Source: a virus
IMG/VR virus record: IMGVR_UViG_3300048918_000366
Location: 1 to 37,723 of that record
DNA: 37,723 bases
Reading direction: 5' to 3' (one strand)
In this document: piece after piece, positions 1-37,723 of the stretch
Position numbering within the stretch: position 1 is the first letter of the stretch
Layout of the letters: each line of letters starts with the position of its first letter
Program-made: the position numbers and the translations under genes
Notes under the pieces: generated by a model
Database searches by the model: none
Told to the model about the DNA's origin: nothing
What the model saw: only the letters and a program-made list of their open reading frames with translations

Positions 1-582
1 CCAACCTGATGCGGTGGCAGCGCCCTCACTGCCGGATGCGGTGGCAGCGCCCTGATAGCCCGATGCGGTGGCAGCGCCCTGATAGCCCGATGCGGTGGCA
101 GCGCCCTGCCAACCTGATGCGGTGGCAGCGCCCCGTTCACCGGATGCGGTGGCAGCGCCCCCGTCCTTGCCGTTCTTGACCGCTTCGCCGTTGCCGGCCG
201 TGAAGTCGCCGTCGACAGGCTTGGCGCGGTCGGTCACCCATTTGACGGCGTCGAGGATCAGCTGCGTCAGGCCGATTTCCTTGCCGATGGTCAGGATTTC
301 GGCGGCTGTCTTCTCGCCGCCGTCATCGGTGTCGGTTTCGCCAGAGATCTCGACCTGGCAGATGCGCGTGCCGGCCGGCGCGTAATAGCTGAACAGCGCC
401 AGCGGATGGCCTGTGATGACGTGGAAGCCGCTCTTGCAGGCCTTCACCTTGCCGTCATGCTTGTAGGTCTGCCCGACCTCGAACTGGAAGACCTTGCCCT
501 CCGGCCGGCACGTCATGTCGTCGAGGAAACCCTTGTAAGCGATGGTCGGGGCGGCGGCGGCGACTTTCTTTTTCGCGGGCAT
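1..582 (-). CDS. DUF7666-like phage protein with GAATASGxx repeats (3' end outside window)
   Basis: Last visible gene of the leftward operon; 194 residues are readable and no stop occurs before the left edge. The start follows the upstream stop by two bases (TGA-CC-ATG). Residues 1-140 form a globular domain (AYKGFLDDMTCRPE, FQFEVGQTYKHDGKVKAC, GFHV, SYYAPAGTRICQVE) that resembles the DUF7666 family found in many phages; its function is unknown. From about residue 140 the chain becomes a tandem array of the nonapeptide GAATASGxx, six full copies here, where xx varies (ER, WQ, YQ, YQ, SE, W..). Regular small-residue repeats of this kind suggest a beta-roll or beta-helix, which is an inference. 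Family assignment is from memory of the domain pattern and is fairly secure; the role is not. Confidence 0.75.
   Translation of the reverse strand, partial: MPAKKKVAAAAPTIAYKGFLDDMTCRPEGKVFQFEVGQTYKHDGKVKACKSGFHVITGHPLALFSYYAPAGTRICQVEISGETDTDDGGEKTAAEILTIGKEIGLTQLILDAVKWVTDRAKPVDGDFTAGNGEAVKNGKDGGAATASGERGAATASGWQGAATASGYQGAATASGYQGAATASGSEGAATASGW
8..160 (-). repeat. 27-bp in-frame tandem repeat (six copies)
   Basis: The plus-strand core GATGCGGTGGCAGCGCCC starts at 8, 35, 62, 89, 116 and 143, an exact 27-bp period. The 18-bp core is invariant and only the 9-bp spacer changes. On the minus strand each unit encodes GAATASGxx. Near-perfect identity at the DNA level, including third codon positions, points to recent expansion by slippage or recombination. 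The array probably continues beyond the left edge. Confidence 0.95.
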
Positions 583-584
583 GG

Positions 585-851
585 TCAGTCCTTCGGGTTG
601 GAGCGATTACGGGCGCCGGCAAACCTCTCGACGGCGCGATGCAGGCTTTCCTCGCACAGGCCGGCGGCAACGCTTGGCGCGAGTTCGTAGTGGCGGTGCA
701 GGATCTCCATCATGCCGAACTGGACGGTTTCGAAGATCACCATCAGCTCGGCATAGGTCGCGCCGTTCTTGATGGCGGGGCCGATGATGTCGCGGACGAA
801 GCGCCCAGAAAGCAGGTTGTGAAATTCCGTGGCTGCGGATTTGTCAGCCAT
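585..851 (-). CDS. Hypothetical protein, 88 aa, leftward early operon
   Basis: The preferred start gives MADKSAATEFHNLL..., one base after the stop of the upstream gene, consistent with the tight packing of this operon. A longer reading is open upstream but runs into the neighbouring gene and is arginine-rich, so it is rejected. The protein is mostly helical and acidic/amphipathic (AELMVIFETVQFGMMEILHRHYE), with no membrane segment and no motif I can name. I do not recognise the family. Its position in the PL operon of a lambda-like immunity region suggests an early accessory or host-takeover function, but this is context only. Confidence 0.75.
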   Translation of the reverse strand: MADKSAATEFHNLLSGRFVRDIIGPAIKNGATYAELMVIFETVQFGMMEILHRHYELAPSVAAGLCEESLHRAVERFAGARNRSNPKD

Positions 852-852
852 G

Positions 853-1233
853 TCAGGCGCTCCCGCCCATGGTCTGCGGTCGAGTGACAACCACTTCGAA
901 ATCATCTTCATCAACGGTGGTTGCCCACTGCACTCGTTTGAGCACTGTCGCGAGAATGTCCTCGCCTTCGTCGCCGGCAAAGCCTCTCGCGAAATTCTCG
1001 ACCATGCCGCCGAGAACCCGTGAGCCGGCCTCAAGCAGGACGTTCGCGCTGGTGCCGGCGTTGAGTTCGTCGGCGATGAAAAGCGCGAACTGCACCGACG
1101 CTTCGACCGCGCGCGCCTGGCACGCCAACACCGGATTGCCGGCCGTTATCTCTTCGGGGATGCTGGAAAAGGTCTCGCGCAACACCTTCTCGAAGGCGGC
1201 ACGGTTGATGTGGCCATTGAACTTGTCACCCAT
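853..1233 (-). CDS. Hypothetical protein, 126 aa, leftward early operon
   Basis: Starts MGDKFNGHINRAAFEKV and overlaps the 3' end of the 49-aa gene by eight bases. It is predicted to be largely alpha-helical, with an alanine-rich middle (QARAVEASVQFALFIADEL) and an acidic C-terminal part (TTVDEDDFEVVVT). There is no signal peptide or clear transmembrane segment. Not recognised. Its length and overlaps are typical of small phage early genes. Confidence 0.75.
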   Translation of the reverse strand: MGDKFNGHINRAAFEKVLRETFSSIPEEITAGNPVLACQARAVEASVQFALFIADELNAGTSANVLLEAGSRVLGGMVENFARGFAGDEGEDILATVLKRVQWATTVDEDDFEVVVTRPQTMGGSA

Positions 1234-1375
1234 TGGAGACGTCCTTCGCGCGCTTGATCTTGGTGATGATGCCGATCAGGCCTGTCTTGGTCGCCTTAGT
1301 GGCGGCTTCCTTCGGCGTCTCGGCGTCGACGACGATGGTCTTGCCGTCGCCGTAGTGGATGCGAAACGCGGTCAT
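1226..1375 (-). CDS. Small basic protein, 49 aa
   Basis: This short gene reads MTAFRIHYGDGKTIVVDAET and ends in a lysine-rich segment (GIITKIKRAKDVSNG). Support comes from its neighbours: its ATG overlaps the preceding stop as ATGA, and its 3' end overlaps the following gene. The pattern resembles a short beta-rich N-terminus (GDGKTIVVDAETPKEA) followed by one helix, as in small phage proteins that fold as beta-beta-alpha; this is inference. The family is not recognised. Confidence 0.65.
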   Translation of the reverse strand: MTAFRIHYGDGKTIVVDAETPKEAATKATKTGLIGIITKIKRAKDVSNG

Positions 1376-1584
1376 GGGCGCAGCCCCGCGTAAAGCAGGC
1401 CGGCGCCGAAGATGGCGACGGCGATCATCAGGCCGATCAGGATCAGGCGCGCGCGGGGCGATTCCTCGGGCACGAGCTGCGTGCAGTCGTCTCCGCAGCC
1501 GCAGGTCGGCCAGTTGTGGCAGACGATGCGCACCGCGCCGTGTGGCGGGACGGCGATGCGCTCATAGTCGAGGGGGTGCACCAT
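1372..1584 (-). CDS. Small Cys-rich protein with C-terminal membrane segment, 70 aa
   Basis: The N-terminal half carries a cluster of cysteines (C22, then CGCGDDC around 28-34) that could bind a metal or form disulfides. The last ~25 residues (LILIGLMIAVAIFGAGLLYAGL) form one clear hydrophobic helix ending in RP, so the protein is probably tail-anchored in the inner membrane. It overlaps the upstream gene as TGATG and the downstream one as ATGA, so translation is probably coupled. Function unknown; superinfection exclusion is one possibility for a small membrane protein of an early lysogenic operon, but nothing in the sequence proves it. Confidence 0.7.
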   Translation of the reverse strand: MVHPLDYERIAVPPHGAVRIVCHNWPTCGCGDDCTQLVPEESPRARLILIGLMIAVAIFGAGLLYAGLRP

Positions 1585-1820
1585 CAGCGCAGCCCCATGG
1601 CTGTCCAGACGAAGGCCAGCGCGAAGGTGGCCGACGAGGCGAAGGCTAGCCTGATGCCGACCGACGCCATGGCGGCGCAGATGCGGTCGGCCGTCGTTTC
1701 GAGATCGCGCAGGATCTCGGACGGCTTGCGGCCGGCCTGCAACTGGCGGGAAATCCAGTCGAAACGCTCGGGCGAGGTTTCGGAAGCCGCGATCAGGCGG
1801 TGAGCGACCGTGCTTGCCAT
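1584..1820 (-). CDS. Small membrane-associated protein, 78 aa
   Basis: Begins MASTVAHRLIAASETSPERF; the first ~45 residues are soluble and helical (WISRQLQAGRKPSEILRDLE). The C-terminal third (ASVGIRLAFASSATFALAFVWTAMGL) is a single hydrophobic span. A longer upstream reading is open but arginine/histidine-rich and overlaps the first gene of the operon, so the internal ATG is chosen; it begins five bases after that gene's stop. It is followed directly by another small membrane protein, so the two may work as a pair (inference). Not recognised. Confidence 0.7.
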   Translation of the reverse strand: MASTVAHRLIAASETSPERFDWISRQLQAGRKPSEILRDLETTADRICAAMASVGIRLAFASSATFALAFVWTAMGLR

Positions 1821-1825
1821 GGCCG

Positions 1826-2056
1826 TCAGCCCTGGTGCCGGACGGCGCGCGCCTTGGCCAGGTCCGAGGCTTCGGGGCCGTGCTCCTTGATCTCGGCGCG
1901 GGTGAAGTCGGAATGCTCGGCCAGGCTGTCGGCGGTGACGGCCGTGCCGTTCATTCCCATTTCCAGCATCTTGTCGGCCATGCGCTCGACGATGCCTTTG
2001 GCGGTGATGATGGCGGCCGGGACGCTCGGCGCCGGGCGCTGCTGTGTGGTGATCAT
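1826..2056 (-). CDS. First gene of the leftward operon, hypothetical, 76 aa
   Basis: Promoter-proximal gene downstream of PL. It reads MITTQQRPAPSVPAAIITAKGI and is helical, with an acidic C-terminal half (SLAEHSDFTRAEIKEHGPEAS). A GGAGG Shine-Dalgarno sequence lies at 2066-2070 on the minus strand, nine bases before the ATG, supporting this start. The order PL - small gene - small membrane genes resembles the leftward early operon of lambdoid phages, although no N, gam, bet or exo homolog is evident. Function unknown. Confidence 0.75.
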   Translation of the reverse strand: MITTQQRPAPSVPAAIITAKGIVERMADKMLEMGMNGTAVTADSLAEHSDFTRAEIKEHGPEASDLAKARAVRHQG

Positions 2057-2095
2057 TGGGTCTTGCCTCCATCGCGGGATTGCGATTGGAGGCGG

Positions 2096-2123
2096 ATAAT
2101 ATGCGCAAACGGATAAGTGTCAA
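2096..2123 (-). promoter_or_regulatory. Leftward early promoter PL
   Basis: On the minus strand, TTGACA (2123-2118) is followed after 16 bp by TATTAT (2101-2096), a near-consensus sigma-70 promoter that fires into the small-gene operon. A CI/Cro-type operator occupies the spacer and touches the -10 hexamer, so bound repressor would block RNA polymerase directly. Confidence 0.75.
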
Positions 2124-2146
2124 CAAACAAAATGCGCAAACGGATA
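2100..2146 (-). promoter_or_regulatory. Left operators OL1 and OL2
   Basis: Two 16-bp sites, TATGCGCAAACGGATA at 2100-2115 and AATGCGCAAACGGATA at 2131-2146, differ only at the first base and lie 31 bp apart, about three helical turns. Each is an imperfect dyad (TATGCG ... CGGATA). The same sequence occurs inverted at PR. OL1 lies in the PL spacer and OL2 is just upstream of the -35 hexamer. Confidence 0.75.
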
Positions 2147-2186
2147 AATGCTGCGCACGCTGCGCGGATAATCGCGGATAAATGGA

Positions 2187-2828
2187 TTAGGCTGTTTTGA
2201 GGCGCAGCTGTCCCTGGATGCCGCCCTGCTTCTCGACTTTTCGCAGGACGGAGGGGGGAAGGACGGCGAATATCTCGCCAATCCAGTCCAACGAAACCGC
2301 TTCTATAGGAGCGGCGTTCCAAGACAGAAGGTTGACGCCAGAGGCGCCGCGCATAATCGTCTTGATGAAGCGGCGGCCGTCGGTTGTCTTGACGGCGGCC
2401 TCTTCACCGTAGAACGACTCAAGCGGCTTTTTCTGATCCCGGTAAACGACGATTACGGTACCGTCTTTGAATACGGGCAGCATTGAGATGCCTCGCACCT
2501 TGAAAGCTATCATGTCGTCGGGGAGGGGAAATGGGATGTTGACCTGGTCGAGGCCCTCTGGCGGGACCTGTTCATAATCAGGCTCTACCTCGGCGCCGGC
2601 GCCAAGATATCCCATGATCGGAATTTCAGTCACATCAACGGCTGGTGCTGGCTCGTCAACCAAGCTCTCGTAGGCCGCGTTGATCGCGTCGCGCCGATGA
2701 CCTTCCGGCTCCGATCCTGCCAGCCAGCGATTTACGGTCGATTGCGAAACATCGAAATGCTCCGCGAGCCTCTGCTGTTTCCAGCCAGTCGCTTTCATGA
2801 TCGCGCGTATTTTTGTTTCGATATCCAT
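2187..2828 (-). CDS. CI-like prophage repressor, HTH + S24/LexA peptidase
   Basis: 213 aa, a normal length for a lambda CI/LexA-type repressor. Residues 1-60 form an HTH domain (GWKQQRLAEHFDVSQSTVNRWLAGSE) that should bind the 16-bp operators flanking the gene. Residues ~68-213 form the S24 domain: a self-cleavage site at A77-G78 (in GYLGAGAEV), nucleophile S115 in RGISM, and general base K156 in RRFIKTI. All parts needed for RecA-stimulated autocleavage are present, so SOS induction is expected (family knowledge). The start is the ATG at 2828; no strong Shine-Dalgarno sequence precedes it. It is transcribed toward PL, as cI is in lambda. Function is secure; operator specificity is inferred. 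Confidence 0.93.
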   Translation of the reverse strand: MDIETKIRAIMKATGWKQQRLAEHFDVSQSTVNRWLAGSEPEGHRRDAINAAYESLVDEPAPAVDVTEIPIMGYLGAGAEVEPDYEQVPPEGLDQVNIPFPLPDDMIAFKVRGISMLPVFKDGTVIVVYRDQKKPLESFYGEEAAVKTTDGRRFIKTIMRGASGVNLLSWNAAPIEAVSLDWIGEIFAVLPPSVLRKVEKQGGIQGQLRLKTA

Positions 2829-2863
2829 TGAAATGACGCTGCCACGGGGTTTTGAAAAACAAA

Positions 2864-2912
2864 AATCCGCTTGCGCATAAATTTGCGCTTGCAAACTATC
2901 CGTTTGCGCATA
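2864..2912 (+). promoter_or_regulatory. Right operators between repressor and Cro genes
   Basis: TATCCGTTTGCGCATA at 2897-2912 is the exact reverse complement of the OL1 16-mer. A weaker copy, AATCCGCTTGCGCATA, lies at 2864-2879 (two changes), nearer the repressor start. A 25-bp stretch at 2897-2921 matches the reverse complement of 2091-2115 at 24 positions. The strong site lies in the PR spacer and the weak one could autoregulate the repressor gene. Confidence 0.75.
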
Positions 2913-2916
2913 ATAT
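2889..2916 (+). promoter_or_regulatory. Rightward early promoter PR
   Basis: TTGCAA (2889-2894), a 16-bp spacer and TAATAT (2911-2916) form a good sigma-70 promoter with the same geometry as PL. Transcription would begin near 2923, one to three bases before the Cro ATG, so the first cistron is probably leaderless. Confidence 0.7.
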
Positions 2917-2924
2917 CCGCCGTC

Positions 2925-3161
2925 ATGAATGCGATGCGTCATATCAGGGTGTCCGTCTTCGGGCTTACGCAAGCCGAGTTTGCGAAGCTTGCCGATGTGG
3001 GCCAAGCGACAGTCTCTCGCTGGGAAAACGGCGTCTCGCCCTCCCTCGAAGAGATGCAAGCGATTCGATCCGCTGCGTTTGCCAGGGGGATCAATTGGGA
3101 TGACCGTCTCTTTTTCGAGCCGCCGCCGATCGCTGCAGGTGCAGCCGAGGAGGCCGCATGA
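2925..3161 (+). CDS. Cro-like XRE-family HTH regulator
   Basis: 78 aa, divergent from the CI-like gene. An HTH covers residues ~14-50 (GLTQAEFAKLADVGQATVSRW), followed by a short C-terminal tail that is Ala/Glu-rich. Size, orientation and position match Cro, which would compete with CI for the shared operators and favour lytic growth. There is no Shine-Dalgarno sequence: the bases before the ATG belong to the operator and -10 region, so a leaderless message is likely. A second ATG lies three codons downstream. The stop overlaps an ATGA with a strong upstream GAGGAGG, the relic start of the next gene, now displaced by a 650-bp cassette. Confidence 0.88.
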   Translation: MNAMRHIRVSVFGLTQAEFAKLADVGQATVSRWENGVSPSLEEMQAIRSAAFARGINWDDRLFFEPPPIAAGAAEEAA

Positions 3162-3177
3162 TCAAGACGCGCCTCGC
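3152..3177 (+). repeat. Direct repeat copy 1 (26 bp) at gene start
   Basis: Identical over 26 bp to 3802-3827. It contains GGCCGC, an ATG with GAGGAGG upstream and the codons for MIKTRLA. Here the ATG overlaps the Cro stop (ATGA), but the frame that follows loses protein-like composition, so this copy looks like a vestigial gene start. Confidence 0.9.
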
Positions 3178-3204
3178 TCTCAAACCTCACGAAAGGCCGA
3201 CTCA

Positions 3205-3444
3205 ATGTCCGTCTCCGAATATCTGCGCCATCACTCTACCGTCGTTCGTGATCGCGAACGGAAGGGGCTTGTGTCCGTCGGGGCGGCGTTCCGGCGCCGC
3301 AAGAGCAGAGAGGCGGCGGCGCACGAGCGCGAACGCAATCGGGAGCGTTACCGTGCATGCGCCAACGACCCGAACAATCCTTCGCTCAGCGAAAAGCGGC
3401 GCGCGGAAATCAGGGCTCGACAGGATATGGCTGAACAGTCCTGA
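3205..3444 (+). CDS. Highly charged hypothetical protein, 79 aa
   Basis: Starts MSVSEYLRHHSTVVRDRERK with GAAAGG eight bases upstream. It is very rich in Arg, Glu and Lys (RRRKSREAAAHERERNRERY), consistent with a long helix or nucleic-acid binding. It lies inside the 650-bp cassette bounded by the 26-bp repeats and ends convergent with a minus-strand gene, overlapping it by 35 bases. A different frame from 3158 covers the same bases but reads as a shadow (Arg/Ser/Pro-rich with scattered Cys), so this frame is preferred. Function unknown. Confidence 0.65.
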   Translation: MSVSEYLRHHSTVVRDRERKGLVSVGAAFRRRKSREAAAHERERNRERYRACANDPNNPSLSEKRRAEIRARQDMAEQS

Positions 3445-3715
3445 CCGAAGCGCCATCGGCCAGTTCTTCCAGCTTCTGGTCGACGGCCTCGCTAAGGGCT
3501 TCAACGATCTCATATGCCGCCGCCGCCCTGTCGCGAGCAGGATCATTGTCGCGTCGCTTGGCCTCTTCGGCGAGCCAACGCGAATGAAAGCGACCTTCGT
3601 GAACGATCGCCTGCATGGCGCGCTCCGGCAGTTGCGTGACCGTAAGGTTGAGCAGCAGCTGCATGGTTTCCAAGGCAGAATTGATATAGGCGGGCGTCTT
3701 CTCGGGCTCTTGCAT
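3410..3715 (-). CDS. Antisense-oriented hypothetical protein, 101 aa
   Basis: The only minus-strand gene supported to the right of PR. It reads MQEPEKTPAYINSALETMQ, followed by helical, acidic sequence (DRAAAAYEIVEALSEAVDQKLEELADGA) with natural codon choice. AAGGA lies about eight bases upstream of the ATG. It sits in the cassette between 26-bp direct repeats and opposes PR transcription. This orientation would allow expression from the lysogen independently of PR, as for a moron, but I see no clear promoter. Not recognised. Confidence 0.6.
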   Translation of the reverse strand: MQEPEKTPAYINSALETMQLLLNLTVTQLPERAMQAIVHEGRFHSRWLAEEAKRRDNDPARDRAAAAYEIVEALSEAVDQKLEELADGASVRTVQPYPVEP

Positions 3716-3759
3716 TCCGGCAATCCTTCCCTGGGGTTTGGCGATTCCATGGAAGGTAG

Positions 3760-3794
3760 CCCGTTCCGCTGCCGCGCGGAACGGGCAGCTTTTT
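3760..3794 (+). terminator. Intrinsic terminator downstream of Cro cassette
   Basis: A perfect 10-bp stem, CCCGTTCCGC / GCGGAACGGG, with a 6-base loop, is followed four bases later by TTTTT. It would stop rightward transcription from PR before the replication operon, in the position of tR1 of lambda. Confidence 0.75.
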
Positions 3795-3801
3795 CGGGAG
3801 T

Positions 3802-3827
3802 GGCCGCATGATCAAGACGCGCCTCGC
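3802..3827 (+). repeat. Direct repeat copy 2 (26 bp) at gene start
   Basis: Identical to 3152-3177 and exactly 650 bp downstream. In this copy the ATG begins a long open frame and is preceded by GGGAG, so this is the working gene start. Confidence 0.9.
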
Positions 3828-4329
3828 CTCGCCATTTCTCGCCGATCGCGGCGCGCGGCTTGCCGGCGTTGGTTTCGGCGATCGTCTCGTGCCGCGCTCG
3901 ATCGCCGCCGCCGATTATGAATTCCCCGCTGCGCCGGTTCCCCAAGAGCCCGACCGCGCAGTTGCTGCCGCCGAGGCATCGGACCTCCGCGCCTCGGCGG
4001 CTTTTTCTTCCTGCACCGAATCCTGCCCGATGGCCCACCCCGCCGGACAGGACACCGCGCCGGCAGTTGTTGCCCCTTCCGCCGGCGCGCTTTCGCACAC
4101 AAGCAACGCGATCCTGCTGCCCGACCATGTGATGGTCCTGGTGCGCGCGGTCGCCGCTTATGAGCGCTGCTCCAACGAGCGCGCCGTGGCGCTGGCACTG
4201 ACCGAATACGCCACGATGATCGGGGCAGGGGCGCTGGCCCGTGCCGTTGCCGATCTCGGCGACGAGCTGGCCGACATACCGGCGCATGCGCGCCAGGCGG
4301 CGAACCGATTCCGAGGTGGCGGACCATGA
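3808..4329 (+). CDS. Hypothetical protein, 173 aa, with internal hairpin terminator
   Basis: Begins MIKTRLASPFLADRGARL after a GGGAG Shine-Dalgarno sequence. The first ~70 residues are Ala/Pro-rich and poorly ordered. The C-terminal part (ILLPDHVMVLVRAVAAYERCSNERAVALALTEYATMIG) is helical and more protein-like. A strong terminator hairpin lies inside the coding region at 3967-4006. An alternative in-frame ATG at 4030 lies after the hairpin but lacks a Shine-Dalgarno sequence, so the long form is preferred; the short form would be 99 aa. The gene may be a leader whose translation controls readthrough of the hairpin. Family not recognised. Confidence 0.6.
   Translation: MIKTRLASPFLADRGARLAGVGFGDRLVPRSIAAADYEFPAAPVPQEPDRAVAAAEASDLRASAAFSSCTESCPMAHPAGQDTAPAVVAPSAGALSHTSNAILLPDHVMVLVRAVAAYERCSNERAVALALTEYATMIGAGALARAVADLGDELADIPAHARQAANRFRGGGP
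3967..4006 (+). terminator. Second strong hairpin terminator, intragenic
   Basis: A perfect 11-bp stem, GCCGCCGAGGC / GCCTCGGCGGC, with a 13-base loop, runs directly into TTTTTCTTCC. By sequence it is one of the best intrinsic terminators in the window, yet it lies within an open frame and upstream of the whole replication operon. This suggests attenuation or the need for antitermination. Confidence 0.7.
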
Positions 4330-4386
4330 GTGCATCTGCTTGCGGGCCTCCATGACGTGACGCCCGCTTTCTGACTCCGAAAAACC

Positions 4387-4431
4387 TTTCCCGCCACGGG
4401 AAACGACGCCGGGATTTCCCGGCGCGGGAAA
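4387..4431 (+). promoter_or_regulatory. Twin 17-bp palindromes TTTCCCG-N3-CGGGAAA
   Basis: Two identical dyads, at 4387-4403 (spacer CCA) and 4415-4431 (spacer GCG), have centres 28 bp apart. They occupy the 135-bp gap before the CII-like gene. The sequence is unrelated to the CI/Cro operators. Perfect symmetry and duplication suggest operators for a dimeric regulator, perhaps the CII-like protein encoded next door. An overlapping dyad, CGCCGGGA-TT-TCCCGGCG (4407-4424), could instead form an RNA hairpin, but no T-run follows. Confidence 0.6.
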
Positions 4432-4464
4432 CCTTTTGCGTCGAATTTTGAAAGGGAGGCCACG

Positions 4465-4950
4465 ATGGTTCCGAACGCCAATGCCCGCCACTTCCTGCTC
4501 AAGGCCAAACAGCGCGACCTGATCGCCGCCGCCGGCGGCATCGAGCGCGCCGCCGCCGTCTGCTCCTACGGCAAGTCGACCGTCGGGCGATGGGCCAATT
4601 CCGACAGTTCGGAACTGATGCCCCTCGACGCCATCTTCGCCCTCGAGGAGGAGACCGGCCGCTTCGACATGAGCGAAGCGATCACCCAGGCGCGTGGGCG
4701 CAGCGTGGCGGAAGTCGAGGCGGTCGCCGCCAATGGCAGCGTGATGACCGCGCATGCCGAGGCGGTGGTGAGCATGGGCGACGTGATGACCGAGGGTGCG
4801 ATCGCCTTCGCCGACGGCAAGCTGACGCCCGCCGAAAGCGCCCAGATCGACCGCGCGCTGGCCAAGCTGCAGAACGCCGCCGCCGAATACCGCAAGGTGC
4901 TGGCCGGCGCCCGCGCCGCCGGCGGGCTGAAGGTGGTGGGGGGCGAGTGA
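4465..4950 (+). CDS. CII-like phage regulatory protein (HTH), 161 aa
   Basis: A GAAAGGGAGG ribosome-binding site precedes MVPNANARHFLLKAKQ. Residues ~14-60 form an HTH (DLIAAAGGIERAAAVCSYGKSTVGRW) followed by PLDAIFALEEETG. This arrangement resembles the CII (CP76)/phage regulatory family, where the helix-turn-helix is followed by a 'decide by ... ALE' helix. The C-terminal half is Ala-rich and helical, likely for oligomerisation. It is the first gene after the twin palindromes and the two terminators, so it may control the start of the replication operon or lysogeny establishment. DNA binding is well supported; the CII-like role is inferred from pattern and position. Confidence 0.7.
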   Translation: MVPNANARHFLLKAKQRDLIAAAGGIERAAAVCSYGKSTVGRWANSDSSELMPLDAIFALEEETGRFDMSEAITQARGRSVAEVEAVAANGSVMTAHAEAVVSMGDVMTEGAIAFADGKLTPAESAQIDRALAKLQNAAAEYRKVLAGARAAGGLKVVGGE

Positions 4951-5198
4951 TGGATCGTCGGATCACCTGCCTGGCCTGCGCCAGCCCAATTGACGACGAT
5001 GCGCCGACATATCCGGACGAGTCCGGCACGCTCTGCGCGACGTGCGCGCCGACCTACGATCTGCTGATCGACGAGGATCTGGATTGCTACTTCGTCGATC
5101 AAGACGGCGCACCGCTGACGTCCAGCGTCCGGCGCGAACTCTACGACGCCCATATCGCGGCCGGCGGCAAGCCGACCGACAGCATGGCGAGGCGCTGA
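4950..5198 (+). CDS. Small CXXC zinc-ribbon-like protein, 82 aa
   Basis: TGATG overlap with the preceding gene. Two CXXC knuckles, CLAC (residues 8-11) and CATC (about 31-34), are separated by ~20 residues in the typical spacing of a zinc ribbon; the rest is acidic (LLIDEDLDCYFVDQDGAP). Probably binds Zn and perhaps nucleic acid or protein. No enzyme motif is visible. Translational coupling places it in the early operon. Exact family not recognised. Confidence 0.7.
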   Translation: MDRRITCLACASPIDDDAPTYPDESGTLCATCAPTYDLLIDEDLDCYFVDQDGAPLTSSVRRELYDAHIAAGGKPTDSMARR

Positions 5199-5479
5199 TG
5201 CGCACGGTCGCCGACATGCTTGCGGGCGTCGATGCGCCGATGCCGAAAGGCTGCAAAGGCCTTGGCAGAATCCTCGCTGACCTGGACAGCCATCAGTGCC
5301 GGTTCCCGCTGCGCGGTGACGGAGCCGCGACGCGCTTTTGTGCCGCCGAGGTTTCGGAAAGCGACTGGCTTCCTGGCTTTGCGGGGCGATCCTATTGCAC
5401 CTTTCACCGCAGCCTGAGCGAAGGGCGCGGCACGCCGGCAGAGCGTGCAGCGACCCGCGTTCTGGAAAGGCTGGCCTGA
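5198..5479 (+). CDS. GcrA C-terminal-like zinc protein, 93 aa
   Basis: Starts in a TGATG overlap. Residues 33-72 (QCRFPLRGDG ... RFCAAEV ... RSYCTFHRSL) match the pattern of the C-terminal part of GcrA, the alphaproteobacterial cell-cycle regulator that recruits sigma-70 at methylated promoters. C34, C48, C67 and H70 would form the metal site. GcrA's N-terminal HTH is missing; the first 30 residues are unrelated. Full GcrA is about 170 aa, so this is a domain-only version. A phage protein of this kind could bind the host GcrA partner surface, but that is speculation; the domain resemblance is a motif-level call. Confidence 0.6.
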   Translation: MRTVADMLAGVDAPMPKGCKGLGRILADLDSHQCRFPLRGDGAATRFCAAEVSESDWLPGFAGRSYCTFHRSLSEGRGTPAERAATRVLERLA

Positions 5480-5481
5480 TA

Positions 5482-6297
5482 ATGGATGCGCTTCCTCTTG
5501 CTGGCGGGCGAGGCTCAGTTGCGAAAGCGACCTCCGTCGAGATCAAGCTCGCGCTGAAAACGAAGTTCGGTGGCAACGGGTATCAGATCTTCTTCGAGGT
5601 CGGGGATGATACAGGCACCCGCGTTACCCGGCACGCAGACGCCGTGTCGATCGGCATATGGCCGTCCACAGGGCATGCGGTCCATGGATTCGAAATCAAG
5701 ATAAGTCGTGGCGACTGGCTGCGAGAGCTGGCTGATCCGGCCAAATCGCAATCGATCTTCCGGTTCTGTCACCGCTGGTCGCTTGTTACACCGGCAAATC
5801 TCGTCAGTGCTGACGAGTTGCCTCCGGGCTGGGGTCACTTCACGTTCAGGGACGGACGCCTGCGCGAAGCGGTGAGGCCGGCGCGTATGAGCCCTGAGCC
5901 CCCCACCGCCGGTTTCATGGCTGCTCTGGTGCGGCGTGCCGGTGACCGCGACAATGAGCTTCTGGCCGAAATCCATCAGAAGGTGCGTGCCGAGGAGGAA
6001 GCCAAGCGCGAAGCGCTGGTCGAGCGGCGCGTAGAACAGGAGCTGCGAAGCCGTGGCGAACTGAAATCTCGCGCCGCTACGAGGCTGGCGGAACTCGAGG
6101 AGGTCCTTGGCGCGCCTCTTGATCCCTATGATCTCAAGCCGCTGGCGCGCGCGATACTGGCCGTGCGCAGGAGTGGGTTGACCGAAACCTGGGCAGGGCT
6201 CTCCGGCATTCTGCGACAACTGGAAGACGCCAGATCGCGCATTGAGGGCGCGATGCGCGATGCCGGCTTCGAGCAAGATAAGTCGGAGCTGGCATGA
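5482..6297 (+). CDS. MmcB-like PD-(D/E)xK nuclease-fold protein, 271 aa
   Basis: The N-terminal ~120 residues resemble the MmcB DNA-repair family: HADAVSIG (D53), then GFEIKISRGDW (E71, K73, D78, W79), then SLVTPANLV and LPPGWG. The D...ExK arrangement fits the restriction-endonuclease fold. Residues ~160-215 are a charged coiled coil (EEEAKREALVERRVEQELR), absent from ordinary MmcB (~150 aa), and the C-terminus adds two helices. The ATG lies two bases after the previous stop and the end overlaps the ParB-MT-A70 gene by ATGA. Placed next to two methylases, it may act in DNA processing or protection. Nuclease activity is predicted, not shown. Confidence 0.65.
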   Translation: MDALPLAGGRGSVAKATSVEIKLALKTKFGGNGYQIFFEVGDDTGTRVTRHADAVSIGIWPSTGHAVHGFEIKISRGDWLRELADPAKSQSIFRFCHRWSLVTPANLVSADELPPGWGHFTFRDGRLREAVRPARMSPEPPTAGFMAALVRRAGDRDNELLAEIHQKVRAEEEAKREALVERRVEQELRSRGELKSRAATRLAELEEVLGAPLDPYDLKPLARAILAVRRSGLTETWAGLSGILRQLEDARSRIEGAMRDAGFEQDKSELA

Positions 6298-7670
6298 CCG
6301 ACATGCAGCCGCATCCGCTCGCCGAACTGTTTCCGATGCTGTCCGACAAGGAGATCGGCGAACTGGCCGACGACATCGTGACCTATGGCCAGCGACATCC
6401 GATCGTACTGCTGGACGGCAAGATCCTCGACGGGCGCAACCGCTATGCCGCCTGCCGTTTCGCCGATGTCGAGCCGGTCCTCACCGACTATGACGGCACC
6501 GATCCGCTCGGCTTCGTGCTGTCGCTCAATCTGCATCGCCGGCACCTGTCTGAAAGCCAGCGCGCCATGGTGGCGGCGCAGATCGTCGACTGGGATTTCG
6601 GCATGAACCAGGCGACGGCTGGGTCTGCAAATTTGCAGACCCGGGAAGCCGCGCGCCGGTTGTCCATTTCCGAGCGCGCCGTGGCCGCTGCAAAGCGCAT
6701 CCGCGACCATGGCGCCGATGAGCTGGTGCAGGCGATCCGTGACGGCCGGGTTTCCGTGCATGCTGGCGAGGCGCTGTCGGACTTGGCGGTCGAGGCGCAG
6801 CGCGAGGTGCTGGCGCGCGAGGAAAAGCAGATCGTGGCGCGGGCGAAAGAGATACGCGCCGAGCGGCAGCGGCTGCGCCATGCCGTGCGCCTGACGCATA
6901 TGGACATGGTCAAGGCCAATGGCCGCTCGACGGCGCCGGGCAAGCTGCAGCGCACCTTTTCGGTGGTCTATGCCGATCCGCCGTGGAAGTTCGGCGTTCG
7001 CTCCGAAGAAACAGGCCGTGAGAAGAGCGCGGAAAACCATTATCCGACCATGACGACGGACGAGATCATCGCGCTGTTTCGCGACCTTGATCCTTTCAGC
7101 GAACACGCCGTGCTGTTCCTATGGGCAACCAATCCGATGCTGCTCGACGGTCTGCGGGTTCTGGAAGCGAGCGGCTTCACCTATGTGCATCACTGGATCT
7201 GGGACAAGGAAGTCGCCGGCACCGGCTATTGGGGCCGCGACCGGCACGAAATCCTGCTCATCGGCCGCCGCGGCGACGTCGCCGCGCCCTTGCCCGGCTC
7301 GCAGCCGGAAACCGTGCACCGCGAGCGTAAGGGCAAGCATTCCGCAAAGCCGGACTTCTTCGCCGAGACGATCGAGCGACTGTTTCCCGGCATTGCCCGG
7401 CTGGAAATGTTCTGCCGCTCGCCCCGTCCGGGCTGGGATGCGTGGGGGTATGAGGCGAATCCCGTAGCGAACGTCGGGGAGGAAGCGGATGGCGCGGTAG
7501 TCGCCGCTTCCGGCGATCCGGCTAGTAGGGGCGATGATGTGGAGGACCGCCAGCGTCCCGCATCGCCCGGCTTAACTGGCGGTCGCAAGCGTGGTGGCGG
7601 CAAACCTGTGTCTGCGGAGCAGGACCACGCGCCTTTGCCCAAGCGGAAGCGCAAGGCGGTGCCGGCATGA
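6294..7670 (+). CDS. ParB-like + MT-A70 adenine DNA methyltransferase, 458 aa
   Basis: Residues ~8-150 form a ParB/Spo0J-type N-terminal domain (LADDIVTYGQRHPIVLLDGK, then DGRNRYAAC, the GxxRxxA-like box, and an HTH-like SISERAVAAAKRI). Residues ~220-385 form an MT-A70 methylase with catalytic DPPW (D228-W231 in VVYADPPWKFG), FLWATNPMLLD, HWIWDKEVAGTGYWGR and a terminal SPRPGWDAWG. It should transfer methyl groups from S-adenosylmethionine to adenine N6 in DNA. The last ~70 residues are low-complexity and basic (GGRKRGGGK, KRKRK). ParB-MT-A70 fusions are known in phages. ATGA overlaps on both sides place it in one translational chain with the nuclease-like and helicase-methylase genes. Confidence 0.9.
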   Translation: MTDMQPHPLAELFPMLSDKEIGELADDIVTYGQRHPIVLLDGKILDGRNRYAACRFADVEPVLTDYDGTDPLGFVLSLNLHRRHLSESQRAMVAAQIVDWDFGMNQATAGSANLQTREAARRLSISERAVAAAKRIRDHGADELVQAIRDGRVSVHAGEALSDLAVEAQREVLAREEKQIVARAKEIRAERQRLRHAVRLTHMDMVKANGRSTAPGKLQRTFSVVYADPPWKFGVRSEETGREKSAENHYPTMTTDEIIALFRDLDPFSEHAVLFLWATNPMLLDGLRVLEASGFTYVHHWIWDKEVAGTGYWGRDRHEILLIGRRGDVAAPLPGSQPETVHRERKGKHSAKPDFFAETIERLFPGIARLEMFCRSPRPGWDAWGYEANPVANVGEEADGAVVAASGDPASRGDDVEDRQRPASPGLTGGRKRGGGKPVSAEQDHAPLPKRKRKAVPA

Positions 7671-10291
7671 GTGCGCTTGTCATCGACGATCCCTACCTGA
7701 CTTTCCTGCGCGGCAAGATGCAGCTGGCGAAAGCCGACGGCTTCGACGTGGTGTCGGAAGACGTCAACCCGGCCGGGGCGCCGCATTGCCGGGCGATCGT
7801 GCGCTGGGCGCTGAAGGGCGGCAGCCGCGCCATCTTCGCGTCGTTCGGCCTGCACAAGACCTTCATGCAGATCGAGTTGATGCGCCTTGTCGGCAAGTTT
7901 GCGCCTGGCTTGCGACTGATCGTCATTCCGCTGGGCGTCCGGCACGAGTTCTTCGCCGAGGCGGCGGAGCGGTTCCGGGGCGAATTCGGCGTCACGCTGA
8001 AGTTCATTCGCAGCGATGCCGAGATCGACGACGACGCGACGATCTACCTCACCAATTACGAGAGCGTGCTCGCCGGAAAGATCGACGCTTCGCGCTTCGT
8101 CGCCGCCAGCCTGGACGAGGCGGCCGTGCTGCGCGGCTATGGCACGAAGACGTTCCAGACGTTCCTGCCGCTGTTTTCCTCGGTGCGCTTCAAGTTCGTC
8201 GCCACCGCAACGCCGTCGCCGAACCGGACCAAGGAGCTGATCCATTATGCCGGCTTCCTCGGCATCATGGATACCGGCCAGGCGCTGACGCGCTTCTTCC
8301 AGCGCAATTCGGAATCTGCCGGCGACCTGACGCTGTTCCCGCACAAGGAAGACGAGTTCTGGCTGTGGGTGCACAGCTGGGCCGTGTTCCTGCAGTCGCC
8401 GGCCGATCTCGGTTTTCCCGACGACGGCTATGTGCTGCCGGCCGTCGCGGTCAACTGGCACGAGGTGCCGATCGACCATTCGACGGCCGGCTATGACCGC
8501 GACGGGCAGGGCCTGCTGATCCGCAACACCGCGCTTGGCGTGACGCAGGCGAGTGCCGCCAAGCGCGACAGCCTGGCGGCACGCATTGCCAAGATGTCGG
8601 AACTGATCGCGCAGGATCCGGCCTCGCACGCGCTGCTGTGGCACGACCTCGAGGATGAGCGGCGCGCGATCGAGGCGGCGGTGCCGGGCGTGCGCTCGAT
8701 CTACGGCACGCAGGGGTTGGAGGCGAACGAACGGAACGCCATCGGCTTCAAGGACGGGCAGTTCAAATACCTCGCCACCAAGCCGGAAATGTCGGGCGCC
8801 GGCAACAATTTCCAGAAGCATTGCCACTGGGCGATCTTCGTCGGCGTCGGCTTCAAGTTCCACGATTTCATCCAGGCCGTGCACCGCATCGTACGCTTCG
8901 GCCAGCGCCAAGAATGCCGCATCGACATCGTCTTCTCGGAAGCCGAGCGCGAGGTGCGCCGCAACCTGGAAGGCAAATGGGCCGAGCATGAGCGGCTGAT
9001 GGCGCGGATGGCCGAGATCATCCGCCGCTATGGGCTCGACGGCCTGCCGCTCGACGACGTGCTGTCGCGCTCGATCGGCGTGCGCCGGCGTGAGGAGCGC
9101 GGCGAGGGCTTTGTCATTGCCCACAATGACGCTGTGCTGGAGGCGCGCCAGACGGCCAGCGCCAGCGTCGGCGAGATCGTCACCTCGATCCCGTTCGCCA
9201 ATCATTACGAGTACACGGCGAGCTATAACGATTTCGGCCATACCGACGACAACGCCCATTTCTGGGCGCAGATGGATTTCTTGACGCCGGAACTGCTGCG
9301 CATCCTGCAGCCCGGCCGGCTGGCCTGCATCCATGTCAAGGACCGGGTGCTGTTCGGTTCGGTGACCGGGGAGGGCGTGCCGACCGTGTCGCCGTTCCAC
9401 GCCGAGGCGATCTTCCACTATCTGAAGCACGGTTTTCAGTACATGGGCATGATCACCATCGCCACCGACGTGGTGAAGGAGAACAACCAGACCTATCGCC
9501 TGACCTATTCCGAGATGATGAAGGACGCCACCAAGATGGGCGTCGGCTGTCCGGAATATGTCCTGCTTTTCCGCCGGCCGCAGAGCGACCTGTCGCGCGG
9601 CTATGCCGACAAGCCGGTGGCGCATGCCAAGCCGCTGGTGATTGCCGGCGACGGCAAGCAGGAGCGCTGGAGCGATGGCGACCGGCGCCCGCAGGTGCCG
9701 GACAGCGGCTACACGCTGGCACGCTGGCAGCTCGACGCGCACGCCTTCTGGCCATCCTCGGGCGAGCGCCTGCTGACCACGGATGAGCTGGTGCGGCTCG
9801 GGCCGAAGCCGCTGCGCGCGCTGTTCCAGAAGGTCAGCGAGGAAGCGATCTACGATTTCGAGCAGCATGTGCGGCTGGGTGAGGAACTGGCGGCGCGCGA
9901 CAGCCTGTCGAAAACCTACATGACACTCGATCCGCCGTCGAAGCATCCGGCGATCTGGACCGACGTGGTGCGCATGCTGACGCTGAACGGCCAGCAGGCG
10001 TTCCGCAATCTCGAAAAGCATGTCTGCCCGCTGCAGTTCGACATCGTCGACCGGCTGATCGACCGCTACAGCGAACCGGGCGACATCGTCTATGACCCGT
10101 TCGGCGGGCTGATGACGGTGCCCTATCGCGCCATCCTGAAAGGGCGGCGCGGCCAGGCATCGGAGCTTTCGGAGACCTATTTCCGCGACGGGCTGCGCTA
10201 CTGCCGCGAGGCGGAAGCCAAGCGCGCCATTCCGACCATGTTCGACATGCTGGGCATTGCCGACACCGATGCGGTGGAGGCGGCGGAATGA
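7667..10291 (+). CDS. SNF2-type helicase fused to a permuted DNA methylase, 874 aa
   Basis: Residues ~40-440 resemble an SF2/SNF2 ATPase: a Walker A variant SFGLHKT (59-65; His replaces the usual second Gly), motif II as LDEAA (149-153), motif III ATATPSP (179-185) and motif VI QAVHRIVRFGQRQ (403-415). Residues ~500-850 are an N4/N6 methylase of the PF01555 type in permuted order: motif IV appears as SIPF (507-510) instead of [DNS]PP[YFW], and the SAM-binding motif as DPFGGLMT (810-817). ATGA overlap with the ParB-MT-A70 gene. Possible roles are methylation coupled to DNA translocation, replication-coupled modification or antirestriction; P1 DarB is a functional analogue by architecture only. 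Catalytic competence is uncertain because several motifs deviate. Confidence 0.85.
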   Translation: MSALVIDDPYLTFLRGKMQLAKADGFDVVSEDVNPAGAPHCRAIVRWALKGGSRAIFASFGLHKTFMQIELMRLVGKFAPGLRLIVIPLGVRHEFFAEAAERFRGEFGVTLKFIRSDAEIDDDATIYLTNYESVLAGKIDASRFVAASLDEAAVLRGYGTKTFQTFLPLFSSVRFKFVATATPSPNRTKELIHYAGFLGIMDTGQALTRFFQRNSESAGDLTLFPHKEDEFWLWVHSWAVFLQSPADLGFPDDGYVLPAVAVNWHEVPIDHSTAGYDRDGQGLLIRNTALGVTQASAAKRDSLAARIAKMSELIAQDPASHALLWHDLEDERRAIEAAVPGVRSIYGTQGLEANERNAIGFKDGQFKYLATKPEMSGAGNNFQKHCHWAIFVGVGFKFHDFIQAVHRIVRFGQRQECRIDIVFSEAEREVRRNLEGKWAEHERLMARMAEIIRRYGLDGLPLDDVLSRSIGVRRREERGEGFVIAHNDAVLEARQTASASVGEIVTSIPFANHYEYTASYNDFGHTDDNAHFWAQMDFLTPELLRILQPGRLACIHVKDRVLFGSVTGEGVPTVSPFHAEAIFHYLKHGFQYMGMITIATDVVKENNQTYRLTYSEMMKDATKMGVGCPEYVLLFRRPQSDLSRGYADKPVAHAKPLVIAGDGKQERWSDGDRRPQVPDSGYTLARWQLDAHAFWPSSGERLLTTDELVRLGPKPLRALFQKVSEEAIYDFEQHVRLGEELAARDSLSKTYMTLDPPSKHPAIWTDVVRMLTLNGQQAFRNLEKHVCPLQFDIVDRLIDRYSEPGDIVYDPFGGLMTVPYRAILKGRRGQASELSETYFRDGLRYCREAEAKRAIPTMFDMLGIADTDAVEAAE

Positions 10292-10485
10292 CCAGGCGCG
10301 CGAAATACGATCCCGACAAGAATTCCGCCGGCTGCTACGCCGCCGCGATCGAGGCCAAGCGGCTGCGCGGCGACACGCACTATCCCGAGGTGAGGCAGCG
10401 CGAGCCGGATACCGAGACCGAACGCGAGATGAAGCGGCTGAAACGCGCGCTCGACCGCAAGCTGCGGGAGCCGCGCAATGGCTGA
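10288..10485 (+). CDS. Small basic hypothetical protein, 65 aa
   Basis: ATGA overlap with the helicase-methylase gene. The sequence MTRRAKYDPDKNSAGCYAA begins a chain dominated by Arg, Lys and Glu (RQREPDTETEREMKRLKRAL), likely a single amphipathic helix. It overlaps the next gene by eight bases. Not recognised; kept because of the overlaps on both sides and normal composition. Confidence 0.65.
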   Translation: MTRRAKYDPDKNSAGCYAAAIEAKRLRGDTHYPEVRQREPDTETEREMKRLKRALDRKLREPRNG

Positions 10486-10774
10486 CATCGCCTTCCTGCG
10501 CTTCGCCAATGCCTTTCAGGACCGGCTGAACGATCTCGGCTATTCGCTGCGCCGGGCCGAGCAGCAATGGCCCGACACCGACCGCGCGATGCTGTCGCGC
10601 GCGATCAACGGCAAGACGCTTTCGGCCGGCAATTTCCTGATGCTGTGCGAGATGGCCGGGCTTGATCCCTATGCCTATCTGGAGCGCCCGCCGCACCGGC
10701 ACGTGACGCTGAAAAGCATTGCGGCGCAATTGGTTACACCATCTGTCCCATGTGAAACAGGAGACGGTCCATGA
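10478..10774 (+). CDS. XRE/CI-type HTH protein, 98 aa
   Basis: GGGAG lies seven bases before MADIAFLRFANAFQDRL. Residues ~12-62 have an HTH pattern (YSLRRAEQQW ... RAMLSRAINGKTLSAGNFLMLCEMAGLDPYAYL) like the small repressor/XRE-like phage proteins that end in 'LDPYAYL'. It would be a third or fourth DNA-binding regulator in this phage, produced with the replication genes. Targets are unknown. ATGA overlap with the next gene. Confidence 0.7.
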   Translation: MADIAFLRFANAFQDRLNDLGYSLRRAEQQWPDTDRAMLSRAINGKTLSAGNFLMLCEMAGLDPYAYLERPPHRHVTLKSIAAQLVTPSVPCETGDGP

Positions 10775-11061
10775 CCGATTCCATGCTGCCGATCCTGCGC
10801 CAGTTGCACGATGCCGACGGCGACCGTGAACGCGCCGACGTGCTGCTGCGCATGCCGGATTCGGTGGTGCTCAAGTATCACGAGGTGATCCTCGCCGCCT
10901 GCCGTGGAGCGGGTTTCGAGGCCGGCATGGCGTTCGTGGAACTGCGCGTCTCGCTGTGCCTGGCGGTGCGCAGTTCGGACGGACTGGCGCCGGCCGATCT
11001 GTCCAAGGTCCTGGACCACTACCGTGACGTGATGGCCAAATTCGCGACGGGTGACGCATGA
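10771..11061 (+). CDS. Hypothetical protein, 96 aa
   Basis: ATGA overlaps at both ends. Predicted helical, MTDSMLPILRQLHDADGDRE with an alanine-rich core (VILAACRGAGFEAGMAFVEL); no membrane span or named motif. Not recognised. Conserved spacing within the early operon is the main evidence that it is real. Confidence 0.7.
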   Translation: MTDSMLPILRQLHDADGDRERADVLLRMPDSVVLKYHEVILAACRGAGFEAGMAFVELRVSLCLAVRSSDGLAPADLSKVLDHYRDVMAKFATGDA

Positions 11062-11351
11062 GCGTCATCGGGCAAAAGGTCGATCCCCTGGCTCGCAAGC
11101 TGGCGCCGGTCGTTCGCGAAATGCTGATGGCGGAGGTCGAGCGCATCGCGGCCGAGACGCTGCCGGCGACCAGGGCCAAGGCAGGCGAGGCTGATCGTGA
11201 CATCATGAAAGCGTGCCGCGTGGTTGCCAGCGCCGCCGACCGACTGGCGCAGGCAAAGTATGGACCAGGCGAGATTGCGGCGCGCAAATCGCTGGAGAAC
11301 GCGGCGAATGGACTTCGCCGCGCGATGTGTCGGCATGGACGCATGCCATGA
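11058..11351 (+). CDS. Hypothetical helical protein, 97 aa
   Basis: ATGA overlaps with both neighbours. The chain is almost wholly helical and amphipathic (LAPVVREMLMAEVERIAAET, DRLAQAKYGPGEIAARKSLE), which may mean a coiled coil or a structural scaffold. No motif recognised. Confidence 0.7.
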   Translation: MSVIGQKVDPLARKLAPVVREMLMAEVERIAAETLPATRAKAGEADRDIMKACRVVASAADRLAQAKYGPGEIAARKSLENAANGLRRAMCRHGRMP

Positions 11352-11917
11352 ACGCCCCGGCTGCGATCTCCGACCGGCGCCTTGCCGATGCTACCAAGCT
11401 GCGCGCCATCCGCACGGCCATGGCCGATATCGCGCCGGGCGACTGGACGCGCGTGCATGGCGAGGGCGGCGCCTTCATCGAGGCGCGCGGCGAGATGGGC
11501 GAGTTGTTCGTGATGTTGCGTTTCGACGCCGCGACGCCCGACGAGATCGCCTTCGTCTGCAACGTGCCCGACACGGTGCGCTTCCTGTTGCGGCTGCTCG
11601 ACGAGGCGTTCGGCACCATTCGCGCGCTGAGGGGCGAGCCGCCACGGCGCAACGCGGCCAAGGGTGAGCCGGCGGCCAGCGAATCGAAAAACTACGCCGC
11701 CGAATGCGCCATGAAGTGCCAGGAGCCGGCCTTCAAGGTGTTTCTCGAAGAGCGTCACGGGCTGGAACGCCCGCTGACCGACGACCGCGTGGCACAGAAG
11801 GTGCGCTCGATCCTCGGCGTCACCTCCCGAAAAGAGATCAACGAAGGCGGACGGGCCAGCGACGCGTGGAAAGCGCTGCGCACCGACTTCGCCGCATGGC
11901 TGAAGGCGCAGAGATGA
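11348..11917 (+). CDS. Hypothetical protein, 189 aa
   Basis: The ATG overlaps the previous stop (ATGA); an upstream in-frame extension is possible but falls inside the previous gene. The N-terminal half has a compact beta pattern (DWTRVHGEGGAFIEARGE, LFVMLRFDAATPDEIAFVCN) followed by an arginine-rich linker. The C-terminal ~80 residues (CAMKCQEPAFKVFLEERHG, VRSILGVTSRKEINE, AWKALRTDFAAWLKAQR) resemble a small helical domain common in Rhizobiales prophage early operons. No function can be assigned. Confidence 0.75.
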   Translation: MNAPAAISDRRLADATKLRAIRTAMADIAPGDWTRVHGEGGAFIEARGEMGELFVMLRFDAATPDEIAFVCNVPDTVRFLLRLLDEAFGTIRALRGEPPRRNAAKGEPAASESKNYAAECAMKCQEPAFKVFLEERHGLERPLTDDRVAQKVRSILGVTSRKEINEGGRASDAWKALRTDFAAWLKAQR

Positions 11918-12159
11918 AAAACCGGCTCACCGATCTAAACGACCATCTTTTCATGCAGCTCGAACGGCTGGCGAACGAAGACCTTACGGCGGAGCAGATT
12001 TCGAGCGAGGTCGACCGCGCGGACGCCATCGTCAAGGTCGCGGATAAAATCGTGGACAATGCACGATTGACGCTGCAGGCCTGCGACCTCGTCGCCAAGC
12101 ACGGCGACCGCTTCATGAAACACCTGCCGATGATCGCCGGCCCGGAGAGCAAGCCGTGA
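11914..12159 (+). CDS. Conserved phage hypothetical protein, 81 aa
   Basis: Starts MKNRLTDLNDHLFMQLERL in an ATGA overlap. This pattern, an N-terminal 'LTDLNDHLFxQLERL' helix followed by ADAIVKVADKIVDNARL, recurs in many siphophage early operons, often just before replication genes. It is a small all-helical protein of unknown function. The family impression is from memory. Confidence 0.75.
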   Translation: MKNRLTDLNDHLFMQLERLANEDLTAEQISSEVDRADAIVKVADKIVDNARLTLQACDLVAKHGDRFMKHLPMIAGPESKP

Positions 12160-12989
12160 GGGGAGCCCGGATCGCCTATAGCGCCGCTGAGATGCGATGG
12201 CTTGAGCAGCATCGCGCCATGGTCATCAGCGACTATCATCGCGCGTTTCAGAACGAATTCGGCCGCCCTGACGTAGCACAGGCGCATCTCCATGGGCTCC
12301 GCAAGCGCAAGGGATGGAAGGTCGGGCGTGAACCTGGACGGCTTGCCGGGCGCCACAGCCGCTACAGCGCTGCCGAGATCGAGTGGCTGCGCGACAATTG
12401 CACCACTGAGATCAATGCCTGGTGCGCTGGCTTCCGTGAAGCGTTCGGACGGAACGATGTCACGCCAGCCAAGCTGCACAGCTTGCGGAAGCGCATGGGC
12501 TGGAAGACCGGCCGTAGCGGACAGTTCGAGAAGGGTCAGGTCTCCCACAACAAAGGCAAGGTATGCCCGCCTGGAAAGGGTGGTCGGCATCCGAACGCGC
12601 GCAAAACCCAGTTCAAGAAGGGGCAGCAGCCTCACACATTCCGCGGTGCGGGACACGAATCTGTCGGCGATGACGGCTACGTCTGGATCATCGTCGATCA
12701 GACAAATCCCTACACCGGCGCGCCGACTTCTCGCGTGCAAAAGCACCGCTGGCTTTGGGAACAGCAGCGTGGCGCCATTCCGGATGGTCACGTTCTCAAG
12801 AGCCTCGATGGCGACCGCTCGAACACGGATCCGTCGAATTGGGAACCGGTGCCGCTCGGGCTGCTGCCTCGGCTCAATGGCAAATCCGGGCGCCACTATG
12901 ACCGGGCGCCAGCGGAGTTGAAGCCGACCATCATGGTGATCGCCAAGCTGGAACACGTTGCGCGTTCGCGACGCAAGAGAGAGGCGTAA
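12156..12989 (+). CDS. HNH homing-type endonuclease with NUMOD-like beads, 277 aa
   Basis: Residues ~7-57 and ~68-120 are two copies of an HTH-like unit (YSAAEMRWLEQH ... FGRPDVAQAHLHGLRKRKGWK and YSAAEIEWLRDN ... FGRNDVTPAKLHSLRKRMGWK), probably DNA-binding. They are followed by FEKGQVSHNKGK and FKKGQQPHTFR, which look like NUMOD3-type DNA-binding motifs. The catalytic part (~195-235) is KHRWLWEQQRG, GHVLKSLDGDRSN, NWEPV, with H197, H212, D218/D220, N223 and N228 as HNH candidates; the usual His-His pair is changed to LK. Likely a free-standing homing nuclease lodged beside the replication gene. ATGA overlap upstream; a two-base gap downstream. Confidence 0.8.
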   Translation: MRGARIAYSAAEMRWLEQHRAMVISDYHRAFQNEFGRPDVAQAHLHGLRKRKGWKVGREPGRLAGRHSRYSAAEIEWLRDNCTTEINAWCAGFREAFGRNDVTPAKLHSLRKRMGWKTGRSGQFEKGQVSHNKGKVCPPGKGGRHPNARKTQFKKGQQPHTFRGAGHESVGDDGYVWIIVDQTNPYTGAPTSRVQKHRWLWEQQRGAIPDGHVLKSLDGDRSNTDPSNWEPVPLGLLPRLNGKSGRHYDRAPAELKPTIMVIAKLEHVARSRRKREA

Positions 12990-12991
12990 GC

Positions 12992-14194
12992 GTGAGCGCA
13001 TTCCTGCTTGGCATAGGCTTCCGCGCCGACATGGGCACCTGCGCACGAAAGCTGGTGCTGTTGAAGCTGATCGACGCCTGTGAGGATGACGGTAGCCGCA
13101 TCTTCCCGGCAATCTCCACCATCGCGCGCGCGGCGCAATGCTCGACGCGCCAGGTGCAGCGCGAACTGAAGGCGTTCCTTGACATCGGCCTGATCAGGCT
13201 GGTGCGCGAGGGCGGCAAGGGGCCGCGCAGCACCAATGAATACGCGCTCGACCTCGATGTGCTGCAGCTTCTCGGCAAAGGCGGATGGTCGCTGGTGGCC
13301 GGCAATCGTGCTGAGAATAAGGGTGACACCGTGTCACCCTTCGAAAGCGAGGAAAAGGGTGACACCAGCGACGCCCCAAGGGTGACACCGGAGACGGATA
13401 AGGGTGACAAGCTGAGTCACCCAACCCCTCCAGACCCCTCCCTTGATCCCTCCGGTGAGAGAGAGCGCGAGCGCGACCGGGACGAACAGAAAACCGTCGA
13501 GCGATGGCTGAAGCGGGTTCACCCGACCTGGCCGACCTTCGTTGCCGACAGCGGCAAGACGGCGTTCGCGGCGGCGATGGCGCTGACGCCTGCGGAACGC
13601 GAGATGGCGGCGGACCGCATGGCCGATTACCTCGCCGCCGAGAAGCTGACCAAGGGCCGATGCGCGTTCGGCGTGTACCTCTCGGAAAAGCGCTGGGAAC
13701 GGCTTGGGCCGAAGCCGGAAGCGCCTGAGAAACCAGCCTATGCGCCGGCCTTCGGCCCGGTGTGGGCGGCGATCCGCATGCGCGACCTGGTCACCGGGGC
13801 GAAGGCTGAACCGGCGCCGCTGAAGGGCTGGGAGGAACGGGCTATCGAGGCTGGAACCCTGAACCGCGAGACGCTTGAGCGCGGCAACCGGATGCGCAGC
13901 GGATGGCCGATGGTCAACGGGCTGCACCTTGCCGCCGAGACGCGCGGCCTCGGCATCCACAGCTTCGGCCCGGAAGAGGAACGGCTCGGCAAGCTCTGCG
14001 AGTTCGTGCCGGTCGGCACCGAATGCTGGGAAGCCTGGAAGCTCGAGCACGAGCTGCGCGGCTGGCCTTGGCTGCCAGATCCCGGAACGATGCGCGGTGT
14101 CTACTTCCCGGTTGGCGGACCGGGCGGACTGGAAGCTTTCGAACAGGCGGTGCGAGGACAGCATGATGCGGGCGGACGTGAAGCGGCTGAATGA
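12992..14194 (+). CDS. Replication initiator-like HTH protein, 400 aa
   Basis: GTG start with GAGAGAGG upstream, two bases after the HNH stop. Residues ~20-90 form a winged HTH (IFPAISTIARAAQCSTRQVQ, RELKAFLDIGLIRLV) of the type found at the N-terminus of phage replication proteins (HTH_36/replication O-like). Residues ~109-145 contain the repeated tripeptide KGD (KGDTVSPF, KGDTSDAP, DKGDKLSHP), which is the translation of tandem DNA repeats described separately. Residues ~150-170 are a charged linker (GERERERDRDEQK), then a C-terminal helical region. The repeats inside the gene resemble the lambda O/ori arrangement. No helicase loader gene is obvious nearby. Confidence 0.72.
   Translation: MSAFLLGIGFRADMGTCARKLVLLKLIDACEDDGSRIFPAISTIARAAQCSTRQVQRELKAFLDIGLIRLVREGGKGPRSTNEYALDLDVLQLLGKGGWSLVAGNRAENKGDTVSPFESEEKGDTSDAPRVTPETDKGDKLSHPTPPDPSLDPSGERERERDRDEQKTVERWLKRVHPTWPTFVADSGKTAFAAAMALTPAEREMAADRMADYLAAEKLTKGRCAFGVYLSEKRWERLGPKPEAPEKPAYAPAFGPVWAAIRMRDLVTGAKAEPAPLKGWEERAIEAGTLNRETLERGNRMRSGWPMVNGLHLAAETRGLGIHSFGPEEERLGKLCEFVPVGTECWEAWKLEHELRGWPWLPDPGTMRGVYFPVGGPGGLEAFEQAVRGQHDAGGREAAE
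13319..13422 (+). other. Iteron-like repeats: candidate phage replication origin
   Basis: AAGGGTGACACC occurs at 13319-13330, 13355-13366 and 13378-13389, with a shorter copy AAGGGTGACA at 13400-13409 and inverted GTCACCC at 13333-13339 and 13416-13422. The first copy forms the perfect dyad GGGTGACAC-C-GTGTCACCC (13321-13339). Repeats of this kind inside an initiator gene are the hallmark of lambdoid origins, where the N-terminal HTH of the initiator binds the iterons. No strongly A/T-rich unwinding tract follows immediately, which lowers confidence. Confidence 0.65.
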
Positions 14195-14849
14195 TCGGGA
14201 GCACGTCTGGGTGGATCGCTCGACGGGCGAGGTGATCAATGTCGACCGCGCCTGGCAGAAGAGCGATCGGCGAATCGCATTGACGCGCCGCGAGCAGGCG
14301 ATGCTCGCCGCGGCTGGTCAGGACGGTCCGGAGGCTCGCTGGTACGTGCTCCGGGTCGAGGATCGCGCCGACATTGCTGTGGATAAGTTGCTGGAAGATG
14401 CCAATGTCGAGCGCGTCATGCTGCACACGCAGAGCGAGCCGAAGCGGCGCGGACGCCGCAAGCATCAGTCTTTGGAACCTGTTCGGGTGCCATCCTTTCC
14501 GGGCTACATCTTCGTCAAGGTGGTGTCATGCGCAGCGACATGGGCAGGTCTGCGGACGGTCTCTGGCGTGCTCGGTCCGATCGGCGGCTGCGATAGTCCA
14601 AGCCCGGTCAGCGAACAGGAAATCCTTAAATTCCAAGCACGTATCGAAAACGACCCCGATGCGATCGCAGTGCTGACCAATGCGCTGAAGGCAGGCGACA
14701 AGGTGTCGATCGACAGTGGTCCGTTCGCCGGCTTCGAGGCTGTGGTGCTGATGCTTGGCGACAAGCACAAGGTGCAGGTCGAGGTCGACATATTTGGTCG
14801 CAAGACGCCGATCGGCTTCGCTCTTGCGGAAGTGACGAAACTGGATTAG
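14163..14849 (+). CDS. Phage NusG paralog (NGN + KOW), 228 aa
   Basis: Residues ~58-163 match a NusG N-terminal domain (ARWYVLRVEDRAD; VRVPSFPGYIFVKV; GLRTVSGVLGPIGG). Residues ~176-228 are the KOW domain (LKAGDKVSIDSGPFAGFEAVV; VEVDIFGRKTPIGFALAEVTKL). A 55-residue N-terminal extension (MMRADVKRLNDREHVWVDR) has no counterpart in housekeeping NusG, which is about 180 aa. GAGGAC precedes the ATG; a second ATG follows at once. The gene overlaps the 3' end of the initiator gene by 32 bases and is the last of the early operon, just before the late genes. It should bind RNA polymerase and modify elongation; a specialised antiterminator like RfaH or Q in effect is the natural inference. Confidence 0.85.
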   Translation: MMRADVKRLNDREHVWVDRSTGEVINVDRAWQKSDRRIALTRREQAMLAAAGQDGPEARWYVLRVEDRADIAVDKLLEDANVERVMLHTQSEPKRRGRRKHQSLEPVRVPSFPGYIFVKVVSCAATWAGLRTVSGVLGPIGGCDSPSPVSEQEILKFQARIENDPDAIAVLTNALKAGDKVSIDSGPFAGFEAVVLMLGDKHKVQVEVDIFGRKTPIGFALAEVTKLD

Positions 14850-14963
14850 CGAATCCCACCCAGGACGAGCTGAAAGAGTCGCACGCCGAACAGGTGGACC
14901 GCGCCATCAGCCCCAGGGGAGGCAACCCAGCTTCCCCGCAATGGATAAGATTCCACACACAGC

Positions 14964-15335
14964 ATGGCAAACAAGCCGAGGACCTTCCGTCCCTCGCATC
15001 TTCCATCTCGTGAGGATGCGACAAGGCTTTACGATCGCGGCCGTGATCAGCAGCCATGGCGTCGCTGGTACAAGACGGCACGATGGCAGAAGCTTCGCGC
15101 TGATCAGCTTGCCGAAGAGCCTCTTTGCCGCAACTGCATGAAGCACGGTCGGATCACCGCCGCCACCGTGTGCGACCACATCGAACGGCATGGTGGCGAT
15201 CCCGGCCGCTTCTGGAGCGGGCCATTCCAGTCCCTCTGCGACCAGGCGCCGTGGCGCTGCCACTCCAGCGAGAAGCAGCGCCAGGAGCGGCAGGATGGGG
15301 GGGCGGGTCAAAAGTCAGGCGCCCTGAGGGCCTAG
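14964..15335 (+). CDS. HNH endonuclease of the packaging module, 123 aa
   Basis: Resembles HK97 gp74-type HNH proteins that lie next to the terminase genes: RWYKTARWQKLRADQL, LCRNC, ATVCDHIERHGGDPGRFW, QSLC, CHSSEKQRQER. CRNC plus the later C and CH form the zinc knuckles and DHI supplies the catalytic His/Asp. In HK97-like phages this protein works with TerL in genome packaging cleavage. No ribosome-binding site precedes the ATG and no better start is open, so the exact start is weaker than the identity. The 114 bp before it hold no recognisable gene or terminator. Confidence 0.8.
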   Translation: MANKPRTFRPSHLPSREDATRLYDRGRDQQPWRRWYKTARWQKLRADQLAEEPLCRNCMKHGRITAATVCDHIERHGGDPGRFWSGPFQSLCDQAPWRCHSSEKQRQERQDGGAGQKSGALRA

Positions 15336-15430
15336 ACCGGTGGGTGTGCTCACGTGCATCGCCGCGAAATTCGCTGAAAGTTTTTTTCCGGGCTGGGTAG
15401 GAGGCCCCCAGTCTGGCCGGAGGGTCGATT

Positions 15431-16060
15431 ATGGCGCGCGGCAGAAAGCCGGAAACGGCTGAACAGCAGGCGCTGAAAGGCGCACCGGGTAAGCGCATGT
15501 CGCAGAAGGAAGCGCAGGCGATCCGTTCGGAGACAAAGACGGCAGCGCCGTCGCCGATCGTGATCGGCAATGTCCGCCCGCCGAAATGGTTGAAGCGCAG
15601 CCGCAAAGCGACCGAGATATGGAATGATCTCGCGCCGCGGCTGGCAAAGCTGAACCTCGTCAGCGAACTCGATGCGGTGCCGCTCGGTCGTTATTGCCGG
15701 TACATCGTCGAATGGATTGCCGCCGATCTCGCCGTGCAGAAGGAAGGCACCTGGTTCGATACCGTGGGCACGAACGGCGAGCCGACGAAGAAGCGCCATC
15801 CTGCGTGGCAGGCGTGCCAGGACCTGGAGAAGATGCTGCGGGAGACCGAGGCAGCTTTCGGTATGCGACCTGACACGCGTTACAAGATCATGCGCGACCA
15901 GGCGCTTTCGCATGGCGTCCTGCCGCTGTTCGAGCGCAACAGCCAGAGCGAACAGCAGCCTCAACCGGCAACGACGCCAACAGCCACACCATCGCCGGAA
16001 GATGATCCCATCGGGTTTCTCGCCGGCTTCGATTCCGCGCCTCCCGGCCGTGCGAACTGA
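15431..16060 (+). CDS. terS: Terminase small subunit, P27 family, 209 aa
   Basis: P27-type features: basic N-terminus MARGRKPETAEQQALKG with PGK, then KRSRKATEIWNDLAPRL, ELDAVPLGRYCRYIVEWI and the helical region around QACQDLEKMLRETEAAFGM. The C-terminal ~40 residues are a low-complexity Pro/Thr/Gln tail (QQPQPATTPTATPSPEDD). TerS recognises the packaging site and recruits TerL. GGAGGG lies upstream of the ATG. The 95-bp gap between the HNH gene and this gene is where a cos site would be expected in an HK97-like layout; I see only a short dyad and a run of seven T there and cannot identify cos. Confidence 0.9.
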   Translation: MARGRKPETAEQQALKGAPGKRMSQKEAQAIRSETKTAAPSPIVIGNVRPPKWLKRSRKATEIWNDLAPRLAKLNLVSELDAVPLGRYCRYIVEWIAADLAVQKEGTWFDTVGTNGEPTKKRHPAWQACQDLEKMLRETEAAFGMRPDTRYKIMRDQALSHGVLPLFERNSQSEQQPQPATTPTATPSPEDDPIGFLAGFDSAPPGRAN

Positions 16061-16062
16061 AC

Positions 16063-17859
16063 ATGCCGATTGCCGAGACGTCGGCTGCAGCGATAGCCGC
16101 CTCTGCCGGGCATCTCTTGTGGCCGGAACCGCAATGGGTGCTCGACGCAGTGGCGCGCGGCTGGGAATGGGCGAGGATCCAGTGGCGCCGTGCGGCATCG
16201 CAGGCTGGCGCCTGGTTTGACGAACGCAAGGCCGACGCCGCGGTTGCGCTGTTCCCGCGCATCTTCCGGCTGACGCTCGACCGCTTCGCCGGAAAGCCAT
16301 TTCGGCTGACACTCTGGCAGGAAGTCATTGTTCGGCTGCTCGTCGGCTGGAAAATACCGGTTGAGATCGTCGACGATGAGCAGTCGGCGCCGCACACCGA
16401 GCAGGTTCGTCTATTCCGCAGGCTCTTGCTGTGGGTACCACGCAAGAATGGCAAATCGGAATTCCTGGCCGCGCTGGCGCTGCTGTTCTTCATTCTCGAC
16501 GGTGTCGTCGGCGGGGAAGGATACGCCTTCGCCCGCGACGAAAAGCAGGGCAAGATCGTCTTCGACAAGATGAAGGCCATGCTCGCCATGTCGCCGGCGC
16601 TGGCCGACAAGGGGCAGGCGTTCAAGAAATCGATATGGATCCCGAAAATCCGGGCCATGTTCGAACTGCTGTCGGGAAAGCCGGAAGGCAAGCACGGTCG
16701 CTCCCCAACCGTCATCGTCGGCGACGAGATGCACGAATGGCATACCGCCGAACTCGCCAACACGCTGCGCCAAGGTACCGGCGCCCGCCTCGAGCCGATC
16801 GAGCTCTACGCCTCGACCTCCGGTCTCAAGACAAACCAGACCGGGTGGGCGTTATGGGAAGAATCGAACGCCATTCTCGACGGGCGTATCGACGATCCGA
16901 CCTCACTGGTTGTGATCTTCGCCGTCGATCAGGAAGCTGACTGGCGCGACGAAAGCATCTGGTCTCTGGCGAACCCTTCGCTCGGCATCTCGCCGACCAT
17001 GCAATTCCTGCGGCGCGAAGCCGCGCTTGCCGCCGACAACCCGCGCGCGGAAGCGCATTTCCGCTGCTACCATCTCAACCAGTGGATTGACGCGGTCACC
17101 CGCTGGCTGAATTTGAAGAAGTGGGACGCATGCACCGCCGATAAGACCGGATGGCAGGCGTATGTCGTCAAGGATGGCGAAGACTTCGGTGAGAAGATGC
17201 GGGCCGCTGGGCTCGCCGGCCGCCGTTGCTTCGGAGCGTTCGACATCTCGTCGACCGACGACATAACTGCTCTCGTCTGGGCATTTCCGCCCGATGCCGA
17301 AAACCCCAAATGGAAATTGGTCTGCCGTTTCTGGGTGCCAGAAGAAAGCATCAAAAGGCGGGTCAAGAACGACCGGGTTTCCTACGATCGCTGGCAGAAG
17401 CTCTGCGCCATCACGACGACGCCCGGCGACTATGTCGACCAGGATTATGTGAAGCAGGCGGTGCTGGAAGGGCTTGAGGCCTTCGACGTGGCCGCGATCG
17501 GTTACGACAGCTGGAACGCGACCAAGCTCTACACAGACCTGGTGAAGGACGGCGCACCCGAGGACTTGTTCCTCAAAATGCGACAGGGACACCAGACGCT
17601 CGGCGAGCCGACCAAGTTCTTCGAAAGCCTCGTTTCCTTCGGGAAGCTGGACCATGGAGGAAACCCCGTCATGCGCTGGATGGCCGGCAACACCGCTGTG
17701 CGCTTCGACGAAAACATGAACTTCGTCCCGACGAAGAAGCGCAGCGCAGAAAAGATCGACGGCATCGTTGCTGCGATCATGGCTTGTGGCCTGGCCATCT
17801 CCGCTGAAGAACCGGTCGACCTCGACGAATACCTGCGCGGTGGAGTGATGGCGGCATGA
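16063..17859 (+). CDS. terL: Terminase large subunit, 598 aa
   Basis: ATPase-nuclease that drives DNA into the prohead. Walker A is VPRKNGKS (125-132), Walker B TVIVGDE (D221, E222), with a coupling region around ELYASTSG. The C-terminal nuclease has FGAFDISSTDDITAL (D394) and a distal acidic residue in AEKIDGIVAAIMA (D566). Length matches the HK97/P27-associated large terminases. The start is two bases after terS and the stop overlaps the portal ATG (ATGA). Confidence 0.95.
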   Translation: MPIAETSAAAIAASAGHLLWPEPQWVLDAVARGWEWARIQWRRAASQAGAWFDERKADAAVALFPRIFRLTLDRFAGKPFRLTLWQEVIVRLLVGWKIPVEIVDDEQSAPHTEQVRLFRRLLLWVPRKNGKSEFLAALALLFFILDGVVGGEGYAFARDEKQGKIVFDKMKAMLAMSPALADKGQAFKKSIWIPKIRAMFELLSGKPEGKHGRSPTVIVGDEMHEWHTAELANTLRQGTGARLEPIELYASTSGLKTNQTGWALWEESNAILDGRIDDPTSLVVIFAVDQEADWRDESIWSLANPSLGISPTMQFLRREAALAADNPRAEAHFRCYHLNQWIDAVTRWLNLKKWDACTADKTGWQAYVVKDGEDFGEKMRAAGLAGRRCFGAFDISSTDDITALVWAFPPDAENPKWKLVCRFWVPEESIKRRVKNDRVSYDRWQKLCAITTTPGDYVDQDYVKQAVLEGLEAFDVAAIGYDSWNATKLYTDLVKDGAPEDLFLKMRQGHQTLGEPTKFFESLVSFGKLDHGGNPVMRWMAGNTAVRFDENMNFVPTKKRSAEKIDGIVAAIMACGLAISAEEPVDLDEYLRGGVMAA

Positions 17860-19088
17860 GCTGGCTTTCCATGTGGTGGTCAAAGCCGGCACTGAAGGTG
17901 CGGGATCCCGAGAATTCGCGTCGCGGCTCACACGATTCATGGGCCGGCAAAGCGACGACGCCAGATGCGGTGCTTCAGTTGGCAACAGCATGGGCTTGCA
18001 TTCGGCTTAAGAGCCGTGTTGGCGGCTCTTTGCCTCTGAAAGTGCATACCAGAGGTTCGGGATTGGTGATCGACGATCACCCGCTCTATTCGCTCCTTCA
18101 CGACAGTCCCAATGCCAACCAGACGGCCATGGAGTTCTGGGAGGGTCAGTTCGCGTGCATGGACCTACGCGGCAATGCCTATGCCGAGAAGGTATACATG
18201 GGGCAGCGCCTGGTTGCCTTGGTCCCGATGCATCCGGACAACACGCATCCGTACCGCGCCGCCGACGGCTCACGACGTTATCGGTACTATGATCCGGTCA
18301 CTGGATTTCATGATTGGGGCGAAGACAAGGTTTTCCACCTTCGCAGCTTCGGGACCGGTGGCCTGGTTGGCTTGTCGCCGATCTCATACGGAAGGCAGAC
18401 CTTGGGAACGGCCCTTGCCGCAGACGAAGTCGCGGGGCGTACGTTCGCAAACGGGTTGCAGGTCTCGGGCTTTGCAGAAGACCAGCCGAACGCCAAGACC
18501 AACCAGAAGCAGCGCGAAGAGTTGGTCGAACTGTTTGACAAGTTCTCCGGATCTGAGCGCGCCGGCAAGGTTATGCCACTCCCGCCCGGCTTCAGCTTCA
18601 AAGAGCTGAGCATGAAGCCGGAAGATGCTCAGCTCCTGGAGACACGGGGCTTCCATGTCGAGGAGATATGCCGCTGGTTTGGCGTGTTTCCGATCCTGAT
18701 TGGCCATGCTGCCCAAGGCCAGACGATGTGGGGAACCGGCGTCGAATCGATCAATCTTGCCTGGTTGACGCTCTACCTCGGACCGGAACTTCAGCGCGTC
18801 GAGCAGGCGATTGAAAAGCAGCTCATGACGGCGGTCGACCGGTCAAAGTTCTACGTAGAACACAATGTGGACGCGCTGTTGCGTGCCGATAGCCAGGGCC
18901 GTGCAGCACTGTACTCCGTGCAGGCTCAGAACGGTTTGAAGACCCGCAATGAGATGCGCCGTCGGGAAAACGATCCGCCGCTTCCCGGTGGCGACGTTCT
19001 CACCGTCCAATCAAACCTCCTGCCTCTCGACATGCTTGGCAAAACCCCGCCGCGCGCCGTTCAGCCCGCGCCTGGCGAACCGATCTAG
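17856..19088 (+). CDS. Portal protein, HK97 family, 410 aa
   Basis: Typical HK97-type portal: AWACIRLKSRVGGSLPLKVH near residues 48-67, HPLYSLLHDSPNANQTAMEFWE, LRGNAYAEKVY, VFHLRSFGTGGLVGLSPI, and the wing/stem segment ETRGFHVEEICRWFGVFP. The dodecameric portal forms the DNA channel at one capsid vertex and the docking site for terminase and connector. Pro-rich C-terminal tail. Expected position between TerL and protease. Confidence 0.95.
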   Translation: MSWLSMWWSKPALKVRDPENSRRGSHDSWAGKATTPDAVLQLATAWACIRLKSRVGGSLPLKVHTRGSGLVIDDHPLYSLLHDSPNANQTAMEFWEGQFACMDLRGNAYAEKVYMGQRLVALVPMHPDNTHPYRAADGSRRYRYYDPVTGFHDWGEDKVFHLRSFGTGGLVGLSPISYGRQTLGTALAADEVAGRTFANGLQVSGFAEDQPNAKTNQKQREELVELFDKFSGSERAGKVMPLPPGFSFKELSMKPEDAQLLETRGFHVEEICRWFGVFPILIGHAAQGQTMWGTGVESINLAWLTLYLGPELQRVEQAIEKQLMTAVDRSKFYVEHNVDALLRADSQGRAALYSVQAQNGLKTRNEMRRRENDPPLPGGDVLTVQSNLLPLDMLGKTPPRAVQPAPGEPI

Positions 19089-19097
19089 GAGACGGCC

Positions 19098-19790
19098 ATG
19101 AAAACCAAAGATTTCCCGCTACAGGTCAAGGATGTGTCGGATGACGGCACGTTCGAAGGTTATGGGTCCGTCTTCGGGGTTCGCGACAGCTACAACGAGA
19201 GCGTGGAGCCCGGTGCCTTCGTTGAGAGCCTTGTGCGCCACAAGCGCGAGGGCAGTTCACCCCTGATGCTGTGGCAGCACGATCCGTGGACGCCGATCGG
19301 CGTCTGGGAAGACATGGCCGAAGACAAGAAAGGCCTGTGGGGCAAGGGCCGCCTGCTCGGCGGCGTCCAGAAGGCCGACGAAGCCAAGATCCTGCTCAAG
19401 GCTGGCGCCATACAGGGTCTTTCGATCGGCTACCGTGAGGTCGATACGACGCCGTCGGAGAATGGCGGCCCACGCAAGCTGGTGAAGCTCGATCTCCTCG
19501 AGGTGTCGATCGTGTCGTTTCCGGCCAATCGCCGGGCACGCGTCGAATCCGTGAAATCGGAAGTCATGGAGGAATTCGTTCGCCGCCTGCGCGATGGCGA
19601 CCCCATGCCCGTGAAAGAATTCGAGGACATCCTGCGCGAAGCAGGGGTCCCGAAAGCCATGGCCGTACAGATCGCCTCTGTCGGCTATGCGAAGGCCATT
19701 CGGAGTGAGTCCGAGGGCGAGGCGAGCCAACCAGCTGAATCGGCACTCAAGGCGCTGCGCGCCGCTGTCGACGGCTTCAAGACCCTCTAA
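19098..19790 (+). CDS. Prohead maturation protease, HK97 (U35) family, 230 aa
   Basis: Serine protease that cleaves the capsid delta domain and itself. The catalytic triad is visible: H61 in LWQHDPWTPIG, S109 in IQGLSIGY, E135 in LLEVSIVSFPAN. GGAGAC lies upstream of the ATG. Residues ~160-230 are the C-terminal tail expected to be lost on maturation. Its substrate is the capsid protein encoded next, whose N-terminus is hydrophobic here. Confidence 0.94.
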   Translation: MKTKDFPLQVKDVSDDGTFEGYGSVFGVRDSYNESVEPGAFVESLVRHKREGSSPLMLWQHDPWTPIGVWEDMAEDKKGLWGKGRLLGGVQKADEAKILLKAGAIQGLSIGYREVDTTPSENGGPRKLVKLDLLEVSIVSFPANRRARVESVKSEVMEEFVRRLRDGDPMPVKEFEDILREAGVPKAMAVQIASVGYAKAIRSESEGEASQPAESALKALRAAVDGFKTL

Positions 19791-19809
19791 ACAGAACAGG
19801 AACACTCCC

Positions 19810-21147
19810 ATGAAGATGACCCGTAACCGGGCGTTCGCGCTCGGCATCCTGGCATGCGTAGCGCTTGCCGTTTTCCTTGTCGTCGTCGGCTTCGACCCGC
19901 TCGGCGGTCACAGTGGCATGATCATTGCCACCGCAGCAGCAGGTGGTGCCGCCGATCTCGAAAAGCTCGCGATCGAACTGAAAGACGCCGCCGACATCGT
20001 CAAGAAGCAGGCCGAGACGACATCGACCGAGATAAAGAACCTCGGCAAGGTCACCGAAGAGACCAAAAAGGCGGCCGATGAAGCCTTGATCAAGCACAAT
20101 GAGATTTCGGCGCGCCTGACCGAGATCGAGCAGAAGATGGCGCGCACGCCCGGCACTCCGGAGCGCCGCAAGTCTCTCGGTCAGCAGTTCACCGAGAATG
20201 ACGAGGTCAAGGCATTCCTCGCCGCCAAGAAGTCCAAGGGCAGCGTCAGCTTTTCGACCAAGGCGATCATCTCCGCCTTGACCACGGATGCCGACGGTTC
20301 CGCCGGCGATCTCATCGTTCCGCAGCGCGTCGCTGGCATCATCGCCCCGCCGCAACGTCGCATGACGATCCGTGATCTGCTCACGCCCGGCAATACCGAC
20401 AAGAACGCCATTCAGTACGTGAAGGAAACCGGCTTCACCAACGCGGCGGCGACCGTTTCCGAAACGGCGGGCGGTGCCAAGCCGCAGTCCGACATCAAGT
20501 TCGACATCATGACGACTTCGGTCACCACGATCGCGCACTGGGTGTTGGCAACCAAGCAGATCCTCGACGACGTGCCGCAGCTCCAGTCCTATATCGACGG
20601 ACGCCTGCGTTACGGCCTGATGTATGTCGAGGAAAACCAGCTCCTCAATGGTGGCGGTACCGGCACCGATCTGAACGGCATTTATACCCAAGCCACCAAC
20701 TATGCCGCGCCGATCAATCCGACTGCTGCCGGCAACCTGACCAAGATCGATGTCATCCGCCTTGCGATCCTGCAGGCGTTCTTGGCCGAATATCCAGCCA
20801 ACGGCATCGTGCTGCATCCGTCCGACTGGGCGGATATCGAGCTGACCAAGACCGACGTTGGCGACTATCTCTTCGCCAACCCGCAGAACGGTACCGAGCC
20901 GCGTCTGTGGCGCCTGCCTGTCGTGGAAACCCAGGCGATGACGGTCGACCGATTCCTGACCGGGGCGTTCCAGCTCGGCGCACAGATCTTCGATCGCGAG
21001 GATGCGAACGTCGAGTTGAGCACCGAAGACAGCGACAATTTCCGCAAGAACCTCGTCACCATCCGTGCCGAGGAGCGCCTTGCTCTCGCGGTCTACCGCC
21101 CCGAGAGCTTCATCAAGGGTGCCTTCGCCACCGCGCTCGCTGCGTGA
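19810..21147 (+). CDS. Major capsid protein, HK97 fold, with hydrophobic N-terminus
   Basis: 445 aa. Residues ~8-28 (FALGILACVALAVFLVVVGF) form a strong membrane-type helix after a basic MKMTRNR, an unusual start for a capsid protein. Residues ~48-112 form a coiled-coil delta/scaffold domain (LEKLAIELKDAADIVKKQ, EISARLTEIEQKM). The HK97 core follows: DGSAGDLIVPQRV, VKETGFTNAAATV, ETAGGAKPQS, AHWVLATKQILDD, LLNGGGTGTDLNGI, VLHPSDWADIELTK, RLWRLPVVET, RAEERLALAVYRPESFIKG. AGGAA lies seven bases before the ATG, supporting the long start; an internal ATG at 19918 that would skip the hydrophobic part has no such site. The delta region would be removed by the upstream protease. Confidence 0.93.
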   Translation: MKMTRNRAFALGILACVALAVFLVVVGFDPLGGHSGMIIATAAAGGAADLEKLAIELKDAADIVKKQAETTSTEIKNLGKVTEETKKAADEALIKHNEISARLTEIEQKMARTPGTPERRKSLGQQFTENDEVKAFLAAKKSKGSVSFSTKAIISALTTDADGSAGDLIVPQRVAGIIAPPQRRMTIRDLLTPGNTDKNAIQYVKETGFTNAAATVSETAGGAKPQSDIKFDIMTTSVTTIAHWVLATKQILDDVPQLQSYIDGRLRYGLMYVEENQLLNGGGTGTDLNGIYTQATNYAAPINPTAAGNLTKIDVIRLAILQAFLAEYPANGIVLHPSDWADIELTKTDVGDYLFANPQNGTEPRLWRLPVVETQAMTVDRFLTGAFQLGAQIFDREDANVELSTEDSDNFRKNLVTIRAEERLALAVYRPESFIKGAFATALAA

Positions 21148-21164
21148 TCGTTCGGTTGATCAAG

Positions 21165-21186
21165 GCGGGCGGCTCCGGCCGCCCGC
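21165..21186 (+). other. UNCG-loop hairpin after the capsid gene
   Basis: A perfect 9-bp stem, GCGGGCGGC / GCCGCCCGC, is capped by TCCG, a UNCG-class tetraloop with a C-G closing pair. No T-run follows, so it is not a standard terminator. Placed 17 bases after the capsid stop, it could protect the capsid mRNA 3' end or pause polymerase and reduce expression of the next genes. Confidence 0.7.
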
Positions 21187-21210
21187 TCTATGAGCCGAAG
21201 GAGACAAGCG

Positions 21211-21456
21211 ATGAAACTCAAGTCAATCGACCAGATCAGCATAAGCGCGGTGAAGGCCGACAGCCTTCGCCCCGGCGAGGAATTCGAGGTCGGCGATGCC
21301 TATGGGGCGGAGCTGATCAAGCAGCATCCCGACAAATTCGAGGTTTTGGAGACGGCTGAAGAGAAGTCGGAAGCCGCCCCCGAAAACAAGGCCGAAGGCG
21401 CCGCTCCGGCGAACAAGGTCATCACCGGTCGCAAGACCAAAGCAAAGGCCCAGTAG
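21211..21456 (+). CDS. Small head-region protein, 81 aa
   Basis: AAGGAG precedes MKLKSIDQISISAVKAD. Residues 1-50 form a compact beta domain (LRPGEEFEVGDAYGAELI, KFEVLET), followed by a charged Ala/Lys/Glu tail ending in GRKTKAKAQ. Small proteins of this type occur right after the capsid gene in many Rhizobiales prophages; their role in the head is not known to me. Could be a decoration or head-completion factor. Confidence 0.75.
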   Translation: MKLKSIDQISISAVKADSLRPGEEFEVGDAYGAELIKQHPDKFEVLETAEEKSEAAPENKAEGAAPANKVITGRKTKAKAQ

Positions 21457-21499
21457 GGGCCGTCACCTGGCGCTTCGGCGTCGATCTGAGGAGAAGACC

Positions 21500-21862
21500 A
21501 TGCGTCGTTACAAGCTTTCCATCACCACGGACGCCGGAGGTGCCGCGACGGCCTACAGCCCGCGTATCGCCGGCAAGATCCACAGCATCCAGTATGTGAA
21601 AACTGACTTTGCGAACGGTGTCGGCTTCACCGTGACCGCAGAAGCAACCGGCGAGAGCATCTGGGCCGAAGCCGCCGTCAATGCTTCCGCCGTCCGCTAT
21701 CCTCGCGCCCCGACGCATACCCAGGCCGGCGCCGCTGCGCTTTATGCGGCCGGTGGCGTGGCTGTGCAGGACAAGATCGGTCTCGCCAGCGACCGCGTGA
21801 AGGTGGTCATTGCTTCGGGCGGCGCGACAAAGACCGGCACCATTCACATCCTGGTCGACTGA
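21500..21862 (+). CDS. Conserved siphophage structural-region protein, 120 aa
   Basis: GAGGAGAAG lies upstream of MRRYKLSITTDAGGAATAY. Beta-rich chain: SPRIAGKIHSIQYVKTDFAN, FTVTAEATGESIWAEA, APTHTQAGAAALYAAGG, DRVKVVIASGG. This family recurs between capsid and connector genes of HK97-like phages; a role as head decoration or minor head protein is an inference from position and all-beta composition. Confidence 0.78.
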   Translation: MRRYKLSITTDAGGAATAYSPRIAGKIHSIQYVKTDFANGVGFTVTAEATGESIWAEAAVNASAVRYPRAPTHTQAGAAALYAAGGVAVQDKIGLASDRVKVVIASGGATKTGTIHILVD

Positions 21863-21865
21863 TCC

Positions 21866-22483
21866 ATGGCCGTCCGCGTCATCATCCCGCCATCGCCCAT
21901 CGTCACGCCGGCGGATATCGCCGGCGATCACGCTGCCGACGATGCCACGGTGGCGGCGATGATCGCGGCCGTCACCGAAGAGATCGATGGTCCGACCGGC
22001 TGGCTCGGTCGGGCCATCGGTCCGCAGACGCTTGAACTGACGTTCCCGGCGTTCTGTGGCCGTGCCGTGCGCCTGCCGTGCCCGCCCATCATCGGCAATA
22101 TCTCGCTGAAATATCTCGACGGAGCGGAAGTCGTGCAGACCGTCGATACCGCCAACTATCGGCTGGTCGATGATCAACTTTGGCTGGCGCGCGGGTTTTC
22201 CTTTCCGCCGATCGCTTGCGAGCCGGATGCGATCAGGATCCGCTATGACGCCGGCTACAACGGCGCCGGCGACGGCAAGACCGGCGCCATTCCCGAGCGT
22301 GCGCGCCAGGCGATCATCCTGTCCGTGCAGCACATGGCTTCGCTCGATGTCGAAAGCCTCTATCTGCGTGTCGACGAGGTCGACGGCGTTGGCCGACGCG
22401 AGTTCACGCTCTCCGATCAGGCCAGCAGCATCATCGAACGCACTTGCGATCGGCTGCTTGACGGTCTGCGAGTTTTCATATGA
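21866..22483 (+). CDS. Head-tail connector, phiE125 gp8 type, 205 aa
   Basis: Matches the phiE125 gp8/gp6-like connector pattern: an N-terminal helical part (DDATVAAMIAAVTEEIDGPTGWLG), then TLELTFPAFC, VRLPCPPI, LKYLDGAEVV, DAIRIRYDAGY, and a C-terminal helix with PERARQAIILSVQHMASL. Connector rings attach below the portal and receive the tail. ATGA overlap with the following gene. Confidence 0.85.
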   Translation: MAVRVIIPPSPIVTPADIAGDHAADDATVAAMIAAVTEEIDGPTGWLGRAIGPQTLELTFPAFCGRAVRLPCPPIIGNISLKYLDGAEVVQTVDTANYRLVDDQLWLARGFSFPPIACEPDAIRIRYDAGYNGAGDGKTGAIPERARQAIILSVQHMASLDVESLYLRVDEVDGVGRREFTLSDQASSIIERTCDRLLDGLRVFI

Positions 22484-22857
22484 CGCCAGACCAGGCCATC
22501 GCGTCGCTCGACAGTCAGCTTGCCGCCCACGGCGAGGACTGCACCCTGCGCCGCAAGGAAGGTTCGCCTGTCGTCGACAAGGATGTCACCGTCCGCGCTT
22601 CCGTCCGTGGCCTGCGCGCGGCCGAGATCGTCGGCACGGCGACACAGGCGTATTCGAAAGCGGTGATCTCCCTGACGCAGATCCTGGCCGCTGGCTGGCC
22701 GGCTGGCCATGTCGTCGCGCCAGGCGCTGTCGATCCGCGTATTCCGCGCACGAACGACTTCCTTGTCGTCAAGGGCAAGCAGCGCCAGATCATGTTCGCG
22801 GATCCGATCGCGGTTAACGGCGTCGTGGTGCGCATCAACCTGACGGTGGCGGGCTGA
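22480..22857 (+). CDS. Head closure / head-tail joining protein, 125 aa
   Basis: Small beta-rich protein directly after the connector: SQLAAHGEDCTLRRKEG, VTVRASVRGLRAAEIVG, NDFLVVKGKQRQIMFADPI, VVVRINLTVAG. Size and position match head-closure proteins (SPP1 gp16/HK97 gp7 class) that seal the portal and join the tail. Family assignment relies on synteny more than on a motif. Overlaps both neighbours (ATGA, TGATG). Confidence 0.75.
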   Translation: MTPDQAIASLDSQLAAHGEDCTLRRKEGSPVVDKDVTVRASVRGLRAAEIVGTATQAYSKAVISLTQILAAGWPAGHVVAPGAVDPRIPRTNDFLVVKGKQRQIMFADPIAVNGVVVRINLTVAG

Positions 22858-23498
22858 TGGCGACTGGGTTCGAGTTCTTCGAGCGCGATCTGCGCGTGGC
22901 CACCGCAGGCCTCGAACCGGATGAGATCAACCGGACGGTGGCGGCGTTTGCCAAGCGCGAAGTCGCACGTGTCATCGCCGAAGGCCTGGCCACGCCGAAC
23001 TATGTCAGGATCGTCAATGGCGTCGCCGACATCGCCGAGGAAAGCTACCGGGCGCCCGGCGCGATCATCTACGAATTCATAAACTGGGACCTGGTCATCA
23101 AGGCGGCGCTGGCGGAACTGCAGAAGCGGTCGCCGCGCAAGTCCGGCCGGTTCGCTTCCTCCTTCATCGTCGTTGTCGGCGGGCGCACCGTCGTCACCGA
23201 CTTCACCAGGATCCGGCCCGATGCCGAGATCATCATCACCAATTTCCAGCCCTATGTCCGCAAGGCCGAGGTCGGCCGGCTTGGCATCGCGGAACGGTAC
23301 CTGTTCGCCGGAGCTGCCCGGGCAATGGTCAGCCGCTTCAGTGGTGCGTTCACCTTCACATCCAAGTTCGTGGATGTCCCGGGCAGCATCCATTCGGACA
23401 TGCCGTATCGGCTGAAAGGTCGCGGCAGCAATGACCGGATCAGCCGCAAATCCGGTGTGTTGAGCTATCCCTCGATCATCATCAATCCGGTGAACTGA
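22857..23498 (+). CDS. HK97 gp10-like tail-completion protein, 213 aa
   Basis: TGATG overlap with the joining gene. LQKRSPRKSGRFASSFIVVVGG (about 85-105) is the 'SPVxSGRLRxSW' type core of gp10-like neck proteins; the C-terminal DRISRKSGVLSYPSIIINPV is beta-rich. The protein is longer than classical gp10 (~120-150 aa), with a helical N-terminal extension (FEFFERDLRVATAGLE). Role at the head-tail interface is inferred from order. Confidence 0.75.
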   Translation: MATGFEFFERDLRVATAGLEPDEINRTVAAFAKREVARVIAEGLATPNYVRIVNGVADIAEESYRAPGAIIYEFINWDLVIKAALAELQKRSPRKSGRFASSFIVVVGGRTVVTDFTRIRPDAEIIITNFQPYVRKAEVGRLGIAERYLFAGAARAMVSRFSGAFTFTSKFVDVPGSIHSDMPYRLKGRGSNDRISRKSGVLSYPSIIINPVN

Positions 23499-23938
23499 TG
23501 TCCAGCCCTGAAGCCTTCGACGCGTTCAAGGGTGTGCTCGACACCTATGCCGCCGGCGCTGGCGCATTGCCGGTCCGCTACGAAAACGAATTCGTGCAGG
23601 ACCTGATCGACGCCAACACGCCAGCGTGGCTGTACGTCGAGGTCTATGGCGATTCCTACAATCAGGACACGATGGGCGCGCCTGGCGCGAACGCATGGGA
23701 AGAACGCGGGGTCACCTATCTGCATGTGATGACGCCGAGCGGCAGCGGCAGCAGGGCAGGGCGCGTTCACGCCAACCGGTTGCTCTATCTCTTCCGCGAG
23801 CGACCGATCGGCAATCTGTTCATGCCGGAAATGTCCATCGGCGCGGGTGCGCCTGGAGTGGACTTCCCGAACTACTATTCCACCGCGGGAACCATCTTCT
23901 GGACCCGCCGCGACATCACGTCGGTACCGACGACCTAA
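23498..23938 (+). CDS. Tail terminator protein, 146 aa
   Basis: TGATG overlap upstream. The fold pattern is typical of tail terminators: an N-terminal helix (AFDAFKGVLDTYAAG), LPVRYENEFVQ, AWLYVEVYGDS, then GVTYLHVMTP, HANRLLYLFRERPIG, MSIGAGAPGVDFPNYY. The hexamer caps the tail tube and binds the neck. Position directly before the tail tube gene supports it. Confidence 0.82.
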   Translation: MSSPEAFDAFKGVLDTYAAGAGALPVRYENEFVQDLIDANTPAWLYVEVYGDSYNQDTMGAPGANAWEERGVTYLHVMTPSGSGSRAGRVHANRLLYLFRERPIGNLFMPEMSIGAGAPGVDFPNYYSTAGTIFWTRRDITSVPTT

Positions 23939-23981
23939 ATCCCGGCTCGACCGGTCTTTCTGAGAGCAAAGGAGAAGCACC

Positions 23982-24923
23982 ATGTCGTTCGCTGACGGCA
24001 GTCAAGTCCGTTTGGCCGATGTGTCGGAAGCGACGATCGGCGCAATTCCGGCCACGCCGGTTTTCCAGGTCATGCGTTACCGGACGGCCAGCGTCCGCAT
24101 CAACAAGCAGACCGATATCTCGGATGAGGTCCGCGCCGATCGCAATGTGCCCGGCATCACCGATGTCGGCCGCGCGGTCACCGGCACGATCGAAACCCGG
24201 TTCTCGTACAACACCTACAATACCTGGCTTGAGCGCCTGCTGTGCTCCACCTTCTCGACCGGCGTCCTGAAGAACGGCATCACGCCCAAGGCCGGCACGC
24301 TGGAATTCACTTATGAGCAGGGCGCGACCGACAGCTATATCAGGTACACAGGCTGCCGTTGGAACACGCTCGACCTCAACCTGCGCTCGCGTGCGCCGGT
24401 GCAGGCATCGTGGGGCATCATGGGTATCGACAGCCCGACGCCGACCACCGCCATTATCGCCGGCGCGACATACACGGCGGCAACGACCACGGAAGATTTC
24501 AACGCCGGGCTCAATGTCGCGGACCTGACCATCACCTCGGACACGCTGGTGGCATCGCCAAAGGTCCAGGCGATGAGCCTGCGCATCACCAACAATATCT
24601 ACCAGGTCGATGTTGTCGGGTCCTACGCGCCGTATGGCCATGGCCTCGGGCGGTTCGAGGTCAGCGGTACCATGACGGTGCTGTTCGAGAGCCTGGCCGC
24701 CTACAGCGCCATCCTCAATCATGAGGATGTGACGATCGGCTTCACCCTCGAGGATGCCGCCGGCAACACGCTGGAATTCTCGCTGCCGAAGACGAAGTTC
24801 CTCGACGGCGGTCCCGCCGCTCCCGGAAACGGCCAGCCTGTCGTCATCGAAGTGCCTTTCCAGGGCTTCTATGACCCGAGCTCGGCCGCGACCATCACCA
24901 TCACCAAGACGGATGCAACCTGA
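23982..24923 (+). CDS. Major tail tube protein, 313 aa
   Basis: AAAGGAG lies upstream of MSFADGSQVRLADVSEATIG. Tail-tube hallmarks: TISD-like DEVRADRNVPGITDVG, TGTIETRFSYNTYNTWLERLL, SYIRYTGCRWNTLDLNL, FEVSGTMTVLFES, IEVPFQGFYDPSSAATITI. Forms stacked hexameric rings of the non-contractile tail. Followed by a TGATG overlap with a small gene and then by a strong hairpin. Confidence 0.9.
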   Translation: MSFADGSQVRLADVSEATIGAIPATPVFQVMRYRTASVRINKQTDISDEVRADRNVPGITDVGRAVTGTIETRFSYNTYNTWLERLLCSTFSTGVLKNGITPKAGTLEFTYEQGATDSYIRYTGCRWNTLDLNLRSRAPVQASWGIMGIDSPTPTTAIIAGATYTAATTTEDFNAGLNVADLTITSDTLVASPKVQAMSLRITNNIYQVDVVGSYAPYGHGLGRFEVSGTMTVLFESLAAYSAILNHEDVTIGFTLEDAAGNTLEFSLPKTKFLDGGPAAPGNGQPVVIEVPFQGFYDPSSAATITITKTDAT

Positions 24924-25189
24924 TGCGCAAGCCCAAGAAAACCGCCCAGCCGACCGGATCCGGCCCCGAGCCGATCCTTCCTCTCACCGATTTCCGAGCT
25001 GATCCGTGGAACACGGGTGACAAGAACGCGGTCGCGTTCCGCGCCGGCATCCTGTCGTCGCCGGTGCCGCCGGAGTTTGCGCAGAAAGCGCGCGACGATG
25101 GCCAAGCCGCTCCGGCCTCCGATCATCCCAAGCCGCCGACGGCCAGGGAAAGGCAGTCAACCGAACCTGCTCCCGAAAAGCAGGACTGA
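24923..25189 (+). CDS. Small disordered tail-region protein, 88 aa
   Basis: TGATG overlap with the tail-tube gene. The chain is rich in Pro, Ala, Lys and Glu (MRKPKKTAQPTGSGPEPILP; QAAPASDHPKPPTARERQS), with only one ordered segment (NTGDKNAVAFRAGILSSPVP). Probably disordered; no family recognised. Its translational coupling to the tail tube suggests a tail-associated or regulatory role. Confidence 0.65.
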   Translation: MRKPKKTAQPTGSGPEPILPLTDFRADPWNTGDKNAVAFRAGILSSPVPPEFAQKARDDGQAAPASDHPKPPTARERQSTEPAPEKQD

Positions 25190-25223
25190 TCAGTCCTCAC
25201 AAAGACTGGTTTCTGCGCAGAAC

Positions 25224-25249
25224 GGCCGGAGCGTTCGGGCGCTCCGGCC
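25224..25249 (+). other. Hairpin between tail-tube block and tail chaperones
   Basis: A perfect 10-bp stem, GGCCGGAGCG / CGCTCCGGCC, with loop TTCGGG and no T-run after it. Like the hairpin after the capsid gene, it follows a highly expressed structural gene and precedes genes needed in low amount, so a stabilising or attenuating RNA structure is likely. Confidence 0.7.
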
Positions 25250-25274
25250 ACAATCCTCCCGAAAGGATATCGTC

Positions 25275-25709
25275 ATGACCATCAAGCTTTCATCGGTGAA
25301 AGCCGATCTGTCGCGCGAGGAAAAAGGCGACTGGATTCCGTCGCCGGATTTCCCTGGGGCTGAGTTCAACGTCTCCTCGCTGCATCTTCCCGCCTACCAG
25401 ACAGCGCTTGCCCTCATGGAGCAGCGGCTCGCCCGCGCCTACAAGGGAACGCCCGTTCCGCCGCATATCCGTACCGTCGAGGTCGGCAAGCTGCTTCACA
25501 AGCATATCCTGCACGACTGGCGTGGTTTCGATCAGCCATACAGCCCGGATCTGGCGCGCGAGATGATGTGCGAGCCGGAAGGCCGCAACTTCATCGCAGG
25601 CGTCCAGAACTGCGCGGCCATGGTTTCGCTCACCGATGTCGAGTTCGTCGAGGAAGCGGGAAAAAACTCCTCGAGGCCTTCCGCGACAGGATCCGGCGAG
25701 AAGGCCTAG
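25275..25709 (+). CDS. Tail assembly chaperone, gpG-like (0-frame product), 144 aa
   Basis: GAAAGG lies before MTIKLSSVKADLSREEKGDW. The N-terminal region binds target sequence FPGAEFNVSSLHLPAYQTAL; the middle is helical (LMEQRLARAYKGTPVPPHI, VGKLLHKHILHDWRGFD, REMMCEPEGRNFIAGVQNCA). In siphophages gpG and gpGT bind the tape measure and guide tail-tube polymerisation. The 0-frame ends at TAG 25707-25709, 13 codons after a slippery site. The last residues (NSSRPSATGSGEKA) are low-complexity, as is common for the unshifted tail. Confidence 0.85.
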   Translation: MTIKLSSVKADLSREEKGDWIPSPDFPGAEFNVSSLHLPAYQTALALMEQRLARAYKGTPVPPHIRTVEVGKLLHKHILHDWRGFDQPYSPDLAREMMCEPEGRNFIAGVQNCAAMVSLTDVEFVEEAGKNSSRPSATGSGEKA

Positions 25710-26065
25710 ATGTCGAACGCCAGGAATGGCTTGAAGCGCTGGCGGCCGAAGAGGGCGCCGAAGAATGGGTCATCAAGGCGGCCTATCCCGCCGGTCGCAT
25801 AGAGTTCGAGCCGGAGCCCTGGCACCGACTCTACTGGCAGGCGTGGGAGGCAATCCGTTTTGATCGCTTCTATGGCGCCATGGGTGGCGAGGGTCCGATC
25901 TCCTACATGGTGATCAGGACCTATGCCGACGATCACGGCATTGCGGGCGACGACTTCAAGTTGTTCCGGGCCTTTCTCAAGATCCTCGACGACGCCTGGC
26001 TTATGCATGTCGCGGAACGCGACAAGCCCGCGGCGACGGAAAGTGCGCCTCCATCCTCCTCATAG
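25275..26065 (+). CDS. Tail assembly chaperone gpGT, made by -1 frameshift, 263 aa
   Basis: Joined product of 25275-25667 and 25667-26065. The -1 frame continues ...EEAGKKLLEAFRDRIRREG, then DVERQEWLEALAAEEGAEEW, a W/Y-rich core (RIEFEPEPWHRLYWQAWEAI; FDRFYGAMGGEGPISYMVI) and a helical end (DFKLFRAFLKILDDAWLMHV), with no stop until TGA... actually TAG-class termination at 26063-26065. The T part lacks its own start near the junction and reads as a natural continuation, which is the classical G/GT arrangement. The T domain should contact the tail tube while G binds the tape measure. Confidence 0.85.
25661..25707 (+). other. Programmed -1 ribosomal frameshift signal
   Basis: The heptamer A_AAA_AAC (25661-25667) is in the correct phase of the 0-frame (GGA AAA AAC). 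Six bases later AGGCCTT (25674-25680) pairs with AAGGCCT (25701-25707), giving a 7-bp stem with inner pairing possible (CCG with CGG). The 0-frame stop lies at the foot of the stem. Slippery site, spacer and stem are all standard for -1 frameshifting. Confidence 0.88.
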
Positions 26066-26080
26066 GTTTGCGGGAATTTC

Positions 26081-29000
26081 ATGGTCCAGCAATTGTCATC
26101 CCTGCGGGTCGCGCCCGAGCTTGACGCCACCAAGTATACGGCCGGCGCACAGCAGAAGGTCGCGGCCGACAAGGCCATGGCGGCGTCCAACCGTGAGGTT
26201 GCCGCCACGGCGGCGCAGACCGATGCCAAGATCGTGCAATCCGGAGACGTGCTGGCGCGCCTCTCGCGGCAGTTCGTCGACGGCTATGCCTCGGCGCAGC
26301 GCATGAATTCGGCGCTGAACTCGCTGTCGCGCGGCATCGACAACGGCAAGATCAAGATGGAGCAGGCCGGTCCGATCCTCGACGGCATTCTGCGGAAGTA
26401 CCAGCTTGCCGGCGACGCATCGCTGTTCATGGCGCGTGGCCAGACCGAGCTTGCCGCGGCCGTCTCGGCGGCGAACGCCAAACTGGCGGCGCAGAAGCAG
26501 ATCGCGCCGGCCAACAGCAATGTGGGCGCGCCCGGTGCGGGCGGAAGCGATTCTTTCCGCCGCACGAATCTCGGCTACCAGGCTTTCGACATTGGCCAGG
26601 GCCTGGCCGCCGGAACGCCTTTGGCGATCATCGCCGCGCAGCAGGGTCCGCAGATCGCCCAGATGTATGCCGCCCAGGGCGGGCTGAATGCCTTGCTGAA
26701 GGATACTGTCGGGATCCTCGGCGGTGTGGCGCGCGCGGCCGGGCCGTGGATTGCCGCCCTGGCCGCCATTTACGGCGCGTACAGGCTCATCGCCTCGTTT
26801 TCCGCCGAGGCGGCCATTGGCGTAGACAGTGCGACCCGTGCGTTGGCGGAGCAGGCGTCTTCGGTCGATTCCATCGACGGCAAGATCAAGGATCTCGTCT
26901 CCATCCAGAGCGAGTATCAGAACGCGATTACCACCACGGCCGACGCGCAATCCGCCGCCTCGGCCTCGATCGTTGCCAGCACCCAGCGGGAATTCGACGC
27001 CAAAAAACAGTTGCTGGAACTGGAACTGAAACGGCAAGAGGCTTCGATCAAGCTGCAGGAATCCGAATTGGCTCTTGCCGGGCTCAACCTGCGCAAGAGC
27101 GTCGACCAGCAGGTGTTCACGCGCAGCGACCTCGAACGGCAGGGCTATGCCGATCCCCGCATCAACGGCGGCATTCCCTTCGTTCGCCTGCCGGACGATG
27201 TCACCGGTCACCAGAAGACGCAGGAGGTCCTCGAAAACAATCCGTTGTTCGACAAGATCAAGGAGTTGCAGGCGAACCTGCAATTGACGGAGCTGGGCGC
27301 CGAACGGCTGCGCGAAGCGGTCAAGAAGGTGTTCAACGATGCCGGCGGCGTCGGCGGTCCGACATTTGCCGGCGGCAACATTCCGATTCCGCATTTCCGG
27401 GGCGTGGATGACAATCCGGCCGACCAGGATTTCATGAATGATTTCGGCAAGTCGTCCGCGCGTCAGATCACCGACATGCAGAACCAGGCGACGGCCCTCG
27501 GCCTGACCGGTGCGGCGCTAGAAGCCTTCACATTCAAGCAGCAGGCGCTGAATGCGGCGCTCGCACAAAATCTCGAACTTGGGCCCGACCAGGTCGCCAT
27601 CATTGAAAAGCAGGCCAAGGCTTATGGCGAGGCTGCGGAGGCCTTGTCCCGGGCGCGCCTGGACAAGGACCTTGCGTTCGAGCGCGACCAGATGTTCCGG
27701 TCGGCGCAGGACCAGCAGATCGCGTCGCGACAGCAGGGGGCCGGACTTGCGGTGGATCTGAATTCGCCGTCCGCGCAGCAGATGCGCGACATGGCGAAAT
27801 TCACCGACGCCAAGGAACTGGCGAGCGGGTTCCTCACCGACTTCAAATCCGAGCTTCTGCGCAACGGCGGTGATGTCGGCAAGGCCCTCGGCACGTCGAT
27901 CCTCAACGCGCTGACCAAGTCCATGGACGATCAGCTGGGCAAGGTCTTCGACACCATCGCAAACTGGCTTGCCTCGGCGATTACCGGCCAGCGGCCGGGA
28001 GTCGCGGGTGCATCGCCGCTTGGTGCCGGATCCAGCATAGTCGGTTCCGTGTTGAGTGGCGCCAATGACAACTATGCGTCCGGAGCCGTCACGCGGGCGC
28101 CCTTGGCCGCGGTAACGTCGCTTTCGGCCTCCGCCACCAGCGACGTCGCGGCCTATATCAAGCAGGCTTCGCTGATCCGAAACATTGATCCGGACATCGC
28201 CCTCAAGGTCGCCAAATCGGAAGGTCTTGGGCCTGGCATCTGGCAGAGCAACTATGTCAAGAACGGGTTTCGCGAGCCGTCCTTTGGGCCATTCCAGCTC
28301 CTCAAAGGCGGAGCCGGTACCGGTTTCCCGACAGGTCTCGGCAATCAGTTCATGGCGCAGACCGGTCTCGACCCGAGCAATCCGGCCAATGTCGGCCCTG
28401 GTATCGATTTTGCGCTCAATCATGCCGCGAAAAACGGCTGGGGTGCATGGTACGGGGCCAAGGCAGCCGGTGTTGGCAATTGGGAAGGCCTGTCGGGCGC
28501 GTCCCCGGTGGCGATCGGCTCCTCTGCGACCAAAGCGAGCGAGGCTCTGGACAAGATGTCCACCTCGGCGATGGATGCCGGCAAGAACCTGACCGACAGC
28601 ATCGGCAATCTTGGCAAGACCCTCACCGGCGGTGTCGACGGCAAGGGCGGTCTTGCGTCCATCCTGGACGGCCTCAAGCCGCAGAATTTCCAGGCGAACA
28701 CAACCCTGTCGGATATCCTCGGCTATTCCGGCGGCGGTGCCGCGTCCGGCTCGTCCGGCGGCGGTTTCCTCGGCACGCTGCTCGGCTTCATCCCGAAACT
28801 GTTCGGCTTTGCTGGCGGCACGGATTTCGCGCCTGGCGGGCTGGCCCGGATCAACGAACAGGGCGGTGAGATCGTCGATCTGCCGCGCGGTTCCCGCGTC
28901 ATCCCGCATGATGTCTCGATGCGGATGGCGGCCAATGCCAACCGGCCGGCGCCGTCGCCGGCCAAGATCGAGCTTCATACGCACATCTATGGCGGGTCCG

Positions 29001-29125
29001 GCGACGATCATATCCGCACGCTGTCCAAGCAGGGCGCGCAGGAGGCGATCAGCGAGTATCACCAGGGCCAGATCAGCGGCGGCTTCGGCGAGACGCAGCG
29101 GCGCTACACCTCGCAGAAAGGGTAG
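26081..29125 (+). CDS. Tape measure protein with embedded lytic domain, 1014 aa
   Basis: The longest gene, directly after the chaperones, as expected. Residues 1-150 are coiled coil (KVAADKAMAASNREVAATAA), ~165-250 contain hydrophobic Gly/Ala segments (GQGLAAGTPLAIIAAQQGPQ; PWIAALAAIYGAYRL) and ~250-560 long helices. Around residues 685-815 lies a transglycosylase-like region: AAYIKQASLIRNIDPDIAL, VAKSEGLG (E714, candidate catalytic Glu), FREPSFGPFQLL, NGWGAWYGAKAAGV. Many siphophage tape measures carry such a domain to open peptidoglycan during DNA injection. The C-terminus has Gly/Ser-rich linkers and FAPGGLARINEQGGEIVDLP, a common tape-measure end. Confidence 0.9.
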   Translation: MVQQLSSLRVAPELDATKYTAGAQQKVAADKAMAASNREVAATAAQTDAKIVQSGDVLARLSRQFVDGYASAQRMNSALNSLSRGIDNGKIKMEQAGPILDGILRKYQLAGDASLFMARGQTELAAAVSAANAKLAAQKQIAPANSNVGAPGAGGSDSFRRTNLGYQAFDIGQGLAAGTPLAIIAAQQGPQIAQMYAAQGGLNALLKDTVGILGGVARAAGPWIAALAAIYGAYRLIASFSAEAAIGVDSATRALAEQASSVDSIDGKIKDLVSIQSEYQNAITTTADAQSAASASIVASTQREFDAKKQLLELELKRQEASIKLQESELALAGLNLRKSVDQQVFTRSDLERQGYADPRINGGIPFVRLPDDVTGHQKTQEVLENNPLFDKIKELQANLQLTELGAERLREAVKKVFNDAGGVGGPTFAGGNIPIPHFRGVDDNPADQDFMNDFGKSSARQITDMQNQATALGLTGAALEAFTFKQQALNAALAQNLELGPDQVAIIEKQAKAYGEAAEALSRARLDKDLAFERDQMFRSAQDQQIASRQQGAGLAVDLNSPSAQQMRDMAKFTDAKELASGFLTDFKSELLRNGGDVGKALGTSILNALTKSMDDQLGKVFDTIANWLASAITGQRPGVAGASPLGAGSSIVGSVLSGANDNYASGAVTRAPLAAVTSLSASATSDVAAYIKQASLIRNIDPDIALKVAKSEGLGPGIWQSNYVKNGFREPSFGPFQLLKGGAGTGFPTGLGNQFMAQTGLDPSNPANVGPGIDFALNHAAKNGWGAWYGAKAAGVGNWEGLSGASPVAIGSSATKASEALDKMSTSAMDAGKNLTDSIGNLGKTLTGGVDGKGGLASILDGLKPQNFQANTTLSDILGYSGGGAASGSSGGGFLGTLLGFIPKLFGFAGGTDFAPGGLARINEQGGEIVDLPRGSRVIPHDVSMRMAANANRPAPSPAKIELHTHIYGGSGDDHIRTLSKQGAQEAISEYHQGQISGGFGETQRRYTSQKG

Positions 29126-29128
29126 GCG

Positions 29129-29884
29129 ATGGGGTACATCAATCTCCCCACGCTCGATATCGATTTCCTCAAGCCGGCCCGCCTGTCATTCGACACCAAG
29201 GGCGGCGGGCTTGAGGGTGGCCGCAACGGCCTTGGGGAATCGGTCACGATCGAAACCAGCGGCGGAGGTGTCCTGATCGGCTCCTACGAAGGCTGCTTCG
29301 TGCAGGCGCGCGAAGAGCATGAATACATCAACTGGATCGCCGCGCGCATGAACAGCTCGGTGCGCTTCATGAACGTGCCGATCAAATCCGACTGGATGGG
29401 GCCTTTTCCCGTCGATGCGAGGAGCATTCCACAGCCGATCATAGGCGGCATTCCGCATTCCGACACGTCGCTGTTTTCCGATGGCGCGGGTTACAGCCAG
29501 GGCACCGTCTTCGGCACGATGGGCGCGAATGCCCCGCTCAATGCGGGACAGATCACGCTGAACATATACGGCGCCGAGCGCAACCTGCGCTGGTCTGACT
29601 GGTTCTCGATCTACCATCCGACCAAGGGTTGGCGAGCCTATCGCTACTGGGAAAGCTCCGATCCCGTCCCGGTCACCGAAACGGTTGAGGGCGTCACCGT
29701 CACCGGCTCTCAATATGTATTGTCGCTCGACAAGCCCCTGCGCCAGGCGGTCCCGGCCGGCACTCGTATAGAGTTCGCCCGGCCGCGTTGCGTCATGAAA
29801 TTTCCCGCAAGCTTCTCGCTGGCTTGGGAGGCGGAGGGCTTCTGGCGGTCCTCGCCGACGTTACAGTTCGTCGAGGGTTTCTGA
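29129..29884 (+). CDS. Distal tail / minor tail protein, 251 aa
   Basis: Starts three bases after the tape measure stop. All-beta pattern: LDIDFLKPARLSFDTKGGG, GESVTIETSGGGVLIGSYEG, VRFMNVPIKSDWMGPFPVD, GQITLNIYGAERNLRWSDWF, VLSLDKPLRQAVPAGTRI, VMKFPASFSLAWEAEG. This matches the first of the minor tail proteins after the tape measure in HK97/GTA-like tails (distal-tail type, with a DUF2460-like flavour). Name is by position and pattern. Confidence 0.75.
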   Translation: MGYINLPTLDIDFLKPARLSFDTKGGGLEGGRNGLGESVTIETSGGGVLIGSYEGCFVQAREEHEYINWIAARMNSSVRFMNVPIKSDWMGPFPVDARSIPQPIIGGIPHSDTSLFSDGAGYSQGTVFGTMGANAPLNAGQITLNIYGAERNLRWSDWFSIYHPTKGWRAYRYWESSDPVPVTETVEGVTVTGSQYVLSLDKPLRQAVPAGTRIEFARPRCVMKFPASFSLAWEAEGFWRSSPTLQFVEGF

Positions 29885-29887
29885 GCC

Positions 29888-30520
29888 ATGGCGTGGGAAG
29901 ACATGATCGGCTCCTACAGCCTGGAATACGTGCCGCAGGCGGTCCTCGACAAGATGGCGTCGAGCCATACGCTCGGCATCTTCTTCCGGCTCGACACCGA
30001 TCCCGGCTTGCACATCTGGGCCGGCGTCAACGACATTCCGGCTGGCTTCGACAGCCTCGATGAGGACGGCACGGTCTATCTCGGCGGCGGCCGGCTGCTG
30101 AACATTCCGACGCTCGAGGTGCTGGTCAACGGTCAGAGTTCGAGCGTCGAATTCGGCATTTCCGGCATCGATCCGGACACCGCCGCCAATGTGCTCGACA
30201 CCATGCCAGACGTTCGCGGCAAGGATCTGAAGATCGGCTTCACCACGCTCGACGATTACTATCAGCCGATGACGCCGATCGTCGCGCTGTGGACCGGCAC
30301 GGCGTCGCATCCCACGGAATCCAGCCCCGCGGTATCGGGAACGGAAAATCCGACGACGACGATCACCCTGGCCACGGTTTCGGGCAACAACACCAGGTCG
30401 CGCGCATCGCTCGTGCTCTGGTCCGGTCCGCACCAGAAGGCGATGTACCCGACCGACAAGTTCTGCGACGGCACGGCGCGCCTGGCGCGCGGCGTCGCTC
30501 CGGCCTGGCCGAACTACTAG
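29888..30520 (+). CDS. Minor tail protein, 210 aa
   Basis: Starts MAWEDMIGSYSLEYVPQAV; beta-rich with HIWAGVNDIPAGFDSLDEDG, RLLNIPTLEVLVNGQSSSVE, and KIGFTTLDDYYQPMTPIVAL-type segments, followed by a Thr-rich stretch. Similar to the second distal tail protein of Rhizobiales siphophages (DUF2163-like role in the hub region). Likely part of the tail tip; not certain. Confidence 0.72.
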   Translation: MAWEDMIGSYSLEYVPQAVLDKMASSHTLGIFFRLDTDPGLHIWAGVNDIPAGFDSLDEDGTVYLGGGRLLNIPTLEVLVNGQSSSVEFGISGIDPDTAANVLDTMPDVRGKDLKIGFTTLDDYYQPMTPIVALWTGTASHPTESSPAVSGTENPTTTITLATVSGNNTRSRASLVLWSGPHQKAMYPTDKFCDGTARLARGVAPAWPNY

Positions 30521-30540
30521 CTAACCCTCGGAGTGTTCCA

Positions 30541-30954
30541 ATGGACGTTTCACGTCGCAGCTTTCTGCGCGGCGCGCTGGCCGTTACGGCCGTCGCGGTC
30601 TCTCAGCCCTCGCTTGTCTTGGCTTCTGTCCCGACAATCCACGGCGATGGTATCCATGACGACCATGCCGGACTGCAGGCTCTTATCGACGGCAAGCCTT
30701 TCCGGGTTGCAGATGAAGCTGGTGCTGCGTTCCAGGCATCAAGCGGCATTATCCAAAGCGGTACCTTTGCGATTGGCGAAACGCTTAGGCTCAGAGGTGA
30801 GTATATCCGGATAAATCAGTGCCGGTTCCTGTCGCTTCCAGGTTTCAAGGGCGATCACATGGTCAATGTGGAGCGGGGAGCAGTCGGTGCTATAACTAAA
30901 TGCTGTTTTGACGCCAGTCACGTCAACGGCGCCGCCCTTCGCGTCAATCGATGA
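30541..30954 (+). CDS. Tat-signal protein with truncated beta-helix, 137 aa
   Basis: MDVSRRSFLRGALAVTAVAV is a textbook twin-arginine signal: SRRSFLR followed by a moderately hydrophobic stretch and a likely cleavage near LASVP. The mature part begins GDGIHDDHAGLQALIDG, the start motif of pectate-lyase-type right-handed beta-helices, then SGIIQSGTFAIGETLRLRGE and RINQCRFLSLPGF. It ends after only a few coils, much shorter than known beta-helix enzymes, so it looks truncated. CGGAG lies upstream. The stop overlaps the NlpC-like gene by ATGA, so it is integrated into the tail operon, yet its bases are more A/T-rich than its neighbours. No catalytic residues can be named. Confidence 0.75.
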   Translation: MDVSRRSFLRGALAVTAVAVSQPSLVLASVPTIHGDGIHDDHAGLQALIDGKPFRVADEAGAAFQASSGIIQSGTFAIGETLRLRGEYIRINQCRFLSLPGFKGDHMVNVERGAVGAITKCCFDASHVNGAALRVNR

Positions 30955-31358
30955 CCCTCGAACAATACATCCGCCTGCCGCATCGCTGGCAGTGGGGTTT
31001 CACCGACTGCACGCTGTTCGCGGCCGATTGGGTTGTGGAAGCGACCGGCAAGGATCCGGGTGCCGACCTGCGCGGCACCTATTTCGACGCCATAGGCGCC
31101 AGGGCTGTTTTGCAGGCCGCCGGCGGCGTTGAACGGCTGGTCGGGTCGAAGCTTGGTGCTCTTGGCTTTCAGCGTGTCCAGGCGCCACAGGACGGCGATA
31201 TCGGCATTGTCCGCGCGCTCACCTGCATCGAGGCCGGCGGCAGTGAGTTCAAGGATATTCCCGCGATCAAGTTCGGCCCGCTCTGGGCGGTGATGTCGGC
31301 GCGTGGCGCCATGGTCAAACATCTCGATTGGACCGGCGTGGCATGGCGCATAGCGTGA
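30951..31358 (+). CDS. NlpC/P60-like tail protein (DUF6950 type), 135 aa
   Basis: Begins MTLEQYIRLPHRWQWGFTDC; the segment GFTDCTLFAADWV contains the candidate catalytic Cys (C20) as in NlpC/P60-related phage proteins. Later parts: GTYFDAIGARAVLQAAGGVE, QDGDIGIVRA, GPLWAVMSARGAMVKH (with a possible catalytic-type His) and LDWTGVAWRIA. Tail peptidoglycan hydrolases of this class sit between distal tail and J-type genes. DUF6950 naming is from pattern memory. Confidence 0.78.
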   Translation: MTLEQYIRLPHRWQWGFTDCTLFAADWVVEATGKDPGADLRGTYFDAIGARAVLQAAGGVERLVGSKLGALGFQRVQAPQDGDIGIVRALTCIEAGGSEFKDIPAIKFGPLWAVMSARGAMVKHLDWTGVAWRIA

Positions 31359-33625
31359 ACCCGTTTGACGATGCGCTGCGCCAGGCGCTGGCGACGGCGT
31401 GGCGCCGTGGTACCTACAATCCCGGCATCGGCGCCTTCGAGACCGTGTCGACACAGCAGATCATTGCCGAGGGCTGGAACGGCGAATATCGCTGGCCGGT
31501 CCACCGCGATCCGATCTTCACGCCGATCTTCACTGCCATTCTTGGCACAGGCGGCTTCTCGCTCTTCGGCGCGACGATCTCCTATGCGGCCATCGCCTCG
31601 GCGATCGTCACCACGGCGATCGTTGCCGGCGTCCAATACCTGCTGACGCCCAAGCCACCCAAGCCAGAGGACGGCCGCGCGCCGCAGACGCAGCCAATCC
31701 CATATCGGTTCTGGGGTGTGGGGGAGGCACGCCTTGCCGGGGCACTGATGCTCTGGGAAGCGCTCGACAATTTGATGTATTCGGTGCAGGCGATCGTCGG
31801 TCACCGCATCAATGCCTACACCGGCTATTACCTGAACGACGACAAGGTGACGCTGATCGGCGGCAACCGCGTCCAGTCGCCGGGCAGGGCGCGTTACGGC
31901 GAAAATAGCGATCTCGTCTATATCTATTCACGGCTCGGCCTTGTCCCCGAAACGCCGATCGCCGAATTTGTCTCGCGACTGAGTGGGCAGAGCATCTGGA
32001 CGAATGCCCATCGCGGCGACGGCCAAGCCTCTGTCGGCATGATCTGCGTCGGCCCCGCCGCCGACATGTTCGTGAAGTGCTTTCCCTACGGCAAGCCGGC
32101 TCTGTCGGTCGTGGCGCAGCTCGCCCTCGTATGGGATTTCCGCAACCCTGCGCAGGATCCTGAAGACCCTTCGACATGGACCTTTTCGAAGAATTCGATC
32201 CTCATCCTGGCATGGCACGAATGCTTCAATCCGTTCGGCACCAAGCGCGATTTCAGGAAGGCCCTGCTGCCTGTTCTCGACATGTGGCAGGAGGAAGCCG
32301 ATGTGTGCGACGAGGATGTCCCGCGCGCTGCGGGCGGCACCGAGAAGCGCTATGAATGCGGCGGCTTCGACACCACGGATCATGATCCGAAGAGCGGCAC
32401 CAATGCCATCCTGGCCAGTTGCGACGGCTGGATGTGCGAGCGCGGCGACGGCGCGCTGCTGATCGTCGCCGGCAAGTTCCGGGAAAAGTATGTCGCCACG
32501 CTGACCGACGCCGACATCGTCGGCCACACGGTGCAGCATGACGTTCTGCCCGAGGAAGAGGTCAACCAGTTCATCCCGAAATTCACCTATCCGGCGACTG
32601 ACTACACGACGACGGACACGGACTATTTCGAGGATACCGACGCGCAGATCACCGCCGGGCGGGTGTTGCCGCAGGACGGCAATTATATCTGGGTGCAGCA
32701 ATGGCGGCAGGCGCGCCGGCTGGGCAAGCGGGAATTCGCAAGGGCGCGGGCGAAGAAGCGCGGTACGCTCGACGTCAGGTTCACGGGCATAAACGCCATC
32801 TACGCCCCTTGGGTGCGCCTCAGCACGCCGCGCCGCCTGCCATCACTCGACGGGAAGCTGATCAACAATCGCAGGTCGGTCCTGTCGGTCTCGCGCGGCG
32901 GCTTCCAGATGACGTTCGTCATGATGCCCGACGACATCGACGCGTGGAATCCCGCCGACGACGAAGGCGCGGCACCTCCGGTTCCGCCGAAGCCGGTCTC
33001 GGACGGCATTCCGAAGCCTATTATCGACACGGCGGCGGCGGTATCCGGCGGCGGGACAGTCTATGTCCGCTTGGTGCTGACCGACCCGAGCCGGGAGGAT
33101 CTGTATCCCACCGTCCGATACCGGATTTCCGATGTCGGCGGCGGCATTCCCGGTGCATGGGTGGAGCAGAAGTTTCCGGATGCTACGCCCGATTCCGGCC
33201 TGATCGTCGTCAACACTAATCCTGTCCCCGCCAACACATCGATCGATGTGCAGGCCGCCTACATCGGCTCAAACAACACCTATGGCGATTGGTCGGACAC
33301 GGAAACGCTGGTCTCCACGGTCGACACGACGCCGCCGGCGGCCGTCACGAACGTCGTTCCGACAGGCGGTGTCGGCCAGGTCGCGCTGACATGGGACACG
33401 CCTAACTCTGCGAACTACGTCGCCACCAACATCAGGCGAAATACCGTCAACAATGAAGGCACGGCAACCGTGGTTCGCACCGAATATGGCGCGCCTTCGT
33501 CTGCAGATGCGTGGACCAACACCGGTCTTGCGGCCGGCACCTACTACTACTGGCTGCGCGCTGTGAACGGTTCCGGCGTCGAGAGCACCAGCAGCGTCGC
33601 CACCGGCGCCATCACCGTCACCTAA
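31343..33625 (+). CDS. Tail tip / host-specificity J-like protein, 760 aa
   Basis: Large central tail-tip protein. Residues ~50-105 have hydrophobic stretches (GTGGFSLFGATISYAAIASA; TTAIVAGVQYLLTPK), as in tail hub proteins that contain 'TPKPPKPE'. The middle has GVGEARLAGALMLWEALDN, YTGYYLNDDKVTLIGGNRV, and NQFIPKFTYPATDYTTTDTD. The C-terminal ~200 residues include two fibronectin-III-like modules (GGTVYVRLVLTDPSRED; TPPAAVTNVVPTGGVGQVAL), common in phage tail tips. The ATG at 31343 overlaps the previous gene by 16 bases; an in-frame GTG at 31355 would give a 4-base overlap instead. Hub identity is good, exact start moderate. Confidence 0.82.
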   Translation: MAHSVNPFDDALRQALATAWRRGTYNPGIGAFETVSTQQIIAEGWNGEYRWPVHRDPIFTPIFTAILGTGGFSLFGATISYAAIASAIVTTAIVAGVQYLLTPKPPKPEDGRAPQTQPIPYRFWGVGEARLAGALMLWEALDNLMYSVQAIVGHRINAYTGYYLNDDKVTLIGGNRVQSPGRARYGENSDLVYIYSRLGLVPETPIAEFVSRLSGQSIWTNAHRGDGQASVGMICVGPAADMFVKCFPYGKPALSVVAQLALVWDFRNPAQDPEDPSTWTFSKNSILILAWHECFNPFGTKRDFRKALLPVLDMWQEEADVCDEDVPRAAGGTEKRYECGGFDTTDHDPKSGTNAILASCDGWMCERGDGALLIVAGKFREKYVATLTDADIVGHTVQHDVLPEEEVNQFIPKFTYPATDYTTTDTDYFEDTDAQITAGRVLPQDGNYIWVQQWRQARRLGKREFARARAKKRGTLDVRFTGINAIYAPWVRLSTPRRLPSLDGKLINNRRSVLSVSRGGFQMTFVMMPDDIDAWNPADDEGAAPPVPPKPVSDGIPKPIIDTAAAVSGGGTVYVRLVLTDPSREDLYPTVRYRISDVGGGIPGAWVEQKFPDATPDSGLIVVNTNPVPANTSIDVQAAYIGSNNTYGDWSDTETLVSTVDTTPPAAVTNVVPTGGVGQVALTWDTPNSANYVATNIRRNTVNNEGTATVVRTEYGAPSSADAWTNTGLAAGTYYYWLRAVNGSGVESTSSVATGAITVT

Positions 33626-33697
33626 AGGCCCCCGTTCGCAAATCACCCTCTTTTGCCCCTGCCGTCCCGGTGGGGTCTCCAGCCCTGGAGCTTCCGC

Positions 33698-36427
33698 ATG
33701 CCCGAACTGATGAACACGATCATGGCCGATGGGCCGTCCTCCAATCCGTCGCAGCCGGTCAAGGCCCAGTTGCGCGCGTGGGGAACGTGGGTCGAAAGCA
33801 TCATCACCGCCTTCTTGTCGAATGGCGGGCTGATTTACGACACCAGGGCCAGCCTGAATGCCGACCTGCTGCATGGCGCCAATTCTTCCGCCTGGGTCGT
33901 TTCCGATCCGACGATTGCCAACAACGGCATCTATCGCAAGCTGCTCGGCTCGGGTACGGGATCGTGGACGCGCATTGCCGATCTTCCCTACAGCTTCATC
34001 GCGGCAACCGACGCAGGCGCCGGGACGCCGAATGCGATCATCGCGACGACGAGCATTCCCGTCCCGGCCGCTGACGCTGCCGCCTTGATTTCTTTCGCGG
34101 TGTTCGAGGCGAATGTCGGATCGCCCGTCACGGTCGCCTTTAACGGCGGATCGCCTCTGACGATCAAGACGGCGTCGGGCGGCAATATAGCTCCCGGCGG
34201 GCTTGTTTCCGGCATGGCGATTGCGGGCTACAAATCAGGATCGACATTTCGGCTGCTGTCCGACCAGGCAAGTGCTGCCATCCTGGCTGCGGCGGAAGCG
34301 GCGCAAGCGGCAGCAGAAGCCGCTCAGGATGCGGCTGAGGCTGCAGCTGTGGATGCTGCTGCGTCGGCCGCAGCGGCTGCCGGGGCGGTTCCGGTTGCCG
34401 ACAGGACAGCGTTGAAAGCGCTTTCCACGCCGATGAAAAAGGCCGCCATCATTTATTCGGAAGGCGGCCGCAATGGCCAGTTCACCTTCGCCAGCGGAAA
34501 CCTGTCTGCTCTGGTAACCAACGATCCGCTCGAGGGTATTTACGTGGCGCCAGCCAGTGATCCGACTGGCGCCAGCGGTGCGTGGGTCCGCCTGGCCGGC
34601 TGGCATGTTCAGGGTGCGGATGCTCGTTGGTGGGGGGCCGCCAACAATTATAACCCGTCCACGAAAGTAGGCACGTCGATCCACACTGCCGTCAATGCGG
34701 GCCTCGCCGTGGTGCCGTGGGTGGTTCTTCCGGCAGGGCCTATGCTTCTGTCGGACAAGATCACGATGGCCGCCTCGGCAGGTAATCCCAAGAAACTCAC
34801 CGGAGCCGGCCGGCGGGTCTCTACCGTCTACGTGAACAACGGATTCAATATGGCGGCGGCTGGCATGTTCCAGTTTACTGGGGCCGACGTTTTCACCGAT
34901 TACGAGACCACCCTACACACGCTCAGCGGCTTTGCGGTGAAGGCGCAGGACCAGCCGTTCAGCGCCGTTCTAGCCGATTATATTGCCTATCCCCCGGTGG
35001 TCTCGGCACCAAATCAGATGCGCTTCAACATCTCCAACATGCTGATGCAGGAGGTATACGTCGGCATTGACATGGCCGGCACGACGCAGGGCGGTGGCGA
35101 CATCATCGACGACATCGAACTATCGGCCTTCTACCGGGGCATCAAGATCGATGCCTGCTATGACAGCGTGAAGATTTCCCGTCTTCACTGGTGGCCGTTC
35201 GGGTTCCCCTCTGATACCGCGACCAAGCGTGCTGTGTTTGCAACGGCTCGCGGTATCGAGACGTTGCGCTGCGACGACTTCCACCTGACCAACAGCCTTC
35301 TGTTCGGGTCAACTCAGGCCTTGTACCTGGGCAATGGCTCCTTCGGCTCCACCTTCGGCACGGCCACTGACGTAGATTTTGATGATCGCGGCGGGCTTGT
35401 CATGACGGCGGGTGCGCTGTTCGCCTCCAGTTGCTTCTTCACTCTTGGCAAGACCGATAGCCAGTTGGTGAACCAGTCTGGTGGCGTTCTGGCGATCACC
35501 AGCTCGCAGTTTGGTGTCGCGGCGCAGAGCGCTATCGGGAAGGCCATTCAGGTCACGGGAGGTGAGTTCCAACTGACGGGAAGCCACATTAACTGCGGCA
35601 ACTTCGATGATGTCATCCTCAGCGTTACCAACGCGTCTGAGGCCACCATTGTGGGCAACAAGTTTGTCCGCACTAGCTCTGGTACCTATGCTAACTCGGT
35701 GATCCTGGCCTCCGGCTCTGGCCTTAGAGCAACCATCGTCGGCAACCAGGCGAACACACTGTCTTCCGGTACGTCTGAGTTCGTTCGCATTGGTGGGGCT
35801 CTGGCTGGGGCCGTCATCTCCAATAACGATACGCCATACTCTGGTGGCGTGGGATGGACCTACACAGGCAACCAGTTGCTGGCCAACGTTGTCTTTTCCA
35901 ACAACACCGGGCGGTTTGGCAACCGCAGCGAGATCATATCGGCACTTGCGGCCGACAGGGCCGGCGCTGATGTGGCTACCGTCCAGAACATCTTCAATTC
36001 CACCGAAGACGCGCTGACAGTCGACGACAGCACTACCTATGAGTTTGAAGCCCAATACATGCTCTCGCGAGCGGCCGGCACGAACTCGCACACTTTTGCC
36101 ACCCTCTTTGGAGGCACGGCTACACTAACCTCGATCGACTATGTGGCGGAGATAAGCAATCCGACAGGAAACGTGCTCGCGGCCCCGCAATTGCTTCACG
36201 TGACAGCAGCTACGGCGGCGGTGCTCACCGCCGCCAACACGTCAGCCACGGAATACATTTTGGTCAAGCTCAGGGGCGTGATGCGAATCGCGGCGGCTGG
36301 CACCGTGGTTCCGCAGTTTCAGTATTCTGCGGCCCCGGGCGGGGCGCCCACCATCAAGCGCAATTCGTTCTTCAAGGCGAAGCCAGTTGGTCCGGCTTCA
36401 ATGGTTGCAAATGGAGCCTGGTCTTAA
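33698..36427 (+). CDS. Tail fibre/tailspike with beta-helix, 909 aa
   Basis: TGGAG lies before MPELMNTIMADGPSSNPSQP. Residues 1-190 form the tail-attachment domain, ~190-230 an Ala-rich coiled coil (QAAAEAAQDAAEAAAVDAAA), ~230-330 a connector, and from ~340 on a right-handed beta-helix-type repeat region (AGRRVSTVYVNNGFNM; GGDIIDDIELSAFYRGIKID; SEATIVGNKFVRTSSGTYA; VISNNDTPYSGG). The C-terminal ~150 residues (SRAAGTNSHTFATLFGG; RGVMRIAAAGTVVPQFQYS) are beta-sandwich-like, as in receptor-binding ends. Probably recognises host polysaccharide; whether it is an enzyme cannot be seen. The second half is more A/T-rich, a sign of modular exchange. Confidence 0.85.
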   Translation: MPELMNTIMADGPSSNPSQPVKAQLRAWGTWVESIITAFLSNGGLIYDTRASLNADLLHGANSSAWVVSDPTIANNGIYRKLLGSGTGSWTRIADLPYSFIAATDAGAGTPNAIIATTSIPVPAADAAALISFAVFEANVGSPVTVAFNGGSPLTIKTASGGNIAPGGLVSGMAIAGYKSGSTFRLLSDQASAAILAAAEAAQAAAEAAQDAAEAAAVDAAASAAAAAGAVPVADRTALKALSTPMKKAAIIYSEGGRNGQFTFASGNLSALVTNDPLEGIYVAPASDPTGASGAWVRLAGWHVQGADARWWGAANNYNPSTKVGTSIHTAVNAGLAVVPWVVLPAGPMLLSDKITMAASAGNPKKLTGAGRRVSTVYVNNGFNMAAAGMFQFTGADVFTDYETTLHTLSGFAVKAQDQPFSAVLADYIAYPPVVSAPNQMRFNISNMLMQEVYVGIDMAGTTQGGGDIIDDIELSAFYRGIKIDACYDSVKISRLHWWPFGFPSDTATKRAVFATARGIETLRCDDFHLTNSLLFGSTQALYLGNGSFGSTFGTATDVDFDDRGGLVMTAGALFASSCFFTLGKTDSQLVNQSGGVLAITSSQFGVAAQSAIGKAIQVTGGEFQLTGSHINCGNFDDVILSVTNASEATIVGNKFVRTSSGTYANSVILASGSGLRATIVGNQANTLSSGTSEFVRIGGALAGAVISNNDTPYSGGVGWTYTGNQLLANVVFSNNTGRFGNRSEIISALAADRAGADVATVQNIFNSTEDALTVDDSTTYEFEAQYMLSRAAGTNSHTFATLFGGTATLTSIDYVAEISNPTGNVLAAPQLLHVTAATAAVLTAANTSATEYILVKLRGVMRIAAAGTVVPQFQYSAAPGGAPTIKRNSFFKAKPVGPASMVANGAWS

Positions 36428-36466
36428 GGGTTGCAAAGAAGGGGCTATGGTGCGAAGAAAATCGCC

Positions 36467-36643
36467 ATGTCCGTCACAAATCGCGCCGCCCTTGTCTTCG
36501 TTTCGCTAGCCGTCCTTTTGGCTGGACTGCTTATGATTGGGAACTTTCGGCATCCTCAAGGAGCCGCTGTCGCCTGCGTCTCGCTGGCGCAGAAAAACCT
36601 ACCGGCCGGATCGTGGTATTCGGCCGTCTGCCCAGGCTTCTGA
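36467..36643 (+). CDS. Small single-span membrane protein, 58 aa
   Basis: MSVTNRAALVFVSLAVLLAG starts a chain with one N-terminal hydrophobic helix (ALVFVSLAVLLAGLLMIGNF) followed by a short soluble part with two Cys (VACVSLAQKN, SAVCPGF), perhaps a periplasmic disulfide. No strong ribosome-binding site; a TTG 12 codons upstream is an alternative start. It sits between the tail fibre and a polytopic membrane protein. Unknown; a lysogenic-conversion accessory or, less likely, a spanin-like piece. Confidence 0.55.
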   Translation: MSVTNRAALVFVSLAVLLAGLLMIGNFRHPQGAAVACVSLAQKNLPAGSWYSAVCPGF

Positions 36644-36659
36644 AGTGTAACCGGGCCAT

Positions 36660-37723
36660 ATGCGATCGCTGACATTTATTTGGGCAGCTTGCCTGTTTCC
36701 CATTGTGCTTTTGTTCAATGGGGCTGTCCCTGGTTTTATGGCCCCGACAACCGGCCAACTGCTTTGGGTGACAGGCTTCGCTCAATCATTCGCTCGAGAC
36801 AGTTCGCTCTACGTTCATAATTTCGGCCTGCCGAACCCGGCGGCGATGGCATTCGGCCTATCCTTAGCCTTTCCTCAGGCGATCCTTATCGACTTCGGCG
36901 TGCGGCCCACGACGGCGTATGTCGCGGTGGTCGCGGCGTGGCTCGCGGTTGGATACTGGGGTGCGTATCAGTTTGCCCGATGGCTCGGGGCCGGCCGTCC
37001 CGGATCTGTCATGAGCGCGTTGGTGTGGTGCACCCTTCCGATCATCTGGGTTCATCAGGGATTTTCAGCAGTCGCGACGGGTATGGAGCTTCTGCCGTTC
37101 ACGCTGCTCTTTGCCTTCAGAATCAGTCACGGCGACACTCGCCTGGTTACTTGTGCAAGCTTTGTTGGGGCATGCCTGATCGCGGTCTTCATGGACGGCT
37201 ACACCTTCATGATGATGGCCGTAGCCTCCGTGCTGACCTTGACTTGGCAAGGTTTTCTTGACCGAAGCAATTGGGGTCAGGTCCTCCGGCGCTTTGTCGC
37301 GATAGCGTGTGGGCTTGGCGGTGCCTATGTCACATATGCATTGTATCAGGGGCGGGCGGACTTTGGTGGATATCCGATCGAGTTCTTCCGCGCCTATGGC
37401 GTTAATGTCGAATTCTTTTTCACGCCAACCAAGGGGGTCATGTCGCTTCCCGACCTAATCGGATGGGGCAAGGATCGTGCGGCATCGATGTATTTCGGCG
37501 ATCCGTCCGTGTACTTGGGGACATTCGCCGGCGCGCTTATTGGGCTTGCCGCGTTTGCCGTTCTAACAAGGAGAGTTAAACCCGAGCATAGGACATTGTT
37601 TGCGTTGATCGCCGTCTTCGCATTTTGGATGGCGCTGGGGCCGACCCTAAAGCTGTTTACGCATCGCCCTGACGGCCTCGATAATATGATGCCGGCCGGG
37701 TATGGATGGTTTCCGACCGGCAA
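36660..37723 (+). CDS. Polytopic membrane protein, GT-C-like (3' end outside window)
   Basis: The ATG at 36660 opens a frame that runs to the right edge without a stop (354 codons visible). It starts MRSLTFIWAACLFPIVLLFN and contains about eight hydrophobic spans, for example AYVAVVAAWLAVGYWGAY, FVGACLIAVFMDGYTFMMMA, FVAIACGLGGAYVTYAL, YLGTFAGALIGLAAFAVL and TLFALIAVFAFWMALG. Between spans 1 and 2 is a polar loop (AQSFARDSSLYVHNFGLP), and the overall look fits lipid-linked-sugar (GT-C) glycosyltransferases or their relatives, sometimes carried by phages for O-antigen modification. This is topology-level inference; no catalytic motif is certain. Base composition is more A/T-rich than in the tail genes. 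Confidence 0.7.
   Translation, partial: MRSLTFIWAACLFPIVLLFNGAVPGFMAPTTGQLLWVTGFAQSFARDSSLYVHNFGLPNPAAMAFGLSLAFPQAILIDFGVRPTTAYVAVVAAWLAVGYWGAYQFARWLGAGRPGSVMSALVWCTLPIIWVHQGFSAVATGMELLPFTLLFAFRISHGDTRLVTCASFVGACLIAVFMDGYTFMMMAVASVLTLTWQGFLDRSNWGQVLRRFVAIACGLGGAYVTYALYQGRADFGGYPIEFFRAYGVNVEFFFTPTKGVMSLPDLIGWGKDRAASMYFGDPSVYLGTFAGALIGLAAFAVLTRRVKPEHRTLFALIAVFAFWMALGPTLKLFTHRPDGLDNMMPAGYGWFPTG

Follow-up and report, generated by a model that had tools for sequence, protein, structure and literature searches.

A NusG paralog gene and a conserved two-stem element behind it form a candidate late-gene antitermination module in rhizobial phages

At the boundary between its early and late genes, a phage genome carries a gene for a NusG paralog and, directly behind it, a noncoding element with two conserved stems. 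We consider it likely that the paralog and the element, acting in cis as a structured RNA, constitute a processive antitermination module for the late genes. The protein falls in a clade separate from host NusG, the order of the genes around it is fixed, the stems carry compensatory changes, the element and the gene are linked one to one, and much of the clade has terminators directly behind the element. Because a predicted folded RNA signal lies directly behind nusG and is often followed in relatives by a terminator, the pair is probably the switch into the late genes.

The DNA studied was positions 1-37,723 of the IMG/VR virus record IMGVR_UViG_3300048918_000366, a virus record of its own; this whole stretch of 37,723 nucleotides is called the window below. 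The nearest bacterial-genome relatives of the protein, 84-92% identical, are prophage-like loci in Mesorhizobium, which makes a Mesorhizobium host likely. The minus strand encodes, at 2187-3059, a CI/LexA-like repressor with an HTH and an S24 peptidase domain, which points to a temperate phage, here taken as one of soil bacteria. The genes and domains on which the argument turns are as follows.

12992..14194, plus strand: replication initiator gene, directly upstream of the NusG paralog gene and overlapping its start; order kept in relatives
14163..14849, plus strand: phage NusG paralog gene, 228 aa, start ATGATG, stop codon TAG at 14847-14849
14163..14333, plus strand: N-terminal extension (residues 1-57), conserved in close and variable in distant relatives
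14337..14633, plus strand: NGN domain (residues 59-157, Pfam)
14691..14846, plus strand: KOW domain, all-beta in the structure model, IFGR motif kept
14964..15335, plus strand: HNH endonuclease gene, the first gene 3' of the element; other genes take this place in relatives
15431..36643, plus strand: late gene block (small and large terminase, portal, protease, capsid, tail, tape measure, fibres)

An earlier note on this DNA had placed the NusG-like gene at the early/late boundary. The gene order agrees, with the replication initiator upstream and the HNH gene, the terminase and the other late genes downstream, all on the plus strand. In cultured phages too, the nusG gene stands between the replication initiator and HNH/terminase. 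The late block spans about 22 kb, and all of its genes are on the plus strand; no sigma-70-like promoter was found near the early/late boundary. Further upstream, the region 6294-10291 encodes a ParB-like/DNA methyltransferase protein and then an 874-aa protein that matches both DNA helicase and DNA methyltransferase families. The protein encoded at 11704-12159, in the early region two genes upstream of the replication initiator, matches phrog_2044, which is named 'RNA polymerase beta subunit' (1.6e-23), and has no Pfam match. Between the HNH and terminase genes, at 15297-15387, a poly-G tract (GGGGGGGCGGGTCAAAAGTC) is followed by a T-run. A G-tract and T-run also precede the terminase in several relatives of otherwise different sequence, and the region is possibly a cos site or packaging signal.

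The reading of 14163-14849 as an NGN-KOW protein held up. The frame is open over 228 codons before the stop, the NGN domain matches Pfam NusG above its cut-off (E=9.6e-15), and a KOW domain is visible, which scores under its own Pfam cut-off and is aligned in full by a profile of the family. The protein thus has the arrangement of the NusG/Spt5 superfamily, an NGN domain followed by a KOW domain. Residues 52-227 match phrog_6386, 'transcription antiterminator' (6e-43). The ATGATG start lies inside the end of the replication-initiator gene, and nearly all close relatives share the resulting 'MM' start. The AlphaFold2 model was of moderate quality (mean pLDDT 73.7, with residues 1-13 at very low confidence) and contained a helix at 27-51 in the extension, the NGN domain and an all-beta KOW domain; a Foldseek search with this model gave NusG as the best matches. 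The IFGR motif appears as VDIFGRKTP in the phage protein and as VSIFGRATP in E. coli NusG, and it is kept in most members of the family. In the KOW domain of E. coli NusG, IFGR is located on the face that engages S10 and Rho. As for the N-terminal extension, described earlier as 55 residues long and novel, it is indeed present (residues 1 to about 57), but since all near relatives have it and most distant ones have a shortened, divergent form, it is a feature of the clade and not unique to this phage.

The protein was then placed among NusG paralogs. A maximum-likelihood tree placed 39 phage proteins together in a single group (support 91/90), separate from both host NusG and the RfaH-like paralogs. 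The protein scored below the curated cut-offs of the known subfamilies: 78.6 against 135.7 bits for housekeeping NusG (TIGR00922), 51.6 against 144.5 for RfaH, 54.7 against 125 for LoaP and 66.5 against 100 for UpxY. For the family profile, E. coli-type NusG gave the best alignment and RfaH a weaker one. The cultured or induced rhizobial phages vB_MseS-P1, phi3LM21, PPF1, Rivra and phi2LM21 already have such genes annotated as NusG or antiterminator, and all phiLM21-like prophages close their early region with an antiterminator gene (PMC12429752). In Mesorhizobium genomes (L052, L053 and L054, from 1501 onward) there is another NusG-family gene, which encodes about 190-210 aa, is nearest to RfaH and stands apart from both host NusG and phage NusG.

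The earlier note had proposed a search of 14850-15430 for a conserved element. Aligning the DNA 3' of nusG among relatives revealed one, at 14861-14956, as a block that is kept while the next gene differs. It starts 12 nt past the nusG stop codon and has the following parts.

14861..14956, plus strand: conserved two-stem noncoding element of about 96 nt, candidate antitermination/recruitment RNA
14863..14868, plus strand: 5' box GGACGA, near-invariant; GGAYGA in most relatives
14869..14873, plus strand: 5' arm of stem 1, GCUGA, pairing with 14907-14911
14907..14911, plus strand: 3' arm of stem 1, UCAGC, with compensatory changes among relatives
14916..14923, plus strand: 5' arm of stem 2, GGGGAGGC, from fold prediction and covariation
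14930..14937, plus strand: 3' arm of stem 2, GCUUCCCC, from fold prediction and covariation
14938..14944, plus strand: conserved tail GCAAUGG, 3' of stem 2; AGUGCxxxxGCUAUG in the other subtype

Overall, the elements share a common plan: the box GGAYGA, a stem 1 that encloses a variable domain, the sequence CCC, a stem 2 whose loop varies, and then either GCAAUGG or AGUGCxxxxGCUAUG. Between the window and nine close relatives, identity was 0.79-0.91 in the nusG gene and 0.77-0.94 in the 107 nt 3' of it (at least 0.85 in all but one of the nine). Beyond that, over 300 nt in which other genes start, it was 0.31-0.48 with every close relative except L016. Thus the element is about as conserved as the nusG gene, though it is noncoding, and unrelated genes occupy the DNA past it.

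Several results support the predicted fold. The two-stem fold beats shuffled sequences (z of -2.8 and -2.5). In a consensus structure of 18 sequences, 97% of cells were paired and 17 cells had changed on both sides, a result that none of 500 shuffles reached, with the reservation that genes and elements are inherited together, so that the shuffle figures here, like the permutation, linkage and control figures that follow, overstate independence and significance. For stem 1 in 57 elements, mean pairing within a sequence was 11.5, against 10.7 for the highest mean in 1000 permutations; some stems were overlooked or misplaced by the automatic detection, an error that should make this test more conservative. 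The pair sets observed in stem 1 were GCUG/CAGC, GCCG/CGGC, CCUG/CAGG, UCUUG/CAAGA, UCCGUU/AACGGA and CCGGGG/UCCCGG. In the second subtype, the paired cells and the covariation score were likewise beyond shuffles. Two elements are unusual. One (L035:4688-4812) combines the 5' domain of one subtype with the other's 3' hairpin and tail, which suggests that the two parts are exchangeable. In the other (L006:3217-3329), a long C run inside stem 2 breaks the pairing, a possible assembly error or decayed site.

The element might also be a DNA site near the terminase genes, such as a packaging site, an origin or a protein-binding dyad, and not an RNA at all. Its position fits, as packaging sites are common at early/late boundaries. 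Nevertheless, loop lengths vary freely while the stems keep their pairing, a terminator in the same orientation comes next in many relatives, and the element is linked with nusG and not with the terminase, from which other genes separate it. We regard a DNA site as very improbable, and a structured RNA as probably the better description. Nor did the idea that the N-terminal extension reads a DNA pause site find support. Ops-like matches in the window occurred at chance level only, in agreement with the statement of the earlier note that no ops-like site is known here, and the signal that is linked to the gene looks like a structured RNA.

To quantify the linkage between element and gene, we used covariance models. 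The first, R1, found one copy in the window at 109 bits, with the next best match at 15. Among 146 Mesorhizobium genomes, the phage nusG was present in 11 and the R1 element in 10; all ten elements lay directly behind the phage nusG and none elsewhere, and the eleventh nusG-bearing genome had the second element subtype. R1 also recovered divergent elements beyond its training set (L039, L089, L086, L035 and L040). From the second subtype we built model R2, which gave 48 matches at E<=1e-6 in 395 genomes of the family Rhizobiaceae, every one of them behind a NusG-like ORF, although about one third of the 48 are the training loci of R2 itself, the remainder being new, and the training set overlaps the genomes searched. 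The ORF was 54-143 nt upstream on the same strand at 30 plus 9 of these loci, and the other 9 matched mapped nusG coordinates. Scanning viral contigs for the exact pattern of the element returned the known loci and, by chance, also matched two unrelated contigs (L020 and L021). A search of the whole class, with a strict threshold, returned only the reference genome and extension-less NusG-like matches in two small genomes. In one locus (L152:1555-1660, minus strand), a NusG-like gene and an element are followed by a tRNA-like sequence; this may be what is left of a prophage at an attachment site.

The linkage bears on another explanation, in which the RNA element acts alone on RNA polymerase in the manner of HK022 put, and NusG is only a general elongation aid or is linked by descent. 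The put RNA is about 70 nt long, has two stem-loops and works without a dedicated protein (PMC9378689), and the element described here is also made of two stem-loops and is of similar size. However, the element and nusG occurred together in every case checked (10/10 and 48/48), and they travel as a unit while the downstream genes are swapped. A put-like element acting alone is thus unlikely, though it is the least unlikely of the alternatives that we weighed, and we retain the reading in which the protein and the RNA work as a pair.

What lies behind the element is also informative. In the 160 nt that start inside the R2 element, an intrinsic terminator (a perfect GC-rich stem, then T-rich sequence) was present at 22 of 30 loci, compared with 0.94% of control windows. 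The typical sequence is GGCGGCC-GAAA-GGUCGCC-UUUUU; several loci have other stems, with seven stem types in all. The cultured phages Rivra, phi2LM21, phi3LM21 and PPF1 likewise have a terminator behind the element. No canonical terminator was found directly behind the element in the window or in its Mesorhizobium relatives. The T-run at 15381, the only run of at least six T on the plus strand of the window, was considered as its terminator and rejected, as it has no stable hairpin and its fold is no better than that of shuffles. In the Mesorhizobium-type subgroup, the stops to be overcome would have to depend on Rho, be weaker or lie further downstream, unless the mechanism differs. Matches to boxA, the RNA site of lambda N antitermination, were not above chance in the window, and none lies in the element.

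A position 12 nt past the stop codon, with a terminator next in many relatives, would also suit a feature of the 3' UTR through which nusG itself is controlled (autoregulation or stability), or a NusG-responsive attenuator that limits early read-through. We think this improbable, somewhat more so than the put-like case. In cultured relatives the next genes lead into the terminase and structural genes, and two conserved covarying stems with near-invariant boxes would be superfluous for a plain 3' UTR.

Antitermination by the pair remains our preferred reading. The earlier proposal that a specialised phage NusG serves as the late antiterminator has good comparative support from the clade, the position, the linked element and the terminators of relatives, and from these we infer how the module might operate. 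Early transcription would run through the replication genes and nusG. The element would be made just 3' of nusG, and its two stems would fold at the RNA polymerase exit channel. The active form would thus be RNA, and the folded stems, by binding the phage NusG, would recruit it to replace host NusG on the polymerase, with the NGN domain presumably sitting on the polymerase clamp, as in other members of the family. The polymerase so modified would then pass the terminator that is seen directly behind the element in many relatives, as well as further stop signals in the late block of about 22 kb, the late genes being the presumed target.

On balance, we favour the view that in phages of Rhizobiaceae the late genes are run by a NusG paralog whose recognition signal is a dedicated two-stem RNA located behind the paralog's gene. 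With the same degree of confidence, the late switch of these phages would be of a molecularly new type, and the paralogs would be the second NusG lineage, after LoaP, with an RNA signal of its own. If so, RNA-guided recruitment of NusG arose or spread beyond LoaP, and the switch-on of late genes would be explained in many temperate phages whose hosts are nitrogen-fixing and plant-associated bacteria. The module would also offer a compact natural system for dissecting how RNA, NusG and polymerase cooperate, and would supply a new family of RNAs together with a candidate protein partner.

The gene itself was already known. The phrog_6386 family and the annotated NusG of phi3LM21, PPF1, Rivra and vB_MseS-P1 are the same protein family in the same position, but the records and papers found describe no cis RNA, terminator linkage or mechanism. 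The element had no match in Rfam at gathering or relaxed thresholds, and neither Rfam nor the open-access literature searched contained the cis element, its covariation, its tie to the gene or the terminator behind it. These four features, the tie to the gene being one to one, are what is new here.

Among known systems, lambda N/nut and Q/qut resemble the module in position and in probable role at the early/late boundary, but their proteins are unrelated, and boxA-like matches were at background here. RfaH is likewise a NusG-family specialised regulator of long operons; by contrast, the phage protein forms its own clade far below the RfaH cut-off, lacks an ops site beyond chance and has a KOW domain modelled as all-beta. 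HK022 put is a phage cis RNA with two stem-loops, linked to antitermination (PMC9378689). It differs in using no dedicated protein, in serving early operons and in having two copies per phage, whereas here a single copy per phage always lies behind a NusG paralog. The closest likeness is to LoaP of Bacillus/Firmicutes, which needs a leader RNA hairpin (dfn/mln), and reads through a NusA-dependent terminator; according to the same paper, no other bacterial NusG-like protein is known to associate with a specific RNA element (PMC12691694). LoaP acts through an RNA structure that stands before an intrinsic terminator, on a long target operon (PMC12691694), and the phage paralog would act in a similar way. 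A candidate structured RNA linked to the target operon is present here in the element at 14861-14956 and in those of its relatives; a terminator behind the RNA is present in the second subtype, at the proportion given above, and none was found behind the element of the window. Unlike LoaP, the gene here is a phage gene from another bacterial lineage and scores below the LoaP cut-off, and the predicted element has two stems directly behind the NusG gene, where LoaP uses a small UNCG hairpin, a form that the element of the window does not have. On the features tested, the module is a member of neither LoaP nor put, and the best reading, by analogy, is that it works like LoaP without belonging to it.

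Follow-up and report, generated by a model that had tools for sequence, protein, structure and literature searches.

The major capsid protein encoded at 19810-21147 (+ strand, 445 aa) of a 37.7-kb virus record, the whole of which (37,723 nucleotides) is called here the window, showed all the features of HK97-type capsid proteins that we tested, and it is set apart by a translated hydrophobic leader at its N-terminus. The window belongs to a phage of the Mesorhizobium group. We give about an even chance to the explanation that the leader is a cleavable and rapidly exchanged hydrophobic tip of the scaffold (delta) domain that acts inside the assembling prohead. We rated this reading highest; behind it come a transient membrane stage and then a partner-specific role.

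The head genes of the window are ordered TerS, TerL, portal, S78 protease and major capsid protein. According to Pfam and NCBIfam profile matches, the portal protein (17856..19088, +; PF04860, TIGR01537) and the HK97-family (S78) prohead protease (19098..19790, +; PF04586, TIGR01543) adjoin the capsid gene, as in HK97-type head modules. The shell matched PF05065 with an E value of 2.4e-61 and TIGR01554 with 190 bits (cut-off 27.5), and HK97 chains of the PDB could be aligned to it; the HK97-fold shell domain occupies 20275..21144 (+), the alignment with 1ohg/2gp1 beginning at residue 157. From the alignment with mature HK97 capsid chains, the maturation cleavage is expected near residues 155/156. 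A coiled-coil scaffold domain is fused to the N-terminal side of the shell, as seen in the alignment with the full-length HK97 chain 3qpr and in the confidently predicted helices at residues 51-100. This chain aligns from residue 69, which corresponds to HK97 residue 23, and the leader is extra with respect to HK97 gp5, the first residue of which lies near residue 47 of the window protein.

Regarding the delta domain, which after the leader extends over residues 50-155 (19957..20274, +), AlphaFold predicted coiled-coil helices at 37-78 and 83-110, a helix at 123-138 and a strand at 145-149. The model is confident over residues 51-100 only (pLDDT about 78-81, against a whole-model mean of 47), and the overall confidence of AlphaFold on 30 homologues was low, the coiled coil being the only usable part. 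These predicted helices, placed directly after the leader, match the layout of the HK97 scaffold domain, which has two coiled-coil helices, a third helix and a strand (PMC10275583).

The leader itself (residues 1-46, 19810..19947, +) consists of a basic start, a hydrophobic core and an Ala/Gly-rich spacer, that is, MKMTRNR, then AFALGILACVALAVFLVVVG (residues 8-27, 19831..19890, +) and then FDPLGGHSGMIIATAAAGGAADLEKLAIELKDAAD. The core has 20 uncharged and strongly hydrophobic residues, and its best 19-residue Kyte-Doolittle mean (KD19) is 3.02. When the leader was shuffled 20,000 times, this value was reached only twice, and all of the 4,188 windows of 19 residues from the remaining head and tail genes stayed below it, with a maximum of 1.97. 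The leader was also the top hydrophobic peak among the 34 ORFs of the window that we checked. These comparisons rule out an artefact of frame or chance. Therefore, an earlier note on this DNA was right in describing a capsid protein that starts with a transmembrane-type helix, with MKMTRNR and about 20 hydrophobic residues placed before a coiled-coil delta domain. A helix at residues 6-25 of the leader is predicted by AlphaFold at low confidence (leader pLDDT about 45). The Pfam and NCBIfam profiles do not reach the leader; the match to the PHROG capsid profile begins at residue 10.

The ribosome-binding site is not decisive for the start codon. We compared the strength of ribosome binding by duplex score at three candidate ATGs and obtained -4.3 at 19810, where the likely site, judged by sequence and duplex scores, is an AGGA at 19798..19801 (+), 8 nt 5' of the ATG; -3.8 at 19816; and -5.7 at 19918, with a bulged GGCGG. 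The same note had taken the ribosome-binding site as backing for the start at 19810, and the AGGA is indeed adequate, but the backing is weaker than stated because the site at 19918 scores slightly better. Nevertheless, the relatives argue for the upstream start. In the annotation of Mesorhizobium phage vB_MseS-P1, the capsid protein begins at the corresponding upstream codon, and most relatives have their best-scoring start, with a ribosome-binding site, ahead of a comparable leader. Most of the relatives that carry such leaders lack a counterpart of the ATG at codon 37 (19918); there is no in-frame ATG near this position in the loci L002, L004, L006, L007, L008, L010 and L029. Furthermore, homologous leaders are under purifying selection within leader types, as judged from their codons, dN being lower than dS in the pairs L007/L016 (dN 0.07, dS 0.48), L016/L017 (0.24, 1.35) and L002/L013 (0.44, 1.17). 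The leader is therefore translated, and a mis-called start with true translation from ATG 19918, which the earlier note had named as what would overturn its reading, is hardly credible: it was dropped on conservation and codon constraint despite the slightly better score of the GGCGG just 5' of that ATG. A minor extra start at 19918 may exist in the window genome alone.

The comparison covered 82 homologues, taken from virus contigs, bacterial genomes and phage records, whose N-termini we read. A leader was called membrane-grade when its KD19 was at least 1.9; 16 leaders belonged to this class, 30 were weakly hydrophobic and 36 homologues had no leader. These counts are descriptive because the thresholds, including those of the two weaker classes, were chosen by us, the start codons were assigned by score, with a few set manually, and the loci were sampled by convenience. 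In the clade of 30 rows around the window, the membrane-grade, weaker and absent states accounted for 15, 11 and 4 rows respectively. On a tree of the shell domain only, the membrane-grade state changed at least 9 times, 5 of these changes being forced by well-supported branches, and all three leader states together required 21 changes. This rules out the leader as a fixed trait of the family. In nearly every pair the shell is the least divergent part and the leader the most, with the coil in between. The segment is conserved in part, and some relatives have none; for instance, L014 is 79% identical to the window protein overall and 87% in the shell, but it starts with MADPDNDLKQ, without a hydrophobic segment.

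Among the N-termini that we read, the hydrophobic leader was absent from HK544 (a relative of HK97), from D3 and its group, and from the Klebsiella, Vibrio, Xanthomonas, Moraxella, Mycobacterium, Microbacterium and Flavobacterium phages examined. Of the gammaproteobacterial and actinobacterial relatives examined, HK544 and D3 among them, none has a membrane-type segment in its delta domain. A hydrophobic leader was found in a Nostoc phage record and two Salinibacter phages. The capsid protein of Nostoc phage Nsp-JY10 (L200:710-2215, 501 aa) has the signal-peptide-like start MKLRTLCGALAFVAFALTITFFAPGIDVAFASVG and a coil like that of L034. The two Salinibacter capsid proteins (L203:815-2197 and L205:1009-2391) start with the membrane-grade leader MFTIVSVSLFALCAAVAALAGDGG; 184 records of Salinibacter ruber phages were matched in the phage collection, with the capsid protein annotated as hypothetical. 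We also observed basic motifs after the hydrophobic part in various leader types, namely GPRIxFxPP..GG, FGRKDG, ERxAGRYLRDGGGH, HRKEDP and RPxGxVGSVR (in L015, L023, L041, L042, L057, L058, L065, L079, L081, L085 and L091). Their recurrence behind the leaders possibly marks a shared functional site.

A natural swap of the leader is found in a prophage of Mesorhizobium jarvisii LMG 28313 (L041), which is about 89% identical to the window over 14 kb. Shell residues 153-445 are 100% identical in both, and the DNA is about 93-94% identical up to 19798 and from 19951 on, the break being confined to about 19799-19950 (L041:2932-3090). In place of the window leader the prophage encodes MNNHLRVAAGGIALLACSMLGPRICFAPPSEGG, whose KD19 of 1.61 is below the membrane-grade cut-off. 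In a 75-bp identity profile over the 14 kb, the leader was the sole strongly divergent spot in the head genes; the other low-identity spots were in the tail region or lay 5' of TerS. If the prophage is functional, this pairing means that the window shell can work with a leader that is not clearly a membrane anchor. The end of the protease gene and the first 20 codons of the coil were also somewhat more divergent in L041 than the rest, which suggests that the replaced patch spans a few hundred bases.

In HK97, scaffold residues 2-66 form trimeric coiled-coil towers inside the prohead, which touch the portal wing at the portal vertex (PMC10275583). Under the reading that we prefer, the leader is a translated N-terminal part of the scaffold domain and, since HK97 residue 23 corresponds to residue 69 of the window protein, it would lengthen the inward-pointing tips of the towers by about 46 residues in the precursor. 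The S78 protease would be expected to remove the delta domain and to cut the leader off with it, so the leader would most likely act during prohead assembly only. There, the hydrophobic tip might self-associate within or between towers, or dock on a partner inside the prohead. As various hydrophobic tips, or none, can serve the same shell, the leader looks like a modular and recombining element and not like a fixed membrane anchor. However, the signal recognition particle would normally bind so hydrophobic a stretch of 19 residues when it follows a basic start, and this counts against a purely interior role, which leaves such binding unaccounted for.

The earlier note had gone further and proposed that proheads are anchored in the inner membrane until the protease acts. 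A translated, membrane-grade segment does precede the coiled-coil delta domain, and the S78 protease adjoins the gene, but the generality of the proposal is not supported, as some relatives lack the segment, and its geometry is problematic. The window leader has a charge of +4 in its N-flank and -3 in its C-flank, and in all of the 18 most hydrophobic leaders (18/18) the helix is preceded by positive charge and followed by 25 residues of neutral or acidic character. Such flanks predict an N-in/C-out orientation, that is, a capsid in the periplasm, the wrong side for a capsid made in the cytoplasm; the opposite pattern, which would keep the capsid in the cytoplasm, was found neither in the window leader nor in the others. 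By analogy with HK97, where the towers point into the closed prohead (PMC10275583), the leaders of a finished shell could not sit in a surrounding membrane. Both points speak against shells that are held at the membrane by their capsid subunits.

A transient membrane contact of unassembled capsid subunits is possible, and the signal-sequence look of many relatives keeps it an option. The leader would bring free subunits to the inner membrane, where they would be concentrated so that proheads can be built, and the anchors would be pulled out or cut before the shell closes or as it does so. We regard this second reading as unlikely, although it is the strongest of the alternatives. The core has the membrane-grade hydrophobicity expected of a signal-anchor or signal-peptide protein, and most membrane-grade leaders have an n-h-c layout resembling a signal sequence. 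An A-x-A motif follows the core in 12 of the 18 leaders, where 7.1 were expected from shuffles (P 0.002, for a motif chosen post hoc); the scan of the window's own leader gave no such motif in the stretch covered. As in this reading, T4 proheads form on the inner membrane and are released after maturation cleavage; however, T4 is attached by its portal gp20, with gp40 and YidC, and not by the shell protein (PMC9958956). The charge bias, the inward orientation of the leaders and the L041 prophage, with the same shell but without a membrane-grade leader, also stand against it. The bolder version, in which signal-like leaders on hundreds of newly made subunits nucleate a tailed-phage prohead at the inner membrane through the shell protein and not the portal, and are swapped between heads that are otherwise identical, is somewhat more doubtful still.

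Third, the leader might recruit or exclude a partner (the protease, the portal or a capsid-hijacking satellite), its exchange reflecting specificity or escape. The local replacement within otherwise near-identical head genes points in this direction, as do several recurring leader types with short basic motifs (GPRIxF, FGRKD, GRYLRDGGGH) after the hydrophobic part. Nevertheless, the protease and portal remain about 93% identical between the window phage and L041 despite the change of leader, so no large change in either of these two partners was needed, and we consider this role improbable. Finally, it is very unlikely that the leader is tolerated baggage, in the sense that any sequence could pile up at the tip of a scaffold that is later removed: 36 of the 82 homologues do without it and the leader types are highly divergent from one another, but dN is well below dS within types and hydrophobicity is kept in many membrane-grade leaders and recurs in the distant Salinibacter and Nostoc phages.

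Regarding known systems, the window protein shares with HK97 gp5 the fused N-terminal coiled-coil scaffold, the S78-type protease upstream, the HK97 fold and the gene order. However, HK544 starts directly in the coiled coil (MSELALIQKAIEES...), whereas here about 46 residues with a membrane-grade core come first. The major head protein of Pseudomonas phage D3, which starts with MSDFEKQIGELNASLKQ, is about 52% identical from residue 49 onwards, and none of the N-termini of the D3 group that we read carries such a leader. The RcGTA major capsid protein (g5) also has the HK97 fold, belongs to an alphaproteobacterial head module and has a mature N-terminus discussed from residue 99 (PMC7296036), but judged by its length of 398 residues it probably lacks the space for an extra leader. 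The closest isolated phage that we found is vB_MseS-P1, whose capsid protein is 71% identical over residues 3-440, including a membrane-grade leader (MTRNIDRIFAFGLLGCIALAAALVFIG) that is only partly like that of the window. This phage yields siphovirus virions when induced, which were analysed by mass spectrometry (PMC11409702); the main text of that paper never mentions a membrane segment or signal peptide.

Our literature search, which was mostly at title and abstract level and covered few subscription papers, and is therefore weak evidence of absence, gave no description of HK97-type capsid proteins with a membrane segment or a signal sequence, nor any structure or biochemistry of a leader-bearing prohead. 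HK97 is the textbook model of capsid assembly and its scaffold domain is regarded as a soluble coiled coil. A hydrophobic leader that is common in alphaproteobacterial relatives, constrained within types and yet exchanged between near-identical phages, points to an assembly step without a counterpart in HK97. This step is directly testable with the window phage and the M. jarvisii prophage, which share their shell domain but differ in the leader.

Two other ORFs of the window deserve mention. At the right end, a 70-aa ORF (36431-36643) has a membrane-grade segment with a KD19 of 2.64 and is possibly a lysis or envelope protein. The ORF at 2187-3059 (- strand) has an internal part, MDIETKIRAIMKATGWKQQRLAEHFDVSQSTVNRWLAG..., whose sequence resembles a helix-turn-helix repressor, which would fit a temperate phage.
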